Origin: Clostridia bacterium
GTDB taxonomy: Bacteria; Bacillota; Clostridia; Oscillospirales; Acutalibacteraceae
Reading direction: 5' to 3'
Assembly (NCBI GenBank): GCA_017440965.1
Contig: JAFSGH010000021.1
Location: forward strand, 1 to 55,465
DNA: 55,465 bases
Numbering within the stretch: position 1 is the stretch's first letter; the number at the start of each line of letters is the position of its first letter. The notes beneath the pieces were generated by a model. It saw only the letters and a program-made list of their open reading frames with translations, did no database searches and had not been told where the DNA came from. Both the position numbers and the translations under genes were made by a program. Below are positions 1-55,465 of the stretch, piece after piece.

Positions 1-264
1 TTCACGGAAAGTTGGGGAATGATGTCGGCACGGGAGTGCCGGGGAAAAGTTTTGCTTGAGCTTTTTCAAAAGCTCACGGTGTCAAGAGGCAGAGCCTCTT
101 GTCGCACTCCGCAGAGTGCGAAATCTCTTATGCTTCCAATGGCGCAGGAGGGGAGAAAAACAGTCCGGTGGACTGTTTTTCGTTGGGAACCCTCGCCGGG
201 GGTTCCCAAGTGCGAAGCACAAAATGATTAAAGTGAGTAATATGATTCCCCAACTTTCCGTGAA
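1..264. repeat. Hairpin-chain element with 20-bp terminal inverted repeat (MITE-like)
   Basis: Bases 1-20 are the exact reverse complement of bases 245-264. Between them lie successive hairpins: 26-31/36-41, 58-65/68-75, 84-90/94-100, 103-109/114-120, 156-166/170-180 (11 bp), 183-192/200-209 (10 bp) and 210-213/217-220. Short reading frames cross it on both strands but none has a ribosome binding site or a recognisable product, so it is treated as non-coding. The layout fits a non-autonomous mobile element or a dispersed structured repeat. The true left end may lie outside the window, and no target-site duplication can be judged. Multi-copy status cannot be checked here. Confidence 0.7.
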
Positions 265-398
265 GAGGGTATTTTTTGATGCTTTGCGTAAAGAATACCT
301 CTGCAGCATAGCTTCTGTAATGATACGATTTTTTGCACAAGGTTTGATATTACGTGCTTGGCAGTATTAATGTTAAGTCATTATCTGCGTGCTTATAT

Positions 399-647
399 TT
401 ACAGCATAAAGGTTTTCAGCAACAGAAGAAGGATTACAGACGGCAAGCCGCCGAGGGCACTGATTATGACAGTGTAAATATTCAGCGGCATATTCCCGCC
501 GTATAAAGACATAATAAAATCGCAGGCAAACAGTGCCGCAATACCTGATAATACACAAAGTATGATCTGTGACGGTTTCAGTTTTTTTAGCATCAGTATT
601 ATAATTATAATTGCACTTATTGAAATAATTATGATAAATCTATTCAT
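399..647 (-). CDS. bofA: BofA-like pro-sigma-K processing inhibitor family protein
   Basis: A small integral membrane protein of 82 residues. It has a hydrophobic N-terminal segment (about 3-19), a second one in the middle (about 27-47) and a hydrophobic C-terminus. The C-terminal part (about 55-80), with N-I-Y-T-V, L-G-G-L-P-S and L-L-L-L-K, matches the conserved end of BofA (Asn-x-x-Thr, then Leu-Gly-x-Pro-Gly, then a Leu-rich tail). In Bacillus, BofA holds the protease SpoIVFB inactive in the outer forespore membrane. In Clostridia, BofA-like genes usually sit near recR/dnaX, which are not seen here; they may lie further left. The glycine normally after the proline is serine here. The family call is fairly firm; a sporulation role is inferred. 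Confidence 0.75.
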   Translation of the reverse strand: MNRFIIIISISAIIIIILMLKKLKPSQIILCVLSGIAALFACDFIMSLYGGNMPLNIYTVIISALGGLPSVILLLLLKTFML

Positions 648-766
648 TATATCACCTGTAATAATTTATGAATGAAAATATATAATTATGAATATTTGCA
701 CAATTTACAGATTTCGTTAAATTATTTCTGAAATTTGTAATATACTTATTGCAGAGGTGATAAATT

Positions 767-997
767 ATGAACAGTCATTCAAAGACATATGAGCAGTATT
801 GTTGGGTAAAGCAGAGGAATATCGTTATGGAGGAGACCGTCTATCATAACGGAAGGAAAAAAGTGATCTGTACAAATCTTATAGAATGTGATTCCTGCGG
901 AGGCTGTAAAAACAGTATTCTTTGTAAGCTATGGGAAGCTGACAAAAATGATTCCGATAAATACAAAATCGTCGGCTGCGAAGAATTGACTAACTAA
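767..997 (+). CDS. Small Cys-rich hypothetical protein
   Basis: A 76-residue protein I do not recognise. It starts at an ATG with an AGAGGTGAT ribosome binding site about 7 bases upstream. It is hydrophilic, with no signal peptide or membrane segment. Cysteines occur at C12, C35, C41, C44, C47, C53 and C70; the middle set forms C-x5-C-x2-C-x2-C-x5-C, which could hold zinc or an iron-sulfur cluster. A second possible start is Met21. It is followed by a terminator-like hairpin and then, after only 12 bases, by manA, so the two may share a transcript. No function is proposed. Confidence 0.55.
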   Translation: MNSHSKTYEQYCWVKQRNIVMEETVYHNGRKKVICTNLIECDSCGGCKNSILCKLWEADKNDSDKYKIVGCEELTN

Positions 998-1016
998 ATT
1001 AAATTTGCTATACTTG

Positions 1017-1051
1017 ATTACAGCCTGAATATTCCGGCTGTAATTTTTTTT
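1017..1051 (+). terminator. Rho-independent terminator / possible attenuator ahead of manA
   Basis: A 9-bp stem (1017-1025 with 1036-1044) with a 10-base loop is followed directly by a run of T to 1051. It ends 12 bases before the manA start, and the manA ribosome binding site (1053-1058) begins immediately after the T run, so there is no room for a separate manA promoter downstream of it. Confidence 0.8.
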
Positions 1052-1063
1052 GAAAGGACGGCT

Positions 1064-2044
1064 TTGCTGCCGATTTATATTATGGAAATTTTATCTCTTT
1101 ATCCCACACTGAAGGAAACCATCTGGGGAGGACGCTCTCTTATAGATGATTATGGCTTTGAGACAGACGGCGATAATGCTGCTGAAGCGTGGCTTCTTTC
1201 CTGTCATAAGGATGGCCCCAGCTTTGTTATGAACGGAGAATATGAAGGAAAAACTCTGGCTCAGGTTATTGCTGAAGAGGGTGAAGGTGTGCTCGGCACA
1301 AATAATATAGGAAAGCCTGATTTTCCTGTTCTTATAAAGCTTATTGATGCAAGAGATAAGCTTTCTGTTCAGGTGCATCCCGATGATGCGTATGCCCGTG
1401 AATATGAAAATGAAAACGGAAAAACAGAGGCCTGGTATGTGCTTAAATGTGATGAAGGTGCATCTCTTATTTACGGAATGAAAAACAGTCTTTCAAGAGA
1501 TGAATTTGCATCTGCTATTGAAAATGGAACCCTGCTTGACGATGTAAATGTAGTTGCCGTAAAGCCGGGCGATGTTGTATATATCCCGTCGGGCATGCTT
1601 CATGCAATAGGAGAGGGAATTCTTCTTGCTGAGGTTCAGCAGAGTTCTAATTCTACCTACCGTGTGTTTGATTATAACAGACGGGACAAAAACGGAAATC
1701 TCAGAGAGCTTCATATAAAGAAGGCTGTGGATGTAGTTGATCTTTCAACGGTGGATGTTGATTTTTCCGCTACAGGTGATAAGAAAATCTCGGGCGGTGC
1801 AGAAAAGACATATCTTACCGGCTGCGAATACTTCAGAATGACTCTTGTGGAAACAAAAGAGGGGTATGAAGACAGTGCAACAGATGAATCCTTTGTATCT
1901 CTTCTTGTGCTTGAGGGTGAAGGAGAATTGCGTTCCGATGAGCAGGTAATAGCTTTGAAAAAAGGTTCCAGTATCTTCATTCCCGCATCCTTCGGCAAAT
2001 ACAGTATATGCGGAGAATTATCAATTCTTGAAACAAGAACATAA
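1064..2044 (+). CDS. manA: Mannose-6-phosphate isomerase, class I
   Basis: Zinc-dependent cupin enzyme interconverting mannose 6-phosphate and fructose 6-phosphate in the cytoplasm. About 320 residues, the normal size for the short Firmicutes type. Visible family motifs are the N-terminal K-E-T-I-W-G-G, the metal-site Q-V-H-P-D-D (about residues 106-111), the downstream K-T-E-A-W glutamate and S-G-M-L-H-A-I with its histidine (about residue 180). The TTG at 1064 has a well-spaced AAAGGA site; the family-typical start M-E-I-L is the ATG at 1082, which lacks a close ribosome binding site. I give the TTG start but the ATG is possible. The gene sits immediately behind a terminator hairpin and 12 bases before the ABC-F gene, so it may depend on read-through. 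Confidence 0.9.
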   Translation: MLPIYIMEILSLYPTLKETIWGGRSLIDDYGFETDGDNAAEAWLLSCHKDGPSFVMNGEYEGKTLAQVIAEEGEGVLGTNNIGKPDFPVLIKLIDARDKLSVQVHPDDAYAREYENENGKTEAWYVLKCDEGASLIYGMKNSLSRDEFASAIENGTLLDDVNVVAVKPGDVVYIPSGMLHAIGEGILLAEVQQSSNSTYRVFDYNRRDKNGNLRELHIKKAVDVVDLSTVDVDFSATGDKKISGGAEKTYLTGCEYFRMTLVETKEGYEDSATDESFVSLLVLEGEGELRSDEQVIALKKGSSIFIPASFGKYSICGELSILETRT

Positions 2045-2056
2045 GGAATTATTATA

Positions 2057-3943
2057 ATGTCATTATTAAGTTGTCAGAATCTTCAGATATCTTTCGGACA
2101 AAGAGATATATTGATAAATGCTACCTTTGATATTGCAAAGGGTGATAAAATAGGGTTGATAGGCTCTAACGGCTGCGGAAAAACCTCACTTTTTAAGGCA
2201 ATATGCGGTATTCTTGAGCCTGCAGACGGCAAAGTGATAAAAGCTGCTTCAACTGAAATAGGCTTTGTTGAACAGCATGCCTGTGCAGGAAGTAAGCTTT
2301 CCGTATATGATGAGCTTCTGACGGTGTTCTCACGGCTTTTTGAAATTGAAAAGGAGCTCGAGGAGCTGCACCGAAAAATAGAGCTGACAGAAGGAAAGGT
2401 TCCTCAATACATAGAAATGCAGGCGGCACTCACCGAGGAATATCAGAATAAGGGCGGACTTACATACAAAAACAGGGCACATTCCTGCCTTAAGGGACTG
2501 GGCTTTACCGCTGAGGAGGAGAAGCTTCCCGTTTCTGCACTTTCAGGCGGACAAAGAACAAAGCTCAGCCTCGGAAAGCTGCTTCTCAGTGAGCCTGATC
2601 TTATGCTGTTGGACGAGCCTACCAATCATCTTGACATCAGAAGTGTTGAGTGGTTAGAGGATTTTATCGGAAAGTTCAATGGCACTGTAATGATCGTATC
2701 CCATGACCGTTATTTTCTTGATAAGACCACTTCAAGAACCCTTGAAATTGCAAATAAGCGGCTTTACCAGGGTAAAGGCAGTTATTCTGTCTATATGAAA
2801 ACAAAGGATCTGCGTCTTGAGACTGAACGCAGAGAGTATGAAAAGGCACAGATCGAGATAAAAAGAATTGAAAAAATGATTGAACAGCAAAAGCAGTTTA
2901 ATCAGGAGAGAAATTATATTACGATCGCAAGCAAGGAAAAGCAGATCGAAAGAATAAAGGCAACAATGCCTGAGCTTCCGCCAAAAGAAAAGACAGTAAA
3001 GCTTCGGTTTGCAGAGTGTGTGCGTGCGGGGGACGAGGTACTTATTGCTGAAAATCTCAGCAAGCAATATGACGGAAAAACTCTCTTTAAGGGAGTGGAT
3101 ATCAGGCTTTACCGAGGTGAAAAGGTCTTTATTTTAGGTCCTAACGGTTGCGGAAAAACAACACTTTTAGGTCTTATTATGAATAAGCTTCCCAAGGATG
3201 ACGGCATATCAAGATTCGGACATAATGTTACGGTCGGATATTTTGAGCAGACGCAGAAGGCTCTTATGTCCGAAAAAACAGTTCTTTCGGAGTTGTATGA
3301 CCGTTTCCCGACAAAGACAGTTTCCGAATTAAGAGGCTATCTCGGTGCTTTTAATTTTAAGAACGACGATATAGAAAAGCTCATGTGCGATCTTTCGGGC
3401 GGAGAAAGAGCAAGAGTTGCACTGCTTATTCTTATACTGAAAAAGCCTAATTTTCTTATTCTTGACGAGCCTACCAATCATCTTGATTTTGCATCAAGAG
3501 AGGTGCTTGAGGATGCTTTGCAGGAATATGACGGCACTATTCTTTGTGTATCCCATGACAGATACTTTGTGAACAGGATAGCATCAAAGATTCTTTATTT
3601 TGACGGCGAGAGCATCGTTACTTATGAAGGAAATTATGATGATTATCTTTCCTTTATTGCAGGTAAAACGGAGAAGACCGAGACTAAGGCTCCGAAAAAG
3701 GTTAATGACTATAAGCTGAGAAAAGAGCTTGAAAGTCAGGAGCGAAAGAAGAAAACAAGGCTTCAGAAGCTTGAAGGGATGCTTGAAGAGGCACAGAAGG
3801 AGAGAGACGGGGTAAATTCTCTTCTTGCCTCCGATGAGGTTATGGCTGATTATGAAAGGATAATGGAGCTTACTGCAAGGCTTGAAGAGATCAATGCTTC
3901 TATTGAGGAAATGGAGCTTGAATGGCTCGAGTTGTCTGAATAA
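2057..3943 (+). CDS. ABC-F family ATP-binding protein (ribosome-associated type)
   Basis: A soluble twin ATPase of 628 residues with no membrane segments, typical of the ABC-F translation factors or antibiotic-resistance proteins. The first nucleotide-binding domain has G-S-N-G-C-G-K-T (about 36-43), L-S-G-G-Q and L-L-D-E-P-T-N-H-L-D. The second has G-P-N-G-C-G-K-T, L-S-G-G-E and I-L-D-E-P-T-N-H-L-D. Between them is a charged helical linker (about 240-320) that in the family reaches toward the ribosomal P-site tRNA. A Lys/Glu-rich coiled coil of about 90 residues ends the protein, as in the YdiF/Uup groups. The ATG follows AAGGAATT. It lies 12 bases after manA and ends at a strong terminator. 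Resistance cannot be told from a housekeeping role here. Confidence 0.9.
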   Translation: MSLLSCQNLQISFGQRDILINATFDIAKGDKIGLIGSNGCGKTSLFKAICGILEPADGKVIKAASTEIGFVEQHACAGSKLSVYDELLTVFSRLFEIEKELEELHRKIELTEGKVPQYIEMQAALTEEYQNKGGLTYKNRAHSCLKGLGFTAEEEKLPVSALSGGQRTKLSLGKLLLSEPDLMLLDEPTNHLDIRSVEWLEDFIGKFNGTVMIVSHDRYFLDKTTSRTLEIANKRLYQGKGSYSVYMKTKDLRLETERREYEKAQIEIKRIEKMIEQQKQFNQERNYITIASKEKQIERIKATMPELPPKEKTVKLRFAECVRAGDEVLIAENLSKQYDGKTLFKGVDIRLYRGEKVFILGPNGCGKTTLLGLIMNKLPKDDGISRFGHNVTVGYFEQTQKALMSEKTVLSELYDRFPTKTVSELRGYLGAFNFKNDDIEKLMCDLSGGERARVALLILILKKPNFLILDEPTNHLDFASREVLEDALQEYDGTILCVSHDRYFVNRIASKILYFDGESIVTYEGNYDDYLSFIAGKTEKTETKAPKKVNDYKLRKELESQERKKKTRLQKLEGMLEEAQKERDGVNSLLASDEVMADYERIMELTARLEEINASIEEMELEWLELSE

Positions 3944-3947
3944 AATT

Positions 3948-3990
3948 ACTCCTGAGACAGATGTATATTTTGTCTCGGGAGTTTCTTTTC
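3948..3990 (+). terminator. Rho-independent terminator after the ABC-F gene
   Basis: A 12-bp stem (3948-3959 with 3971-3982, one G-T pair) is followed by a T-rich stretch. Confidence 0.85.
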
Positions 3991-4099
3991 TTTGCTTGAT
4001 ATTTTTTGTAATTGCTGTTTTGAAATAAGATAATTAAGCATATTTAATGACAGTAAATTTTTAGTATAAGAAAAAATCTTACGATTTGTCAACCCCCTA

Positions 4100-4230
4100 C
4101 CCCCAATCTTGGGGGCTGCAGGTGTTTCTTGTTATAAGCTAAATTGCTCACATTGCGAGCAATTTCCTATATAATAAAAAAGCATTCTGCATTACTCCGC
4201 CGTTCCTCAATATTGGAGGCGAAAAGGAGT
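4100..4230. repeat. Hairpin-rich intergenic stretch
   Basis: In the 300-base gap between the ABC-F gene and the minus-strand lipoprotein there are several stem-loops without a gene: 4100-4106/4109-4115 (C5 and G5 runs), 4141-4149/4157-4165 (9 bp) and 4205-4208/4216-4219 nested in an outer 4194-4198/4226-4230. No ribosome binding site plus reading frame is seen. It may be a decayed structured repeat or an unrecognised small RNA; nothing further can be said. Confidence 0.4.
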
Positions 4231-4249
4231 TTTTGATATATAGAAAATA

Positions 4250-4284
4250 AATCCCGTATGAGGTGCTGTGCCTTATACGGGATT
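4250..4284 (-). terminator. Terminator for the minus-strand lipoprotein gene
   Basis: A 14-bp stem (4250-4263 with 4271-4284, one G-T pair) and a 7-base loop. On the minus strand it is followed by a T-rich run (complement of 4236-4249). It lies 10 bases beyond the stop codon of the gene. Confidence 0.75.
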
Positions 4285-4293
4285 CAGATATGT

Positions 4294-5271
4294 TTATTCG
4301 GGAACTACTATTGATATTGTAGAATCAGTATTTGTAATGGCATTTACGATGACCTCTTCAATGTAATCACCTGAGCCGACAGCAGTATATCTGAATATTA
4401 CTGTTGTGGCACCGGGAGATACTGCAGAGATAAGAAATTCGTAGGCGTTTGCATTTTCATCATAATACTCCGAGCTCATCACGGCTATATTTTCATCCTC
4501 TACGGTGCATACCCATTTGCTGTGTGAATTTTCTCCTGCTCTTAAAATGAGCAGTGCGGAGTTGCCGTTAAGCGTTACCTGAAGATCTGCATTTACTGTT
4601 TCAGCGCCGTTTGTTTCAGGCTCGGATGTCACTTCCTTTGAATTAACGAGGATAAGCTCATTTTCCGAGTAACGGTATGTTTTTTCAACGGTACGGGCGG
4701 TCGTCAGCTTTTCAAATGCTGTCACGGTTTTTTTCTGAGCATCAAATTCCGGATTTGCAAGGCTTGAAAGAGGAAGATAATAAGTGAAGGTTCTTGAGGA
4801 AGAATCCCATAAGAAGCAGAAATAATAGGAATTAAGAGTATCCTTATAATAACAGACACCGAAATCATTATAGCCGTCATAGTTCATATCAGAGGAAATG
4901 AAAACAGGCTTTCCGTCTGTTTTTGATGCGGAATATCCCTCGGCAAATACAGTGAATACTTTATCTCCGTACTCATCGTTGAGGATGAAGTGCTCATCCT
5001 GAAAATATACCGTAAGCTTGCCGTATATCTCAGATTCAAATGTACCTGCTTCAAGTGCCTTTTTTTTATTGAATTCAATTTCCTTTTCTTCTGTTGCTGC
5101 GGCTTCTGTGGTTAGCTCATCAGTCATTGTTTCTTCTTCTGAAGTCAGCTCTTCTGATGACGGCTCCTGAGGATTCTGCCATCCGGTTTTGTGACTGACT
5201 TCCTTATCCTTGCATGAAGCAAAGGTCATTATAATTATAAAAACAGATATCAGTGCTATAAATCTTTTCAT
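4294..5271 (-). CDS. Putative lipoprotein with a calcium-loop-like motif and C-terminal Ig-like region
   Basis: An extracytoplasmic lipoprotein of about 325 residues. The start is the ATG at 5271, which has a strong AGGAGGGG site; a longer frame to 5310 lacks one. Residues 1-19 are a hydrophobic signal ending in a T-F-A-S-C lipobox with Cys20. A Ser/Thr/Glu-rich linker follows (about 21-65). At 128-136 there is D-M-N-Y-D-G-Y-N-D, an acidic DxNxDGxxD loop like those of FG-GAP or EF-hand-type calcium sites. The last 90 residues look like a bacterial Ig-like (BIG2) fold, with V-S-P-G-A-T-T-V near the end. Function is unknown; it may bind a surface ligand. It is a single-gene unit between two terminators and the mscL promoter. 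Confidence 0.75.
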   Translation of the reverse strand: MKRFIALISVFIIIMTFASCKDKEVSHKTGWQNPQEPSSEELTSEEETMTDELTTEAAATEEKEIEFNKKKALEAGTFESEIYGKLTVYFQDEHFILNDEYGDKVFTVFAEGYSASKTDGKPVFISSDMNYDGYNDFGVCYYKDTLNSYYFCFLWDSSSRTFTYYLPLSSLANPEFDAQKKTVTAFEKLTTARTVEKTYRYSENELILVNSKEVTSEPETNGAETVNADLQVTLNGNSALLILRAGENSHSKWVCTVEDENIAVMSSEYYDENANAYEFLISAVSPGATTVIFRYTAVGSGDYIEEVIVNAITNTDSTISIVVPE

Positions 5272-5351
5272 AAAATTCCCCTCCTGTATAGGATAATTAT
5301 ATAATAGCATTTTTTTATATTATAATCAACATATGCACAATAAAAAAACTG

Positions 5352-5380
5352 TTGAGTTTGTGTTAGTATTATGTTATACT
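5352..5380 (+). promoter_or_regulatory. Sigma-A-type promoter for mscL
   Basis: TTGAGT at 5352-5357 and TATACT at 5375-5380, spacer 17 bases, ending 40 bases before the mscL start. Confidence 0.7.
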
Positions 5381-5420
5381 TTTTTTGTTAAAATTTAACT
5401 TAAACAAAGGAGCGTTTTTT

Positions 5421-5873
5421 ATGAAAAAATTTCTAAGTGACTTCAAGGCATTTGCTCTTAAGGGCAATATCGTGGATATGGCAATAGGTGTTGTAATCGG
5501 CGGTGCCTTCGGCAAGATCGTTACCTCACTTGTTAATGATATCATTACTCCTCTTATCGGACTTCTTACAGGTAATATTTCACTTTCTGAGCTTAAGTTT
5601 GTGCTTGCTCCTGCTGTTATTGACGCTGTAACGGGCGAGGTTACAACTCCTGAGCTTGCTGTTACATACGGTGCATTTTTGCAGACAGTTATCGACTTCC
5701 TTATTATTGCTCTTTCTATTTTTATTGTTATGAGAATTGCAATGAATACAAGAAAAAAGATAGAGGATATGAAGAAGAAGGAAGAAGAAGCAAAGGAAGA
5801 GGAAGCAGAAGAAGAAAAAGAAACAGAGCTTTCCGTTCTTCTTGAAATCAGAGAACTTCTTAAAAAAGAATAA
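5421..5873 (+). CDS. mscL: Large-conductance mechanosensitive channel
   Basis: Pore protein that opens under membrane tension to release solutes during osmotic downshock; the family works as a homopentamer. About 150 residues. Start chosen at the ATG 5421 with an AAAGGAG site; an upstream in-frame start at 5385 lacks one. The amphipathic N-terminal helix is followed by the conserved first transmembrane segment with G-N-I-V-D-M-A-I-G-V-V-I-G-G-A-F (about 16-31), a periplasmic loop (about 50-78), the second transmembrane segment (about 85-105) and an unusually long Lys/Glu-rich cytoplasmic helix (about 108-140). Transcribed from its own promoter; the permease gene follows after 57 bases and may be co-transcribed. 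Confidence 0.95.
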   Translation: MKKFLSDFKAFALKGNIVDMAIGVVIGGAFGKIVTSLVNDIITPLIGLLTGNISLSELKFVLAPAVIDAVTGEVTTPELAVTYGAFLQTVIDFLIIALSIFIVMRIAMNTRKKIEDMKKKEEEAKEEEAEEEKETELSVLLEIRELLKKE

Positions 5874-5930
5874 ACTGACGGCTTGTATTAAATAAATTTT
5901 CGGATCGGAATTTAAGAAAGAGGAGAATTT

Positions 5931-7373
5931 ATGAGTGATCTAAAAAAGAAATACGGATTGTTTACAGCAATTTGTATGGTTGTCGGAATAGTCATAGGCT
6001 CAGGCGTATTCTTTAAGGCTCAGGATATTCTTAAGGTAACTGAGGGAAATATGCTTCAGGGCATTATCGCCTGGCTTGTAGGCGGTATTGTAATGCTTTT
6101 TTGTGTGCTTGCTTTTTCGGTAATGGCACAGAAATATGAAAAGGTCAACGGCATCGTAGACTACGCAGAAATGACAATGGGTAAGAAATACGCCTATTTT
6201 ATAGGCTGGTTCCTTACATTCTTGTATTATCCCACGATGACATCTGTGCTTTCCTGGGTTTGTGCAAGATATACTCTTACATTTTTATGCTCCGCAAATC
6301 CCGATATTGCTTTGCATATCGGTGCAGACGCGGGCGGAACGGTTTTCGGTCCGGAATGTATGACTCTTGCCTGTTTTTATCTCGTACTCAGCTTCGCGAT
6401 CAATGCCCTGTCACCTAAAATTGCCGGCAAGGTTCAGGTGTCAACAACGGTTATAAAGCTTATTCCCCTTGCTCTTATGGCAGTGGTAGGTACGATCTAC
6501 GGCTTTACGCATCCTGCAGAAGGCTCAGATATGTCCGTTATAGTTTTTAATTTCTCACACGAGGTCAAGTCCTGGGATCTTCTTTTCCCTGCAGTTGTGG
6601 CTACTGCATTTGCCTATGAAGGCTGGATCGTTGCAACCTCGATCAATGCAGAGCTTAAGAATTCAAAGCGAAATCTTCCTATAGCGCTTGTCGTCGGTGC
6701 ACTTATAATTATTGCTGTATATGTATTCTACTTTATTGGTGTTTCAGGCGGTGCTTCCGCAGAAACTCTTATCACAAACGGTGCGACTGTTGCTTTCTCA
6801 AATGTTTTTGGTTCTGTTTTCGGAAATATACTGAATCTTTTTGTTGCTATCTCGTGTCTCGGCACCTTGAACGGCCTTATGCTTGGTTGCTCAAGAGGAC
6901 TTTATTCTATAGCTGCAAGAGGCTACGGTCCTAAGCCGCATATATTCAATCAGGTAGATAAAGAGACAAATATGCCTGTTAATTCCAGTGTTGTTGCTGC
7001 TCTTCTTACTGCATTCTGGCTGCTGTATTTTTATTATTCACAGCTTGCTCCCAAGAGCTGGTTCGGTATTTTTACCTTCGATTCATCGGAGCTTCCCATT
7101 GTAACAACATATGCATTATATATTCCTATCTTTGTAGCATTCATGGTAAAAGCGAAGGATGTGCATCCCGTAAAGAGATTCCTTCTTCCGTCCCTTGCTA
7201 TTATCGGTTCTGTATTTATGGTTTATGCGGCAGTATATGCTCACGGTATAAAGCCGTATATGCTTGCAGCTGCAGAGGGAAAATTCAACTGTCCCGTAAT
7301 TTTCTATCTTATAATATTTGCCATAATACTGTTTGCGGGAATATTCTTTATGGATAAGAAAAAGAAAAAATAA
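5931..7373 (+). CDS. APC-superfamily amino acid permease
   Basis: An integral membrane transporter of 480 residues with about 12 hydrophobic segments. The first segment has the APC signature G-I-V-I-G-S-G-V-F (about 19-27), which binds the amino-acid backbone in this fold. Helix 6 has A-F-A-Y-E-G-W. These features and the length are closest to the LAT/SteT-like exchanger group, but the substrate cannot be read from the sequence. The C-terminus is a short Lys-rich tail. It starts at an ATG with an AAGAGGAG site. It is followed by a strong terminator. Confidence 0.85.
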   Translation: MSDLKKKYGLFTAICMVVGIVIGSGVFFKAQDILKVTEGNMLQGIIAWLVGGIVMLFCVLAFSVMAQKYEKVNGIVDYAEMTMGKKYAYFIGWFLTFLYYPTMTSVLSWVCARYTLTFLCSANPDIALHIGADAGGTVFGPECMTLACFYLVLSFAINALSPKIAGKVQVSTTVIKLIPLALMAVVGTIYGFTHPAEGSDMSVIVFNFSHEVKSWDLLFPAVVATAFAYEGWIVATSINAELKNSKRNLPIALVVGALIIIAVYVFYFIGVSGGASAETLITNGATVAFSNVFGSVFGNILNLFVAISCLGTLNGLMLGCSRGLYSIAARGYGPKPHIFNQVDKETNMPVNSSVVAALLTAFWLLYFYYSQLAPKSWFGIFTFDSSELPIVTTYALYIPIFVAFMVKAKDVHPVKRFLLPSLAIIGSVFMVYAAVYAHGIKPYMLAAAEGKFNCPVIFYLIIFAIILFAGIFFMDKKKKK

Positions 7374-7395
7374 AATTATTCCGGTATAATAATAT

Positions 7396-7437
7396 ACGGC
7401 AGTGACTTTTTATGGTCACTGCCGTGTTTTTTTTGTA
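7396..7437 (+). terminator. Rho-independent terminator after the permease gene
   Basis: An 11-bp perfect stem (7396-7406 with 7415-7425), an 8-base loop and a long T run. Confidence 0.9.
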
Positions 7438-7455
7438 TTAAAATCTACAAAGGGA

Positions 7456-7992
7456 TCATTCTGCCGTAATTGTCAGCGGTATCTCAAGAAGCTTTGATGT
7501 TGCAGATTCCTTTGTAAGCCCTGAGGTATATTCAATATTAATTTTCGGTGAAAATGTGCCTTTGCCTGCCATTTTTAAGGTTAGATCAATCTGCCAATGA
7601 AATGTATCAGGCTCACCGTTCGTTGCTGTAAGCATCAGTTCTTCAATAGCTTTGTTTTCCGTAACGGAATTCAGAGCCGTAAAAACGATTGAGTCATATT
7701 CTATTCCCTTGATGCTGAAGCTGTTTAATATTGCATAAAAATCCGCCTGCGTCTTTTTTGCAGAAAGAAGCATCGTAAGTGTATAGGTATCAGTTGCCTG
7801 AGAGGATCTTACAAGCTTAAATTCGGTATTTTCAAGTGTCAGCTCAATTCTGTCTGCTATGAGATTCTCAAAGCTGCCTGATTGAACACTCGGCTTTTTG
7901 CCGCCTATAACGGCTGCGGCGGAAACTGTTATTGCTATGACGAGCACCGAAACCAATAATGTAATAACAAATTTATTCCTGACGGAGTTCAT
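7456..7992 (-). CDS. Hypothetical membrane-anchored or secreted protein
   Basis: A 178-residue protein I cannot assign. Residues 8-30 form one hydrophobic segment after a short basic N-terminus, so it is either an uncleaved anchor or a signal peptide; no lipobox is seen. The rest is predicted mainly beta, with alternating polar and hydrophobic residues, and contains no cysteine. The ATG at 7992 has an AAGGAGGG site. It is the last gene of the minus-strand operon that begins with glmU, 47 bases beyond the RNase M5-like gene, and converges on the permease terminator. Confidence 0.6.
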   Translation of the reverse strand: MNSVRNKFVITLLVSVLVIAITVSAAAVIGGKKPSVQSGSFENLIADRIELTLENTEFKLVRSSQATDTYTLTMLLSAKKTQADFYAILNSFSIKGIEYDSIVFTALNSVTENKAIEELMLTATNGEPDTFHWQIDLTLKMAGKGTFSPKINIEYTSGLTKESATSKLLEIPLTITAE

Positions 7993-8039
7993 ATTGAGCC
8001 CTCCTTTTTATTATATTCTAAAATAATGCGGCTGATATG

Positions 8040-8633
8040 TCAATCGGAAAATAATTCCTCTGCTTTTTTCTGAAAATCGTCGTATGTCATACAGGAATTA
8101 AGAAGCTGTAAAAGATTCTTTCCTGTAAGCCTTGCGGGAAGCCCTAAACTTAATAAAAATTTTCTTCTTCTTTCAGCACTGTTTTCTCCCCCTGAAAGAC
8201 CTTTTTCAAAGAGATCTGCGGAGGTTATTGATCTTGAGGGCTTATTGTCCCCGACCTCTGAAAACAGGCCTGTGCGAAGAAGAGCCTGCTCAATTACAGA
8301 GTTATCTATGCCCTCGACTCCGAGCTTTCCTTCTTTTGAAGGAGTCTCTTTTCTCTTTTCTTTTCCGTAGATATCAGGGATATACGCGTGGACTATTCTG
8401 TTCTCGGGAACGATATTTTTCAGAAAATTTCTGATCTTAAAACCTGCGGCATCAGAATCCGTAAGAATTATAAGTCCCTTTTCGAGGGCTAATTTTTTTA
8501 TGAAGGTCTGCTTTTCTTTTGAATTGAATATGCCGAAGCCGTCCGTCGTAATGATCAGAGCGTCAATGATTCCCGAAAGCCTTGCTTTGTCATATCTGCC
8601 CTCGACTATTACAGCCTTTGTTGTATGAAGCAT
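8040..8633 (-). CDS. TOPRIM-domain protein related to ribonuclease M5 (DUF4093-like)
   Basis: A 197-residue protein with an N-terminal TOPRIM domain: I-V-E-G-R-Y-D (about 9-15, catalytic Glu) and L-T-D-S-D-A-A-G (about 57-64, the D-x-D metal pair). After this comes K-L-G-V-E-G-I-D, like the V-G-V-E-H motif of RNase M5, and a C-terminal helical region (about 135-197). RNase M5 matures 5S rRNA in Firmicutes. This protein is close to that family but the C-terminal part looks like the clostridial DUF4093 variant, so 5S processing is inferred. It lies 4 bases after holA in the same operon. Confidence 0.75.
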   Translation of the reverse strand: MLHTTKAVIVEGRYDKARLSGIIDALIITTDGFGIFNSKEKQTFIKKLALEKGLIILTDSDAAGFKIRNFLKNIVPENRIVHAYIPDIYGKEKRKETPSKEGKLGVEGIDNSVIEQALLRTGLFSEVGDNKPSRSITSADLFEKGLSGGENSAERRRKFLLSLGLPARLTGKNLLQLLNSCMTYDDFQKKAEELFSD

Positions 8634-8637
8634 TATA

Positions 8638-9675
8638 TCACTCCTTGCAGGATGCCAGCTTTGAAATAAGCTCTGTCAGAAGTATCTCCTCGGAGATCCT
8701 GCTACTTTTGCTTTTTACATCTGCTTCAAGCAGAATATCAAGAGCCTTCCTTATTGAAGAGAGGGTACTCTTTTTTACAAAAGGAGCTATCTTTCCGAAG
8801 GTATATTTTGTTTCCTTATACTGATAATCCGATGCGAAATCACTGACCGACTTATCATTATTAAGGGCGACCTTAAGTCTGTATGCATTGGCATAGGCAC
8901 TTCCTAATGCACCTATTATTGCACTCGCTGCTGTTTTTTGTCTTAAAAGCTCCTTTAATATTCTGAAGGCTTTGTCTGTGTCGCCTGAGAATATGCTTGT
9001 ACTGATATCAAAAACAGAGGCTTCCACGCTTTTTACCGCAGTTGTATCTATCATTTCCTTTGTAACGGGAGCACCGCAGGAGAAGGCACAAACCTTATTG
9101 AATTCGTTTAATACCGTCTGAAGATCGTCACCTACTGCATTTACCAGATACATCGCTGTGTCATAGTCAATTGATGTACCCTTATCCTTTGCTCTTGAAA
9201 CAAGCAGCTTTGCAGTTTTTGCAGGTGTACGGTGCTCTATTTTTACGGCGCAGCCGTATTTTGAGAAAAGCTTTTCCAAGGCATCCCATTTTGCGTTTTT
9301 GCCCTGAGGAAGCTTGTCTGAGCTGAAATAAAATATCATTACAGTAGTCTCCGGTACTTCGCTGAGGGCTTTTTCAAGCTCCTTGACTGCGGCAGTGCCG
9401 AGGGAATCAAGAGGATAATTTCTTATCAGAAGACAGGTTTTATCCGACATCACGGGAAGGTTATCTGCATCGGCAAAAATTGCTTCAAGAGATGTTTCAT
9501 CGTCCTCATATTTGTGAAAATTAAAGAACATAAGTGACTCATCCACGGTTTTTGAAACAAGCTGATTACAGTAGTGCTCCTTCAGATAATCCTCATCACC
9601 CGTAAAGAGAAAAATATTATGCTCTATTCCGTTTTTCAGCATTTTTGAAAAAATATCTTCATCTGTTAATGGCAT
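8638..9675 (-). CDS. holA: DNA polymerase III subunit delta
   Basis: Clamp-loader subunit that opens the sliding clamp during DNA replication. About 345 residues. The N-terminal domain has I-F-L-F-T-G-D-E-D-Y (the F-L-x-G-x-D/E-x-Y of HolA), and the middle has the typical A-M-Y-L-V-N-A-V-G-D-D-L-Q-T-V-L-N-E region of delta (about 160-180). The AAAGG site fits the ATG at 9675; an in-frame ATG at 9684 is an alternative. The start overlaps the end of comEC, which implies translational coupling. This comEC-holA order is common in Firmicutes. Confidence 0.9.
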   Translation of the reverse strand: MPLTDEDIFSKMLKNGIEHNIFLFTGDEDYLKEHYCNQLVSKTVDESLMFFNFHKYEDDETSLEAIFADADNLPVMSDKTCLLIRNYPLDSLGTAAVKELEKALSEVPETTVMIFYFSSDKLPQGKNAKWDALEKLFSKYGCAVKIEHRTPAKTAKLLVSRAKDKGTSIDYDTAMYLVNAVGDDLQTVLNEFNKVCAFSCGAPVTKEMIDTTAVKSVEASVFDISTSIFSGDTDKAFRILKELLRQKTAASAIIGALGSAYANAYRLKVALNNDKSVSDFASDYQYKETKYTFGKIAPFVKKSTLSSIRKALDILLEADVKSKSSRISEEILLTELISKLASCKE

Positions 9676-11803
9676 AAGAATCATCCTTTATTGTTATTTC
9701 AATATTTCCGTCCGCAGTACTGAAAATATCAGGGGAGGCTTCGGATAGGGGAGAGGCGGACATAATTACTGTTTTGTCAAAATCGTCACTGTCAAGTGTT
9801 GCGGGAAGCTTATTTCTGCATATAAGAATATCTCCGCTAAAAAATTCCTTGTCTGCATCGGAAAAATCCGAAGTTGGTAAAGGACAGATAACGATCTTCG
9901 TGCCGTTAAGATATAAAACAGATGCGCAAAAGCTGTCTGATGTGACAGAATATATCTCGGCATCGCGCCACAACGGTGTTCGGACGGTTTTTGTCATTCC
10001 GATCTTATAAAGATTTATGGTGTTTTCCGGGTACATCATATCTTTCAGAATGTCAGTATTGTTATTCTCGCTTTTTGCACTTCTCGGTATCAGAAGATAA
10101 TCGGAACGGAATTCTCCGTGGCGGTTAAGATATCTTGAAGTGTCTCTTGCTGTTTTGTATTCGCCGCCGCTGCCGTATATCAGCGATCTGTTTCCCTGTT
10201 GAGAGACGGTAATACAGGTTGAGTTTCCCGAGGAGGGGATATATACGGTGACATCCTTAATATGTATTGCTTCATAGATGCATACGGCACTAAGAAGAAT
10301 TACGACTCCTGTAAGCACACCCTTAAGAACGGTTTTGCGGTCTTTTTTCAAATAAAGAAGGTAAAACGTAAGCAGCACTGTGGCTGTCACAGCCGGAATA
10401 ATAATTTCAGGCTTTACGGAGACAGCCGCAATATCGGTGCCTGCCGCATATTCCGTGATTCGTCTTATTGCAAGAGAGCAAAGCTCACATAAACGCAGCA
10501 GTCCGACGGAAATAAAGCTTCCCGAGGGTAAGAGCGCAGATATTCCGCCTGCTATCATAAGAAGCTCTGCTATCGGTGTAAGTATCAGCGATATAAACGG
10601 AGATATCACGGAAACATAACCGAAGAAAACAGTGCTTATCGGTAATGTCGTAAATGTAACGCACAGGGAGAAAATAAAGGAATCATACACGGAAAGCAGC
10701 TTTAATTTTATTCGCAGATGCTTTAGACTTCTGAAGCTTCTTTCGGGTAAGACATATTCCGAAAAGAATATAAGAGCAAAGGTTGCAGAATATGAAAGAA
10801 GAAAAGATATGTTACCGGCAAGAAAGGGGTTTGTCAGAAGAAGCAGTGTTCCTGCAATGCCCCAGGTGTTAAGACTGTCGGATTTTCTTCTGATGATCCT
10901 TGATATAAAAACTGTGATAAGCATTATCCCTGCACGCAGTACCGACGGGGAGAAGCCGGTGAATACACAGTAGAAAACAACGAAAAGTATTGCCGCAAGA
11001 TTTGGTATAAGGGCTACCTTTGCACGGCTTTTGAAGAAAATAAAAAACACGCCCGTCCACAGAGAAAGATGCATTCCCGAAACTGCAAAGATGTGAGAAA
11101 CACCGCTCAGGCGGAAATTGAAAAGCGTCTCATCGGATATCTGATTTTTATCTCCCGTGATGAGTGCTTTTGTGACTGCCGCATCTTCAGTTGCCATATT
11201 CCGGCTGTATATATCACTTATATGCTTTCGGATTTTTGCTATCTTATAAACGGGAGCTTTATTCCCGCTGCTTTCTGTTATCGTAATGCCGTCATAGGCG
11301 GTAGCGGTAAGATAGATCCCGTCAGACAGTGAATGATAATAATATAAGTCATCTGAGGCGGAAGCTCTTATTGAGTTTGCCGTGAAAGAAACGGTGTCTC
11401 CGGGAGAGGGATCGTAGGGACCGTCAAAATATAAGAGCATTCTGCCGTTGATCCTTTTATTGCGGATGAAGACATCTGTAAGCTCAAGAGATCTTGTGCC
11501 GCTGCTGTTTTCCTGTGCGTAAGAATAAACCTCGCCCGTGACAGCTGTGTTGTAGCAGTCTATGTCAAGCACGGGTGATATCAGTCCTGAGTGCAGACTG
11601 AAGATAAGACAGGAGACTATGAGACAGACGCAGACAAGAAGGGAGTGTATCGCCTTAAAGCTTCGCTTTAGTGTAAGCATTACGCAGATAAATGCTGAAA
11701 TCAGAATTGCGGCAAATACTGCATCACTAAGCTCTTTAATCAGCAGGGAATATGAAAATATAAGGGTCAATGCACTGAGGACAAACGGTCTTTTTATTCT
11801 CAT
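9659..11803 (-). CDS. comEC: ComEC/Rec2-type competence membrane protein with a degenerate C-terminal domain
   Basis: A polytopic membrane protein (714 residues) of the DNA-uptake channel family. The N-terminal membrane segments are followed by a soluble OB-like domain (about 75-170), then the competence domain with G-V-S-H-I-F-A-V-S-G-M-H-L (about 230-242) and many transmembrane helices to about residue 500. The last 200 residues occupy the place of the metallo-beta-lactamase domain, but the family motifs D-V-G-Q-G-D and H-x-D-x-D-H are absent; the aligned stretches read I-P-S-S-G-N-S-T and L-I-P-R-S-A-K-S. The nuclease-like domain is therefore probably inactive. Two bases separate it from mfd. 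Competence itself is not demonstrated by the window. Confidence 0.88.
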   Translation of the reverse strand: MRIKRPFVLSALTLIFSYSLLIKELSDAVFAAILISAFICVMLTLKRSFKAIHSLLVCVCLIVSCLIFSLHSGLISPVLDIDCYNTAVTGEVYSYAQENSSGTRSLELTDVFIRNKRINGRMLLYFDGPYDPSPGDTVSFTANSIRASASDDLYYYHSLSDGIYLTATAYDGITITESSGNKAPVYKIAKIRKHISDIYSRNMATEDAAVTKALITGDKNQISDETLFNFRLSGVSHIFAVSGMHLSLWTGVFFIFFKSRAKVALIPNLAAILFVVFYCVFTGFSPSVLRAGIMLITVFISRIIRRKSDSLNTWGIAGTLLLLTNPFLAGNISFLLSYSATFALIFFSEYVLPERSFRSLKHLRIKLKLLSVYDSFIFSLCVTFTTLPISTVFFGYVSVISPFISLILTPIAELLMIAGGISALLPSGSFISVGLLRLCELCSLAIRRITEYAAGTDIAAVSVKPEIIIPAVTATVLLTFYLLYLKKDRKTVLKGVLTGVVILLSAVCIYEAIHIKDVTVYIPSSGNSTCITVSQQGNRSLIYGSGGEYKTARDTSRYLNRHGEFRSDYLLIPRSAKSENNNTDILKDMMYPENTINLYKIGMTKTVRTPLWRDAEIYSVTSDSFCASVLYLNGTKIVICPLPTSDFSDADKEFFSGDILICRNKLPATLDSDDFDKTVIMSASPLSEASPDIFSTADGNIEITIKDDSYAINR

Positions 11804-11805
11804 TA

Positions 11806-14800
11806 TCAGCTGTTATCTGTACTTTCTGTAGTTTTCAGTGAGTTGATTATCTCTTCAAGAGTGGAAACAGGGGAAGAGGGATCCTTTAAGCGTACTGAGT
11901 AATAAGGTCTTGTAGAGGCATTTGCCATTACCCGTCCTTTCATAACAGAGAGCCTTGCAAGAATATCCTTGTCTATTTCCTTGACATACAGAAGGAGAGA
12001 ATTCCCCTTTTGTGTTATCTCATAAATATTGCTGTCAGAAGCAAAATTTCTGAGAAGAGAGACCTTGATAAGACCCAAAACGCATTTCGGCGGCTCGCCG
12101 TAGCGGTCAATAAGCTCATCAAGCACATCGGACGCATCCTCGTCCGTATGAATATCGGCGATCCTTTTATAAATTGCTATTCTCTGAGGATAGCTGCTTA
12201 TATAGCTTTCGGGGATAAAAGCATCGATCTGTATATCCACCTGACAAGCGACCTTTGGAGTATAATTTTCTTCGCCGTTCTTCAGTATCTCAATTGCTTC
12301 ACTGAGAAGCTGCATATACATATCGTAGCCAACGGATTCAAGATGTCCGTGCTGTTTTGCGCCCAAGAGATTTCCTGCACCTCTTATTTCAAGATCCCGC
12401 ATTGCTATCTTGAAGCCTGAACCGAACTGAGTGTATTCTCTTATTGCAGAGAGTCTTCTTTCGGCAATCTCCGAGAGCTGCTTATTCTTCCTGAATGTGC
12501 AGTAGGCACTTGCTCTTCTTGTGGATCTGCCGACTCTTCCTCTGAGCTGATGAAGCTGAGAAAGTCCCATACGGTCCGCATCCTCAATGATAAGAGTGTT
12601 TGCATTGGGAATATCAACGCCTGTTTCAATAATCGTGGTGCAGACGAGAATATCTATTTCACCCTCAGTCAGTCTTTTCCATACATCTGAAAGCTCATCC
12701 TCCTGCATTTTGCCGTGTGCGGTCTCAATGACGGCATCGGGGAAGAATTCCTTTAAGGATGCCGCGGTTTCAGAAATATCACCGATGTTGTTGTGAAGAT
12801 AATATACCTGACCGCCTCTTCTGAGCTCCTTTGCTATAGCCTGAGATATTATACCCATGTCGTGCTCTATAACATAGGTCTGAACGGGATATCTGTCCAT
12901 TGGCGCTTCTTCTATTACGGAAAGATCTCTTATGCCTGAAAGAGCAAGATTGAGAGTTCGCGGAATAGGTGTTGCAGATAATGTCAGCACATCCACCGTG
13001 GGGAATTTTTCCTTCAGCTTTTCCTTCTGAACAACGCCGAATCTCTGCTCTTCATCGACGATAAGAAGTCCGAGATCCTTGAATTCCACATCCTTTGATA
13101 TTATACGGTGTGTTCCCGTAACTATATCTATAGCACCTGATTTCAGCTTTTTCAGAATTTCCTTCTGCTGCTTCGGAGTTCTGAAGCGGCAGAGCATATC
13201 TGCTTCAATAGGGAAGCCCTCAAAGCGGTGAAGCACGGTGCGGTAATGCTGAAGCGCAAGTATCGTTGTGGGGACAAGGAAGGCCACCTGCTTTCCGTCG
13301 CAGATGCATTTGAAAGCGGCTCTTAATGCAACCTCTGTTTTCCCGAAGCCCACATCGCCACAGAGAAGTCTGTCCATAGGACAGAATTTTTCCATATCCG
13401 CTTTGATCTCATCTGTACAGCGAAGCTGATCCTCTGTCTCCTCAAATTCAAAGCGTCTTTCAAAGTCATTCTGCATATCTATGTCCGGGGAAAAGGAAAA
13501 TCCCGGTGTGCTTTGTCTTTTTGCATAGAGCTTTATAAGGTCGGCGGCAATATCCTTTACCGCACCGCGTACTCTTTGTTTTGCCTTTTCCCAGTCACCT
13601 GCCCCCAGACGGCTTATTTTTACTGTTCTTGAGGAATCCTCCTCGTGGGGTCCGACATAACGGGTGACAAGCTCAAGCTTTGTTACGGGAACGTAAAGAA
13701 TGTCTCCCTTTGCGTATTTTATCTTTATATAATCCTTTGTTATGCCCTCCATCTGAACCTTGTGAATACCGTCAAAAATGCCGATGCCGTTTGTCTGATG
13801 CACCACATAATCACCGATATGCAGCTCTTCAAGAGAATTAAAGGAATTTTTATTTTTCTGATACTTTCTGACAGATTTTCTTGCCGCCTTTGCGTGTCTG
13901 CCGTAGCTTACAACGATTATCTTTTCTCCGGGAAAATCAATTCCTGCATGAAGTGCCCCCGAAAGGATATTTATATACCCCTTTTGTAAATGTGCGGGTG
14001 TGCCTTTGCATAATAAGGCAGGAAGCTCATCATCCGCAAGCTCTTCAAGAAGTCCCTCACCCGCTTTATCCGTTCCTGCAAATACGAGAACCGTGTATTT
14101 GTTTTTCAGAGGATAAGAGATATCCTCAAGCAGTAATTTGTATGAGCCGTCCCAGGCGGAGATCTGATTTATGTGATATGTTATAAGATCCTTTACGGGT
14201 GTGTCAAAGCTTCCTCGTGCAAAATTGTCAATATATACAGTCTTGCATTCGGAATATTTATCCGTAACGGCGGAAAATGTCGTATAGAAGTTATCAAGCC
14301 CTCTGCACAGTACACCGTCTGCAAAAAGCTCCTTTATTTCCTCATTTGATAGCTTTTCCTGAGAAATTCCTCTTTCCTTTACGCCTGACGATTCGCATAC
14401 GAAAAGAAAGCTTTCGGGGAAATAATCAAGAGGAGTTTCGGCTTTTTCATAAGCCAACGGGAGATATTTGTCGCAGCAGCCGGGGAGTATTCCGCTCCTG
14501 AGAAGCTCCTCGTCCTTTGTGAGGAATTCCTTTACTTTATCTGCGTTTTTTGTTCTGATACCTTTTTTCAGAGCTGCTATTTTATCCGCAAAAGCTTCCA
14601 GATCATCAAACAGTATCTCCGTAACGGGAGCAAGTGAGATCTCCGCGACAGAGTCTGTTCTTCTTTGAGATAATATATCAAATTTTGAAACAGTATCTAT
14701 TTCATCTCCCCAGAATTCTATTCTGACGGGGGAGTCAAGATTGCTGGGAAATATGTCAAGAATGCCGCCTCTTATTGAAAACTGCCCCGGGCCTTCAACC

Positions 14801-15294
14801 ATATCGGCAAAGGAATAGCCGCATTTTATAAGTCTCAGGCGTATTTCCTCCGTGGTTATTTCCTGACCTGCCTTTAATGTGAAGGTTCTTGTCGTAAGCT
14901 CCTTCTTCGGAAGTGTTTTCTGCATTGCAGCTTCTGCCGAAAGGATCAGTATATTGCATTCTCCCGAGAGCATCTTGGAAAGAGCGCCGATACGCTTTTG
15001 CTCATATTCACGGCTGCTGCTTTCTACGCTGTGGAAATTATAATCTCTTGCAGGATATAATGCACAGGATGAGCCGAGTGTCTGCAGATCTGTCAGCAGC
15101 TTTTCTCCCGTTGCTTCATCGGGGACCAACACAACAGCACCGTGCGGATGCTCCTCGCACAGTGTGTGTATAAGAAATGCCTTCGGGGTGGGGGGAAGCC
15201 CTAAAACTCCCAGAGGATACCGTCCTCTTTCTATATCGGAATGAAGGCTCAGATATTCAGGTGAGGTACGGAACAATTCAGAATAACAGGACAT
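11806..15294 (-). CDS. mfd: Transcription-repair coupling factor
   Basis: DNA translocase that removes RNA polymerase stalled at lesions and recruits UvrA. 1162 residues, the usual length. The N-terminal UvrB-like region (about 1-330) carries F-S-I-R-G-G-I-L-D-I-F-P. The RNA-polymerase-interaction (CarD-like) domain follows (about 480-560) with I-G-D-Y-V-V-H and G-I-G-I-F-D-G. The helicase core has G-D-V-G-F-G-K-T (about 645), D-E-E-Q-R-F-G (about 745), S-A-T-P-I-P-R-T and Q-L-R-G-R-V-G-R-S. A C-terminal regulatory domain completes it. It sits between pth and comEC, the standard Firmicutes order, and no key residue appears lost. Confidence 0.97.
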   Translation of the reverse strand: MSCYSELFRTSPEYLSLHSDIERGRYPLGVLGLPPTPKAFLIHTLCEEHPHGAVVLVPDEATGEKLLTDLQTLGSSCALYPARDYNFHSVESSSREYEQKRIGALSKMLSGECNILILSAEAAMQKTLPKKELTTRTFTLKAGQEITTEEIRLRLIKCGYSFADMVEGPGQFSIRGGILDIFPSNLDSPVRIEFWGDEIDTVSKFDILSQRRTDSVAEISLAPVTEILFDDLEAFADKIAALKKGIRTKNADKVKEFLTKDEELLRSGILPGCCDKYLPLAYEKAETPLDYFPESFLFVCESSGVKERGISQEKLSNEEIKELFADGVLCRGLDNFYTTFSAVTDKYSECKTVYIDNFARGSFDTPVKDLITYHINQISAWDGSYKLLLEDISYPLKNKYTVLVFAGTDKAGEGLLEELADDELPALLCKGTPAHLQKGYINILSGALHAGIDFPGEKIIVVSYGRHAKAARKSVRKYQKNKNSFNSLEELHIGDYVVHQTNGIGIFDGIHKVQMEGITKDYIKIKYAKGDILYVPVTKLELVTRYVGPHEEDSSRTVKISRLGAGDWEKAKQRVRGAVKDIAADLIKLYAKRQSTPGFSFSPDIDMQNDFERRFEFEETEDQLRCTDEIKADMEKFCPMDRLLCGDVGFGKTEVALRAAFKCICDGKQVAFLVPTTILALQHYRTVLHRFEGFPIEADMLCRFRTPKQQKEILKKLKSGAIDIVTGTHRIISKDVEFKDLGLLIVDEEQRFGVVQKEKLKEKFPTVDVLTLSATPIPRTLNLALSGIRDLSVIEEAPMDRYPVQTYVIEHDMGIISQAIAKELRRGGQVYYLHNNIGDISETAASLKEFFPDAVIETAHGKMQEDELSDVWKRLTEGEIDILVCTTIIETGVDIPNANTLIIEDADRMGLSQLHQLRGRVGRSTRRASAYCTFRKNKQLSEIAERRLSAIREYTQFGSGFKIAMRDLEIRGAGNLLGAKQHGHLESVGYDMYMQLLSEAIEILKNGEENYTPKVACQVDIQIDAFIPESYISSYPQRIAIYKRIADIHTDEDASDVLDELIDRYGEPPKCVLGLIKVSLLRNFASDSNIYEITQKGNSLLLYVKEIDKDILARLSVMKGRVMANASTRPYYSVRLKDPSSPVSTLEEIINSLKTTESTDNS

Positions 15295-15299
15295 ATTTA

Positions 15300-15917
15300 T
15301 TAACCGTTATAACGGCTCATCGCGCCGTCAGTATCTCCGTCAAGTATGTATTTAAGGCTGTCTACTGCCTTTTCCATAGTTTTTTTGAGTATTTCCATAT
15401 CTTCCTTTGAAAATCTTCCCAATACATAATCCTTGAGATCGTCATCCTTATCCTTACGGTCTCCGACTCCGATCTTAAGACGGGGGAAGGTATCGGAATT
15501 CAGCTGCCATATAATGCTTTTGATTCCGTTGTGACCGCCTGCAGAGCCTTTTTTGCGGATCCTCAATGTACCCGTGGGCAGGGAAATGTCATCGTATATT
15601 ACAATTACCTTTTCAGGGGGAATCTTATAAAAATCCGCAGCGGCCTTGATTGCTTCTCCTGAATTGTTCATAAAGGTCTGAGGTCTCATAATAAGGCAGG
15701 GATGCCCTTCGAGAAGTGCCGTGCAGGTGAGAGCTCTGTATTTGAGTCTGTCTGTTTTGAAGCCGTATTTATTGCAAAGAATATCAAGACACAGAAAGCC
15801 TGCGTTATGTCTTGAATATTCATATTCCTTGCCGGGATTACCCAAGCCTGCAATTATAAATTCCGGCTTTCCCGAAAAGGTAGCCGCTTCACTTGTCTTT
15901 TTTTTGAAAAATGCCAT
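15300..15917 (-). CDS. pth: Peptidyl-tRNA hydrolase
   Basis: Releases tRNA from peptidyl-tRNA that has dropped off the ribosome; an essential cytoplasmic enzyme. 205 residues, slightly long because of a 17-residue Lys/Ser-rich extension before the core. The core begins I-I-A-G-L-G-N-P-G and carries the catalytic histidine in S-R-H-N-A-G-F, M-R-P-Q-T-F-M-N-N-S-G and the aspartate in V-I-Y-D-D, then G-S-A-G-G-H-N-G. It lies 29 bases after glmU and 5 bases before mfd, the conserved glmU-pth-mfd arrangement. Confidence 0.97.
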   Translation of the reverse strand: MAFFKKKTSEAATFSGKPEFIIAGLGNPGKEYEYSRHNAGFLCLDILCNKYGFKTDRLKYRALTCTALLEGHPCLIMRPQTFMNNSGEAIKAAADFYKIPPEKVIVIYDDISLPTGTLRIRKKGSAGGHNGIKSIIWQLNSDTFPRLKIGVGDRKDKDDDLKDYVLGRFSKEDMEILKKTMEKAVDSLKYILDGDTDGAMSRYNG

Positions 15918-15946
15918 TTTTTGTTTTCTCCGATATGAGTATAAAA

Positions 15947-17329
15947 TTATTTCTTTTCTCTGTAGGGCTTATTCTTTGTTACCCAGTCTTCCTTTACGGT
16001 CTGTCTGCTTCTTGCTATAACAAGTGCATCCTCGGGTACATCTTCGGTTACGGTAGAGCCTGCTGCCGTATAGGCACGGTCGCCGATCTTTACGGGGGCT
16101 ATGAGATTTGTGTTACAGCCGATAAAAGCATCGTTTCCGACGGTACAGCGGTTCTTTTTCTTGCCGTTAAAATTCACCGTTACAACACCGCAACCGAAAT
16201 TAACGCCGCTTCCTACATCCGAATCACCGACATATGTCAGGTGGGAAATGCTTGTTTTTTCACCGATCACGGAATTTTTGACCTCAACAAAGTTTCCGCA
16301 GTGTACACCCTTGTCAAGCTTTGAATCGGGGCGGATATGAACAAAGGGGCCTGCAGTTACATCTTCACCGATCACTGCCTCTTCTGCCTGTACTTGATTC
16401 AGTACACTGTTATCTCCTACCTCTGTCCTATAAAGCACGGTATTGGGACCTAAGGTAACACCGCTTCCTATTTTGCAGCCTTCTTTTATGATAGTTCCCG
16501 GAAGAATAACAGTGTCTCTGCCGATAATTGTATTTTTATCGATAATGACACCGTCGGTGCAGGGGATAGAAACTCCTTCAAGCATAAAGGACTTGAGAAT
16601 GCTTATTCTGACCTTTTCATTAAGCTCATATAACTGAACTCTTGAATTGGCACCGAGTACGGCATCGGTGTTTGCTGTTATATAAGCGCCTACCTTTTTT
16701 TTCTCGCTGAGAGCTATTGCAACGGTATCGGTGAGATAGTATTCACCCTTTGAATTATCATTTTTTAATTTTCCGAGTAGATCTGCAAGGGTATCGCAGT
16801 CAAACCACATTACGCCTGAATTGATCTCGTTGATCCTTTTTATTTCCTCTGTTGCCGATGCTTCCTCCGTTATGGCAATGAAATTTCCGTTTTCATCGCG
16901 GACTATTCTGCCGTAGCCGAAAGGATCGTCGATCTTTGCGGAGATAACCGTCTGAACAAAGCCGCCCTCACGGTGGTATTTAAGTCCTTCTGTTATTGTC
17001 TTATCGTCAATAAGAGGTGCATCACCGTTGAGAATAAGCACATCAGAGCCTGAGTGCTCCTTAATGAAGTCCATAGCCTGCATTACTGCGTGACCGGTGC
17101 CGAGGCGTTTTTCCTGCCTTGCTGTCCTGCAAGAGCCGTTCAGATATTCCTCTACGATCTCGCTTTTATATCCGGTGACAACGAGAATATCATTTATTCC
17201 TGCCTTTTTTGCCGCATCTGTTACCCATGAAAGCATTGGTCTGAATAATAATTCTGCCATGACCTTCGGTTTATCCGATCTCATTCGTGTACCCTCGCCG
17301 CCTGCGAGAATGATTGCGCAGTCTGACAT
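15947..17329 (-). CDS. glmU: Bifunctional UDP-N-acetylglucosamine pyrophosphorylase / glucosamine-1-phosphate N-acetyltransferase
   Basis: Makes UDP-GlcNAc for peptidoglycan from glucosamine 1-phosphate, acetyl-CoA and UTP. 460 residues. The N-terminal nucleotidyltransferase starts A-I-I-L-A-G-G-E-G-T-R-M with the lysine in K-P-K-V-M; G-T-G-H-A-V and L-N-G-D-A-P-L follow. From about residue 250 a left-handed beta-helix of hexapeptide repeats runs to the end, with H-I-R-P-D-S, E-V-K-N-S, H-L-T-Y-V-G-D and N-F-G-C-G. First gene of the minus-strand operon; the 290-base gap upstream is shared with the divergent giant surface-protein gene. Confidence 0.97.
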   Translation of the reverse strand: MSDCAIILAGGEGTRMRSDKPKVMAELLFRPMLSWVTDAAKKAGINDILVVTGYKSEIVEEYLNGSCRTARQEKRLGTGHAVMQAMDFIKEHSGSDVLILNGDAPLIDDKTITEGLKYHREGGFVQTVISAKIDDPFGYGRIVRDENGNFIAITEEASATEEIKRINEINSGVMWFDCDTLADLLGKLKNDNSKGEYYLTDTVAIALSEKKKVGAYITANTDAVLGANSRVQLYELNEKVRISILKSFMLEGVSIPCTDGVIIDKNTIIGRDTVILPGTIIKEGCKIGSGVTLGPNTVLYRTEVGDNSVLNQVQAEEAVIGEDVTAGPFVHIRPDSKLDKGVHCGNFVEVKNSVIGEKTSISHLTYVGDSDVGSGVNFGCGVVTVNFNGKKKNRCTVGNDAFIGCNTNLIAPVKIGDRAYTAAGSTVTEDVPEDALVIARSRQTVKEDWVTKNKPYREKK

Positions 17330-17510
17330 TACAGCTACCTCCGTAAACTATATTTATATATAATATATTATTCTACCATATAATATAACTCAGTTCAAGG
17401 TATAATTTACTGCACTTTTGAACGCTTTGTAATTCTTGATAAAAGAAGTGATACAATTTTGTCGAATAAGTTAAAAATATAATTCGTCACTATTTTTTTT
17501 GTGTTTATCA

Positions 17511-17539
17511 TTGACAGTTGACGGCTTAAATATTATAAT
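17511..17539 (+). promoter_or_regulatory. Consensus sigma-A promoter of the giant repeat-protein gene
   Basis: TTGACA at 17511-17516 and TATAAT at 17534-17539 with a 17-base spacer: both hexamers are perfect. A start near 17546 would give an untranslated leader of about 70 bases, which holds a small stem-loop (17562-17565 with 17572-17575) before the AGAGGAGG site. The rest of the gap between glmU and this gene is AT-rich and shows nothing else I can name. Confidence 0.85.
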
Positions 17540-17616
17540 CAATCTGTATAATTATATCGGTGTGCCATTGCGCACGATCGGTGTTTTTGCAACAATTTTT
17601 AAGAGGAGGAATTATT

Positions 17617-20600
17617 GTGAAAAATAATTCATCACAGAACAGATTTGCAAGAATTACTGCAAAGGTAATAGTTATATTACTTGCTGTAGTTATGTCCCTT
17701 TCTGTTCTTCCCACTTTGTCGGCAGATATTCTTCCGTCAGCTTCGGCTGCATCGGAATTATATTCCATTCCTGCCAATGCTAATCTTACAGATGTAAACA
17801 ACAAGCTTGCTTCTTATCCTGCAGGCAGTGTTGTTGATGTTACCATGCTTGGCGATGTTGTTATCACCGTAAGCGGTGATACGCATTCCTCAGGCTTTAC
17901 CGGTATTATCGTTCCTGCAAATATTACGGTTAATCTTTTTATGAACGGTAAATCAATAAAGCTTGACCGTCCCTCAGGCGGTGCATGGCAGTTGCCTTAT
18001 GTTTACGGTATTCATAATAAGGGTACTCTTAACATTTACAGCGGTGCAAACGCATCAGGTACAAATACTGCTGCGGCTATCAGCCTTGTGAATGTAAGAA
18101 CAGGAATGAGCCCTGATTCAAAGCGTGAGATTTCCTTCTGTGCTCTTGAGGCTGTTCATAATGAAGGGACTCTTTCAATCAATAAGGGTGTTAATATCAC
18201 TGTTACTTCACAGCTCCATTATGACAAGGTAAATACCGGCGGTAGCTTAACAAACCAGGACAGTGCACAGGTAGCTTCAGGTGCAACAGGTGTTTATAAT
18301 ACATCTTCTGCTGCAAGCTGTGTATTAAAGGGTGTTACGATGAATGTATATGCTATGGCAGAAGGTACATTCTCGTCTAACAGCAACGGCGGCGGTTATA
18401 CAGACTCTGTTGCTGTAGCATACGGTGTTTACGGCGGTGATGTTACTTTACAGAGTGACTCCAAGGTTACTGTTACATCTCAGGGCAATCATTCAAGAGA
18501 TACATATATGGGCTCTGCAAGTGACGGTAAGTCATACATTACTTCTGTAGCGTACGGTGTCGCTTCAAACGGAACAGTAAATATCACCGGTGCAACAATT
18601 ACCCATGACGCAAATATCAATAACTCCGATGCTGTTAAATCAGACGGAAACGGACGCCAGTATCTTTATTCCGGCGGTGTATTCACATTAGCAGGTAAAT
18701 CTCCCGTAATGCCTGATGCTACCATCACAACTCCCAATGAGGATTGTATGAATACAGGTGACGGTGCCGTTACATACAGAAAGGGTGCGGTTGCTACCTG
18801 TTCCGAGATGATCAATAATGCTACTGCTATTGTTGATTATATGAGAAGCTTCAGAGACCATCATGTTCAGGTTCCTGTATCAAATGTTTCAGCCGGTACA
18901 TTCATTGATGAAGCACATAACGGCTATTCTACAAATATGGCAACCTCTGTCAATGCAATTCCTACCGGAATCACAAGAGGTGCAACAGACGGCACAAACA
19001 GAGTTCACATTATCTACAGATATTGGGTAGATCAGAACAGATCTGCTATTGATACATCTATTGTAGGTACGGAAGGAAATGTAGGTTTTTCATATTCACC
19101 TCTTACAGACGGTACAAATGTTGTAAAATCTCTTGTTACATTAAAGGGTGTTACATCACAGACTAATCTTACAAAGAATCCCGATGCTGCTATTCAGTAT
19201 CTTTCAGGTGCAGACAGCAATAACAGCTATTATTGGAAGCTCATTGATGTAGCTTATGCTCAGCCCTCTGCTGCATTCTCAGATTATGTTGTTACTTCCA
19301 CTGCAAACAGAGGTACTGTATTCCAGAACCTTGCTGCACAGAATGCAAATCAGGGCTCTGCTCCCGCAGCTAACGGTCCTATCTATATATTTGTTGACTA
19401 TGCAAGAATCGAGCCTTCCTCAATAAAGGTAAAGGTCGGTACATCAAACATTGCAACAACAACATATACAGGTTATCCCATCAAGGCAACCGATATCGGT
19501 CTTAAGATCCTTGACTCAATTTATGAGACTGATTTTACAAGCGAATATAATGTTGACTTTGACAATAGTGAGCTTATCCCCGTTAAATTCTCCTATGTCG
19601 GTACAAATACTGCAGGTGTAGACGAAAGCAACAGCTCAGGTCAGCTTCCCACAAACGCAGGTACATATGAGGTCACCCTTCATATCACTGAGAGTATAAC
19701 ATATGATAAGAATCCTAAGATCAATAAGAACAGATACGGACTTGAGCATAAGTTTACTCTTGTTATTGATCAGGCCCCTGTTCTCAGAGGAACTCTTCCT
19801 GAGTCCGTTACTCTTACCTACGGTCAGAAGCTCAGCGAGGTAATTCTTCTGTCAACATATGACGGTATGGGAATTGCAAACGACGGCAATATTGCAGGTA
19901 CATTTGAATTCACAAACAACTCTGACGCAACTGCATTCAAAAATGTAGGCGAGAATGTTGTTTCAATTACCTGGAAGCCCAAATATGAAGGAACTGTCAA
20001 TACTAAGAACTATAAGGAAACGACTTTTAATGTTGGATATACCGTTAACAAGGCAAAGCTTTCTATCAGACCTAATGCTGCAGCTGTAGTATACGGTAAT
20101 GAAACATTTGACACTCCTTACAGCGTAACCATTAACGGTCTTGTTGCAAATGACAATACCGATACAGTAAAGAAAACAATTACTAATGCTCTTAACTTTA
20201 TGATACTTAAGGGTACGGAATATAATCCTTATGTTGCAGGTGAAGTTGCTGTAGGCTCTTACAGCATCAGAGCTACATTTACAGATGTTCCCGCTTTGCT
20301 TTCAAACTATGAATATGAATTGATCTACGGTCTTGAAGGAAATCCCGAAGGAAATCTTAAGGTTTCACAGAGAGCAATTTCCGTAATAGCAAAGGCTACC
20401 AACAGAGAATATGCTCCCGATGATTACACTGCAACAGTAACATTTACGATTTCTGACGGAAAATTCGGCGTAGACGATGTTCGTATACTTGCTGCAGCCG
20501 GCGGACTTTCAGATAACAATGCAGGTACAAGAGAAGTAAGCGGTATTACAAAGCAGGCTGTTGCTGATCTTGTTACAGGCGGTGCCGGTAAGAACTACTA

Positions 20601-23600
20601 TGTGGCAGACGTAAAATATGAGACAGGAAATACTCTTCTTGTTGAAATTTCAAAGTGTGTGCCCGTCGCAACGACCCCTGTTATTGCTGAAATGTTCTAT
20701 CAGAGAGGAAGAACTCTCAAGGATATCGAGCTTTCAGGCTCAACCACCTCAGTAGAAGGCTCATGGCAGTGGGTGGATGCAACCATTAATCCCACAGTTG
20801 CTGTTTCCTCCTACAAGGCACAGTTTGTTCCCACTGATACAAGAAACTATGAAATTAAGGTCGTTGATGTTTCAGTTAAGGTAAAGGCTACTCCTGTTGT
20901 TATCTCTTACACAGGCAATGTTTCCTACGGTGATAATATCCCTAATATCACAGCTTATACATATAAATCCGATCTTGATCCTACATTTAATATTGAAGCT
21001 GTAATCACATCAGGTAATATTACTCCTTATACAACCTATGAAAAGGGATCACCTGTTGTAGAAGGCGGTTATCCTGTTGAAATTTCAGCTCCCAACTTTG
21101 TTGATACAAACGGAAACTACATTTTCTCAACCGAAAACGGTGTAATTAATGTTTCTCCCAGACTTATTACCTTCAACGTTCAGAATACTTCAGTAGTTTA
21201 CGGTGAAAACTTTGCTCCCTCTGCATCCAATGTTACTGTTACCTTTGATGAGTCTCTTCTTGTAGGTACAGACACTATAGAGGATATAACAGCAAACGGC
21301 AATGAGCCTACATTCGAGTATTCAACCGATTTCAGATACATTGATAACTATCAGGTTGGTACATACACCATCAAGGCTACTCCTAACTTTACTACATCTG
21401 CAAACTATTCCGTAACATCTGTTCCCGGTACGCTTACAGTTACCAAGGCTTCACTTGTTATCAAGGCAGATGATATCACTCTTGAATACGGCAGTCCCAT
21501 TCCCGAAAACATTTCTTCTGCTTTTGAGGTCGTCGGTGCAAAGAGAAACGAAACTGTTGAGGATGTTGTTTCTTCCGGTTATATCAAGGTTGATACAGTA
21601 TATGAGAAGGGCTCACCCGTTAATACAGACGGATATCCCATTACAGTTGATGTTGCTAACGCAGTATTCAATAACTACATCGTAAATGTACAGCACGGTA
21701 CAGTTACCGTAGTAAAGGCAACTCCCAAGGTAATTACTCTTCCCACTGCAACTATAGTACACGGTCAGACACTTGCTGATGCAAAGTTTACAGGCGGTGA
21801 GGTTGAAAACAACATTGCAGGTAAGTATATTTATAATGCTGCAGCAACAGCACCCGCTTACCGTGCAGATGCTTATACTATTTATACAGCAACCTTCGTT
21901 CCCTCAGATACAGTAAACTATAACACTGTAACAGGTCTTTATGTATCTCTTACTGTTACAAAGAAGCCCGTAACAGGTGCTCTTTCCGTAGCAGGTATTC
22001 CTATGGTAGGTGAGACACTTACAGTAGATGTTTCAGGTCTTGATCCTGATGAGATTGGCGTTTATACACTTACATGGTATAACGGCTCAGGTGCAGTGAT
22101 CGGCACAGGAGACCAGCTGAAGCTTACAGATGCTCATAAACTTCAGGAGCTTAAGGTAACAGCAGTTGCAAATGCTCCTTACACAGGCGAGATCGTATGT
22201 GTAACAACAACTATCGCTCCTTCTCTTACAAGCGTTGAGACTGTTCTCGGTAAGGATGTTTACGATACTTACTTTGAGCTTGCAGGTCTTTCTGAGTATC
22301 TCGGCGAAGCATCATATGTTTATAATGCTCAGCCTCACTACATTGAATTCCAGAGAGATAACAGCAGTCTTTCAAGTGTAGCAATAGGTGATGTTACCGT
22401 TAAGTATAACGGCTCTACAGCGGCTCCCACGAAGGTAGGTTATTACACGGTTACAATCGACATTGCAACTCCTTCCGATGTGGATCTTACACAGGTTCAG
22501 TTTGTTGACGGCGTTTCAATGGTTGGTAATAAGGTAGTTTACTCTCCCATTTCAAACTACAAGATCGGTACTCTTGTTATCACTCCCGCTCCCTATTATG
22601 TAAATCTTGTTGTTCTTGATAAGGTTTATGACGGTACAGGAACTGCAACTGCAGAGATCAAAGAGCAGTACGGTGCATGCGAGCTTACAGGCGGCGGTTA
22701 CGATGATGTATCATTTGATGAGGAAACTGCAGTTTATTACTTCTCCAATCCTACGGTAGGTGCTGACAAGGATGTATTTGTAAACAATGCACAGCTTAAG
22801 GGTGCAGCTGCTGACAACTATGAGATCCAGCTTGCAGTTCTCAATGATGCAAAGGCAGATATTACTAAGAGAACTCTTAAGGTCAAGGTTATTCCCGTTG
22901 AAAGAGAGTACGAGGAAAAGAACTATTATGTAGACCTCAGCTTTGAACCCGTAGCAAATACTGTAGCTGAAGGTGATGACGGTCTTGTATATGTAAACGA
23001 AGCTCTCGTTCAGGGTGCTATCGATAATTACAGAGCAGGCTTAAGAAATGTTACCGTATCAGGTGCAGTTCTTACCGGCTCAAAGGCTGCAAACTATGAT
23101 CTTGAGCTTGTAAATCTTGACGGTCTTACAGTTCAGATCCTTAAGGCAACTCCCTCATATCCCATCCCGATGACAGATGTTCTCTACTATGACAGTGCAA
23201 GACCTCTTAATGCTATCTCTCTCGGAGACAGCCGTTGGAGCTGGGATGCATCCGTCAGAAATGATGTTCCCGGTGCAGGTGTTCACACATATAAGGCTGT
23301 TTACACTCCCGATGATACTCTCAACTTTGCAACTGTTGAGTATGATGTTGAGCTTGAGATCCTTAAGACAACAGTTACTATCACAGCAGCAAACTTTACC
23401 GTAACATACGGTGATATCGAACCCACCTACTACTATTCAGTTACAGGTCTTACAGGTGCAGATACCATTAAGAATTCTGTTGACGGCTATGTTCTTATGA
23501 ACTGCTCATATAAGGCAGGCAGCGATGTCGGTGTATATGATGTTGTTCTTACAGGTGCTTTTGAAAGCGATAACTATTCATTCGTTTATAAGAACGGTAA

Positions 23601-24513
23601 GGTTACCGTAAACAAGAGAGCAGCTTATGTCGAGGCAATTGCAGAAGACAGACAGTATGAGCCCGGCAATCTTAATGTAAATGTTACCTTCTCTGCACTT
23701 ACAAACCTTTACGGAACTGACAGCACAAGCCTCTTCCTTGAAGGTACATTCCCCCTTGTCGGTACTATCGAGGATGAAAATGCCGGTATCAAGAATGTTA
23801 AGTATACTGTTCCCGTTCTTGCAGGTGAAAAGGCAAAGAACTATGACCACAGACTTCTTAACCCCAGTCTTACGGTTGAGATCCAGAAGGCAGTTCTCTC
23901 AGGTGTTGTGCTTCCCAAGTCCGGTGAGGTCTTCTTCGGTCAGAAGCTTAATATGACAGTATTCACATCAAGCTTCGAGGGACACGATTACGGTACATTC
24001 TCAATGGAGAATCCCACCGGAACACCCGAAAAGGTCGGTACATTCTCTGATGTTTATAAGGTTGTATTTACTCCCTATAAGACTCAGAACTATGCAACGA
24101 TCACTCAGTACATCACTCTTACAGTTAAGCCTGCAACTCTTAATGTTGCGATCTCTCTCACAGGTACAGCACAGGTAGGAAAGACCTTGTATGTAATTAC
24201 AAATGATATTCCTGCAAATGCTCATCAGTATCTCTTCTATGAGTGGTACAGAGTAGATTCCCCCGATGCTGATCCCAGAACAGGCTACAAGTTGACTTCC
24301 GGTGTTGATTATTATACACTTACAGAGGCAGACGGCGGCAAGTACATTATGTGTACCGTTACAAACATCAGCGGCTCGCCTTATGAATGCGAAGCAAAGT
24401 GCATAACAGACTCAACAATTGAGGAAGAAACACTTACCTTCTGGCAGAGACTTGTAAACTGGTTCTACAGACTGATTTCAAATATCACTCAGATATTCGG
24501 AAAGCTTATGTAA
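17617..24513 (+). CDS. Giant secreted protein with tandem MBG/Ig-like repeats
   Basis: About 2298 residues. The GTG at 17617 is chosen because an AGAGGAGG site precedes it; a longer frame to 17560 lies inside the leader. A basic N-terminus and hydrophobic segment (about 14-35) form a signal peptide. Residues about 45-440 are rich in Gly/Asn/Thr/Val and in short repeats like V-Y-G-I-H-N-K-G-T-L, suggesting a right-handed beta-solenoid. From about 600 to 2200 there are many Ig-like units of at least three kinds: MBG-type (V-Y-G-D/N, ending N-Y then T-V), YDG-type (V-Y-D-G-T) and units with Y-K-A-x-F-x-P-x-D-T. No LPxTG motif or SLH domain is present; the chain ends in an aromatic amphipathic tail, F-W-Q-R-L-V-N-W-F-Y-R-L. 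Probably a surface adhesin or scaffold; function inferred only. Confidence 0.85.
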   Translation: MKNNSSQNRFARITAKVIVILLAVVMSLSVLPTLSADILPSASAASELYSIPANANLTDVNNKLASYPAGSVVDVTMLGDVVITVSGDTHSSGFTGIIVPANITVNLFMNGKSIKLDRPSGGAWQLPYVYGIHNKGTLNIYSGANASGTNTAAAISLVNVRTGMSPDSKREISFCALEAVHNEGTLSINKGVNITVTSQLHYDKVNTGGSLTNQDSAQVASGATGVYNTSSAASCVLKGVTMNVYAMAEGTFSSNSNGGGYTDSVAVAYGVYGGDVTLQSDSKVTVTSQGNHSRDTYMGSASDGKSYITSVAYGVASNGTVNITGATITHDANINNSDAVKSDGNGRQYLYSGGVFTLAGKSPVMPDATITTPNEDCMNTGDGAVTYRKGAVATCSEMINNATAIVDYMRSFRDHHVQVPVSNVSAGTFIDEAHNGYSTNMATSVNAIPTGITRGATDGTNRVHIIYRYWVDQNRSAIDTSIVGTEGNVGFSYSPLTDGTNVVKSLVTLKGVTSQTNLTKNPDAAIQYLSGADSNNSYYWKLIDVAYAQPSAAFSDYVVTSTANRGTVFQNLAAQNANQGSAPAANGPIYIFVDYARIEPSSIKVKVGTSNIATTTYTGYPIKATDIGLKILDSIYETDFTSEYNVDFDNSELIPVKFSYVGTNTAGVDESNSSGQLPTNAGTYEVTLHITESITYDKNPKINKNRYGLEHKFTLVIDQAPVLRGTLPESVTLTYGQKLSEVILLSTYDGMGIANDGNIAGTFEFTNNSDATAFKNVGENVVSITWKPKYEGTVNTKNYKETTFNVGYTVNKAKLSIRPNAAAVVYGNETFDTPYSVTINGLVANDNTDTVKKTITNALNFMILKGTEYNPYVAGEVAVGSYSIRATFTDVPALLSNYEYELIYGLEGNPEGNLKVSQRAISVIAKATNREYAPDDYTATVTFTISDGKFGVDDVRILAAAGGLSDNNAGTREVSGITKQAVADLVTGGAGKNYYVADVKYETGNTLLVEISKCVPVATTPVIAEMFYQRGRTLKDIELSGSTTSVEGSWQWVDATINPTVAVSSYKAQFVPTDTRNYEIKVVDVSVKVKATPVVISYTGNVSYGDNIPNITAYTYKSDLDPTFNIEAVITSGNITPYTTYEKGSPVVEGGYPVEISAPNFVDTNGNYIFSTENGVINVSPRLITFNVQNTSVVYGENFAPSASNVTVTFDESLLVGTDTIEDITANGNEPTFEYSTDFRYIDNYQVGTYTIKATPNFTTSANYSVTSVPGTLTVTKASLVIKADDITLEYGSPIPENISSAFEVVGAKRNETVEDVVSSGYIKVDTVYEKGSPVNTDGYPITVDVANAVFNNYIVNVQHGTVTVVKATPKVITLPTATIVHGQTLADAKFTGGEVENNIAGKYIYNAAATAPAYRADAYTIYTATFVPSDTVNYNTVTGLYVSLTVTKKPVTGALSVAGIPMVGETLTVDVSGLDPDEIGVYTLTWYNGSGAVIGTGDQLKLTDAHKLQELKVTAVANAPYTGEIVCVTTTIAPSLTSVETVLGKDVYDTYFELAGLSEYLGEASYVYNAQPHYIEFQRDNSSLSSVAIGDVTVKYNGSTAAPTKVGYYTVTIDIATPSDVDLTQVQFVDGVSMVGNKVVYSPISNYKIGTLVITPAPYYVNLVVLDKVYDGTGTATAEIKEQYGACELTGGGYDDVSFDEETAVYYFSNPTVGADKDVFVNNAQLKGAAADNYEIQLAVLNDAKADITKRTLKVKVIPVEREYEEKNYYVDLSFEPVANTVAEGDDGLVYVNEALVQGAIDNYRAGLRNVTVSGAVLTGSKAANYDLELVNLDGLTVQILKATPSYPIPMTDVLYYDSARPLNAISLGDSRWSWDASVRNDVPGAGVHTYKAVYTPDDTLNFATVEYDVELEILKTTVTITAANFTVTYGDIEPTYYYSVTGLTGADTIKNSVDGYVLMNCSYKAGSDVGVYDVVLTGAFESDNYSFVYKNGKVTVNKRAAYVEAIAEDRQYEPGNLNVNVTFSALTNLYGTDSTSLFLEGTFPLVGTIEDENAGIKNVKYTVPVLAGEKAKNYDHRLLNPSLTVEIQKAVLSGVVLPKSGEVFFGQKLNMTVFTSSFEGHDYGTFSMENPTGTPEKVGTFSDVYKVVFTPYKTQNYATITQYITLTVKPATLNVAISLTGTAQVGKTLYVITNDIPANAHQYLFYEWYRVDSPDADPRTGYKLTSGVDYYTLTEADGGKYIMCTVTNISGSPYECEAKCITDSTIEEETLTFWQRLVNWFYRLISNITQIFGKLM

Positions 24514-24532
24514 GCGTTATATTCTGAAAAAT

Positions 24533-24566
24533 GCAGCTGTCCTTCGGGGCAGCTGCTGTTTTTTTG
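24533..24566 (+). terminator. Strong terminator after the giant gene
   Basis: A 10-bp stem (24533-24542 with 24547-24556, one T-G pair) closed by a UUCG tetraloop and followed by a T run. Confidence 0.92.
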
Positions 24567-24626
24567 CATATCCGATTGACATAGGGGGAATATATATATT
24601 AAAATATATATAAAGGAGTGTGCAGT

Positions 24627-24827
24627 ATGGCAGTAAGACTTAATGAAAACAGGGAAGTAGTCGAAAAAGTCAAAGAGGGACTGAAAAAAAAGGACGGTTA
24701 CTGTCCTTGCAGGATACCTAAAACTGAAGAGTATAAGTGCATATGTAAGGAATTCCGTGAGCAGATCGCAGATCCTGATTTTGAAGGTTATTGCCATTGT
24801 ATGCTTTACTATAAATCTAAGGACTGA
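24627..24827 (+). CDS. Small ferredoxin:thioredoxin reductase catalytic-subunit-like protein
   Basis: A 66-residue protein starting at the ATG 24627 behind an AAAGGAG site (upstream GTG at 24618 overlaps that site). Six cysteines form three pairs: C-P-C at about 27-29, C-I-C at about 41-43 and C-H-C at about 59-61, followed by M-L-Y-Y-K. This is the pattern of the catalytic chain of ferredoxin:thioredoxin reductase, where a 4Fe-4S cluster next to a disulfide passes electrons from ferredoxin to thioredoxin. The spacing here is 9 and 15 residues, against 16 and 8 in the plant enzyme, but the total between the first and last pair is equal. The thioredoxin gene follows after 15 bases, which supports the role. 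No variable (alpha) subunit gene is seen. Confidence 0.8.
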   Translation: MAVRLNENREVVEKVKEGLKKKDGYCPCRIPKTEEYKCICKEFREQIADPDFEGYCHCMLYYKSKD

Positions 24828-24842
24828 AAAGGAGTTTTTTAT

Positions 24843-25154
24843 ATGGCAGTATTAAAGGTAGATCATTCAAATTTCAAACAGACAGTATCAGATAATCCCG
24901 GAAAGGTCATTCTCGATTTCTGGGCAGAGTGGTGCGGTCCCTGTAAGATGATAGCTCCTCTTGTTGAGGAGATTTCTGAGGCTCATCCTGAAATTACCTT
25001 CTGTAAGGTAAACGTAGATGACGAGCCTGCTATCGCGGCAGCTTACGGCATTATGTCTATTCCTACGCTTATCAAATTTGAAGGCGGAAAAGCGGTCGAT
25101 CAGAATGTGGGTTATTCGGGAAAAGAGATTCTTGAAGCCTGGATATTGAAATAA
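24843..25154 (+). CDS. trxA: Thioredoxin
   Basis: Cytoplasmic dithiol reductant of 103 residues, normal length. The active site W-C-G-P-C-K lies at about 30-35, preceded by V-I-L-D-F-W-A-E, and the cis-proline is in S-I-P-T-L (about 72-76). The ATG follows AAGGAG. Linked to the preceding reductase-like gene, so it is likely that this thioredoxin is charged by ferredoxin rather than NADPH. The GH43-like gene follows after 10 bases in the same direction. Confidence 0.96.
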   Translation: MAVLKVDHSNFKQTVSDNPGKVILDFWAEWCGPCKMIAPLVEEISEAHPEITFCKVNVDDEPAIAAAYGIMSIPTLIKFEGGKAVDQNVGYSGKEILEAWILK

Positions 25155-25164
25155 GGAGAGTTTT

Positions 25165-26097
25165 ATGCCGTATTTAAGTGTTCATTTCAGAGAAAAACTT
25201 ACTGTTGACGGTGAGCAGGTCCATTTTGCAGTATCAGCAGACGGCTTTAACTGGGAGGCATTAAACGAAGGAAATCCGGTACTTTGGAGTAAGCTCGGCT
25301 CGGGCGGTGTCCGTGATATAGAGATAATAAGAAGAGCGGACGGCGGTTTTTCGATTCTTGCAACAGATCTGTGTGTTGTAAAAAGAATGGATGAAGAGCA
25401 TAATATCGATTGGAAGGATATAAACCATAACGGAAGTAAGTGTCTGTGTTATTGGGAGAGCGATGATCTGATCGAGTTTTCAGAGCAAAAGCTTTTGTAT
25501 TTCGGAAGAGACGATTTCGGTTGCCTATGGGCTCCCGAGATCACATATGACAGTGAAAATGATGAGTATCTTATTCATTGGGGCTCTACGGTAAAGGATG
25601 ACGGCTTTGAGCATATGTCGATATATTGCTGTAAGACCAAGGATTTCAGAAACTTTTCGTATCCTGAGCTTTTCTTTACAAAGAAAAATGAGATACTTGA
25701 TTCACACCTTATGAAGCATGGGGATAAATGGCACTTATTTTATAAGAATGCAAATGATCCCTCCGGAAATATGCACGAGACCTCGGATAACATAAGAGGA
25801 CCCTTCACTCACGATGATGAATTCGATGCTCTTATAAGATATTATACGAACGGCGGCTCTTATGAGGGGGCAACTACATATACACTTCCTGACGGAAGAT
25901 GGTGTCTTATGCTCGATTTCTTTGGTTGTCCTAAGGATAAAATGGGATATGTTCCCTTTGTTTCAAAGAAATCCGGTGACTGCGCATTTAAAAGAGCTGA
26001 CAGTGAATTCAGCTTTCCGTACGGATTCAAGCACGGCAGATTTATAGAGATTACTGTCGAAGAGTATGACAGACTGAAAAAACATTATAACAAATAA
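25165..26097 (+). CDS. GH43-like glycoside hydrolase (five-bladed propeller), cytoplasmic
   Basis: A 310-residue protein without signal peptide. Repeating blades such as H-F-A-V-S-A-D-G-F-N-W, G-G-F-S-I-L-A-T-D-L, W-A-P-E-I-T-Y-D and K-W-H-L-F-Y-K-N resemble GH43 arabinosidases and xylosidases. The acidic residues in W-A-P-E-I, L-D-S-H-L and S-Y-E-G-A-T-T are candidates for catalytic positions, since GH43 uses two aspartates and one glutamate in such contexts. The substrate cannot be named; being cytoplasmic, it would act on imported oligosaccharides. It is co-directional with trxA after 10 bases, and a terminator follows. Confidence 0.7.
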   Translation: MPYLSVHFREKLTVDGEQVHFAVSADGFNWEALNEGNPVLWSKLGSGGVRDIEIIRRADGGFSILATDLCVVKRMDEEHNIDWKDINHNGSKCLCYWESDDLIEFSEQKLLYFGRDDFGCLWAPEITYDSENDEYLIHWGSTVKDDGFEHMSIYCCKTKDFRNFSYPELFFTKKNEILDSHLMKHGDKWHLFYKNANDPSGNMHETSDNIRGPFTHDDEFDALIRYYTNGGSYEGATTYTLPDGRWCLMLDFFGCPKDKMGYVPFVSKKSGDCAFKRADSEFSFPYGFKHGRFIEITVEEYDRLKKHYNK

Positions 26098-26106
26098 TTG
26101 AACTGC

Positions 26107-26142
26107 AAGAACCGATTAAAAATATTAATCGGTTCTTTGTTT
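26107..26142 (+). terminator. Terminator after the GH43-like gene
   Basis: A 12-bp perfect stem (26107-26118 with 26126-26137) and a T-rich tail, just ahead of the T-box promoter. Confidence 0.85.
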
Positions 26143-26173
26143 ATCTTTCATAATTGCTTTTTTTGCAAAACTA

Positions 26174-26202
26174 TTGACTTGTAGCCTTGGATTTAGTATA
26201 CT
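26174..26202 (+). promoter_or_regulatory. Promoter of the first T-box unit
   Basis: TTGACT at 26174-26179 and TATACT at 26197-26202 with a 17-base spacer. Confidence 0.8.
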
Positions 26203-26209
26203 TCATTCA

Positions 26210-26484
26210 ATATAAAAAATGCAGTGATGATATTAAGACCGTTTAATTTCAGTTTTCAGAGAGCCGTCGGGTGGTGTAAGACGGTAACAGGTTTTTCGGT
26301 TTGTCTCGTATCGGAGTACGGTTCCTGAACCCCGCTTTGCGGTGTATAGGGAACTGCGGCAGGTTCCGTTATCATGACCTAAGGCTTGAAAGAGTCTGAT
26401 AAGCGGCTGTTTTACAGCAATCCGGGTGGTACCGCGGTAGATTATTATCGTCCCTGAAACTGAGTTTCGGGGATTTATTTTTTT
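26210..26484 (+). promoter_or_regulatory. T-box leader (best-guess specifier CUC, leucine)
   Basis: tRNA-sensing leader in which uncharged tRNA stabilises an antiterminator. Seen directly: the AGAGAG bulge followed by a stem-loop with G-G-T-G-G in the loop (about 26259-26284), the T-box core G-G-G-T-G-G-T-A-C-C-G-C-G-G (26424-26437) and a terminator stem 26451-26460/26464-26473 with a long T run. Folding stem I by eye pairs 26229-26232 with 26309-26312 and 26238-26241 with 26297-26300; the codon just before the lower helix, followed by G as usual, is CTC at 26305-26307. GTC (26303-26305) is a less likely reading. The T-box UGGU fits a tRNA with A at position 73, as in Leu, Ile and Val tRNAs. 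Confidence 0.85.
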
Positions 26485-26504
26485 GCTGAAAAGGAGAATA
26501 CAGT

Positions 26505-27908
26505 ATGAAAAAAATATTGATTACAGATAAAACGATGTCAGGACTTACGGCAGAACTGAGCTTTCGAGAAAAAACAGAAATTGCAAAGCAGCTTGATAAG
26601 TTGGGGGTTGACGTTATCGAGCTTCCTCAGATCAGATCCGACAAGGCAGATGTGCTTCTTGTAAAAAACATCGTAAGTGTTGTAAAGAAGACTGCTGTAA
26701 GCATTCCTGCAGGATTTACAAAGGAAGCTGTTGAATGTGCAGCCTCCTGCATAAAGGATGCCTATTCGCCTGTTCTTGCAGTGGCTCTTCCTATGTCACC
26801 CGCCGGAATGGAATATATGTGCTCATTAAAGCCCGATAAAATGCTCGCTAAAATAGAAGAGCTGGTTTCATACGCGTCAGAGCTTTGCGAAAAGGTTGAA
26901 TTCACTGCTCTTGATGCAACAAGAGCCGAAAAGGAATTTCTTTGTAAGGCTATAGATACAGCTGTAAATGCGGGTGCTTCCTCTGTAACTCTTTGTGATG
27001 ATGCGGGTGTTATGGATGATGATGACTTCTCTGTATTTATAAATGATGTTTTTGAAGCATCAGAAAAAATTTCCGATGTTTCGGTAAATGTTGATGTTTC
27101 CGATGCGATAAGTATGTCCACGGCTTGTATTGCCGCAGCCGTTAAAAACGGTGTATCCGGAATAAAAACAACAGTTGGCGATCACGGCTATGCTGACATT
27201 GAAAGCATTGCGTCTTTTGTGAAGGTAAAGGGTGAAAAGCTCGGAATCAGCATATCTGTAAAGGATGCAACTCTTAAAAATGTCTGTGATGCTATCAAGA
27301 CCTTAGTTTATCAGGACAGATCAAAGGAATCACCTTATAAGGGTGTGATCAGAAGTGACGATGAGGCAGAGCTTCATAAGAATGATGATTTTGCAACCGT
27401 TTCTCAGGCGGTGACAAAAATCGGATATGAGCTCAGTGCAGAGGACAGCTCAAAGGTATATGATGAATTTATAAAAGTAACACAGACGAGAGAGGTAATC
27501 GGAACAAAAGAGCTTGAGGCAATTATTGCCTCTGTCGCGATGCAGGTGCCTTCTACCTACAGACTTGTAAGCTATGTTATAAATGCAGGAAATGTTATTA
27601 CGGCAACTGCAAATCTATGCATTGAAAAGGAAGGTAAGAAGCTCAACGGCGTTTATGTAGGTGACGGTCCCATTGATGCCGCATTTCTTGCAATAGAGCA
27701 GGTCGTAGGCCATCATTTTGAGCTTGATGATTTTCAGATCCAGTCGGTGACCGAGGGCAGAGAGGCAATGGGCCAGGCACTGGTAAAACTTCGCTCTGAT
27801 TCGGGAAAGCTTTATTCGGGAAGCGGTATTTCCACAGACGTGATCGGTGCAAGTATAAAGGCTTATCTTAATGCACTCAATAAAATAGCATTTGAGGAGA
27901 ACAGATGA
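26505..27908 (+). CDS. 2-Isopropylmalate synthase homologue lacking catalytic residues, with LeuA regulatory domain
   Basis: 467 residues. The N-terminal two thirds align by eye with the HMGL-like TIM barrel of isopropylmalate or citramalate synthases (for example V-E-F-T-A-L-D-A-T-R, G-A-S-S-V-T-L-C-D-D-A-G). However, the catalytic D-T-T-L-R-D-G-E-Q reads D-K-T-M-S-G-L-T-A (8-16), so the Arg and metal-binding Asp are gone. The H-C-H-N-D motif is replaced near 192-200 (S-V-N-V-D-V-S-D), and S-P-E-D reads T-A-L-D. The C-terminal leucine-binding dimer domain (about 335-460) looks intact, with V-Y-V-G-D-G-P-I-D-A-A and S-G-S-G-I-S-T-D-V-I. It is therefore probably not a synthase; a regulatory or unknown role is inferred. 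First gene behind the T-box, overlapping the next gene. Confidence 0.8.
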   Translation: MKKILITDKTMSGLTAELSFREKTEIAKQLDKLGVDVIELPQIRSDKADVLLVKNIVSVVKKTAVSIPAGFTKEAVECAASCIKDAYSPVLAVALPMSPAGMEYMCSLKPDKMLAKIEELVSYASELCEKVEFTALDATRAEKEFLCKAIDTAVNAGASSVTLCDDAGVMDDDDFSVFINDVFEASEKISDVSVNVDVSDAISMSTACIAAAVKNGVSGIKTTVGDHGYADIESIASFVKVKGEKLGISISVKDATLKNVCDAIKTLVYQDRSKESPYKGVIRSDDEAELHKNDDFATVSQAVTKIGYELSAEDSSKVYDEFIKVTQTREVIGTKELEAIIASVAMQVPSTYRLVSYVINAGNVITATANLCIEKEGKKLNGVYVGDGPIDAAFLAIEQVVGHHFELDDFQIQSVTEGREAMGQALVKLRSDSGKLYSGSGISTDVIGASIKAYLNALNKIAFEENR

Positions 27909-30406
27909 TGAAACTCTCTTTTTCAACAAGATATATGCCCGATATGCCGTTGTCGGGATATCTCAGCCTTGCACGGGAGCAGAAGTATAAGGCAGTTGAG
28001 ATATATGATATATATAAAGAATGCTTCGGCGGAGAAAAGCCTTCTTTTTCCGAGACAGGTGTCTTTTCAACAAAAAGAAAGCAGCTGAATACCGGTATTT
28101 CAATATCCCAGCTTGATTTTCCATTTGATATATCAGATCCTGCTGATTATGAAGAGAATCTCAGAAAAGCTGAAGAAATAATAATAACTGCATCAAACAT
28201 AAATGTAAGTCTTGTCAAGGCAACAGCGCTTATTGATAAGGAAACGGCTGTCAGCTTTATTAAGGATATAATTGATGTTGCAATAAGAGAAAATGTTATC
28301 ATTCTTATTGAAACTGCAGGTATTTTTAATGCCTCCGCTGTTCTTTGTGAGCTGCTGGATTCCTTTGCGAGTGACTTCCTCGGTGCCTGCTGGAATATGT
28401 ATTCCACCTTCTTTGAAGGAAAGGAGGATGCGGAGATCACCATTAAGAATCTCGGAGCCTATGTTAAATCTGTCAGCATAAATGATGCAGATAATAACGG
28501 AGATCATGTGCTTATCGGAGAGGGAATTCTTCCCGTCGGTGATATGATAAATGCTCTTCGCTCCGTAAACTATAACGGCTATGTTTCAATAGAATGGGAT
28601 CCCGCATGGCTTCCCGAAATAGATGACTTTGAGGTGATTCTTACATTCTTCGAGTCTCATATGAATGCCTACGGAAATCCTAAAAAGAATAAAAAGCATT
28701 TATACAGGAATAATCGCGGAGACGGCAGGTTTATCTGGAAAAAGGAACAGCTTATCGATATGACCTTCCCTCAGGTGCTTGATGCTCAGTGTGAGTCCTT
28801 TCCCGATCAGATTGCTTTTAAGTATACCACTCTTGACTACACAAGGACTTATTCGCAGTTCAGGGATGATGTTGATACCTTTGCAAGAAGCCTTATTGCA
28901 ATGGGCGTCCGTCCCGGTACACATGTTGCTGTATGGGCGACAAATATTCCTCAATGGTATATTGCTTTCTGGGCAGCGACAAAGATAGGTGCTGTGCTTG
29001 TAACTGTAAATACTGCATATAAGATTCATGAGGCCGAGTATCTTTTCAGACAGTCTGATACCCACACTCTTGTTATGATAGATTCGTACCGTGATTCAAA
29101 TTATGCCGAAATCGTAAAGGAGCTGTGTCCCGAGCTTGCTTCTCACCGTTCAGGTGAGCCGCTTCACGCAAAGAGACTGCCGTTCCTCAGAAATGTCATA
29201 ACCTGCGGATTTACAATGGACGGCTGTATGACATGGGATGAAGCAATTGAAAAGGGAAAGAGCGTTCCCGTCGAAGAGGTCTACAGATATGCTTCTCAGG
29301 TAGATAAGGACGATGTATGCAATATGCAGTACACATCGGGTACCACAGGCTTCCCCAAGGGAGTTATGCTTACTCATCATAATGTTGTCAATAACGGTAA
29401 ATGTATCGGTGACAGAATGGATCTTTCGACCGCAGACAGAATGATGATCCAGGTGCCGATGTTCCATTGCTTCGGTATGGTGCTTGCGATGACTGCTTCA
29501 ATGACTCACGGCGCATCACTTATGCCCCTTCCTTATTTCTCACCGAAGCCTGCACTTGCTTGTATAAACAATGAAAAAATAACCGCTTTCCACGGTGTGC
29601 CTACAATGTTTATCGCACTTTTAGGACACGATGACTTTGAAAAAACAGATTTTTCACATATGCGTACCGGTATTATGGCAGGCTCTCCCTGTCCCATAAG
29701 CGTTATGCAGGATGTGGTAAATAAAATGAATATGAAGGAGATAACCATTGTCTACGGACAGACAGAGGCATCTCCCGGATGTACTATGAGCAGTACGGAT
29801 GATCCGCTTGAGGTCAGAGTTGCAACCGTCGGCCGTGCACTTCCCGAAATTGAATGCAAGATCGTAGATCCTGAAACAGGGGAGGATTGCGAAGATAATG
29901 TAACCGGTGAATTCGTTGCAAGAGGCTATAATATTATGAAGGGCTATTATAAAATGCCCAAAGCTACCGCTTCTGCCATCGATAAGGACGGCTGGCTTCA
30001 TACGGGCGACCTTGCCTGCCGAACACCTGAGGGTAATTACAGAATAACCGGCAGACTTAAGGATATGATAATCCGCGGCGGTGAGAATATCTATCCTAAG
30101 GAAATAGAAGAATTCATTTATACTCATCCCAAGGTAAGTGATGTTCAGGTCATCGGTGTGCCTGATGAAGCTATGGGCGAAGAAATAATGGCCTGCGTTA
30201 TCCTTAAGGAAGGTGAAACGATGACGGAAAATGAAATGAAGCAGTATGTAAGAGACCATATGGCAAAGCATAAGGTTCCGAAATATATTGACTTCGTTGA
30301 TGCTTTCCCGATGAACGCTGCCGGAAAGATACTTAAGTATAAAATGCGTGAAGACGCAGTTAAAAAGCTCGGTCTGCAGAAGGCCGATTCCATAGTTACC
30401 GCGTAA
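27905..30406 (+). CDS. Fusion: xylose-isomerase-like TIM barrel plus AMP-forming acyl-CoA ligase
   Basis: 833 residues. The first 260 resemble the sugar-phosphate isomerase/epimerase (AP-endonuclease-2-like) barrel: M-K-L-S-F-S-T-R-Y at the start, I-L-I-E-T-A-G in the middle and G-Y-V-S-I-E-W-D near its end. From about 275 there is a full acyl-CoA synthetase: Y-T-S-G-T-T-G-F-P-K-G, V-Y-G-Q-T-E-A-S-P, H-T-G-D-L, G-R-L-K-D-M-I-I-R-G-G-E-N-I-Y-P and the catalytic lysine in A-A-G-K-I-L-K-Y. It should activate a carboxylic acid to its CoA thioester with ATP. Linked VOR and aminotransferase genes suggest a branched short-chain acid. The start overlaps the previous stop; the ATG at 27908 (GAGGAG 7 bases upstream) may be the real one. 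The role of the barrel is unknown. Confidence 0.85.
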   Translation: MMKLSFSTRYMPDMPLSGYLSLAREQKYKAVEIYDIYKECFGGEKPSFSETGVFSTKRKQLNTGISISQLDFPFDISDPADYEENLRKAEEIIITASNINVSLVKATALIDKETAVSFIKDIIDVAIRENVIILIETAGIFNASAVLCELLDSFASDFLGACWNMYSTFFEGKEDAEITIKNLGAYVKSVSINDADNNGDHVLIGEGILPVGDMINALRSVNYNGYVSIEWDPAWLPEIDDFEVILTFFESHMNAYGNPKKNKKHLYRNNRGDGRFIWKKEQLIDMTFPQVLDAQCESFPDQIAFKYTTLDYTRTYSQFRDDVDTFARSLIAMGVRPGTHVAVWATNIPQWYIAFWAATKIGAVLVTVNTAYKIHEAEYLFRQSDTHTLVMIDSYRDSNYAEIVKELCPELASHRSGEPLHAKRLPFLRNVITCGFTMDGCMTWDEAIEKGKSVPVEEVYRYASQVDKDDVCNMQYTSGTTGFPKGVMLTHHNVVNNGKCIGDRMDLSTADRMMIQVPMFHCFGMVLAMTASMTHGASLMPLPYFSPKPALACINNEKITAFHGVPTMFIALLGHDDFEKTDFSHMRTGIMAGSPCPISVMQDVVNKMNMKEITIVYGQTEASPGCTMSSTDDPLEVRVATVGRALPEIECKIVDPETGEDCEDNVTGEFVARGYNIMKGYYKMPKATASAIDKDGWLHTGDLACRTPEGNYRITGRLKDMIIRGGENIYPKEIEEFIYTHPKVSDVQVIGVPDEAMGEEIMACVILKEGETMTENEMKQYVRDHMAKHKVPKYIDFVDAFPMNAAGKILKYKMREDAVKKLGLQKADSIVTA

Positions 30407-30442
30407 TTAAAAAAATTAATGGATTTTATTAAATATGTGATG

Positions 30443-30471
30443 TTGACAAATATATATACATATGATATTAT
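30443..30471 (+). promoter_or_regulatory. Promoter of the second T-box unit
   Basis: TTGACA at 30443-30448 and TATTAT at 30466-30471, spacer 17 bases. Confidence 0.75.
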
Positions 30472-30477
30472 TCATTC

Positions 30478-30735
30478 AATGGCTGTGACGAAGAGGCCGA
30501 AAGAAATACCGAAATCAGAGAAACGGCGGATGGTGCGAGCCGTGTGAGGGTTCTTTCAAGGGCTATCGCTTCTGAGCCGGAAGCGCGAAATAACAGTAGT
30601 GTTTCCCGAGTATGCTGCGTTAGTGCAAAGGAGTTGTCGGACTCTGAAGCGGCAACGGCAATAGCCGATGCAATTTGAGTGGTACCGCGGAAAAATTTTC
30701 CGTCTCAAAGAATTTTCTTTGGGACGGATTTTGTA
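30478..30735 (+). promoter_or_regulatory. T-box leader (best-guess specifier AUC, isoleucine)
   Basis: This fills the 350-base gap between the two ligase genes. Stem I base 30481-30484 pairs with 30575-30578, a kink-turn-like bulge follows, then 30490-30493 pairs with 30569-30572. The codon before that helix, followed by G, is ATC at 30565-30567. The AGAGAAA bulge and G-G-A-T-G-G-T-G loop lie near 30516-30542. The T-box core G-A-G-T-G-G-T-A-C-C-G-C-G-G is at 30677-30690, and the terminator pairs 30700-30710 with 30717-30727 before a T-rich stretch. Codon identity is inferred from hand folding. Confidence 0.85.
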
Positions 30736-30756
30736 TTTATAAAGGAGGTTTTTAGT

Positions 30757-33030
30757 ATGCCAACGACAACGAATACGGATAATAAGCTTTATGAGGTTGC
30801 GCGCCGAATTAAGGAGATGCGCTCTATTTGCGATTTTACTATAGAGCAAATGGCAGAAAAGACCGAGGTTACACCTGAACAGTATAGTGCATATGAGGGT
30901 GGTGCAGAGGATCTTCCTTTCTCTTTTATTCATAAATGTGCCCTTGCTTTTGATATAGGTATTACCGATCTTCTTGAAGGTCACAGTGCAAAGCTTACTT
31001 CCTATACCGTAACAAGAAAAGGCGAAGGCCAGACAACAGCAAAGGAAAACGGCATAGAGATACAGAACCTTGCTCCCTTGTTCAAGGATAAGCTCGGTGA
31101 TCCCTATTGGGTAAGATACGAGTATTCTGCTGAGCTTGAGGGAAAGCCTATTCATACAACAACTCACGCAGGTCAGGAATTTGACCTTGTTATAAGCGGA
31201 AGCCTTATGGTAAAGGTCGGTGATCATACTGAGATACTTCATGAGGGTGACAGTATTTATTATAAGAGCTCAACTCCTCACGGTATGATAGCTGTTGACG
31301 GCAGAGACTGTGTTTTCCTTGCATTTATTCTTGCTTCTGACGAAGCTCCCGAGGATATTGCTAAAAACAGAATTATGCCCGAGGCATCCGTAAAGGAATC
31401 GCTTATCTGCCATAAGTTTGTTAAGCCTGTTGAAAATGAAAACGGCGAGCTTCTCGATATCAGCTTTGATAAAACGGAAGAATTTAATTTCGTCTATGAT
31501 GTCGTTGATAAGATCGCAAAGAAGTCTCCCGAAAAAACTGCAATGATACACATTTCCAGAGATAAGCAGGAAAGAGTGTTTACATATCAGGATATAAAGG
31601 AATATTCCTGCCAGACTGCTAACTATTTCAGATCCCTCGGTATAAAAAAGGGCGACAGAGTTATGCTTGTTCTTAAGCGTCACTATCAGTTCTGGTTCTC
31701 GATCCTTGCTCTTCACAGACTCGGTGCTATAGTAATTCCCGCAACCCATCAGTTGCAGGCGCACGACTTTGAATACCGCTTCAATGCGGCAGGTGTCAGT
31801 GCTATTATCTGTACATCTGATGATAACACTCCTATGCACGTTGATGAATGCGCAGATAAGTGTCCTTCGCTTGTAACAAAGGTCGTCGTGGGTGAGCCGA
31901 GAGAGGGTTGGCACGATTTTAATGCTGAATATCAGCTGTTCTCAAGAAGATTCAGAAGAGAAGAGGATACCCCCTGCGGTAATGATCCTATGCTTATGTT
32001 CTTCACATCAGGCACAACAGGATATCCTAAGATCGCAACTCACAGCTTCTCATATCCTCTTGCTCATTTTGTTACGGCAAAATACTGGCACAGTGTAAGT
32101 AAGGATGGCTTACATTTTACAATATCCGACACCGGCTGGGGTAAGGCACTCTGGGGTAAGCTTTACGGACAGTGGCTTTGCGAGGGATCTGTTTTTGTAT
32201 ATGATTTTGACAGATTTGATGCATCAGAGATCCTTCCTATGTTTGCAAAATACAATATTACGACCTTCTGTGCACCTCCTACAATGTACAGAATGCTCAT
32301 AAAACAGGATCTTTCAAAGTACGATCTTTCATCCATCCGTCACGCTACTATTGCAGGTGAAGCACTTAATCCTGAGGTATTCAAGCAGTTTGAGGCTGCA
32401 ACGGGACTTCAGCTTATGGAAGGCTTCGGTCAGACGGAGACTACGCTTACAATTGCAAATCTTATCGGTACAACACCCAAGCCCGGTTCAATGGGTAAGG
32501 CTAATCCCATGTATGATATTGATATCATAAAAGCAGACGGAACACCTGCTCAGCTCGGTGAAAACGGTGAGATAGTAGTACGCACCTCCGAAAAGGTACC
32601 CTGCGGTCTCTTCCTCGGTTATTATAATCAGCAGGAAAAAACCGATGAGGTATGGCACGACGGCTATTATCATACGGGAGACCTTGCCTGGAAGGATGAG
32701 GACGGTCATTTCTGGTATGTGGGCAGAGTTGACGATGTTATCAAGTCATCAGGCTACCGCATAGGACCCTTTGAGATAGAAAATGTTATTATGGAGCTTC
32801 CCTATGTTCTTGAATGCGGTGTTTCTGCTGAGCCTGATGAGCTTCGCGGTCAGGTAGTTAAGGCAAGCATCGTTCTTACAAAGGGTACAGAGCCCACAGA
32901 GGAGCTCAAAAAAGAGATTCAGAAATATGTCAAGGAGCATACAGCTCCCTATAAGTATCCGAGAATAGTCGTATTCAGAGATTCTCTTCCCAAGACTATA
33001 AGCGGAAAAATACAGAGAAACAAGCTTTGA
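30757..33030 (+). CDS. Fusion: HTH-cupin regulator-like module plus AMP-forming acyl-CoA ligase
   Basis: 757 residues; start at the ATG 30757 behind AAAGGAGG. Residues about 10-70 form an XRE-type helix-turn-helix (I-E-Q-M-A-E-K-T-E-V). Residues about 110-200 are a cupin barrel with F-D-L-V-I-S-G-S-L and H-E-G-D-S-I-Y-Y, then T-P-H-G. From about 240 to the end there is an acyl-CoA synthetase most like the medium-chain/ACSM group: F-F-T-S-G-T-T-G-Y-P-K, E-G-F-G-Q-T-E, H-T-G-D-L, D-D-V-I-K-S-S-G-Y-R-I and the catalytic lysine in I-S-G-K-I-Q-R-N. HTH-cupin is usual in regulators, so a ligase sensing its acid or binding DNA is possible but unproven. First gene of the unit with CooC-like ATPase, VOR and ilvE. 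Confidence 0.85.
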   Translation: MPTTTNTDNKLYEVARRIKEMRSICDFTIEQMAEKTEVTPEQYSAYEGGAEDLPFSFIHKCALAFDIGITDLLEGHSAKLTSYTVTRKGEGQTTAKENGIEIQNLAPLFKDKLGDPYWVRYEYSAELEGKPIHTTTHAGQEFDLVISGSLMVKVGDHTEILHEGDSIYYKSSTPHGMIAVDGRDCVFLAFILASDEAPEDIAKNRIMPEASVKESLICHKFVKPVENENGELLDISFDKTEEFNFVYDVVDKIAKKSPEKTAMIHISRDKQERVFTYQDIKEYSCQTANYFRSLGIKKGDRVMLVLKRHYQFWFSILALHRLGAIVIPATHQLQAHDFEYRFNAAGVSAIICTSDDNTPMHVDECADKCPSLVTKVVVGEPREGWHDFNAEYQLFSRRFRREEDTPCGNDPMLMFFTSGTTGYPKIATHSFSYPLAHFVTAKYWHSVSKDGLHFTISDTGWGKALWGKLYGQWLCEGSVFVYDFDRFDASEILPMFAKYNITTFCAPPTMYRMLIKQDLSKYDLSSIRHATIAGEALNPEVFKQFEAATGLQLMEGFGQTETTLTIANLIGTTPKPGSMGKANPMYDIDIIKADGTPAQLGENGEIVVRTSEKVPCGLFLGYYNQQEKTDEVWHDGYYHTGDLAWKDEDGHFWYVGRVDDVIKSSGYRIGPFEIENVIMELPYVLECGVSAEPDELRGQVVKASIVLTKGTEPTEELKKEIQKYVKEHTAPYKYPRIVVFRDSLPKTISGKIQRNKL

Positions 33031-33034
33031 TAAT

Positions 33035-33691
33035 ATGAAAAGAATAACAATACTTGCCGGACACTATGGTTCCGGCAAGACCAATATAGCGGTAAATCTT
33101 GCACTTAAGATGAAAAAAGACGGCTTTGATACTGTAATTGCCGATCTTGATATTGTAAATCCTTATTTCAGAACAAAGGATTCTCTTGACAGACTTGAGG
33201 AATCAGGTATAAAATTAATATCGTCGGAATATGCAAATTCCAATGTGGATATTCCGGCTGTGCCTCAGGAAATGTACTCGATAGTCGATGATAAGGAAAA
33301 ATACTATGTTGTTGACCTCGGAGGCGATGACAGAGGCGCATTTGCTCTCGGCAGGTATTCGGATAAGATAAAGGAAGAAAACGATTACGAATTTATCTTT
33401 GTCTTCAATAAATACAGACCTCTGACACCCGATGCCTTAAGTGCAATTGAGGTTATGAGAGAAATTGAAGCTGCCTGCAATATGAGCTTTACTGCAATCG
33501 TAAACAATTCCAATATCGGCGAAATGACAGATGAAGAAGCAGTGCTTTCATCTTTTGCGGAATGTGAAAGGCTTTCTGTTGCCTCAGGACTTCCCGTTCT
33601 TTTTACCTCTGTAAGTGCAGAGCTTTACGGAAGTCTCATTAAAAAGGCAGAAAATCTGTTTTCGCTGGAGCTTCAGAAGAAAATTATTTGA
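33035..33691 (+). CDS. CooC/MinD-like P-loop ATPase
   Basis: 218 residues. The N-terminus has the P-loop G-H-Y-G-S-G-K-T-N (about 9-17), and [11 protein letters not shown] and V-V-D-L-G-G-D-D (Walker-B-like) follow. This places it in the SIMIBI group (MinD/CooC/ArsA), which often load metal clusters or nickel into enzymes; the extra lysine of classic deviant P-loops is not obvious. It lies 4 bases after the ligase gene and overlaps the region just ahead of the ferredoxin gene. A role in assembling or activating the iron-sulfur oxidoreductase encoded next is plausible, by position only. Confidence 0.75.
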
Positions 33692-33705
33692 ATGGAGAGA
33701 ATATA

Positions 33706-33912
33706 ATGGCAAAAGTTATTTTTACGGAAGACCTTTGTAAGGGCTGCGGACTTTGTGTCGGTGCATGCCCCAAGGGTATCATAAAGCTGTCGGAAAGCCG
33801 TCTTAATGTCAAAGGCCATCATCCTGCCGAAATGACTGACCAAGCTTCTTGCATTGCGTGTGCATTCTGCGCAACGATGTGTCCCGATTGTGTAATTACT
33901 GTTGAGAGGTGA
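33706..33912 (+). CDS. 2x[4Fe-4S] ferredoxin / delta-type subunit of the 2-oxoacid oxidoreductase
   Basis: 68 residues from the ATG 33706 behind GGAGAG. Two cluster motifs are complete: [12 protein letters not shown] (about 12-23) and [12 protein letters not shown] (about 49-60). As the delta subunit in VOR/KOR complexes, it would pass electrons between ferredoxin and the TPP subunit. It overlaps or abuts the alpha-subunit gene by a few bases, so it is very likely part of the complex. Confidence 0.92.
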
Positions 33913-33917
33913 AAATA

Positions 33918-34979
33918 ATGAGTGATATGGTATTAATGAAGGGAAATGAAGCGATAGCGGAGGCTGCTATTAAGGCAGGCTGCCGTCATTACTTCGGTTA
34001 TCCCATTACTCCTCAGACTGAGGTTGCGGCATATATGTCCAAGAGAATGCCTAAAATAGGCGGAACATTCCTTCAGGCAGAAAGTGAAGTTGCCGCTATT
34101 AATATGGTTATAGGTGTTGCTTCCACCGGAAAAAGAGTTATGACCTCCTCTTCTTCTCCCGGAATCTCCCTTAAGAGTGAAGGTATTTCATACCTTGCAG
34201 GCTGTGACCTTCCCGCTCTTGTTGTCAATGTTCAGAGAGGCGGCCCCGGTCTTGGCGGTATTCAGCCTTCACAGTCTGACTATTGGCAGGCAGTAAAGGG
34301 CGGAAGCCACGGTGATTTTCATAATATAGTTCTTGCTCCCGCTTCCGTTCAGGAAATGGCAAGCCTTACGGTAAAAGGCTTCGAGCTTGCCGATAAATAC
34401 AGAATGGTATCAATGATACTTGCAGACGGTACTATGGGACAGATGATGGAGCCCGTATCTCTTGATATAGAAAGCACCTTCAATGTTGAAAAGCCATGGG
34501 CAGTTACAGGTACCAAGGGAGAAAGAAAGCACAATATCGTAAATTCTCTTTTCCTTCAGCCCGAAGAGCTTGAAAAGAAGAACTTTGAAAGATTTGAAAG
34601 ATATAAGCTCGTAGAAGCTAATGAAGCTATGTATGAGGAATATCTTATGGATGATGCAGAGATATGTGTTGTTGCATTCGGTATCACATCCCGTGTTGCA
34701 AAGAACGCTATCAATGAAGCAAGAAAGCAGGGAATAAAGGCAGGACTTATCCGTCCTATTACTCTCTGGCCCTTCCCCAAGGCTGCTCTTTACAATGCTG
34801 CTGATAAATGTAAGGCATTTATCTCAGTTGAAATGAATATGGGACAGATGATCGAGGATGTAGAACTTAGTATCAGATGTAAAAAGCCCGTTCATCTTTG
34901 CTGCCGTACAGGCGGTATGATCCCCGCACCCGAGCAGGTGCTTGCAAAAATTATTGAGGTTAATGAAAAGGAGGCTTGA
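33918..34979 (+). CDS. vorB: 2-Oxoacid:ferredoxin oxidoreductase, alpha subunit (VorB/KorA type)
   Basis: About 353 residues; the ATG 33918 sits behind GAGGTGA. The alpha subunit carries the pyrimidine-binding and transketolase C-terminal-like domains. Visible are M-K-G-N-E-A-I-A-E-A-A, F-G-Y-P-I-T-P-Q-T-E, Q-A-E-S-E-V-A-A-I-N, S-S-S-S-P-G-I-S-L-K and Q-R-G-G-P-G-L-G. These match the short (separate-subunit) KorA/VorB class rather than one-chain pyruvate oxidoreductases. With ilvE and acyl-CoA ligases in the unit, branched 2-oxo acids (2-oxoisovalerate, 2-oxoisocaproate, 2-oxo-3-methylvalerate) are the likely substrates; 2-oxoglutarate is the main alternative. Confidence 0.88.
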   Translation: MSDMVLMKGNEAIAEAAIKAGCRHYFGYPITPQTEVAAYMSKRMPKIGGTFLQAESEVAAINMVIGVASTGKRVMTSSSSPGISLKSEGISYLAGCDLPALVVNVQRGGPGLGGIQPSQSDYWQAVKGGSHGDFHNIVLAPASVQEMASLTVKGFELADKYRMVSMILADGTMGQMMEPVSLDIESTFNVEKPWAVTGTKGERKHNIVNSLFLQPEELEKKNFERFERYKLVEANEAMYEEYLMDDAEICVVAFGITSRVAKNAINEARKQGIKAGLIRPITLWPFPKAALYNAADKCKAFISVEMNMGQMIEDVELSIRCKKPVHLCCRTGGMIPAPEQVLAKIIEVNEKEA

Positions 34980-34981
34980 GT

Positions 34982-35737
34982 ATGGCTATTGTATTTGAAA
35001 AACCTAAGGCACTTACCGATGCCGTGCTTCACTATTGTCCCGGCTGTACTCACGGTATTATACACCGTCTTGTCGCAGAAGTAATTGACGAACTGGGAAT
35101 TGAAGGAAAGACCATAGGTGTTGCACCCGTCGGTTGCTCCGTTATGGCATATAATTATTTTACCGTTGATTTTGTTCAGGCGGCTCACGGCAGAGCACCC
35201 GCAGTTGCAACGGGTGTAAAGAGAAGCGATCCCGATAATATCGTCTTTACATATCAGGGAGACGGTGACCTTGCTGCTATAGGTACTGCAGAAACAGTAC
35301 ATGCGGCAGCAAGAAGAGAAAATATCACTGTTATTTTCGTAAATAATGCAATTTACGGTATGACAGGCGGTCAGATGGCTCCTACCACACTTCCCGGTCA
35401 GGTCACACAGACCTCTCCTTACGGAAGAGATGTTTCAACAGTCGGCTATCCCGTAAAGGTATGTGAGCTTCTCAGCAATGTTGACGGTGCGGCTTATCTT
35501 GAAAGAGTTGCCGTCAATAATGTAAAGAATATAAGAAACGCAAAGAAGGCTATCAAAAAGGCCTTCCAAAATCAGATAGACGGAAAAGGCTTCTCTCTTA
35601 TCGAGGTGCTTTCCACTTGCCCCACAAACTGGGGTATGTCTCCCGAAAAAGCCCTCACATGGCTTGAGGATAATATGATCCCTTACTATCCCTTAGGTGT
35701 GTATAAGGACATAACAGCAGAAAAGGAGGCAGAATAA
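34982..35737 (+). CDS. vorA: 2-Oxoacid:ferredoxin oxidoreductase, beta (TPP-binding) subunit
   Basis: About 251 residues; ATG 34982 with AAGGAGG upstream. The N-terminus has H-Y-C-P-G-C-T-H-G, where the cysteines are typical of KorB/VorA, and G-V-A-P-V-G-C-S-V. The TPP motif G-D-G-D-L-A-A-I-G (about 95-103) ends with V-N-N-A-I-Y-G-M-T-G-G-Q-M. It binds thiamine diphosphate and interacts with CoA and the oxo acid. The start lies 2 bases after the alpha-subunit stop, and the stop codon overlaps the gamma start by one base (TAATG), indicating translational coupling. Confidence 0.9.
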   Translation: MAIVFEKPKALTDAVLHYCPGCTHGIIHRLVAEVIDELGIEGKTIGVAPVGCSVMAYNYFTVDFVQAAHGRAPAVATGVKRSDPDNIVFTYQGDGDLAAIGTAETVHAAARRENITVIFVNNAIYGMTGGQMAPTTLPGQVTQTSPYGRDVSTVGYPVKVCELLSNVDGAAYLERVAVNNVKNIRNAKKAIKKAFQNQIDGKGFSLIEVLSTCPTNWGMSPEKALTWLEDNMIPYYPLGVYKDITAEKEAE

Positions 35738-36270
35738 TGGCTACTGTAAATATGCTTTTTGCAGGCTTCGGCGGTCAGGGTATCCTTTTTGCAGGAAAAT
35801 TTCTTGCCTATAAGGGTCTTATTGAAGGTAAGCAGGTAAGCTGGCTTCCTTCCTACGGTCCCGAAATGCGTGGCGGTACTGCTAACTGCTCTGTTATTTT
35901 AAGTGATGCCCCCATCGGCTCTCCCATTGTAGATAAGCCTGATGTGCTTATTGCTATGAACCTTCCTTCTCTTGATAAGTATGAGGATGCAGTTGTTCCC
36001 GGCGGAAAGATTTTTGTTGATTCAACTCTTATCGGCAGAAAGGTCAACAGAACAGATGTTGAAGTTTTCTATGTTCCCGCTTCAGGTCTTGCCAATGAAA
36101 AGAACTTAAGAACGCTTGCCAATATGATAATTACCGGTAAGGTTATAAAGGAAGTATCTGAAATCGGCAATGATAATCTTGAGACTGCTCTTAATAAGGT
36201 CATATCAGCAAGACACCAGGATATGCTCAAATTCAATCTCGATGCTCTTAATATAGGAGCACAGCTTTAA
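35737..36270 (+). CDS. vorC: 2-Oxoacid:ferredoxin oxidoreductase, gamma subunit
   Basis: 177 residues of the POR/KOR gamma family: [11 protein letters not shown] near the N-terminus, [13 protein letters not shown] and V-D-S-T-L. It completes a four-part alpha/beta/gamma/ferredoxin enzyme. The reaction is oxo acid + CoA + oxidised ferredoxin to acyl-CoA + CO2 + reduced ferredoxin, which is reversible. ilvE follows after 17 bases. Confidence 0.9.
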
Positions 36271-36287
36271 AAGAGGCGTAATATAAA

Positions 36288-37349
36288 ATGGATATCAGAA
36301 TTATCAAAAATCCTTCACCTTCTGAAAAGCCGGATGAAAACGCTCTCGGTTTCGGACTGACTTATACCGATCATATGTTTATCATGGATTATAACAGATC
36401 TGTAGGTTGGCATAATGCAAGAATCGTTCCCTTTGGTCCGCTTGAGATCCATCCTGCGGCTGTGGTATTGCATTACGGTGCAGAGGTTTTTGAGGGGCTT
36501 AAGGCTTACCGTGCTGCTGACGGGACGGTAAGGTTATTCAGACCTCTTGACAATATAAGAAGAATGAATGACTCGGCAGAACGTCTTTGTCTTCCGGTTA
36601 TAGACGAAGATGATGCAATGCAGGCTTTGGTTGAATTCGTAAGGCTTGAGCAGGATTTTGTCCCGCATAAGAGTGGAACCTCTTTATATATCCGGCCTTT
36701 TATGATCGCAACAGAAGCAAATCTTGGTCTTCACGGTATAAATGAGGCGTCCTTCATAATAATCGCATCTCCGAGCGGAAGCTATTATAAAGAGGGTATT
36801 TCTCCTGTTTCAATTATGATTGAAACAGAAGATGTAAGAGCTGTTAAGGGCGGAACGGGATATGCCAAGTGCGGCGGTAACTATGCCGCCAGCACAAGAG
36901 CAGGTGAAAGGGCAGAGAAACTCGGATTTTCGCAGGTGCTGTGGCTTGACGGAGTTGAACGGAAATACATAGAAGAAGTCGGTTCAATGAATGTAATGTT
37001 TAAGATAGCAGGTAAGGTAATAACTCCTGATCTTATAGGAACAGTTCTTCCCGGTATTACAAGACGATCAATATTGGAGATGCTTCGCGATGAAGGATAT
37101 GAAGTTGAGGAACGCAGAATAAGTGTAGAAGAAATAATTAATGCACTTGAAAACGGTACTCTTGAAGAAGCCTTCGGTTGCGGCACTGCCGCTGTTGTTT
37201 CTCCTATGGGAAAGCTTGTGTTTAACGGCAGAGAATACACTATCAATAATAACGAGATAGGTCCCCTTACTGCTCATTTGTATGATACTTTAACCGGTAT
37301 TCAATGGGGTCGACTTGAAGATACTAAAGGTTGGGTTTTAACGATCTGA
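36288..37349 (+). CDS. ilvE: Branched-chain amino acid aminotransferase
   Basis: PLP enzyme of fold type IV that transfers the amino group of glutamate to the oxo acids of Val, Leu and Ile. 353 residues, the longer (BCAT II-like) form. Visible are H-Y-G-A-E-V-F-E-G-L-K-A-Y-R (about 63-76), R-P-F-M-I-A-T-E, Y-A-K-C-G-G-N-Y-A-A-S with the PLP lysine, E-E-V-G-S-M-N-V-M-F and C-G-T-A-A-V-V-S-P. It is the last gene of the second T-box unit and closes the proposed fatty-acid-to-amino-acid route. Confidence 0.95.
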   Translation: MDIRIIKNPSPSEKPDENALGFGLTYTDHMFIMDYNRSVGWHNARIVPFGPLEIHPAAVVLHYGAEVFEGLKAYRAADGTVRLFRPLDNIRRMNDSAERLCLPVIDEDDAMQALVEFVRLEQDFVPHKSGTSLYIRPFMIATEANLGLHGINEASFIIIASPSGSYYKEGISPVSIMIETEDVRAVKGGTGYAKCGGNYAASTRAGERAEKLGFSQVLWLDGVERKYIEEVGSMNVMFKIAGKVITPDLIGTVLPGITRRSILEMLRDEGYEVEERRISVEEIINALENGTLEEAFGCGTAAVVSPMGKLVFNGREYTINNNEIGPLTAHLYDTLTGIQWGRLEDTKGWVLTI

Positions 37350-37440
37350 TAAATGATTCCCGAGTGTTTTATGATAAAACGGCACTTTTCTCGGTTTCAG
37401 TGTATGAAATAATCAGGGTGATTTTCTCTGTATTGACAAT

Positions 37441-37479
37441 AACAGCACCGCAGAAGTGAAAGCGGTGCTGTTACTTTTG
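37441..37479 (+). terminator. Terminator-like hairpin after ilvE
   Basis: An 11-bp perfect stem (37441-37451 with 37462-37472) with a 10-base loop; the T tract after it is interrupted, so efficiency is uncertain. Confidence 0.6.
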
Positions 37480-37481
37480 TC

Positions 37482-37510
37482 TTGAAAATACCGATTATAT
37501 ATTGTATACT
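37482..37510 (+). promoter_or_regulatory. Promoter of the M20 peptidase gene
   Basis: TTGAAA at 37482-37487 and TATACT at 37505-37510 with a 17-base spacer, 33 bases before the start codon. Confidence 0.65.
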
Positions 37511-37543
37511 TAATTTAGTATTAATTAAAGGTGGAATACTGAT

Positions 37544-38992
37544 ATGAAATATGTATTATTGGTGCTTATTTTATTATTGGCGGTATTTGCCGTTATAATG
37601 GCCTTTTGCGTTATAAGGGCGATCAAAGCAAAGGCTTCTTCCGAAGAAAAAGCTCCTGCCATAAGCTGGACAAAGGAAGAAGAGAATAAATATGCATCAA
37701 GGCTTTCTGAGATGGTAAAGGTTTCTACCGTTTCAAAGAAAAAGGGTGAGGAGTATTCTGATTTCCTGAAGCTTCAGGAGGTAATGGAAAAGCTCTATCC
37801 GAATATTTTTGCAAAGCTTGAAAAGCATGATTTTGAAGGAAATATCTTAAGAGTATGGAGAGGAAAAAATCCCTCAAAGGGAGCAATTCTTCTTATGGGA
37901 CATCAGGATGTTGTCCCTGCCGCAGAAAAAGAATGGACAAGAGATCCCTTCTCAGGTGAGATAGCAGACGGCTGTGTTCACGGTAGAGGTGCTATGGACT
38001 GTAAGAGCACCCTTTCAGCAGAATGGAGTGCAGTTGAGGAGCTAATTGAAGAAGGGTTTGTACCCGAAGAGGATGTGTGGCTTTTCTCCTCCGTGAACGA
38101 AGAAAATTCAGGCGGCGGTGCAATCGATGCCGCAAGGTGGTTAAAGGCTCAGGGAATTCGGCTCAATGCAGTCCTTGATGAGGGCGGTGCCGTTATAGGA
38201 AATGTATTTCCCGGACTTTCAAAGCCTTGTGCTGCTATCGGTATCGTTGAAAAAGGCTTCTGCAATCTTAAGTTTGTAGCAAAAGGCAAGGGCGGACATT
38301 CCTCCACCCCTCCTAAAAACACTCCGGTTGCAAGGCTTGCAATGTTTATGGCAGAGGTTGAAAAGACTGAGCCCTTCAAGAAGGAGCTTGTTTCTCCCAT
38401 TCCCGAAATGTTTACTTCTATTGCAGGACATCTGATTTTCCCCTTACGCCTTGTAATGTCAAACTTGTGGCTTTTCAAAGGGCTTCTCGCAAAGGTACTT
38501 CCTATGTTTTCTCCCATGGCGGGTGCTTTTGTCAGAACGACCTGTGCTTTTACTATGACAGGCGGCTCAGAGGCTCCCAATGTTATTCCTGATGAAGCCT
38601 ATGTTATCTGTAATATCCGTCCCTCTGTTCATCAGAAGGCAGAGGAGTCGATAGAGGTATTGAGAAGCATTGCAAAGAAATACGATATTGAAACTGAGAT
38701 CCTTCTTTCAAGAGATCCCTCGAATGTTTCTTCTCCCGAAAGTGAGGAATTTGCGTATCTTAAGAAGTGCATCAACGAGGCTATTCCCGATGTTGTTGCA
38801 ATTCCTTATCTTATGACAGGCGGAACTGATTGCAGACAGTTTGAAATCGTTTGTGATAATTGTCTCAGATTTACACCTACAAGACTTACTCCCGAGCAGT
38901 TGGCAGCTATGCACGCCGCTAATGAAAGCATTGGTGTTTCAGCACTTGCCGAGGGTGTTAAGTTCTATAAGTATTATATTCAGAACAGATAA
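37544..38992 (+). CDS. Membrane-anchored M20-family metallopeptidase (PM20D1/CPS1-like)
   Basis: 482 residues. One hydrophobic segment (about 3-27) anchors it in the membrane, with the enzyme part probably outside. M20 metal motifs are complete: M-G-H-Q-D-V-V-P (about 125-132), G-R-G-A-M-D-C-K (about 152-159), N-E-E-N-S-G-G, D-E-G-G and a late histidine in A-A-M-H-A-A-N-E. An inserted dimerisation domain lies near 235-360. The M-G-H-Q-D-V-V-P form and length are closest to carboxypeptidase S and mammalian PM20D1, which hydrolyse or form N-acyl amino acids; a peptidase role is equally possible. The GTGGA site before ATG is modest. It has its own promoter; the dockerin-like gene follows after 41 bases. 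Confidence 0.85.
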   Translation: MKYVLLVLILLLAVFAVIMAFCVIRAIKAKASSEEKAPAISWTKEEENKYASRLSEMVKVSTVSKKKGEEYSDFLKLQEVMEKLYPNIFAKLEKHDFEGNILRVWRGKNPSKGAILLMGHQDVVPAAEKEWTRDPFSGEIADGCVHGRGAMDCKSTLSAEWSAVEELIEEGFVPEEDVWLFSSVNEENSGGGAIDAARWLKAQGIRLNAVLDEGGAVIGNVFPGLSKPCAAIGIVEKGFCNLKFVAKGKGGHSSTPPKNTPVARLAMFMAEVEKTEPFKKELVSPIPEMFTSIAGHLIFPLRLVMSNLWLFKGLLAKVLPMFSPMAGAFVRTTCAFTMTGGSEAPNVIPDEAYVICNIRPSVHQKAEESIEVLRSIAKKYDIETEILLSRDPSNVSSPESEEFAYLKKCINEAIPDVVAIPYLMTGGTDCRQFEIVCDNCLRFTPTRLTPEQLAAMHAANESIGVSALAEGVKFYKYYIQNR

Positions 38993-39033
38993 CTGTCCGA
39001 ACAGTAAAGATATTTTTCAGAAAGGAATATGTT

Positions 39034-40179
39034 ATGAAAAGATTCTTGTCTTTGGTATTGGCTTTTGTTTTTCTTATGGCTATGCTTTGCAGTACTGCCG
39101 CCGCAACGGAAACTGATCTTGAACATGATTTTTCAGATGAATTCTTGCCCGTAAAAACAGCTCCCGGATTTATGTGTAACGTCGATAATGATAATGAAGT
39201 AAGCTCTGCGGATGCAAGAATCATTCTCAGGGTCGCAGTTGCCCTTGATACGCTTGAAAATGAAATGCTCTTATTTGCAGACGCAGATTTTGACGGTGTT
39301 GTCAGCTCAGCTGATGCAAGGCTTGCTCTCAGAACTGCAGTTTCTCTTGAGGAAAAGCAGGAGGTAGTTTTTGAAATAACCGAAAATAAATCGGCAGATT
39401 GTGAAAATGAAGGTTTTATTAAGGCAAAATGTGAAGAAAACGGTAAGGAACTCAGCATAACCGTTAAAAAGCTTAATCATAAATTTGACGAAGCGGATAT
39501 GTGCGATAAAAATGCAGTATGTCTGGTATGTAAGAACAGCATTAACGTAGAGCCCATCCATAGCTTTAATGAGGATACCTGCAACGGAATTCGTACGTGT
39601 GTATACTGCGGTGCTGTTGAACGCTTTACGCCTTCTCACAAATTAAATAATTATGTCTGTCTGCGCTGCGGTTATTCTCAGAAAGCTGAAGTGCATGATA
39701 AGCTTGTCTCATATGTTATAGCGCACGGACAGCAGGAAGCTACTGTGCTTTACTGTTATGAGACAGATGAGTACGCTGAGTATTCGCTTTGCTATGATAC
39801 TGCAACGGGTGAGCTTTATATATGCTGCAGCTTTGCTGTTGAAGCGGAAGGATATATCTATTATTACATAGGCTATCTTACAATTCCTGTTGATTTCGGC
39901 GGCTACAGTATTGAGCTTGATTATTTCTGGAATGAAAATCTTCTTGCATACGGTATTTATGCAGTAAATGCATCTGGGCTTATGAAGGAACAGACTAACA
40001 GTGCAGTATCTCTTCGGGATTATGACAGTATACCGGAGCTTTCGGGCATAACAGCCGAGTATTCGGTCATTGCAGAGGGTACCGCTTCAGAAAGTCTGAT
40101 GTGGCTTATTGATTATGCAAATAGAATGAATATATCGGGCGTAACGGCCGATATCCTCGGCTGTTCACAGCTCGGTTAA
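39034..40179 (+). CDS. Secreted protein with N-terminal dockerin-like repeat pair and Cys-pair region
   Basis: 381 residues with a signal peptide (1-24, ending T-A-A-A-T). Two repeats, D-N-D-N-E-V-S-S-A-D-A-R (about 51-62) and D-A-D-F-D-G-V-V-S-S-A-D-A-R (about 84-97), each followed by I/L-A/I-L-R, are dockerin type I calcium loops with the S-A-D-A-R signature common in ruminococci. The first loop departs from D-x-N-x-D-G. After this come three C-x-x-C pairs (C-L-V-C, C-V-Y-C-G, C-L-R-C-G), probably zinc-ribbon-like, and a 170-residue C-terminal domain rich in Tyr that I cannot name. Dockerins are usually C-terminal, so this order is unusual. It may bind a cohesin on the cell surface; no cohesin is visible here. 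Confidence 0.75.
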   Translation: MKRFLSLVLAFVFLMAMLCSTAAATETDLEHDFSDEFLPVKTAPGFMCNVDNDNEVSSADARIILRVAVALDTLENEMLLFADADFDGVVSSADARLALRTAVSLEEKQEVVFEITENKSADCENEGFIKAKCEENGKELSITVKKLNHKFDEADMCDKNAVCLVCKNSINVEPIHSFNEDTCNGIRTCVYCGAVERFTPSHKLNNYVCLRCGYSQKAEVHDKLVSYVIAHGQQEATVLYCYETDEYAEYSLCYDTATGELYICCSFAVEAEGYIYYYIGYLTIPVDFGGYSIELDYFWNENLLAYGIYAVNASGLMKEQTNSAVSLRDYDSIPELSGITAEYSVIAEGTASESLMWLIDYANRMNISGVTADILGCSQLG

Positions 40180-40201
40180 TTACGGTATTCAGATAACAAA
40201 T

Positions 40202-40243
40202 AAAAGCAAAAGACATCCGAAAAAAAGGATGTCTTTTGCTTTT
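40202..40243. terminator. Bidirectional terminator between convergent genes
   Basis: A 17-bp perfect stem (40202-40218 with 40227-40243) with A-rich and T-rich arms, so it can serve both the plus-strand dockerin gene and the minus-strand kinase gene. Confidence 0.92.
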
Positions 40244-40258
40244 ATTGTAAGTGAATTT

Positions 40259-41101
40259 TTAACTGTTATTCTTAAGCTCGTTTATGAGATACGGGAGTGC
40301 CTGCTCGAAATTTACTCCGTACCATGTACGGTCAGTGTCTCTGAGTGTAGCTTTTATGGACTCCACCGTAAAGTCAGCCGCGGTTTTCAGTGCGCTTTCA
40401 AGAGATAAGCCTCTCATAAGAGCCCCCACTGCGGCGCTTGAAAATACATCTCCCGTTCCGTGGAAGCTTGCGCTGACCTTTTCGGTGTAATATTCCGAAA
40501 AGGTGTCGGAGTCCTTATTGTAACAGAATATTCCCAATTCACTGTCGTTAAAGGATACCCCCGTCAGCACTGCATTTTTACAGCCAAGCCCACACAGACG
40601 CATAAGAATATTTTTTATATAATCCTTAGTATAACCGTTTTCGATATATTCCTCTCTGAGCATAAAGCAGGCTTCCGTGAGATTGGGTACTATAACGTCC
40701 GCTTTGCCGCAGAGAGAAGCCATACGGTCTGCAAAATCCTGATTGAAGCCCGGATACAGTCTTCCGTGGTCACCCATAACGGGATCAATGAAAATTATAT
40801 TATCCTCGGTTTTGAAATCCGTAAAAAACTTATCCATAAGCTCCATCTGTCTGAAGGAGCCGAGATAACCGGTATAGATAGCGTCGAATTTCAGCCTTTC
40901 CTTTTTCCAATGCTCTGCAACGGGTGTTATTTCATCTGTAAGGTCACAGAACGTAAAGCCGTTGAATGCGGTATGTGCGGAAAGCATTGCCGTGGGGATA
41001 ACCGCCGCTTCAATACCGCAGGCTGAAATAACGGGTAATGCTACCGTAAGTGAGCATTTCCCGATACAGGAGATATCCTGCACCGTTACGATTCTTTTCA
41101 T
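40259..41101 (-). CDS. pdxY: Pyridoxamine/pyridoxal kinase
   Basis: Ribokinase-fold enzyme that phosphorylates the B6 vitamers. About 280 residues; start at the ATG 41101 with AAAGGAAAA upstream. Visible are V-Q-D-I-S-C-I-G-K-C-S-L, V-I-P-T-A-M-L-S-x-H-T, F-I-D-P-V-M-G-D-H-G, V-P-N-L-T-E-A-C and the catalytic region F-H-G-T-G-D-V-F-S-S-A. The last motif, with aspartate as base, is complete. It lies 17 bases after the alpha/beta hydrolase gene, so the two form a minus-strand pair. PdxK/thiamine-type kinases are the main alternative. Confidence 0.88.
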   Translation of the reverse strand: MKRIVTVQDISCIGKCSLTVALPVISACGIEAAVIPTAMLSAHTAFNGFTFCDLTDEITPVAEHWKKERLKFDAIYTGYLGSFRQMELMDKFFTDFKTEDNIIFIDPVMGDHGRLYPGFNQDFADRMASLCGKADVIVPNLTEACFMLREEYIENGYTKDYIKNILMRLCGLGCKNAVLTGVSFNDSELGIFCYNKDSDTFSEYYTEKVSASFHGTGDVFSSAAVGALMRGLSLESALKTAADFTVESIKATLRDTDRTWYGVNFEQALPYLINELKNNS

Positions 41102-41118
41102 GTGAGTTTTCCTTTTTA

Positions 41119-42078
41119 TCAAATTTCGTCTTCTTCGATCTCGTCGGCTGTATTGTCATCATGCTCAAGCACCCTGTTAAGGAAATGAATGCATTTATTC
41201 ATACATTTTTTCGCAAGCTTGAATTTCATATTAAGATGGTAGCAGTGATTGTTGAGAATACCGTCAACGACAAAGGTTTTGTACTTTATTCCGCATTCCT
41301 CAAATTTGTCGGCCATAGGCTTACCCTGATCAACACATAAAATATCGTCCTCTGCCCATGTTATAAAAACGGGAGGCCAGTCTTCGTTAACAAAGCTTAT
41401 GGGGGAAATGTAATCAATATGCTCATAATCACTTGCATTTGAATAATCCTTTTTGACCTCAAAGCCCAGGACCATACTGAGAGTTGTCGAAACAAGTCCC
41501 ATAACATTGGGTGTATTTATGACCTTTTTTATATCAAATACACCGCACATAAGCGCGAGAGCCGCAGGCTTCAGGAGTATCTCGGGAAGCTCGAAACGCT
41601 CCCGGAGCTCATTGTTTGCCGCAAAGGCACAAAGCATGGCTGACTGATATGCACCGGATGAATCTCCGGATATTACTATCCTGTCAGTGTCTATGTTGCA
41701 GTATTTTGCAAGCTCGGTAATATAATTAAAGGCTCTGACGATATCTGCAAAATTTCCGTTGATATCAGTATCGGGAGGCATACGGTAGTCAATGTTGAAA
41801 ACATAATATCCGTGATGGGCGTAGAATTCGGAATTGGTTATTCTGTAGTCCTTGTCCCCCTTTATAAAGCCGCCGCCGTGTATATATAAAAGAATGGGAT
41901 GCTTTGTTCCGTCATTGAAAATATCGCGTCGGAAATAAAGATCTGCTACATTGAAATCTTCAGATTCATTATGATATGCAATATTCTGCACTCTTATTAT
42001 TCCGGGATATCTTACCGCATTCTGAGGTCTTTCGCCTAATACATCAATAGCCTTAAAAACAAGCTCTGCTCTGTTCAA
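41119..42078 (-). CDS. Alpha/beta hydrolase of the HSL/acetyl-esterase family
   Basis: 319 residues, no signal peptide. The oxyanion motif I-H-G-G-G-F lies at about 66-71, the nucleophile in G-D-S-S-G-A (about 138-143), an acidic residue in W-A-E-D-D and a histidine in N-N-H-C-Y-H. These are the four hallmarks of hormone-sensitive-lipase-like esterases. The substrate is unknown; deacetylation of sugars is a common use in gut Clostridia. The C-terminus is very acidic (E-I-E-E-D-E-I). Upstream is a 200-base AT-rich gap shared with nusB. Confidence 0.8.
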   Translation of the reverse strand: MNRAELVFKAIDVLGERPQNAVRYPGIIRVQNIAYHNESEDFNVADLYFRRDIFNDGTKHPILLYIHGGGFIKGDKDYRITNSEFYAHHGYYVFNIDYRMPPDTDINGNFADIVRAFNYITELAKYCNIDTDRIVISGDSSGAYQSAMLCAFAANNELRERFELPEILLKPAALALMCGVFDIKKVINTPNVMGLVSTTLSMVLGFEVKKDYSNASDYEHIDYISPISFVNEDWPPVFITWAEDDILCVDQGKPMADKFEECGIKYKTFVVDGILNNHCYHLNMKFKLAKKCMNKCIHFLNRVLEHDDNTADEIEEDEI

Positions 42079-42161
42079 TCAATGTCACCCTTTCGATGCT
42101 TTATAATATTATAATACTATTACAAAAAAACAAAATCAAGAGAATAAAATTCATAATATGT

Positions 42162-42203
42162 ATAAAAATATGCATATTTTTATGTATATTCATATGAATA
42201 TAC
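42162..42203. promoter_or_regulatory. Two adjacent perfect palindromes upstream of the nusB promoter
   Basis: Bases 42162-42183 form a 22-base perfect palindrome and 42184-42203 a directly adjoining 20-base perfect palindrome. Their centres are 21 bases apart, about two DNA turns. They lie 9 bases before the -35 box of the nusB promoter and about 80-115 bases upstream of the divergent hydrolase start. This is the geometry expected of paired operator sites for a dimeric regulator, but both are pure AT-rich sequence around CATATG-like cores, so the function is inferred. Confidence 0.55.
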
Positions 42204-42212
42204 AAAAAATTC

Positions 42213-42241
42213 TTGTATAATTATTTTTGCTGTGATATAGT
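42213..42241 (+). promoter_or_regulatory. Probable promoter of the nusB-recN operon
   Basis: TTGTAT at 42213-42218 and TATAGT at 42236-42241 with a 17-base spacer, 37 bases before the nusB start. Confidence 0.55.
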
Positions 42242-42278
42242 ATAAAGTGAATTAACAGCGAATTGCGGAGGTTTAATT

Positions 42279-42680
42279 ATGACAAGAAGTGAAGCACGCG
42301 AACAGGCTTTTGTGCTTGTTTTTGAAAAAATATTCAATCCCGAACTCAGTGTAGAAGATATGAAGGCGATTGCACAGGATAGTGAGCTTTTCTCGCTTGA
42401 TCCTTATGCGGAAAAGCTTATCGGAGCAGTGTGTGATAATACAGAGACAACTGATGAGATCATCGCTTCACATCTGAGGAAATGGACTTTACAGCGAATT
42501 CCCAAGGTTTCCCTCGCGCTTCTGCGTCTTGCTGTTACTGAGATTCTTTATTTTGACGATGTCCCCGACAGCGTATGTGCAAACGAAGCTGTCGAGCTTG
42601 CAAAGAAATATGCAGGTGAAGAGGATGCATCCTTTATCAACGGTGTCCTCGGCTCTGTCATAAGAGGAAAGACAAACTGA
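42279..42680 (+). CDS. nusB: Transcription antitermination factor NusB
   Basis: 133-residue RNA-binding helical protein that binds rRNA leader boxA with NusE (S10). The N-terminal S-E-A-R-E-Q-A-F-V-L-V-F-E-K is the arginine-rich helix of the family; I-P-K-V-S-L-A-L-L-R-L-A-V-T-E-I-L-Y and the C-terminal Y-A-G-E-E-D-A-S-F-I-N-G-V-L match as well. The ATG follows GGAGG. First gene of a nine-gene housekeeping run ending at recN; its stop overlaps the next start by one base. Confidence 0.95.
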   Translation: MTRSEAREQAFVLVFEKIFNPELSVEDMKAIAQDSELFSLDPYAEKLIGAVCDNTETTDEIIASHLRKWTLQRIPKVSLALLRLAVTEILYFDDVPDSVCANEAVELAKKYAGEEDASFINGVLGSVIRGKTN

Positions 42681-43600
42681 TGCTGTGCCTCGGTATTGAT
42701 ACAAGTAATTATACAACATCAGCCGCAGTTTTCGATTCTGAAGTCTCTTCTCTTGTTCAGAAAAGAAAGCTTCTTTCCGTAAAGGAAGGGGAGCTGGGGC
42801 TGCGACAGTCGGATGCGGTTTTTCAGCATACTGTAAATCTGCCTGATATCATAAAGTCTGTTCTGCCTGCTGACGGTAGACGGATCGACAGGGTTGCCGT
42901 TTCTGTTTCCCCGAGAGACGAAGAGGGCTCATATATGCCTTGCTTTATGACAGGTAAGGGGGCCGCTGAGATGATAGCGGCTTCTGTCGGTGCTGATATA
43001 AGGTTTTTCTCCCATCAGGCGGGACATATTGCCGCTGCACTTTTTTCTGCCGACGCCTTAGAGCTTATTGAAAAGGAATTTATTGCTTTTCATGTTTCAG
43101 GCGGTACAACTGAGGCAGTGAAGGTATCACCCGACAAGGACAGAGTTTTTTCTGTAAGGCTTCTTGCGGGCTCACTTGATCTTAAGGCAGGACAGGCAAT
43201 AGACAGAACCGGCAGGATGCTGGGACTTGCGTTTCCTGCAGGTCCCGAGCTTGATGCTCTCAGTCTTATGAGCGAAAGAACCTACAAAATAAGACCTTTT
43301 ATAAGAAACGGTAGCTGTTCTTTATCGGGGCTTCAGAATAAATGTGAAAAAATGAAGGCAGACGGTGAGCCTTCATATGATATTGCAAAATACTGTATAG
43401 ATTATATTTCGCAGGTAATATATGAAATGACTGCAGAAATACTCAGCGCTTATCCGGGGCTTCCCGTTGTATATTCAGGCGGCGTAATGTCCAACACTCT
43501 TATCAGGAAACGGCTTTTTGATGAATTTGGCGCGGTCTTTGCCGCTCCCGGCTTTTCTTCGGATAATGCGGCAGGTCTTGCAGTTCTTGCTTCTATGTGA
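42680..43600 (+). CDS. TsaD/Gcp-family paralogue (ASKHA fold)
   Basis: 306 residues, shorter than true TsaD (about 340). TsaD makes the N6-threonylcarbamoyl group of tRNA A37. Seen are L-G-I-D-T-S-N-Y-T-T-S at the start, the metal-binding histidines in H-Q-A-G-H (about 112-116), H-V-S-G-G-T-T-E and D-N-A-A-G-L near the end. The normal D-E-V-x-S-Q and the long insert are missing or changed. The position between nusB and xseA is seen in other Ruminococcaceae. A housekeeping tsaD is expected elsewhere, so this copy may have a different role. Confidence 0.75.
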   Translation: MLCLGIDTSNYTTSAAVFDSEVSSLVQKRKLLSVKEGELGLRQSDAVFQHTVNLPDIIKSVLPADGRRIDRVAVSVSPRDEEGSYMPCFMTGKGAAEMIAASVGADIRFFSHQAGHIAAALFSADALELIEKEFIAFHVSGGTTEAVKVSPDKDRVFSVRLLAGSLDLKAGQAIDRTGRMLGLAFPAGPELDALSLMSERTYKIRPFIRNGSCSLSGLQNKCEKMKADGEPSYDIAKYCIDYISQVIYEMTAEILSAYPGLPVVYSGGVMSNTLIRKRLFDEFGAVFAAPGFSSDNAAGLAVLASM

Positions 43601-43605
43601 ATATT

Positions 43606-44826
43606 ATGATGAATATACCGACTTTTACGGTTTCGCAGGCAAACCGTTATATAAAATCCTTGTTTGATTCCGATCTCGGAATGCAATCTATATTTATTTC
43701 CGGGGAGATCTCCAATTTTTCCAATCACTATAAAACAGGTCATCTCTATTTTTCGCTTAAGGATGATAATGCCGCTATAAAGGCTGTTATGTTCAACCGG
43801 CAGGCATCGAGGCTGCGCTTTGTGCCTGAAAACGGGATGAAGGTCATCGTAAACGGCAGGATCTCTGTTTTTGAAAGAGACGGAGTATATCAGATATATG
43901 TCGAGGGTATGCAGCCTGACGGTGCAGGTGCACTTGCCGTTGCATTTGAGCAGCTTAAGAAGAAGCTTGAGGCAGAGGGGCTTTTTGATGAAGCTCACAA
44001 AAAGCCGTTGCCCTCATTCCCTCTGCGAGTGGGTGTTATAACATCTCCCACGGGGGCTGCTGTTCAGGATATATTCAATGTTCTCGGAAGACGCTTCCCG
44101 AAGGCAGAAATTATATTTAAGGGTGTCTCGGTGCAGGGTGCATCGGCTTCCTGTGAAATGATAGAGGCATTAGAAGAGTTTTCGAGAAAGAAATGTGCCG
44201 ATGTTATAATAATCGGTAGAGGCGGAGGCAGTGCAGAGGATCTGTGGTGCTTTAATGACGAGCTTCTTGCAAGAGCAATATATGCTTGTCCTATTCCCGT
44301 GATATCTGCCGTCGGTCACGAAACTGATTTTACTATATGTGATTTTGTAAGCGACATGAGAGCGCCCACGCCTTCAGCCGCCGCGGAGCTTGCAGTTCCC
44401 GATATGACTGCACTTATGATGAATACTGCTTCGCTGACGGAAAGACTTTACGGTGCCGTAGGTTCATATCTTAAGGTTGAAAGAAGAAAGCTTGAAATGC
44501 TGCTGGAGCAGCGGTCTTTTACCGATCCCGGAAGGTTTTTTAATTCGGAATATGAGCTTCTGAACAGAAATTCCGTCAGATTGAAGGCCGCCGCAGAGAA
44601 AATATTATATAAAGAAAAAAATACATTTACCGAGGCTTTTTCCGCTCTTGAAAGACTCAATCCTCTGAGTGTGCTGTTAAGAGGCTTTTCCCTTGTAAGC
44701 CATAACGGACAAATAGTAGAGAGCATAGATAAAATAAGTAAGGATGACAGACTGACAGTTCAGATGTCTGACGGAACAGCCGACTGTCTTGTGCTCGGCA
44801 CGGAAAGGAAGAACAAAAGTGAGTGA
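43606..44826 (+). CDS. xseA: Exodeoxyribonuclease VII large subunit
   Basis: 406 residues. The N-terminal OB domain (about 5-100) starts F-T-V-S-Q-A-N-R-Y-I-K, with F-I-S-G-E-I-S-N-F. The catalytic part has V-G-V-I-T-S-P-T-G-A-A-V-Q-D and I-I-G-R-G-G-G-S-A-E-D-L-W-C-F-N-D, then V-G-H-E-T-D-F-T. It degrades single-stranded DNA with XseB. Start uncertain: GTG at 43597 (overlapping the previous stop), ATG at 43606 or ATG at 43609; none has a strong ribosome binding site, consistent with coupling to the preceding gene. Confidence 0.95.
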   Translation: MMNIPTFTVSQANRYIKSLFDSDLGMQSIFISGEISNFSNHYKTGHLYFSLKDDNAAIKAVMFNRQASRLRFVPENGMKVIVNGRISVFERDGVYQIYVEGMQPDGAGALAVAFEQLKKKLEAEGLFDEAHKKPLPSFPLRVGVITSPTGAAVQDIFNVLGRRFPKAEIIFKGVSVQGASASCEMIEALEEFSRKKCADVIIIGRGGGSAEDLWCFNDELLARAIYACPIPVISAVGHETDFTICDFVSDMRAPTPSAAAELAVPDMTALMMNTASLTERLYGAVGSYLKVERRKLEMLLEQRSFTDPGRFFNSEYELLNRNSVRLKAAAEKILYKEKNTFTEAFSALERLNPLSVLLRGFSLVSHNGQIVESIDKISKDDRLTVQMSDGTADCLVLGTERKNKSE

Positions 44827-45019
44827 ATATACATACGAATCGGCAATAAAGCGTCTACAGGAGATCGTAAAGCTTCTTGAAAACGGCGGACTTACTCTTG
44901 ACGATTCCGTGAAGCTTTTTGAAGAGGGCGCGGGACTTGCAAAATTCTGTAATAATGAATTGAAGAATGCCGAGCAGAGAATAATATCTCTTGATGATAT
45001 CGGAGAGGAACAGCAATGA
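44819..45019 (+). CDS. xseB: Exodeoxyribonuclease VII small subunit
   Basis: 66 residues from a GTG at 44819 with AAAGGA 10 bases upstream; it overlaps the end of xseA by 8 bases. The typical Y-E-S-A-I-K-R-L-Q-E-I-V and L-E-N-G-G-L-T-L-D-D-S-V-K-L-F-E-E-G are present. XseB subunits bind the long XseA helices. It overlaps ispA by 4 bases (ATGA). Confidence 0.95.
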   Translation: MSEYTYESAIKRLQEIVKLLENGGLTLDDSVKLFEEGAGLAKFCNNELKNAEQRIISLDDIGEEQQ

Positions 45020-45879
45020 GTAATATTGATTTATATATTGAGAAAATTGAAGAAAGAATAAGCAGAGCTCTGCCTGAGCTTTCCCCCGAAACTGATGCTC
45101 TCAGAGAAATGCTGATGTATTCTCTTGAAAGCGGCGGTAAAAGAATAAGACCTTTATTGTGTCTTGAATTCTGTGCGGCCGCAGGTGGAAATATTGAAAA
45201 GGCGTTGGATTTTGCCTGTGCTGTTGAATTTGTGCATACTTATTCCTTGGTACACGATGATCTTCCCTGTATGGATAATGACGATTTCAGAAGAGGTAAG
45301 CCCTCTTCTCATAAAAAATTCGGTGAGGCAAATGCACTGCTTTGCGGTGACGCCTTACTGACACATGCATTTTTTCTTATCTCAAATTCAGCTCTTGAAG
45401 GCACAGTCAGTGCCGAGCAGGCTGTAAGAGCATCAAAGGAGCTTTCCTTGCTCAGCGGAATGAAAGGAATGATAGGCGGACAGTATATTGATCTTAAATA
45501 TGAAAATACTCCCGCAACTCTTCCCGTGTTAATGGAAATGGATACTCTCAAAACTGCGGCTCTTATAGAAAGTGCCTGTGCAATGGGACTTATTGCCGCC
45601 GGAGCAGACGAATGTGAAATATCCTATGCAAGAGATTTTGCCCGTGAATTGGGAATTGCTTTTCAGATAAAGGATGATCTGCTTGAAGCCGAGGAGGACG
45701 GTGAGTCCAGCGACGAGAAAAACGGTAAGGTAACATATGTGTCGCTTTTCGGTATGCAGAAGGCAGGAGAGCTTGCTTCTATTCACACTGCCAATGCTCT
45801 TTCTGCACTTGATCATTTCGGAAGTGCGGCTGATGAATTAAGAGCTATAGCAAAAAGCCTTCTTTCGAGAAAGAACTAA
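45016..45879 (+). CDS. ispA: Polyprenyl (farnesyl/geranylgeranyl) diphosphate synthase
   Basis: 287 residues. The all-alpha prenyltransferase has S-G-G-K-R-I-R-P (about 38-45), the first Asp-rich motif H-D-D-L-P-C-M-D-N-D-D (about 80-90) and the second K-D-D-L-L-E (about 218-223). It condenses isopentenyl diphosphate with an allylic diphosphate to make the precursor of undecaprenyl carrier and quinones. Product length is probably C15 but cannot be proved. Adjacent dxs supplies the precursor pathway. Confidence 0.93.
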   Translation: MSNIDLYIEKIEERISRALPELSPETDALREMLMYSLESGGKRIRPLLCLEFCAAAGGNIEKALDFACAVEFVHTYSLVHDDLPCMDNDDFRRGKPSSHKKFGEANALLCGDALLTHAFFLISNSALEGTVSAEQAVRASKELSLLSGMKGMIGGQYIDLKYENTPATLPVLMEMDTLKTAALIESACAMGLIAAGADECEISYARDFARELGIAFQIKDDLLEAEEDGESSDEKNGKVTYVSLFGMQKAGELASIHTANALSALDHFGSAADELRAIAKSLLSRKN

Positions 45880-45903
45880 TATCCGAGCGATGGGGATGAA
45901 ACA

Positions 45904-47769
45904 ATGAAAGGAAAATATCTGCCGTATATCAATTGCCCTCAGGATGTGAAAAATGTTCCCGAGGAGGAATTGGATGTACTTGCTGAGGAAGTGAGAAGAG
46001 AGCTGATCTCCACCGTTTCAAAAACGGGCGGACATCTTGCCTCAAATCTCGGTGTTGTAGAGCTTACTATCGCTTTGCACAGAGTCTTTTCTTCTCCTGA
46101 TGATAAGATCATATGGGATGTTTCTCATCAGAGCTATACCCATAAGCTTTTTACCGGCAGAGGAAAAAAATTTGAAACCTTAAGACAGCCGGGCGGAATA
46201 TCGGGCTTCACGAGAAGAAATGAGAGTGAGCATGATATTATGTCGGGCGGTCATTCAAGCGTTGCTCTTTCCGCGGCATACGGAATAGCGGCGGCAAATA
46301 AAATAGAGGGAAATGATAATTTTACCGTTGCTGTTGTCGGAGACGGTGCCTTTACCGGCGGTATGGTCTATGAGGCACTTAATAACGCAGGCAGAGCGGG
46401 AACAGGCACAAAGCTTATCGTTGTTCTCAACGATAATGAAATGTCTATTTCTCATAATGTAGGCTCACTTGCAAGATATTTTGCAGAAATGCGGGCAACT
46501 CCCCGCTATGTGCGATTTAAGTCAAAGACAGAAAAAACACTTAATGCCATACCGCTTGTGGGAAAGCATCTTGTAAGCGGAATTTATAATGCAAAAACAT
46601 ACATAAAGAATATAATATACAATTCTACTATGTTCGAGGACCTCGGCTTCAGATATATGGGGCCTGTGGACGGACATAATATTTCAAATCTGATCTCTGC
46701 GCTTGAAGGCGCCAAGGAGGCAGATTATCCCGTTGTCCTTCATATAAATACTACCAAGGGAAAGGGCTATGAGTTTGCTGAAAAAGCTCCCGATGCCTTC
46801 CACGGTATATCTGCTTTTAATCTTGATTCGGGAGAGGCAGTTTATTCAGAGCCGAGCTTTTCCGATGCCTTCGGAAGCTTTCTTGTAAAAGCTGCTGAAA
46901 AGGACAGCAGAATATGTGCAATAACGGCAGCAATGAGTCTCGGCTGCGGTCTTGAGGATTTCAAAAACCGTTTCCCTGATCGGTTTTTTGATGTGGGAAT
47001 TGCCGAGCAGCACGCTGTCACCTTTGCGGCAGGGCTGTCCCGCGGCGGAATGCTGCCCGTATTTGCCGTTTACTCTTCATTTCTACAAAGAGCATACGAT
47101 CAGATAATCCATGACTGTGCAATGCAGGGGCTTAAAATAGTATTTGCAATAGACCGTGCAGGCTTTGTCGGTGCTGACGGCGAGTCTCATCACGGTGTTT
47201 TCGATGCGGCATTTATCAACACTATCCCTGATATTACTGTTTTTTCTCCCTCTTCCTTTGAAGAACTTAAAACGGATCTTGATAATGCCGTTTATTCGAC
47301 TGAAGGTCCTGTTGCCATCCGCTATCCCCGCGGTGTGGATTCTTATCTTCCCGAGGATTTTTCAGTTACGGGGGAAGATTTTGATATTTACGGTGACAGC
47401 AGTCAGAAAACAGCTGTTGTGACATACGGCAGATGCTTCAGCGAAGCATGTAAGGCAAAACAGCTCCTTGAAGAAAAAGGTATATCAGTTTTTATTGTTA
47501 AACTCAATAAGATAAAGCCGGTAAGCAACGAGGCTGTTAAAAATGTGCTTCACTGCGAAAAGGTGTTCTTTTTTGAGGAGGGACAGCGCTTCGGCGGTAT
47601 AGGGGAGACCTTTGGCGATAAGCTGTTCAAGTTTGATTATAAGGGTATTTACCGTAATAATGCTATAGAGGGAGAATTTCCTATGCAGAACACGGTTAAG
47701 GGGCTTATGTCTCATTACTTCCTTGACTGTGACGGAATGGTTAAAAAGATTTCAGAGGAATGTGAATAA
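45904..47769 (+). CDS. dxs: 1-Deoxy-D-xylulose-5-phosphate synthase
   Basis: First enzyme of the MEP isoprenoid pathway, joining pyruvate and glyceraldehyde 3-phosphate with thiamine diphosphate. 621 residues, normal. Seen are S-N-L-G-V-V-E-L-T-I-A-L-H, H-Q-S-Y-T-H-K-L, G-G-H-S-S, V-G-D-G-A-F-T-G-G-M-V-Y-E-A-L-N (TPP site), N-D-N-E-M-S-I, G-P-V-D-G-H-N and, in the second domain, D-V-G-I-A-E-Q-H-A-V-T-F-A-A-G and R-Y-P-R-G. No lost residue noticed. It lies 24 bases after ispA. Confidence 0.97.
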   Translation: MKGKYLPYINCPQDVKNVPEEELDVLAEEVRRELISTVSKTGGHLASNLGVVELTIALHRVFSSPDDKIIWDVSHQSYTHKLFTGRGKKFETLRQPGGISGFTRRNESEHDIMSGGHSSVALSAAYGIAAANKIEGNDNFTVAVVGDGAFTGGMVYEALNNAGRAGTGTKLIVVLNDNEMSISHNVGSLARYFAEMRATPRYVRFKSKTEKTLNAIPLVGKHLVSGIYNAKTYIKNIIYNSTMFEDLGFRYMGPVDGHNISNLISALEGAKEADYPVVLHINTTKGKGYEFAEKAPDAFHGISAFNLDSGEAVYSEPSFSDAFGSFLVKAAEKDSRICAITAAMSLGCGLEDFKNRFPDRFFDVGIAEQHAVTFAAGLSRGGMLPVFAVYSSFLQRAYDQIIHDCAMQGLKIVFAIDRAGFVGADGESHHGVFDAAFINTIPDITVFSPSSFEELKTDLDNAVYSTEGPVAIRYPRGVDSYLPEDFSVTGEDFDIYGDSSQKTAVVTYGRCFSEACKAKQLLEEKGISVFIVKLNKIKPVSNEAVKNVLHCEKVFFFEEGQRFGGIGETFGDKLFKFDYKGIYRNNAIEGEFPMQNTVKGLMSHYFLDCDGMVKKISEECE

Positions 47770-47771
47770 TA

Positions 47772-48572
47772 ATGGCTGAAAAAATGAGACTTGATGCTTT
47801 TCTCGCCAATGAAGGCTATTTTGAAAGCAGAGAAAAAGCAAAAGCAGGAATAATGGCAGGTATCGTTTACATAAACGGTCAGAAGGCTCTTAAGGCAGGC
47901 GATACCGTTAAAGCTACCGATACCGTTGAAGTCAGAGGCGGAATGGAATTTGTAAGCCGCGGCGGATATAAGCTTAAAAAGGCAATGTCCGTCTTTCCTA
48001 TAGACCTTAACGGCAAGATATGTATGGATATCGGTGCATCAACGGGCGGATTTACCGATTGTATGCTACAGAACGGTGCTGTCAGGGTATACTGTGTGGA
48101 TGTAGGCTACGGACAGCTTGCCTGGAAGCTCAGAAGTGACGAAAGAGTAGTAAATCTGGAGCGTACCAATGTAAGATATATAACAGAGGAGCAGATTCCT
48201 GAAAAAACGGATTTCTCTTCTGTGGATGTTTCATTTATCTCTCTTTGCCTTGTTCTTCCTAAGGTATATGAACTTCTCGGAGATAAAGGCGAATGTGTTT
48301 GTCTGATAAAGCCTCAGTTTGAAGCAGGAAGAGAAAAGGTCGGCAAAAAGGGTGTCGTAAGAGAGAAAAGCACACATATCGAGGTGGTAGAGAAAATAGT
48401 TTCTTTTGCAAAGGAAACAGGCTTTACCGTAAAGGGACTGGATTTTTCCCCGATAAAGGGTCCCGAAGGGAATATCGAATACTTATTGTTTATATCAAAA
48501 GAGCCGGGCGAGAATGCAGATATCTCTCCTGAAAAGGTAGTTGAAGCTTCACACGGTGCACTTGATAATTAA
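47772..48572 (+). CDS. tlyA: TlyA-family rRNA 2'-O-methyltransferase
   Basis: 266 residues: an N-terminal S4 RNA-binding domain (about 4-60; R-L-D-A-F-L, K-A-G-I-M-A-G) and a FtsJ-like methyltransferase with the SAM site M-D-I-G-A-S-T-G-G-F-T-D (about 82-93), then D-V-G-Y-G-Q-L and D-V-S-F-I-S-L. In mycobacteria TlyA methylates 16S and 23S rRNA and this sets capreomycin sensitivity; in Clostridia the gene is a steady neighbour of nadK and argR. Start 2 bases after dxs stop. Confidence 0.92.
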   Translation: MAEKMRLDAFLANEGYFESREKAKAGIMAGIVYINGQKALKAGDTVKATDTVEVRGGMEFVSRGGYKLKKAMSVFPIDLNGKICMDIGASTGGFTDCMLQNGAVRVYCVDVGYGQLAWKLRSDERVVNLERTNVRYITEEQIPEKTDFSSVDVSFISLCLVLPKVYELLGDKGECVCLIKPQFEAGREKVGKKGVVREKSTHIEVVEKIVSFAKETGFTVKGLDFSPIKGPEGNIEYLLFISKEPGENADISPEKVVEASHGALDN

Positions 48573-48583
48573 GGGGTGGTAGT

Positions 48584-49435
48584 ATGAAGATAGCAATTAT
48601 CCCCAATCTTACGAGAAGCAGGGCGATTTCCGTAACAACAGATGCTTGTAAGGAGCTTTGTAAGTCAGGAATAGCTTATTGCTTCAGCTCTGAAATAAGA
48701 GAGCTGCTGAGAGATTTTCCTGATGAAGTATTTGAAGCTCCCGACCGCTTTATAAAAGGAGCCGATATGGTCATCTCCGTGGGCGGTGACGGCTCTATGC
48801 TCAGAGCTGCAAAGCTTGCGGCAGAGGAGAATAAGAATGTTCTCGGTATTAATGCGGGAAGGCTCGCATATCTCTGCGGTCTCGATTCTGATGAACTGCA
48901 TTTGCTGTCAAGGCTTAAGGACGGTATGTTTACCGTGCAGAAGCGAATGATGCTTCAGACTGAGATATATTCTCACGATGAGCTCATATATTCAGCAAAG
49001 TGCCTGAATGATGCTGTGTTTAACAGAGGTGCATATTTAAGGCTTATAGATCTAAGTGTAAAAACGGGCGGCAGGGATATTGCGGATTATCTTGCCGACG
49101 GTGCGATTTTTGCAACACCTACCGGCTCTACTGCATATTCAATGTCAGCAGGCGGACCTATTGTTGAACCTACACTTGAAGCAATACTTCTGACTCCCAT
49201 ATGTCCGCATTCGCTTGCCGTACGACCTTATATATTCTCCGGATCTGCCGTTTTTGAGGTTTCGGTCAAGGATGAGTCAGAGGGGGAGGTCTTTCTCTCC
49301 TGTGACGGCGGTGAGGCAGTGCCTGTTGGAAGGGATTGCCGTGTCCGTATATTAAAGTCTGATACAACAGCATCCTTTGTGTCAATTAAAACAGATAATT
49401 TTATAGATGTTCTTAACAAGAAACTTGAAAAGTGA
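48584..49435 (+). CDS. nadK: NAD kinase
   Basis: 283 residues. Converts NAD to NADP with ATP or polyphosphate. The signature S-V-G-G-D-G-S-M-L (about 66-74) carries the catalytic aspartate; L-N-D-A-V-F-N-R-G and T-P-T-G-S-T-A-Y-S-M-S-A-G-G-P-I follow. Normal length, in the standard tlyA-nadK-argR-recN series. Confidence 0.96.
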   Translation: MKIAIIPNLTRSRAISVTTDACKELCKSGIAYCFSSEIRELLRDFPDEVFEAPDRFIKGADMVISVGGDGSMLRAAKLAAEENKNVLGINAGRLAYLCGLDSDELHLLSRLKDGMFTVQKRMMLQTEIYSHDELIYSAKCLNDAVFNRGAYLRLIDLSVKTGGRDIADYLADGAIFATPTGSTAYSMSAGGPIVEPTLEAILLTPICPHSLAVRPYIFSGSAVFEVSVKDESEGEVFLSCDGGEAVPVGRDCRVRILKSDTTASFVSIKTDNFIDVLNKKLEK

Positions 49436-49444
49436 GGAAGTTTT

Positions 49445-49897
49445 ATGAAGAAAAACCGTCAGGCAATGATAGCAAGACTTATTGAGGAAAATGTTATCAG
49501 CACTCAGGAGGAGCTTCTTGCAAAGCTTATCGAGATGGGTGTAAATGTGACTCAGGCCACTGTTTCCCGCGATATCAAGGAGATGCATATTGTAAAGCAT
49601 CCCGCTCCTACAGGGGAATATAAATACTGCCTTCCCACGCTTGCTCCTGAAGAAAACAGCAGTAAATATATGTCTATTCTCATAGGCTCTGCAGTTTGCA
49701 CGGATATAGCTCTCAATACAGTTGTGCTTAAATGCCATGTGGGAACTGCTCAGGCTGCCTGTGCTGCTCTTGATTCAATGGGTCTTCAGGGCGTTGCAGG
49801 TACACTTGCAGGCGATGATACCATATTTGTCCTTTGCTACAATGAGGAGTCTGCCGTAAAGGTCAAGAAAAAGCTTGATACAGTGCTTGGATTTTAA
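49445..49897 (+). CDS. argR: Arginine repressor
   Basis: 150 residues, full length. The N-terminal winged helix has the recognition region T-Q-A-T-V-S-R-D-I-K-E-M (about 37-48). The C-terminal oligomerisation domain has V-G-T-A-Q-A-A-C-A-A-L-D (about 100-111) and G-T-L-A-G-D-D-T-I-F-V (about 120-130), the arginine-binding part. The ATG follows GAGGAAG. No arginine genes occur in the window. Confidence 0.95.
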   Translation: MKKNRQAMIARLIEENVISTQEELLAKLIEMGVNVTQATVSRDIKEMHIVKHPAPTGEYKYCLPTLAPEENSSKYMSILIGSAVCTDIALNTVVLKCHVGTAQAACAALDSMGLQGVAGTLAGDDTIFVLCYNEESAVKVKKKLDTVLGF

Positions 49898-49899
49898 TT

Positions 49900-51579
49900 A
49901 TGCTGAGATCACTTAATATTGAAAACATTGCAATAATAGAAAAGGCCTCCGTTGAATTCAGCGAGGGGCTTAATATACTTACCGGTGAAACAGGTGCAGG
50001 TAAAAGTATTCTTATCGACTCTATAAATGCGGTAACGGGTGAAAAAACATCAAGAGAGCTTATCCGTACAGGAGAGGATTCTGCTCAGGTCACAGCGTTT
50101 TTTGACGGCATATCAGATGATGTCAGAGGAAGGCTTCTTGAAAACGGCTTGCCCGTTGAGGAGGATGGCTCTCTGCTGCTTCAGAGACGGCTTTTCAGAG
50201 ACGGTAAAAATTCCTGCAGAATAAACGGTGCAGCTGTAACGGTTTCAATGCTCAGAAATATAGGTATGAGCCTTATTAATATTCACGGTCAGAGAGATTC
50301 TCAGGCTCTTCTTGACAGTGAAAAGCATATAGGCTTTCTTGACAGCTTCGCGGAAGATGCAGCCTTACTTCAGGAATATAGCTTCTTATACGAGAAGCTT
50401 CGCCGTATTATAAATGAGATAAAAGAGCTTAGCCTTGATGAAGCAAAAAAGGAAAGACAGACCGAGATGCTCGTTTATCAGATAAATGAGCTTGAAGCGG
50501 CAGAGATACAGACAGGCGAAAGAGCTGCTCTTATAAAAAAGAAGAATATTCTTAATAACAGCAAAAAGCTTACGGATGCCCTCAGATGTGCATTGATATC
50601 TCTCAGCGGTGATAATGATTCCTTTGGTGCAGAGGGGCTTATTTCTGCGGCAGTATCGGAGATAGCCTCAGTTTCATCTCTTGCAAAAGGGCTTGATACA
50701 CTTACTGAAAATCTGAATACCGCAAATTCATATGTTGATGACTGTGTCCGTCTTCTTGATGATGTACTTCGCCAGCTTGAAGATATAGACGGAAATATTG
50801 ATGAAATTGAAGAACGCCTTGATATTCTTTATAAGCTTTCAAAAAAGTACGGTGAAAAAGAAGAGGATATGCTGGCATTCCTTGAAAATGCAAAAAAAGA
50901 GCTTGAATCATTGGAGGGAGCAGATGAAAGACTTGATGAGCTGAAAAAAGAGTACCCGGAGGTGCTCGGTGAATGCGAAGCGGCGGCAAAAAAGCTTTCC
51001 TCAAAGAGAAGAGATGCCGCAAAAATGCTCTCATCTGCCATTCAGTTTGAACTGAGCTTTCTTGATATGCCTAATTGCAGATTCGTAGTTTCAGTTGAAG
51101 ACTGTGATATGAATGAAAACGGCGCTGATGCGGTAGAATTTCTTATTTCCGCAAATCCCGGCGAAGAGCCCAAGGCATTAGGAAAGGTTGCCTCGGGCGG
51201 CGAGCTTTCAAGAATTATGCTTGCTATGAAAAATGTGTTCAACAAGGAAGGCGGCGTTGATACTCTTATTTTTGATGAGATCGACACGGGTGTCAGCGGC
51301 TCTGCCGCAAGACGAATAGCTGTAAAGCTTTCCGAGGTATCAAAAAAATCACAGATACTCTGTATAACACATCTGGCACAGATTGCCGCTTTTGCAGATA
51401 CTCACAAATTCCTTTATAAGGAAGTAGCAGACGGTAAGACCTTTACCCGGATAAAGGAGCTTTCCGAAGGTGAGAGGGCATATGAGCTTGCCCGTATGAC
51501 CTACGGAGCAGATGCAGATGAGATACATATCAGATCTGCCGAAAGAATGATACTTTCCGCACAGAAGGAAAAGAAATAA
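49900..51579 (+). CDS. recN: DNA repair protein RecN
   Basis: SMC-like ATPase acting early in double-strand-break repair. 559 residues. The N-terminal half has L-T-G-E-T-G-A-G-K-S-I-L-I-D (about 28-41) and H-G-Q-R-D-S-Q-A-L-L. A long coiled coil spans about 150-370. The C-terminal half has V-A-S-G-G-E-L-S-R-I-M-L-A and L-I-F-D-E-I-D-T-G-V-S-G. Last gene of the operon, closed by a terminator. In many spore formers spoIVB and spo0A follow; they do not here. Confidence 0.96.
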   Translation: MLRSLNIENIAIIEKASVEFSEGLNILTGETGAGKSILIDSINAVTGEKTSRELIRTGEDSAQVTAFFDGISDDVRGRLLENGLPVEEDGSLLLQRRLFRDGKNSCRINGAAVTVSMLRNIGMSLINIHGQRDSQALLDSEKHIGFLDSFAEDAALLQEYSFLYEKLRRIINEIKELSLDEAKKERQTEMLVYQINELEAAEIQTGERAALIKKKNILNNSKKLTDALRCALISLSGDNDSFGAEGLISAAVSEIASVSSLAKGLDTLTENLNTANSYVDDCVRLLDDVLRQLEDIDGNIDEIEERLDILYKLSKKYGEKEEDMLAFLENAKKELESLEGADERLDELKKEYPEVLGECEAAAKKLSSKRRDAAKMLSSAIQFELSFLDMPNCRFVVSVEDCDMNENGADAVEFLISANPGEEPKALGKVASGGELSRIMLAMKNVFNKEGGVDTLIFDEIDTGVSGSAARRIAVKLSEVSKKSQILCITHLAQIAAFADTHKFLYKEVADGKTFTRIKELSEGERAYELARMTYGADADEIHIRSAERMILSAQKEKK

Positions 51580-51585
51580 ATATGA

Positions 51586-51616
51586 AGCAGTGTCCTGCGG
51601 GATGCTGCTTTTTTTC
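51586..51616 (+). terminator. Terminator of the nusB-recN operon
   Basis: A 10-bp stem (51586-51595 with 51600-51609, two wobble pairs), a 4-base loop and a T run. Confidence 0.85.
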
Positions 51617-51769
51617 TTAGTGGCAATATTTTATCCTCGCATTATTTCTACAAAAACTGAATATAGTGTTCGGATAAAAATGCTCTCGGTAATAAAAAAT
51701 AACAAAACTTTATTTGTGAATTGTTTGTTTTGCAACAAAAATAAGTTTAATAATTGTTAATAATTAGCA

Positions 51770-51823
51770 TTTTCAAATTGTTATTATGATGATATAATAC
51801 TAATTATAATAGTATAACTATTA
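51770..51823 (+). promoter_or_regulatory. Probable promoter and palindrome before the InlB-repeat gene
   Basis: TATAAT at 51793-51798 is a perfect -10 box; at 17 bases upstream only a weak TTTTCA (51770-51775) serves as -35. Just downstream, 51807-51813 pairs with 51817-51823 (7-bp arms, 3-base centre), which could be an operator or leader hairpin. The rest of the 230-base gap is very AT-rich with no gene. Confidence 0.45.
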
Positions 51824-51850
51824 CTATATAATATTGAAAGGATGATTTTG

Positions 51851-54800
51851 ATGAAGAAAAAAATCAGAAGACCCTCAGCGATTCTGGCAGTAATACTTTC
51901 TGTGCTTATGTTGCTCAGCGTTTTCCCTGTTGCATCATTCGCAAGATACGATAATGAGTATTATTATGCCGATGGCACAGACTTTGTCTCCGAAATTGCT
52001 TTTACAAGAAGCGGTTATTGGGATTCAACCTATATGAACGCATTAAAGAATAGGCTTTCCGATGCCGGATATAATCCTTGGGACAAGGATTTCAATGACG
52101 GATGCGGTACAAACTCCGACTATATTGCAGGTGGCTGGAAATACAGCAAGGATATCAGCAAAGCTCTCCGCGATGTTAAGTTCTGGGTATCTGACAGCGG
52201 TTCTGTTCCTCAGTACTATGATCTTTCCGTGAACGGAAAAACTGTAAGATATTATCTTGTCGGCGGTACATATGAACCCAATTCATCATCTTTCTCAGGT
52301 GGCGGCGTGGTCGATCTTAACGGCGGTGCAGGCGGAAAATACATTTATGCTTTTGTTACCCGCGATCCCAACGCAGGACCTCCCATTACTTATATTAAGG
52401 TAAATACAAATGGCGCAGACAGCGGCTACAACTCATGCACAAGTTTACAGGCTCCTTCTTCAAGAACAGATCTTAACAGCGGTGCAGGCGGAGATGACAT
52501 ATTTATGCATCTTACAAGTGCTACTACTGCTGTAAGCACTGCAAATCTTCAGAATGTCTATAATCTTGCTGTTAATATGATCCCCAATAGGGCAAATTAT
52601 ACTTCAGATACATACAGACCTCTTGAAACTGCATATAACAATGCAAAGCCTATTGTAGAGGCATATAACAACTACGGTGCAGGTATTTTTGATCAGGCGG
52701 CTATAAATACCGCTTATAACGATCTTTACAGTGCTGTTTACAACGCAGAAACAAATGTATATTTCAATGCGTCCAATAACGGTGGAACAACAACTGCAAG
52801 AGCCACAACTGTCAAGATCGGTCCTAATTCCACTTATGCTATGGATGTTTCCTCATTCACTGCAACAAAGGGAAATTGGAATTTCCTCGGCTGGAGCACT
52901 AATAAGGATGCAAAGAATGCTTCTACAGATAAAGTAACAGTAGGCTTTAATAACACTCTTTATGCAATCTTCGGTAAGGATGTTACAACAACCTTCAAAT
53001 ATCTTGCTTCTGACGGTACTGTTATTACCGAGACCGGCTACGGTACTATCTACAACACTGCTATTCAGGCTGATGTTACAGCTCCCGCAGCAAACAATGT
53101 TTCATTCAATAATGATGCTCTTGCTTTTGTAGGCTGGCGTGACGATGCAACTGCAGGTGCAGCTGAGTATACAGGTACAGTTCCCGTAAAGGACGGTATT
53201 ACATATGTTTTCCGTGCTGTATATTCAACACCCTTAACAGTTTCATTTGACAATAACGGCGGTGAGACAGCAGCTCCTGCCGCAATGACAGGCACCAAGT
53301 ATTATAATGCAAATGACACAGTTGTTGAAGGCTCTGCAGACTTTACTCTTCCTTCCGAAAAGCTTTCAAAGACAGGCTATGCCTTCCTTGGCTGGTCTGA
53401 GGATAAGGATGCTTCTTCAGCTGATTATGCTCCCGGTGAAAAGCTCAGCGGTGTAAAAGAAGATATAACTCTCTATGCCGTATGGTCACAGAACTCATAT
53501 CCCGTTGTATTTAAAAACTTTGACGGAGAGATCCTTCAGGAAACTGATGTTCTCTACGGTGAGATGCCCGAATACACAGGCGAAGTACCCTTTAAGGCAG
53601 GTACTATTGATATAAAGTGGGTATTTGACGGCTGGACTCCTGCTTTCAGTGAGGTTACAGGTGCTCAGGAATATACCGCAACCTTCTATTCTGATATCGC
53701 TGATTATCTTGTTCAGTTTGTAAACGCTGACGGTACAGTTCTTCAGGAATCAATGGTTGATTACCTCGGAATGCCCGAATATCTCGGTGAAATTCCCGAA
53801 AAGGCAGCAGATGCACAGTATACATATACATTTGAAGGCTGGGATAAGGAATTTGCTGTAGTTGAAGGTGCACAGGTTTATACTGCTACTTATTCATCTG
53901 AATTGAATTCCTATTCAGTTAAATTCGTAAATGAAGACGGCACAGTTCTTCAGGAGGATGTTCTTTTATACGGCGAAACCCCTGTTTATGAAGGAAAGAC
54001 ACCTGAAAAAGAAGCTGATGCACAGTATAGCTACAAGTTTGATAAGTGGGATAATGAGATCAAGGCTGTAGAAGGCGATCAGGTTTATACAGCTACCTAT
54101 CAGTCTACTGTCAGATCTTATGTGATCTCCTTTGTAAATTATGACGGCACTGTTCTTTATGAGGAGACACTTGCATACGGAAAACTGCCTGCATTCAAGG
54201 GTGATACACCTAAGAGACCTGAAGACCGTATGTATGAATATTCCTTCAGCGGCTGGACTCCCGAAATCGTTAATGTTACAGGCGAGGCTACATATGAAGC
54301 ACAGTATGCAGCAAAGGCTAAGCAGGTAATAGTTACCTTCTTCAACTTTGACGGAAATGTGCTTGAATCCAAGTTTGTTGACTTTGACTCAGTTCCCGTA
54401 TATACAGGAAAAGAGCCTGCAAAGAAGGCTACAGCTGAGTTTACATATGTATTCACAGGCTGGGATAAGGAGCTTGAAGCAGTAACAGAAAGAACTGATT
54501 ATATTGCTCAGTTTGATGCAATAGTAAATGAATACACAGTAGTATTTGAAAACTATGACGGAACAGTTCTTCAGAGCGAGGTTCTTCCTTACGGCAGTGA
54601 AGTAAGCTATAAGGGAGAAACACCCGAAAGAGCTACCGACAATTATGTTTACCAATTCATCGGTTGGAATAAGACTGTTTCCAAGGTAACAGGCGATGTA
54701 ACCTACACAGCTGTATTTGACAGAATGTCTGCAGCTTACACCGTTAAGTTCCTTAATGAAGACGGATCACTTCTTTACTCCGCAATATATGCCTACGGCG

Positions 54801-55288
54801 ATACTCCCGTTTATGAAGGTCCTGAGCTTGTTAAGGCATATGATAACGGTTACCATTACGAATTCAGCGGCTGGAATAAGGAAATTGCAGCTGTAACAGA
54901 AAACACTGTATATGTAGCTGTTTATACAGCATCTGCTCATTCCTATGACAACGGTGTTGTAGTTGCTCCCTCTTGTACAGAAAACGGTTCTGTTACTTAT
55001 ACCTGCGAATGCGGTTATTCATATGTATCAGAGCTTATTTCTCTCGGTCACAGCTATGAATATACAATTGACGGCGAAACTGCATACAAGACCTGCACAA
55101 AGTGCGGTGACACTGTAGAAGTTTCTATGGAAGAGGCAAAGGAAGCTCTCGGTATTACCGAGGAATCTGCTAAGAACTGTAAGTATTGCGGAAAGTATCA
55201 TTATAAGTATATCCATCCAGATCTCGGCTTCATTTCTTGTCTCATCTCCAGAATCTTCACATTCTTTGCAGAGCTTTTTGTAAAATAA
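51851..55288 (+). CDS. Large secreted protein with InlB-type (Flg_new) repeats
   Basis: About 1145 residues. The ATG 51851 is chosen over 51842 because AAAGG lies 10 bases upstream. A signal peptide covers about 1-32 (ends A-S-F-A). After an unassigned N-terminal domain (to about 220) and a FIVAR-like helical segment (about 225-300), three looser repeats carry L-G-W-S-T-N-K-D, V-G-W-R-D-D and L-G-W-S-E-D-K-D. Seven closer copies of about 69 residues then run from roughly base 53500 to 54930, each like F-V-N-x-D-G-T-V-L-Q, then Y-G-x-x-P-x-Y-x-G and F-x-G-W. The C-terminus has C-x-x-C pairs (C-T-K-C-G, C-K-Y-C-G) and an amphipathic aromatic tail. No LPxTG or SLH. Probably a surface or adhesion protein. 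Confidence 0.85.
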   Translation: MKKKIRRPSAILAVILSVLMLLSVFPVASFARYDNEYYYADGTDFVSEIAFTRSGYWDSTYMNALKNRLSDAGYNPWDKDFNDGCGTNSDYIAGGWKYSKDISKALRDVKFWVSDSGSVPQYYDLSVNGKTVRYYLVGGTYEPNSSSFSGGGVVDLNGGAGGKYIYAFVTRDPNAGPPITYIKVNTNGADSGYNSCTSLQAPSSRTDLNSGAGGDDIFMHLTSATTAVSTANLQNVYNLAVNMIPNRANYTSDTYRPLETAYNNAKPIVEAYNNYGAGIFDQAAINTAYNDLYSAVYNAETNVYFNASNNGGTTTARATTVKIGPNSTYAMDVSSFTATKGNWNFLGWSTNKDAKNASTDKVTVGFNNTLYAIFGKDVTTTFKYLASDGTVITETGYGTIYNTAIQADVTAPAANNVSFNNDALAFVGWRDDATAGAAEYTGTVPVKDGITYVFRAVYSTPLTVSFDNNGGETAAPAAMTGTKYYNANDTVVEGSADFTLPSEKLSKTGYAFLGWSEDKDASSADYAPGEKLSGVKEDITLYAVWSQNSYPVVFKNFDGEILQETDVLYGEMPEYTGEVPFKAGTIDIKWVFDGWTPAFSEVTGAQEYTATFYSDIADYLVQFVNADGTVLQESMVDYLGMPEYLGEIPEKAADAQYTYTFEGWDKEFAVVEGAQVYTATYSSELNSYSVKFVNEDGTVLQEDVLLYGETPVYEGKTPEKEADAQYSYKFDKWDNEIKAVEGDQVYTATYQSTVRSYVISFVNYDGTVLYEETLAYGKLPAFKGDTPKRPEDRMYEYSFSGWTPEIVNVTGEATYEAQYAAKAKQVIVTFFNFDGNVLESKFVDFDSVPVYTGKEPAKKATAEFTYVFTGWDKELEAVTERTDYIAQFDAIVNEYTVVFENYDGTVLQSEVLPYGSEVSYKGETPERATDNYVYQFIGWNKTVSKVTGDVTYTAVFDRMSAAYTVKFLNEDGSLLYSAIYAYGDTPVYEGPELVKAYDNGYHYEFSGWNKEIAAVTENTVYVAVYTASAHSYDNGVVVAPSCTENGSVTYTCECGYSYVSELISLGHSYEYTIDGETAYKTCTKCGDTVEVSMEEAKEALGITEESAKNCKYCGKYHYKYIHPDLGFISCLISRIFTFFAELFVK

Positions 55289-55350
55289 TTAATTAATAAA
55301 AAAGCACGGACTGAATAAAATTTGGGGGCTGTAAAAAAACAGTCTAAAAG

Positions 55351-55398
55351 AAAAAGGACTACAAACTTACCTGAGGAGGTAGGAATGTAGTCCTTTTT
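55351..55398. repeat. Long hairpin near the right edge
   Basis: A 13-bp perfect stem (55351-55363 with 55386-55398) encloses a second short stem around a GAGG loop. It can end transcription in either direction, since both arms end in A/T runs. It lies 20 bases upstream of the possible transposase start. Confidence 0.75.
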
Positions 55399-55418
55399 GT
55401 GATATAATTAACGTGCGA

Positions 55419-55465
55419 ATGAAAACTAATATCACAAGAAAATATAATACACCATATCAATTAAA
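55419..55465 (+). CDS. Possible first codons of a transposase (cut by the window edge)
   Basis: An open ATG frame of 15 codons, reading M-K-T-N-I-T-R-K-Y-N-T-P-Y-Q-L, runs off the end of the window. Such basic, Tyr/Asn-rich openings followed by Q-L-K resemble IS1182-like transposase N-termini, and a protective hairpin plus a TATAAT box (55402-55407) lie upstream. No clear ribosome binding site is present, so this is a tentative call. Confidence 0.3.
   Translation, partial: MKTNITRKYNTPYQL

Follow-up and report, generated by a model that had tools for sequence, protein, structure and literature searches.

Organization of the locus

The window, which corresponds to the whole stretch of 55,465 nucleotides analysed, harboured two adjacent units on the + strand (Table 1). 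In unit 1, a T-box leader was followed by the gene of a LeuA-like protein, here termed pLeuA, and by that of a TIM barrel fused to an AMP-forming acyl-CoA ligase (TIM-ligase), these two genes overlapping by 4 nt. Unit 2 comprised a second T-box leader and, in this order, the genes coding for an HTH-cupin-AMP-ligase (cupin-ligase), a CooC-like ATPase, a ferredoxin, the VorBAC subunits, and IlvE. The initial annotation had reported two AMP-forming ligases, a CooC-like ATPase, a ferredoxin, three VOR subunits, IlvE, and two T-boxes, all of which were recovered on the + strand by Rfam, Pfam, and NCBIfam models. It overlooked the first gene of unit 1, and both of its ligases turned out to be fusions, which had passed unnoticed; nor had it read the specifier codons, on which the assignment of the ligases depends. 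The observation was thereby confirmed as real, and the locus is larger than first described.

Table 1. Features of the two units, with positions in the window.
Feature	Position	Strand	Evidence
T-box leader 1	26215..26458	+	RF00230 95.6 bits; specifier CUC (Leu) at 26305-26307
pLeuA, LeuA-like ORF, 467 aa	26505..27908	+	PF08502 7e-30, PF00682 1.7e-25; alignments, motif counts
TIM-ligase, TIM barrel (AP_endonuc_2) + AMP-forming acyl-CoA ligase	27905..30406	+	Pfam/NCBIfam
T-box leader 2	30476..30710	+	RF00230 87 bits, E 1.4e-19; specifier AUC (Ile) at 30565-30567
Cupin-ligase, HTH_19 + Cupin_2 + AMP-forming ligase, 757 aa	30757..33030	+	Pfam; 3ETC (MacsMa) 653 bits
CooC/ParA-like P-loop ATPase	33035..33691	+	Weak Pfam matches; recurs in gene order
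2x[4Fe-4S] ferredoxin, 68 aa	33706..33912	+	Fer4 4.2e-11
VorB, 2-oxoisovalerate-type oxidoreductase, alpha part	33909..34979	+	NF005507 541 bits, over cut-off 399
VorA, TPP-binding, beta part	34976..35737	+	PF02775 6.7e-23
VorC, gamma subunit	35737..36270	+	PF01558 4.2e-32
IlvE, branched-chain aminotransferase	36288..37349	+	NF009897, TIGR01123

IlvE exceeded both of its cut-offs (NF009897, 466 vs 307 bits; TIGR01123, 393 vs 250 bits); VorA scored under that of TIGR02177 (120 vs 262 bits) and VorC under that of TIGR02175 (57 vs 81 bits). The ferredoxin is likely the electron carrier of VOR.

A search for co-occurrence of the gene order, which had been suggested as a check, was carried out on 110 loci (the window plus 29 and 80 loci from relatives). 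The CooC/ParA-like ATPase recurred in the gene order, and the TIM-ligase was accompanied by a pLeuA gene in 108/110 loci, with a spacing of at most 100 nt in 103 of them; in the two loci lacking pLeuA, a contig end lay less than 400 nt away. Such recurrence argues against a chance pairing of pLeuA and TIM-ligase. Other neighbours recurring among the 108 loci were Amidohydro_2 (in 26) and a carbon-nitrogen hydrolase (in 4). In a plasmid search with the TIM-ligase as query, no record covered 80% of it. A sugar-isomerase metal site in its barrel was also considered, using the positions that we take to be the metal ligands of those isomerases; these positions varied among 92 rows and were partly lost in the window copy, and no such site is claimed.

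T-box leaders and specifier codons

T-box 1 reached the RF00230 gathering score of 93 bits, and T-box 2 fell under it. The latter carried AGAGA, TGGTACCGCG, and a specifier loop, and free-energy folding did not single out its stem I (z -0.52, not significant); its identification is therefore based on its match to the covariance model, on its motifs, and on its being conserved in relatives, rather than on folding energy.

The Leu reading of T-box 1, with a 4-bp helix, tied in score with UCU, read with a helix of 5 bp, and the same tie was observed in several pLeuA leaders of relatives; the 4-bp rule, which follows the helix in the Rfam alignment of T-box 1, was adopted only after the tie had appeared. 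The reading rule agreed with seven tRNA-synthetase leaders, two read by script and five by eye, whose genes were confirmed. Leaders preceding pLeuA in relatives specified Leu in 75 of the 76 that were readable (64 CUC and 11 CUG), the exception being L145, with the Ile specifier AUC. All 45 readable leaders before cupin-ligases specified either Ile (24) or Val (21), and those before PaaK-like ligases specified Phe in 10/10 readable cases. In 30/110 loci, no T-box motif was detected within 320 nt of pLeuA. Some motif matches were discarded: those before vorA, which were located inside vorB; those before CooC and ferredoxin, dropped as chance except in L152; and those before pLeuA in L092 and L124, which were spurious.

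In the genome from which the window derives, a second cupin-ligase lay under a Val T-box on another contig, and a PaaK-like ligase was found elsewhere under a Phe T-box. The specifiers thus offer substrate predictions for four ligases, hinting at which acid each of them handles.

Substrate predictions for the ligases

The best solved match of the cupin-ligases was MacsMa of Methanosarcina acetivorans (3ETC), with which their catalytic domains aligned at 653 bits (window copy) and 613 bits, and whose preferred acid is 2-methylbutyrate. Sections of PMC10026030 describe the related MbcS of Staphylococcus aureus as selective for 2-methylbutyrate and isobutyrate, isovalerate being a very poor substrate. 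The catalytic domain is shared with both enzymes; in contrast to them, the cupin-ligases have HTH and cupin domains fused in front, are placed under T-box control, and occur as separate Ile and Val paralogues, the window copy scoring under the cut-off of the MbcS model NF047394 (434 vs 850 bits). In a tree of 56 cupin-ligases, a single change between Ile and Val sufficed for the 44 labelled rows. Residue 462 was Gly in 22/22 Ile rows and Ala in 22/22 Val rows; it lies four residues ahead of the counterpart of MacsMa Trp259, which was kept in 56/56. By analogy with these relatives, the window cupin-ligase is predicted to be a 2-methylbutyrate-CoA ligase, and the Val-controlled paralogue would use isobutyrate. 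The TIM-ligase is a predicted isovalerate-CoA ligase, and the poor use of isovalerate by MbcS fits its being served by a ligase of another subfamily.

pLeuA, a candidate leucine-sensing pseudoenzyme

As in LeuA (2-isopropylmalate synthase), pLeuA presents an HMGL-like barrel and a LeuA_dimer domain. The latter (PF08502) exceeded its gathering score (104 vs 24.9 bits), and the protein scored under the LeuA cut-off of TIGR00973 (234 vs 599 bits). It differs from LeuA in that its gene is tied to an acyl-CoA ligase and in that four catalytic motifs are missing from all copies: RDGxQ (sought in the N-terminal part), HxHND, GE[RK]xGN, and HQHG were each present in 0/110 rows, compared with 6/7, 7/7, 7/7, and 7/7 canonical LeuA controls, respectively, and the HQHG segment was a gap in 109/109 aligned rows. 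One comparison yielded a dN/dS of 0.11. With its catalytic motifs gone, its regulatory domain kept, and a Leu-linked ligase adjoining it, pLeuA is a candidate leucine-sensing pseudoenzyme, which would sense leucine through the retained domain and throttle the neighbouring isovalerate ligase.

Another explanation would be that pLeuA acts as a scaffold for the TIM-ligase or as an enzyme of new chemistry, rather than as a leucine-dependent regulator. The barrel retains invariant residues, such as M102 E103 Y104 and D137, which may allow the binding of a CoA ester or an oxo acid; against this explanation stand the loss of all four motifs, the HQHG gap, and the LeuA_dimer domain as the best conserved part of the protein, ahead of the barrel. 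We consider this explanation possible but somewhat improbable. The sensor reading may be extended to a scenario in which the classical Leu pathway was lost and its feedback-inhibited first enzyme was retained as a dead leucine sensor of the replacement isovalerate ligase, forming, together with the T-boxes of the individual ligases, a code on two levels (the tRNA read by the RNA, the amino acid by the protein) that states the substrate of each ligase. This scenario is put forward tentatively, its chance of being correct approaching even. If so, pLeuA would be a possible case of an enzyme of a displaced pathway persisting as the sensor of its replacement.

Classical enzymes in the window genome and in relatives

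The absence of the classical enzymes had also been suggested as a check. Profile searches of the window genome (86% complete, in 86 contigs) detected no IlvC, no IlvD, and no second LeuA-family protein beside pLeuA (E <= 1e-30), and the best AHAS score was 187 bits against a cut-off of 538; these absences are not proof, since the genome is incomplete and fragmented. Another source of Val, Leu, and Ile would then be needed.

Among 30 genomes carrying pLeuA, IlvC was found in 3 and over-cut-off AHAS in 6, and IlvD was equally common with and without pLeuA (12/30 vs 12/29), so that some carriers may have other routes. Over-cut-off LeuA occurred in 0/30 pLeuA genomes vs 7/29 without pLeuA, a cut-off reached by only 9/14 control genomes; Fisher tests of genomes with against those without pLeuA are not independent, because 23 of the 30 belong to one genus. 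Three pLeuA genomes (G017, G051, and G057) contained a further long LeuA-family match.

A proposed salvage route from branched short acids

These results altogether suggest a biosynthetic salvage system replacing the classical Val/Leu/Ile pathway. AMP-forming ligases would convert branched acids from outside into CoA esters, with the TIM-ligase handling isovalerate towards Leu, the window cupin-ligase 2-methylbutyrate towards Ile, and its paralogue isobutyrate towards Val. VOR and ferredoxin would reductively carboxylate these esters to 2-oxo acids, which IlvE would transaminate to the amino acids. Since each T-box carries the codon of the respective amino acid, each ligase would be produced in response to uncharged tRNA for that amino acid. 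We regard as very probable this combination of acid-specific ligases, VOR operating in reverse, IlvE, and one T-box per ligase, with pLeuA as the proposed sensor. The genomic evidence supports the reductive carboxylation route well, and flux through VOR would presumably run in that direction. The claim that the whole route is encoded in the window stood for the Leu- and Ile-controlled ligases, VOR, and IlvE, but not for the Val-controlled ligase, which lies on another contig. The biosynthetic direction, also claimed, agrees with the T-boxes specific for branched-chain amino acids, the classical enzymes not found in the genome, and the known substrates of cupin-ligase relatives.

The ligases might instead mainly feed branched-chain fatty acid synthesis, with VOR and IlvE only connecting pools; sections of PMC10026030 report that the relative MbcS provides branched-chain fatty acid primers in S. 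aureus. Against this, each ligase has a T-box of its own, for Leu, Ile, or Val, and ligases share units with the genes of VOR and IlvE, so amino acids are the more likely product. A main role in lipid synthesis is thus quite improbable, and some flow of branched acids to lipids may occur. VOR can work in either direction, and in other anaerobes enzymes of this kind take part in the fermentation of amino acids. A Stickland-like role, in which branched amino acids would be degraded to branched acids to gain energy, was nevertheless rejected as very improbable: the T-boxes turn the genes on under amino-acid scarcity, whereas a catabolic signal would do the reverse; the AMP-forming ligases consume ATP; and the 86%-complete genome yielded no IlvC, no IlvD, no AHAS over the cut-off, and no second LeuA.

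Relation to known systems

The proposed salvage route shares its chemistry and habitat with rumen branched-acid carboxylation. Sections of PMC7356843, citing Allison and Peel 1971 and Robinson for this physiology, place the conversions of isovalerate to Leu, isobutyrate to Val, and 2-methylbutyrate to Ile by rumen bacteria in 1962-71. There it is known as physiology, as far as those sections go, whereas genes, a T-box code, and pLeuA are added here. The leader class and the uncharged-tRNA logic are shared with the T-box regulons surveyed in PMC2494555 and PMC3766115, the main text of neither of which contains the terms 'CoA ligase', 'phenylacetate', or 'oxidoreductase'. A literature search by titles, with most subscription journals outside it, returned neither T-box-controlled branched-acid ligases nor a LeuA pseudoenzyme. 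The gene assignment, the T-box code, and the pLeuA pseudoenzyme thus appear to be new.

In a bacterium of the gut or rumen, Leu, Ile, and Val appear to be formed by adding CO2 to branched short acids that its neighbours release. If true, acid-salvaging gut bacteria would be recognisable from sequence alone, and the T-box code would provide a test for microbes that depend on the branched acids of others, in the context of cross-feeding and feed additives.

An aromatic parallel, the conversion of phenylacetate to Phe (Allison 1965), is mentioned in the same sections of PMC7356843. The Phe-controlled PaaK-like ligase of the window genome scored under the TIGR02155 cut-off (543 vs 646 bits), with a match spanning the whole model.

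Organization of the Two Units

The region 26174-37349 of the window was composed of two units on the same strand, whose features are listed in the table. The initial annotation had recognized both T-boxes, the ligases, VOR and IlvE in this arrangement, all of which were present, but it had omitted the ORF of pLeuA, the LeuA-like protein of unit 1. The pLeuA and TIM-ligase genes overlap by 4 nt, and both VorB and IlvE exceeded their model cut-offs. Upstream of the cluster, a surface-type ORF of 2317 aa, rich in repeats, was observed (17560-24513).

Features of the two units in the window
Feature	Unit	Coordinates	Details
T-box 1	1	26215-26458	RF00230, 95.6 bits
pLeuA (LeuA-like ORF)	1	26505-27908	467 aa
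TIM-ligase (fusion of AP_endonuc_2 TIM barrel and AMP-forming ligase)	1	27905-30406	833 aa
T-box 2	2	30476-30710	RF00230, 87 bits, below gathering score of 93
Cupin-ligase (HTH_19/Cupin_2/AMP-ligase)	2	30757-33030	757 aa
CooC/ParA-like ATPase, 2x[4Fe-4S] ferredoxin, VorB, VorA, VorC, IlvE	2		Remainder of unit 2

Specifier Codons of the Leaders

The specifier was read in stem I as the codon followed by one base, four bases pairing with the 5′ strand, and NGAG. This rule agreed with the tRNA-synthetase leaders of the genome carrying the window, namely leuS (CUC), pheS (UUC), asnS (AAC), tyrS (UAC), ileS (AUC), alaS (GCC) and thrS (ACC). NCBIfam models identified all seven genes as expected, with ileS a fragment truncated at the locus end and the other six above the cut-off. 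The pheS and thrS leaders were read by the first script and the other five by eye with the gene already known; the calibration was useful, not blind.

T-box 1 carried the Leu specifier CUC. An alternative, UCU, based on a helix of 5 bp, reached an equal score, and CUC was preferred because its 4-bp helix is that of the Rfam alignment and because tie-free pLeuA leaders of other genomes also give CUC. The specifier of T-box 2 was AUC (Ile), and a GUA (Val) leader preceded a second HTH-cupin-ligase on contig 33 of the same genome. On contig 65 (15721-15964, L010), a Trp T-box, read by eye as UGG, was found before a small membrane protein that resembles an ECF-type transporter subunit and had no NCBIfam match.

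The code was then read across 110 loci, comprising the window, 29 pLeuA-centred stretches (3.7-20 kb) from relatives, and 80 named loci, the best 80 of at least 593 pattern-matching stretches. These best 80 were nearly all MAGs labelled as Clostridia or families therein, and the sample names of many referred to ruminants or the gut. Among the 110 loci, 80 motif matches before pLeuA corresponded to 76 T-boxes after removal of two duplicates (L048, L139) and of two matches discarded as spurious (L092, L124). Their specifiers, five of which were read by eye, were CUC in 64, CUG in 11 and AUC (Ile) in one, the latter (L145:4975) being a true exception and the sole readable one in this set, best 80 of at least 593 included. 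No T-box motif was found within 320 nt of pLeuA in 30 of the 110 loci, in some of them because the gene is internal to a longer unit or close to the end of its contig. The cupin-ligase leaders of the same loci (best 80 of at least 593 included) gave 48 matches, or 47 without one duplicate, with 24 AUC, 15 GUA, 6 GUC and two cut by contig ends; three were read by eye. A CUC (Leu) T-box was also seen heading a CooC-ferredoxin-VOR unit (L152:5530).

Cupin-Ligase Phylogeny and Predicted Substrates

The 56 cupin-ligases used for a maximum-likelihood tree comprised 22 Ile and 22 Val rows, the own-genome paralogue being among the latter, as well as 10 rows lacking a T-box and two with a cut one. The tree, built by a quick method with SH-aLRT as sole support, placed all 22 Val rows and three unlabelled ones behind one branch (SH-aLRT 100), and a single Ile/Val change was enough for the 44 labelled rows. 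Position 462 was Gly in 22/22 Ile rows and Ala in 22/22 Val rows, and it was the sole position of the ligase part (aa 240-757) at which the two sets shared no residue. The Trp four residues further on, counterpart of MacsMa Trp259, was conserved in 56/56 rows. That the set with the smaller predicted acid carries the bulkier residue by the putative acyl pocket would be in line with the code. The other 12 positions without a shared residue fell within aa 46-216 (HTH, cupin and linker), as might be expected if this part senses different ligands. At the position equivalent to this Gly or Ala, a distant trio of cupin-ligases (L106:16753, L146:18851, L147:16315) showed Leu, Ala or Met.

Among solved structures, 3ETC (MacsMa) scored highest for both own-genome cupin-ligases (653 and 613 bits), and the best NCBIfam match of the window's cupin-ligase was MbcS (434 bits, cut-off 850). 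2-Methylbutyrate is the preferred acid of MacsMa (PMC10455477), and MbcS is selective for 2-methylbutyrate and isobutyrate, isovalerate being a very poor substrate (PMC10026030). These acids are those predicted from the Ile and Val codons, which, by analogy, would provide independent support. The Leu-linked TIM-ligase had a different best model (PRK12583, 691 bits, cut-off 832), as a separate, putative isovalerate enzyme would have. A carbon-nitrogen hydrolase lay directly 3′ of the Val-controlled cupin-ligase of the own genome (L163:5193-5972), and similar ORFs adjoined cupin-ligase or VorC genes in four loci.

pLeuA as a Candidate Pseudoenzyme

pLeuA matched LeuA_dimer (7e-30) and HMGL-like (1.7e-25). 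In 110 rows, including the best 80 of at least 593, RDGxQ was found in none of the full N-terminal parts, and HxHND, GE[RK]xGN and HQHG in none of the whole proteins; canonical LeuA controls carried RDGxQ in 6/7 and each of the others in 7/7. One RDGxQ string occurred in the pLeuA of L107, far off in the C-terminal domain. That pLeuA is a relic was rejected, given a dN/dS of 0.11 against its nearest relative, L047, at a high dS of 1.3, and a regulatory domain better conserved than the barrel (mean share of the commonest residue 0.76 vs 0.52, 109 rows).

The TIM-ligase was present in 108 of the 110 loci (best 80 of at least 593 included) and within 100 nt of pLeuA in 103; in the two loci without it, the contig ends within 400 nt. 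The gap was at most 20 nt in 91/105 measured cases from these loci, and the pair remained joined while the wider gene order varied. pLeuA may relay feedback by leucine to the ligase. Of the genomes sampled from the class, 28/196 carried pLeuA at E <= 1e-60, in 22/132 genera. An Amidohydro_2 protein recurred near the cluster in 26 loci (e.g., L060:17829-18764), adjoining the TIM-ligase in 20 cases.

Classical Pathway and Known Chemistry

The own genome, 86% complete with 2.28 Mb in 86 contigs, gave no match for IlvC or IlvD, each present in 14/14 control genomes, nor for any LeuA-family protein at E <= 1e-30 except pLeuA. The AHAS model gave only 187 bits (cut-off 538), with neighbours resembling, by eye, an inositol cluster, and a single aconitase-family frame had aconitase length (683 aa). 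Among 59 genomes, 30 with full-length pLeuA and 29 without, IlvC occurred in 3/30 vs 13/29, AHAS above cut-off in 6/30 vs 17/29, and LeuA above a cut-off reached by just 9/14 controls in 0/30 vs 7/29. The Fisher p values were 0.003-0.005, and 0.004-0.03 in the 41 genomes at least 90% complete, to be read with caution as one genus accounts for 23 of the 30 pLeuA genomes. IlvD did not differ (12/30 vs 12/29), and G017, G051 and G057 held a second long LeuA-family match beside pLeuA.

By the references cited in PMC7356843, the physiology reportedly goes back to Allison, Bryant and Doetsch in 1962 for ruminococci, to Allison in 1965 for phenylalanine from phenylacetate, and to Allison and Peel in 1971 for valine from isobutyrate. 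Since this work dates from 1962-71 and our literature search found no description of this genetic system, the chemistry has long been known and the genetic system, as far as the literature searched goes, appears to be new. For VOR in the predicted system, we infer both specificity and direction. According to PMC7356843, leucine is obtainable by direct carboxylation of isovalerate, and 2-methylbutyrate is an Ile precursor. A term search found no CoA ligases in the main text of two T-box surveys (PMC2494555, PMC3766115).

Related Clusters, Possibly for Aromatic Acids

A UUC (Phe) leader preceded a PaaK-like ligase on contig 73 of the own genome (L004/L164; TIGR02155, 543 bits, below the cut-off of 646). 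PaaK-like matches occurred in 44/59 genomes; in 10 of the 30 loci listed, a T-box motif lay no more than about 520 nt away, all 10 reading UUC by eye, and the other 20 had none within that distance. This suggests phenylalanine formation from phenylacetate. On contig 65, an AMP-ligase, IOR alpha, IOR beta and a class I aminotransferase stood in a row (L171:4993-10148), IOR alpha above its cut-off and the latter two named by eye. This row, judged partly by eye, may be an aromatic-acid counterpart following the same logic; none of the own-genome RF00230 matches fell there. IOR-alpha-like genes, named by eye, followed the TIM-ligase in four loci (L056:4001-10310 and three others), and IOR-beta-like genes, also by eye, adjoined a PaaK-like gene in four loci. 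Another three-subunit 2-oxoacid oxidoreductase-like set, without its own T-box, was observed on contig 50 (L170:6007-8379).
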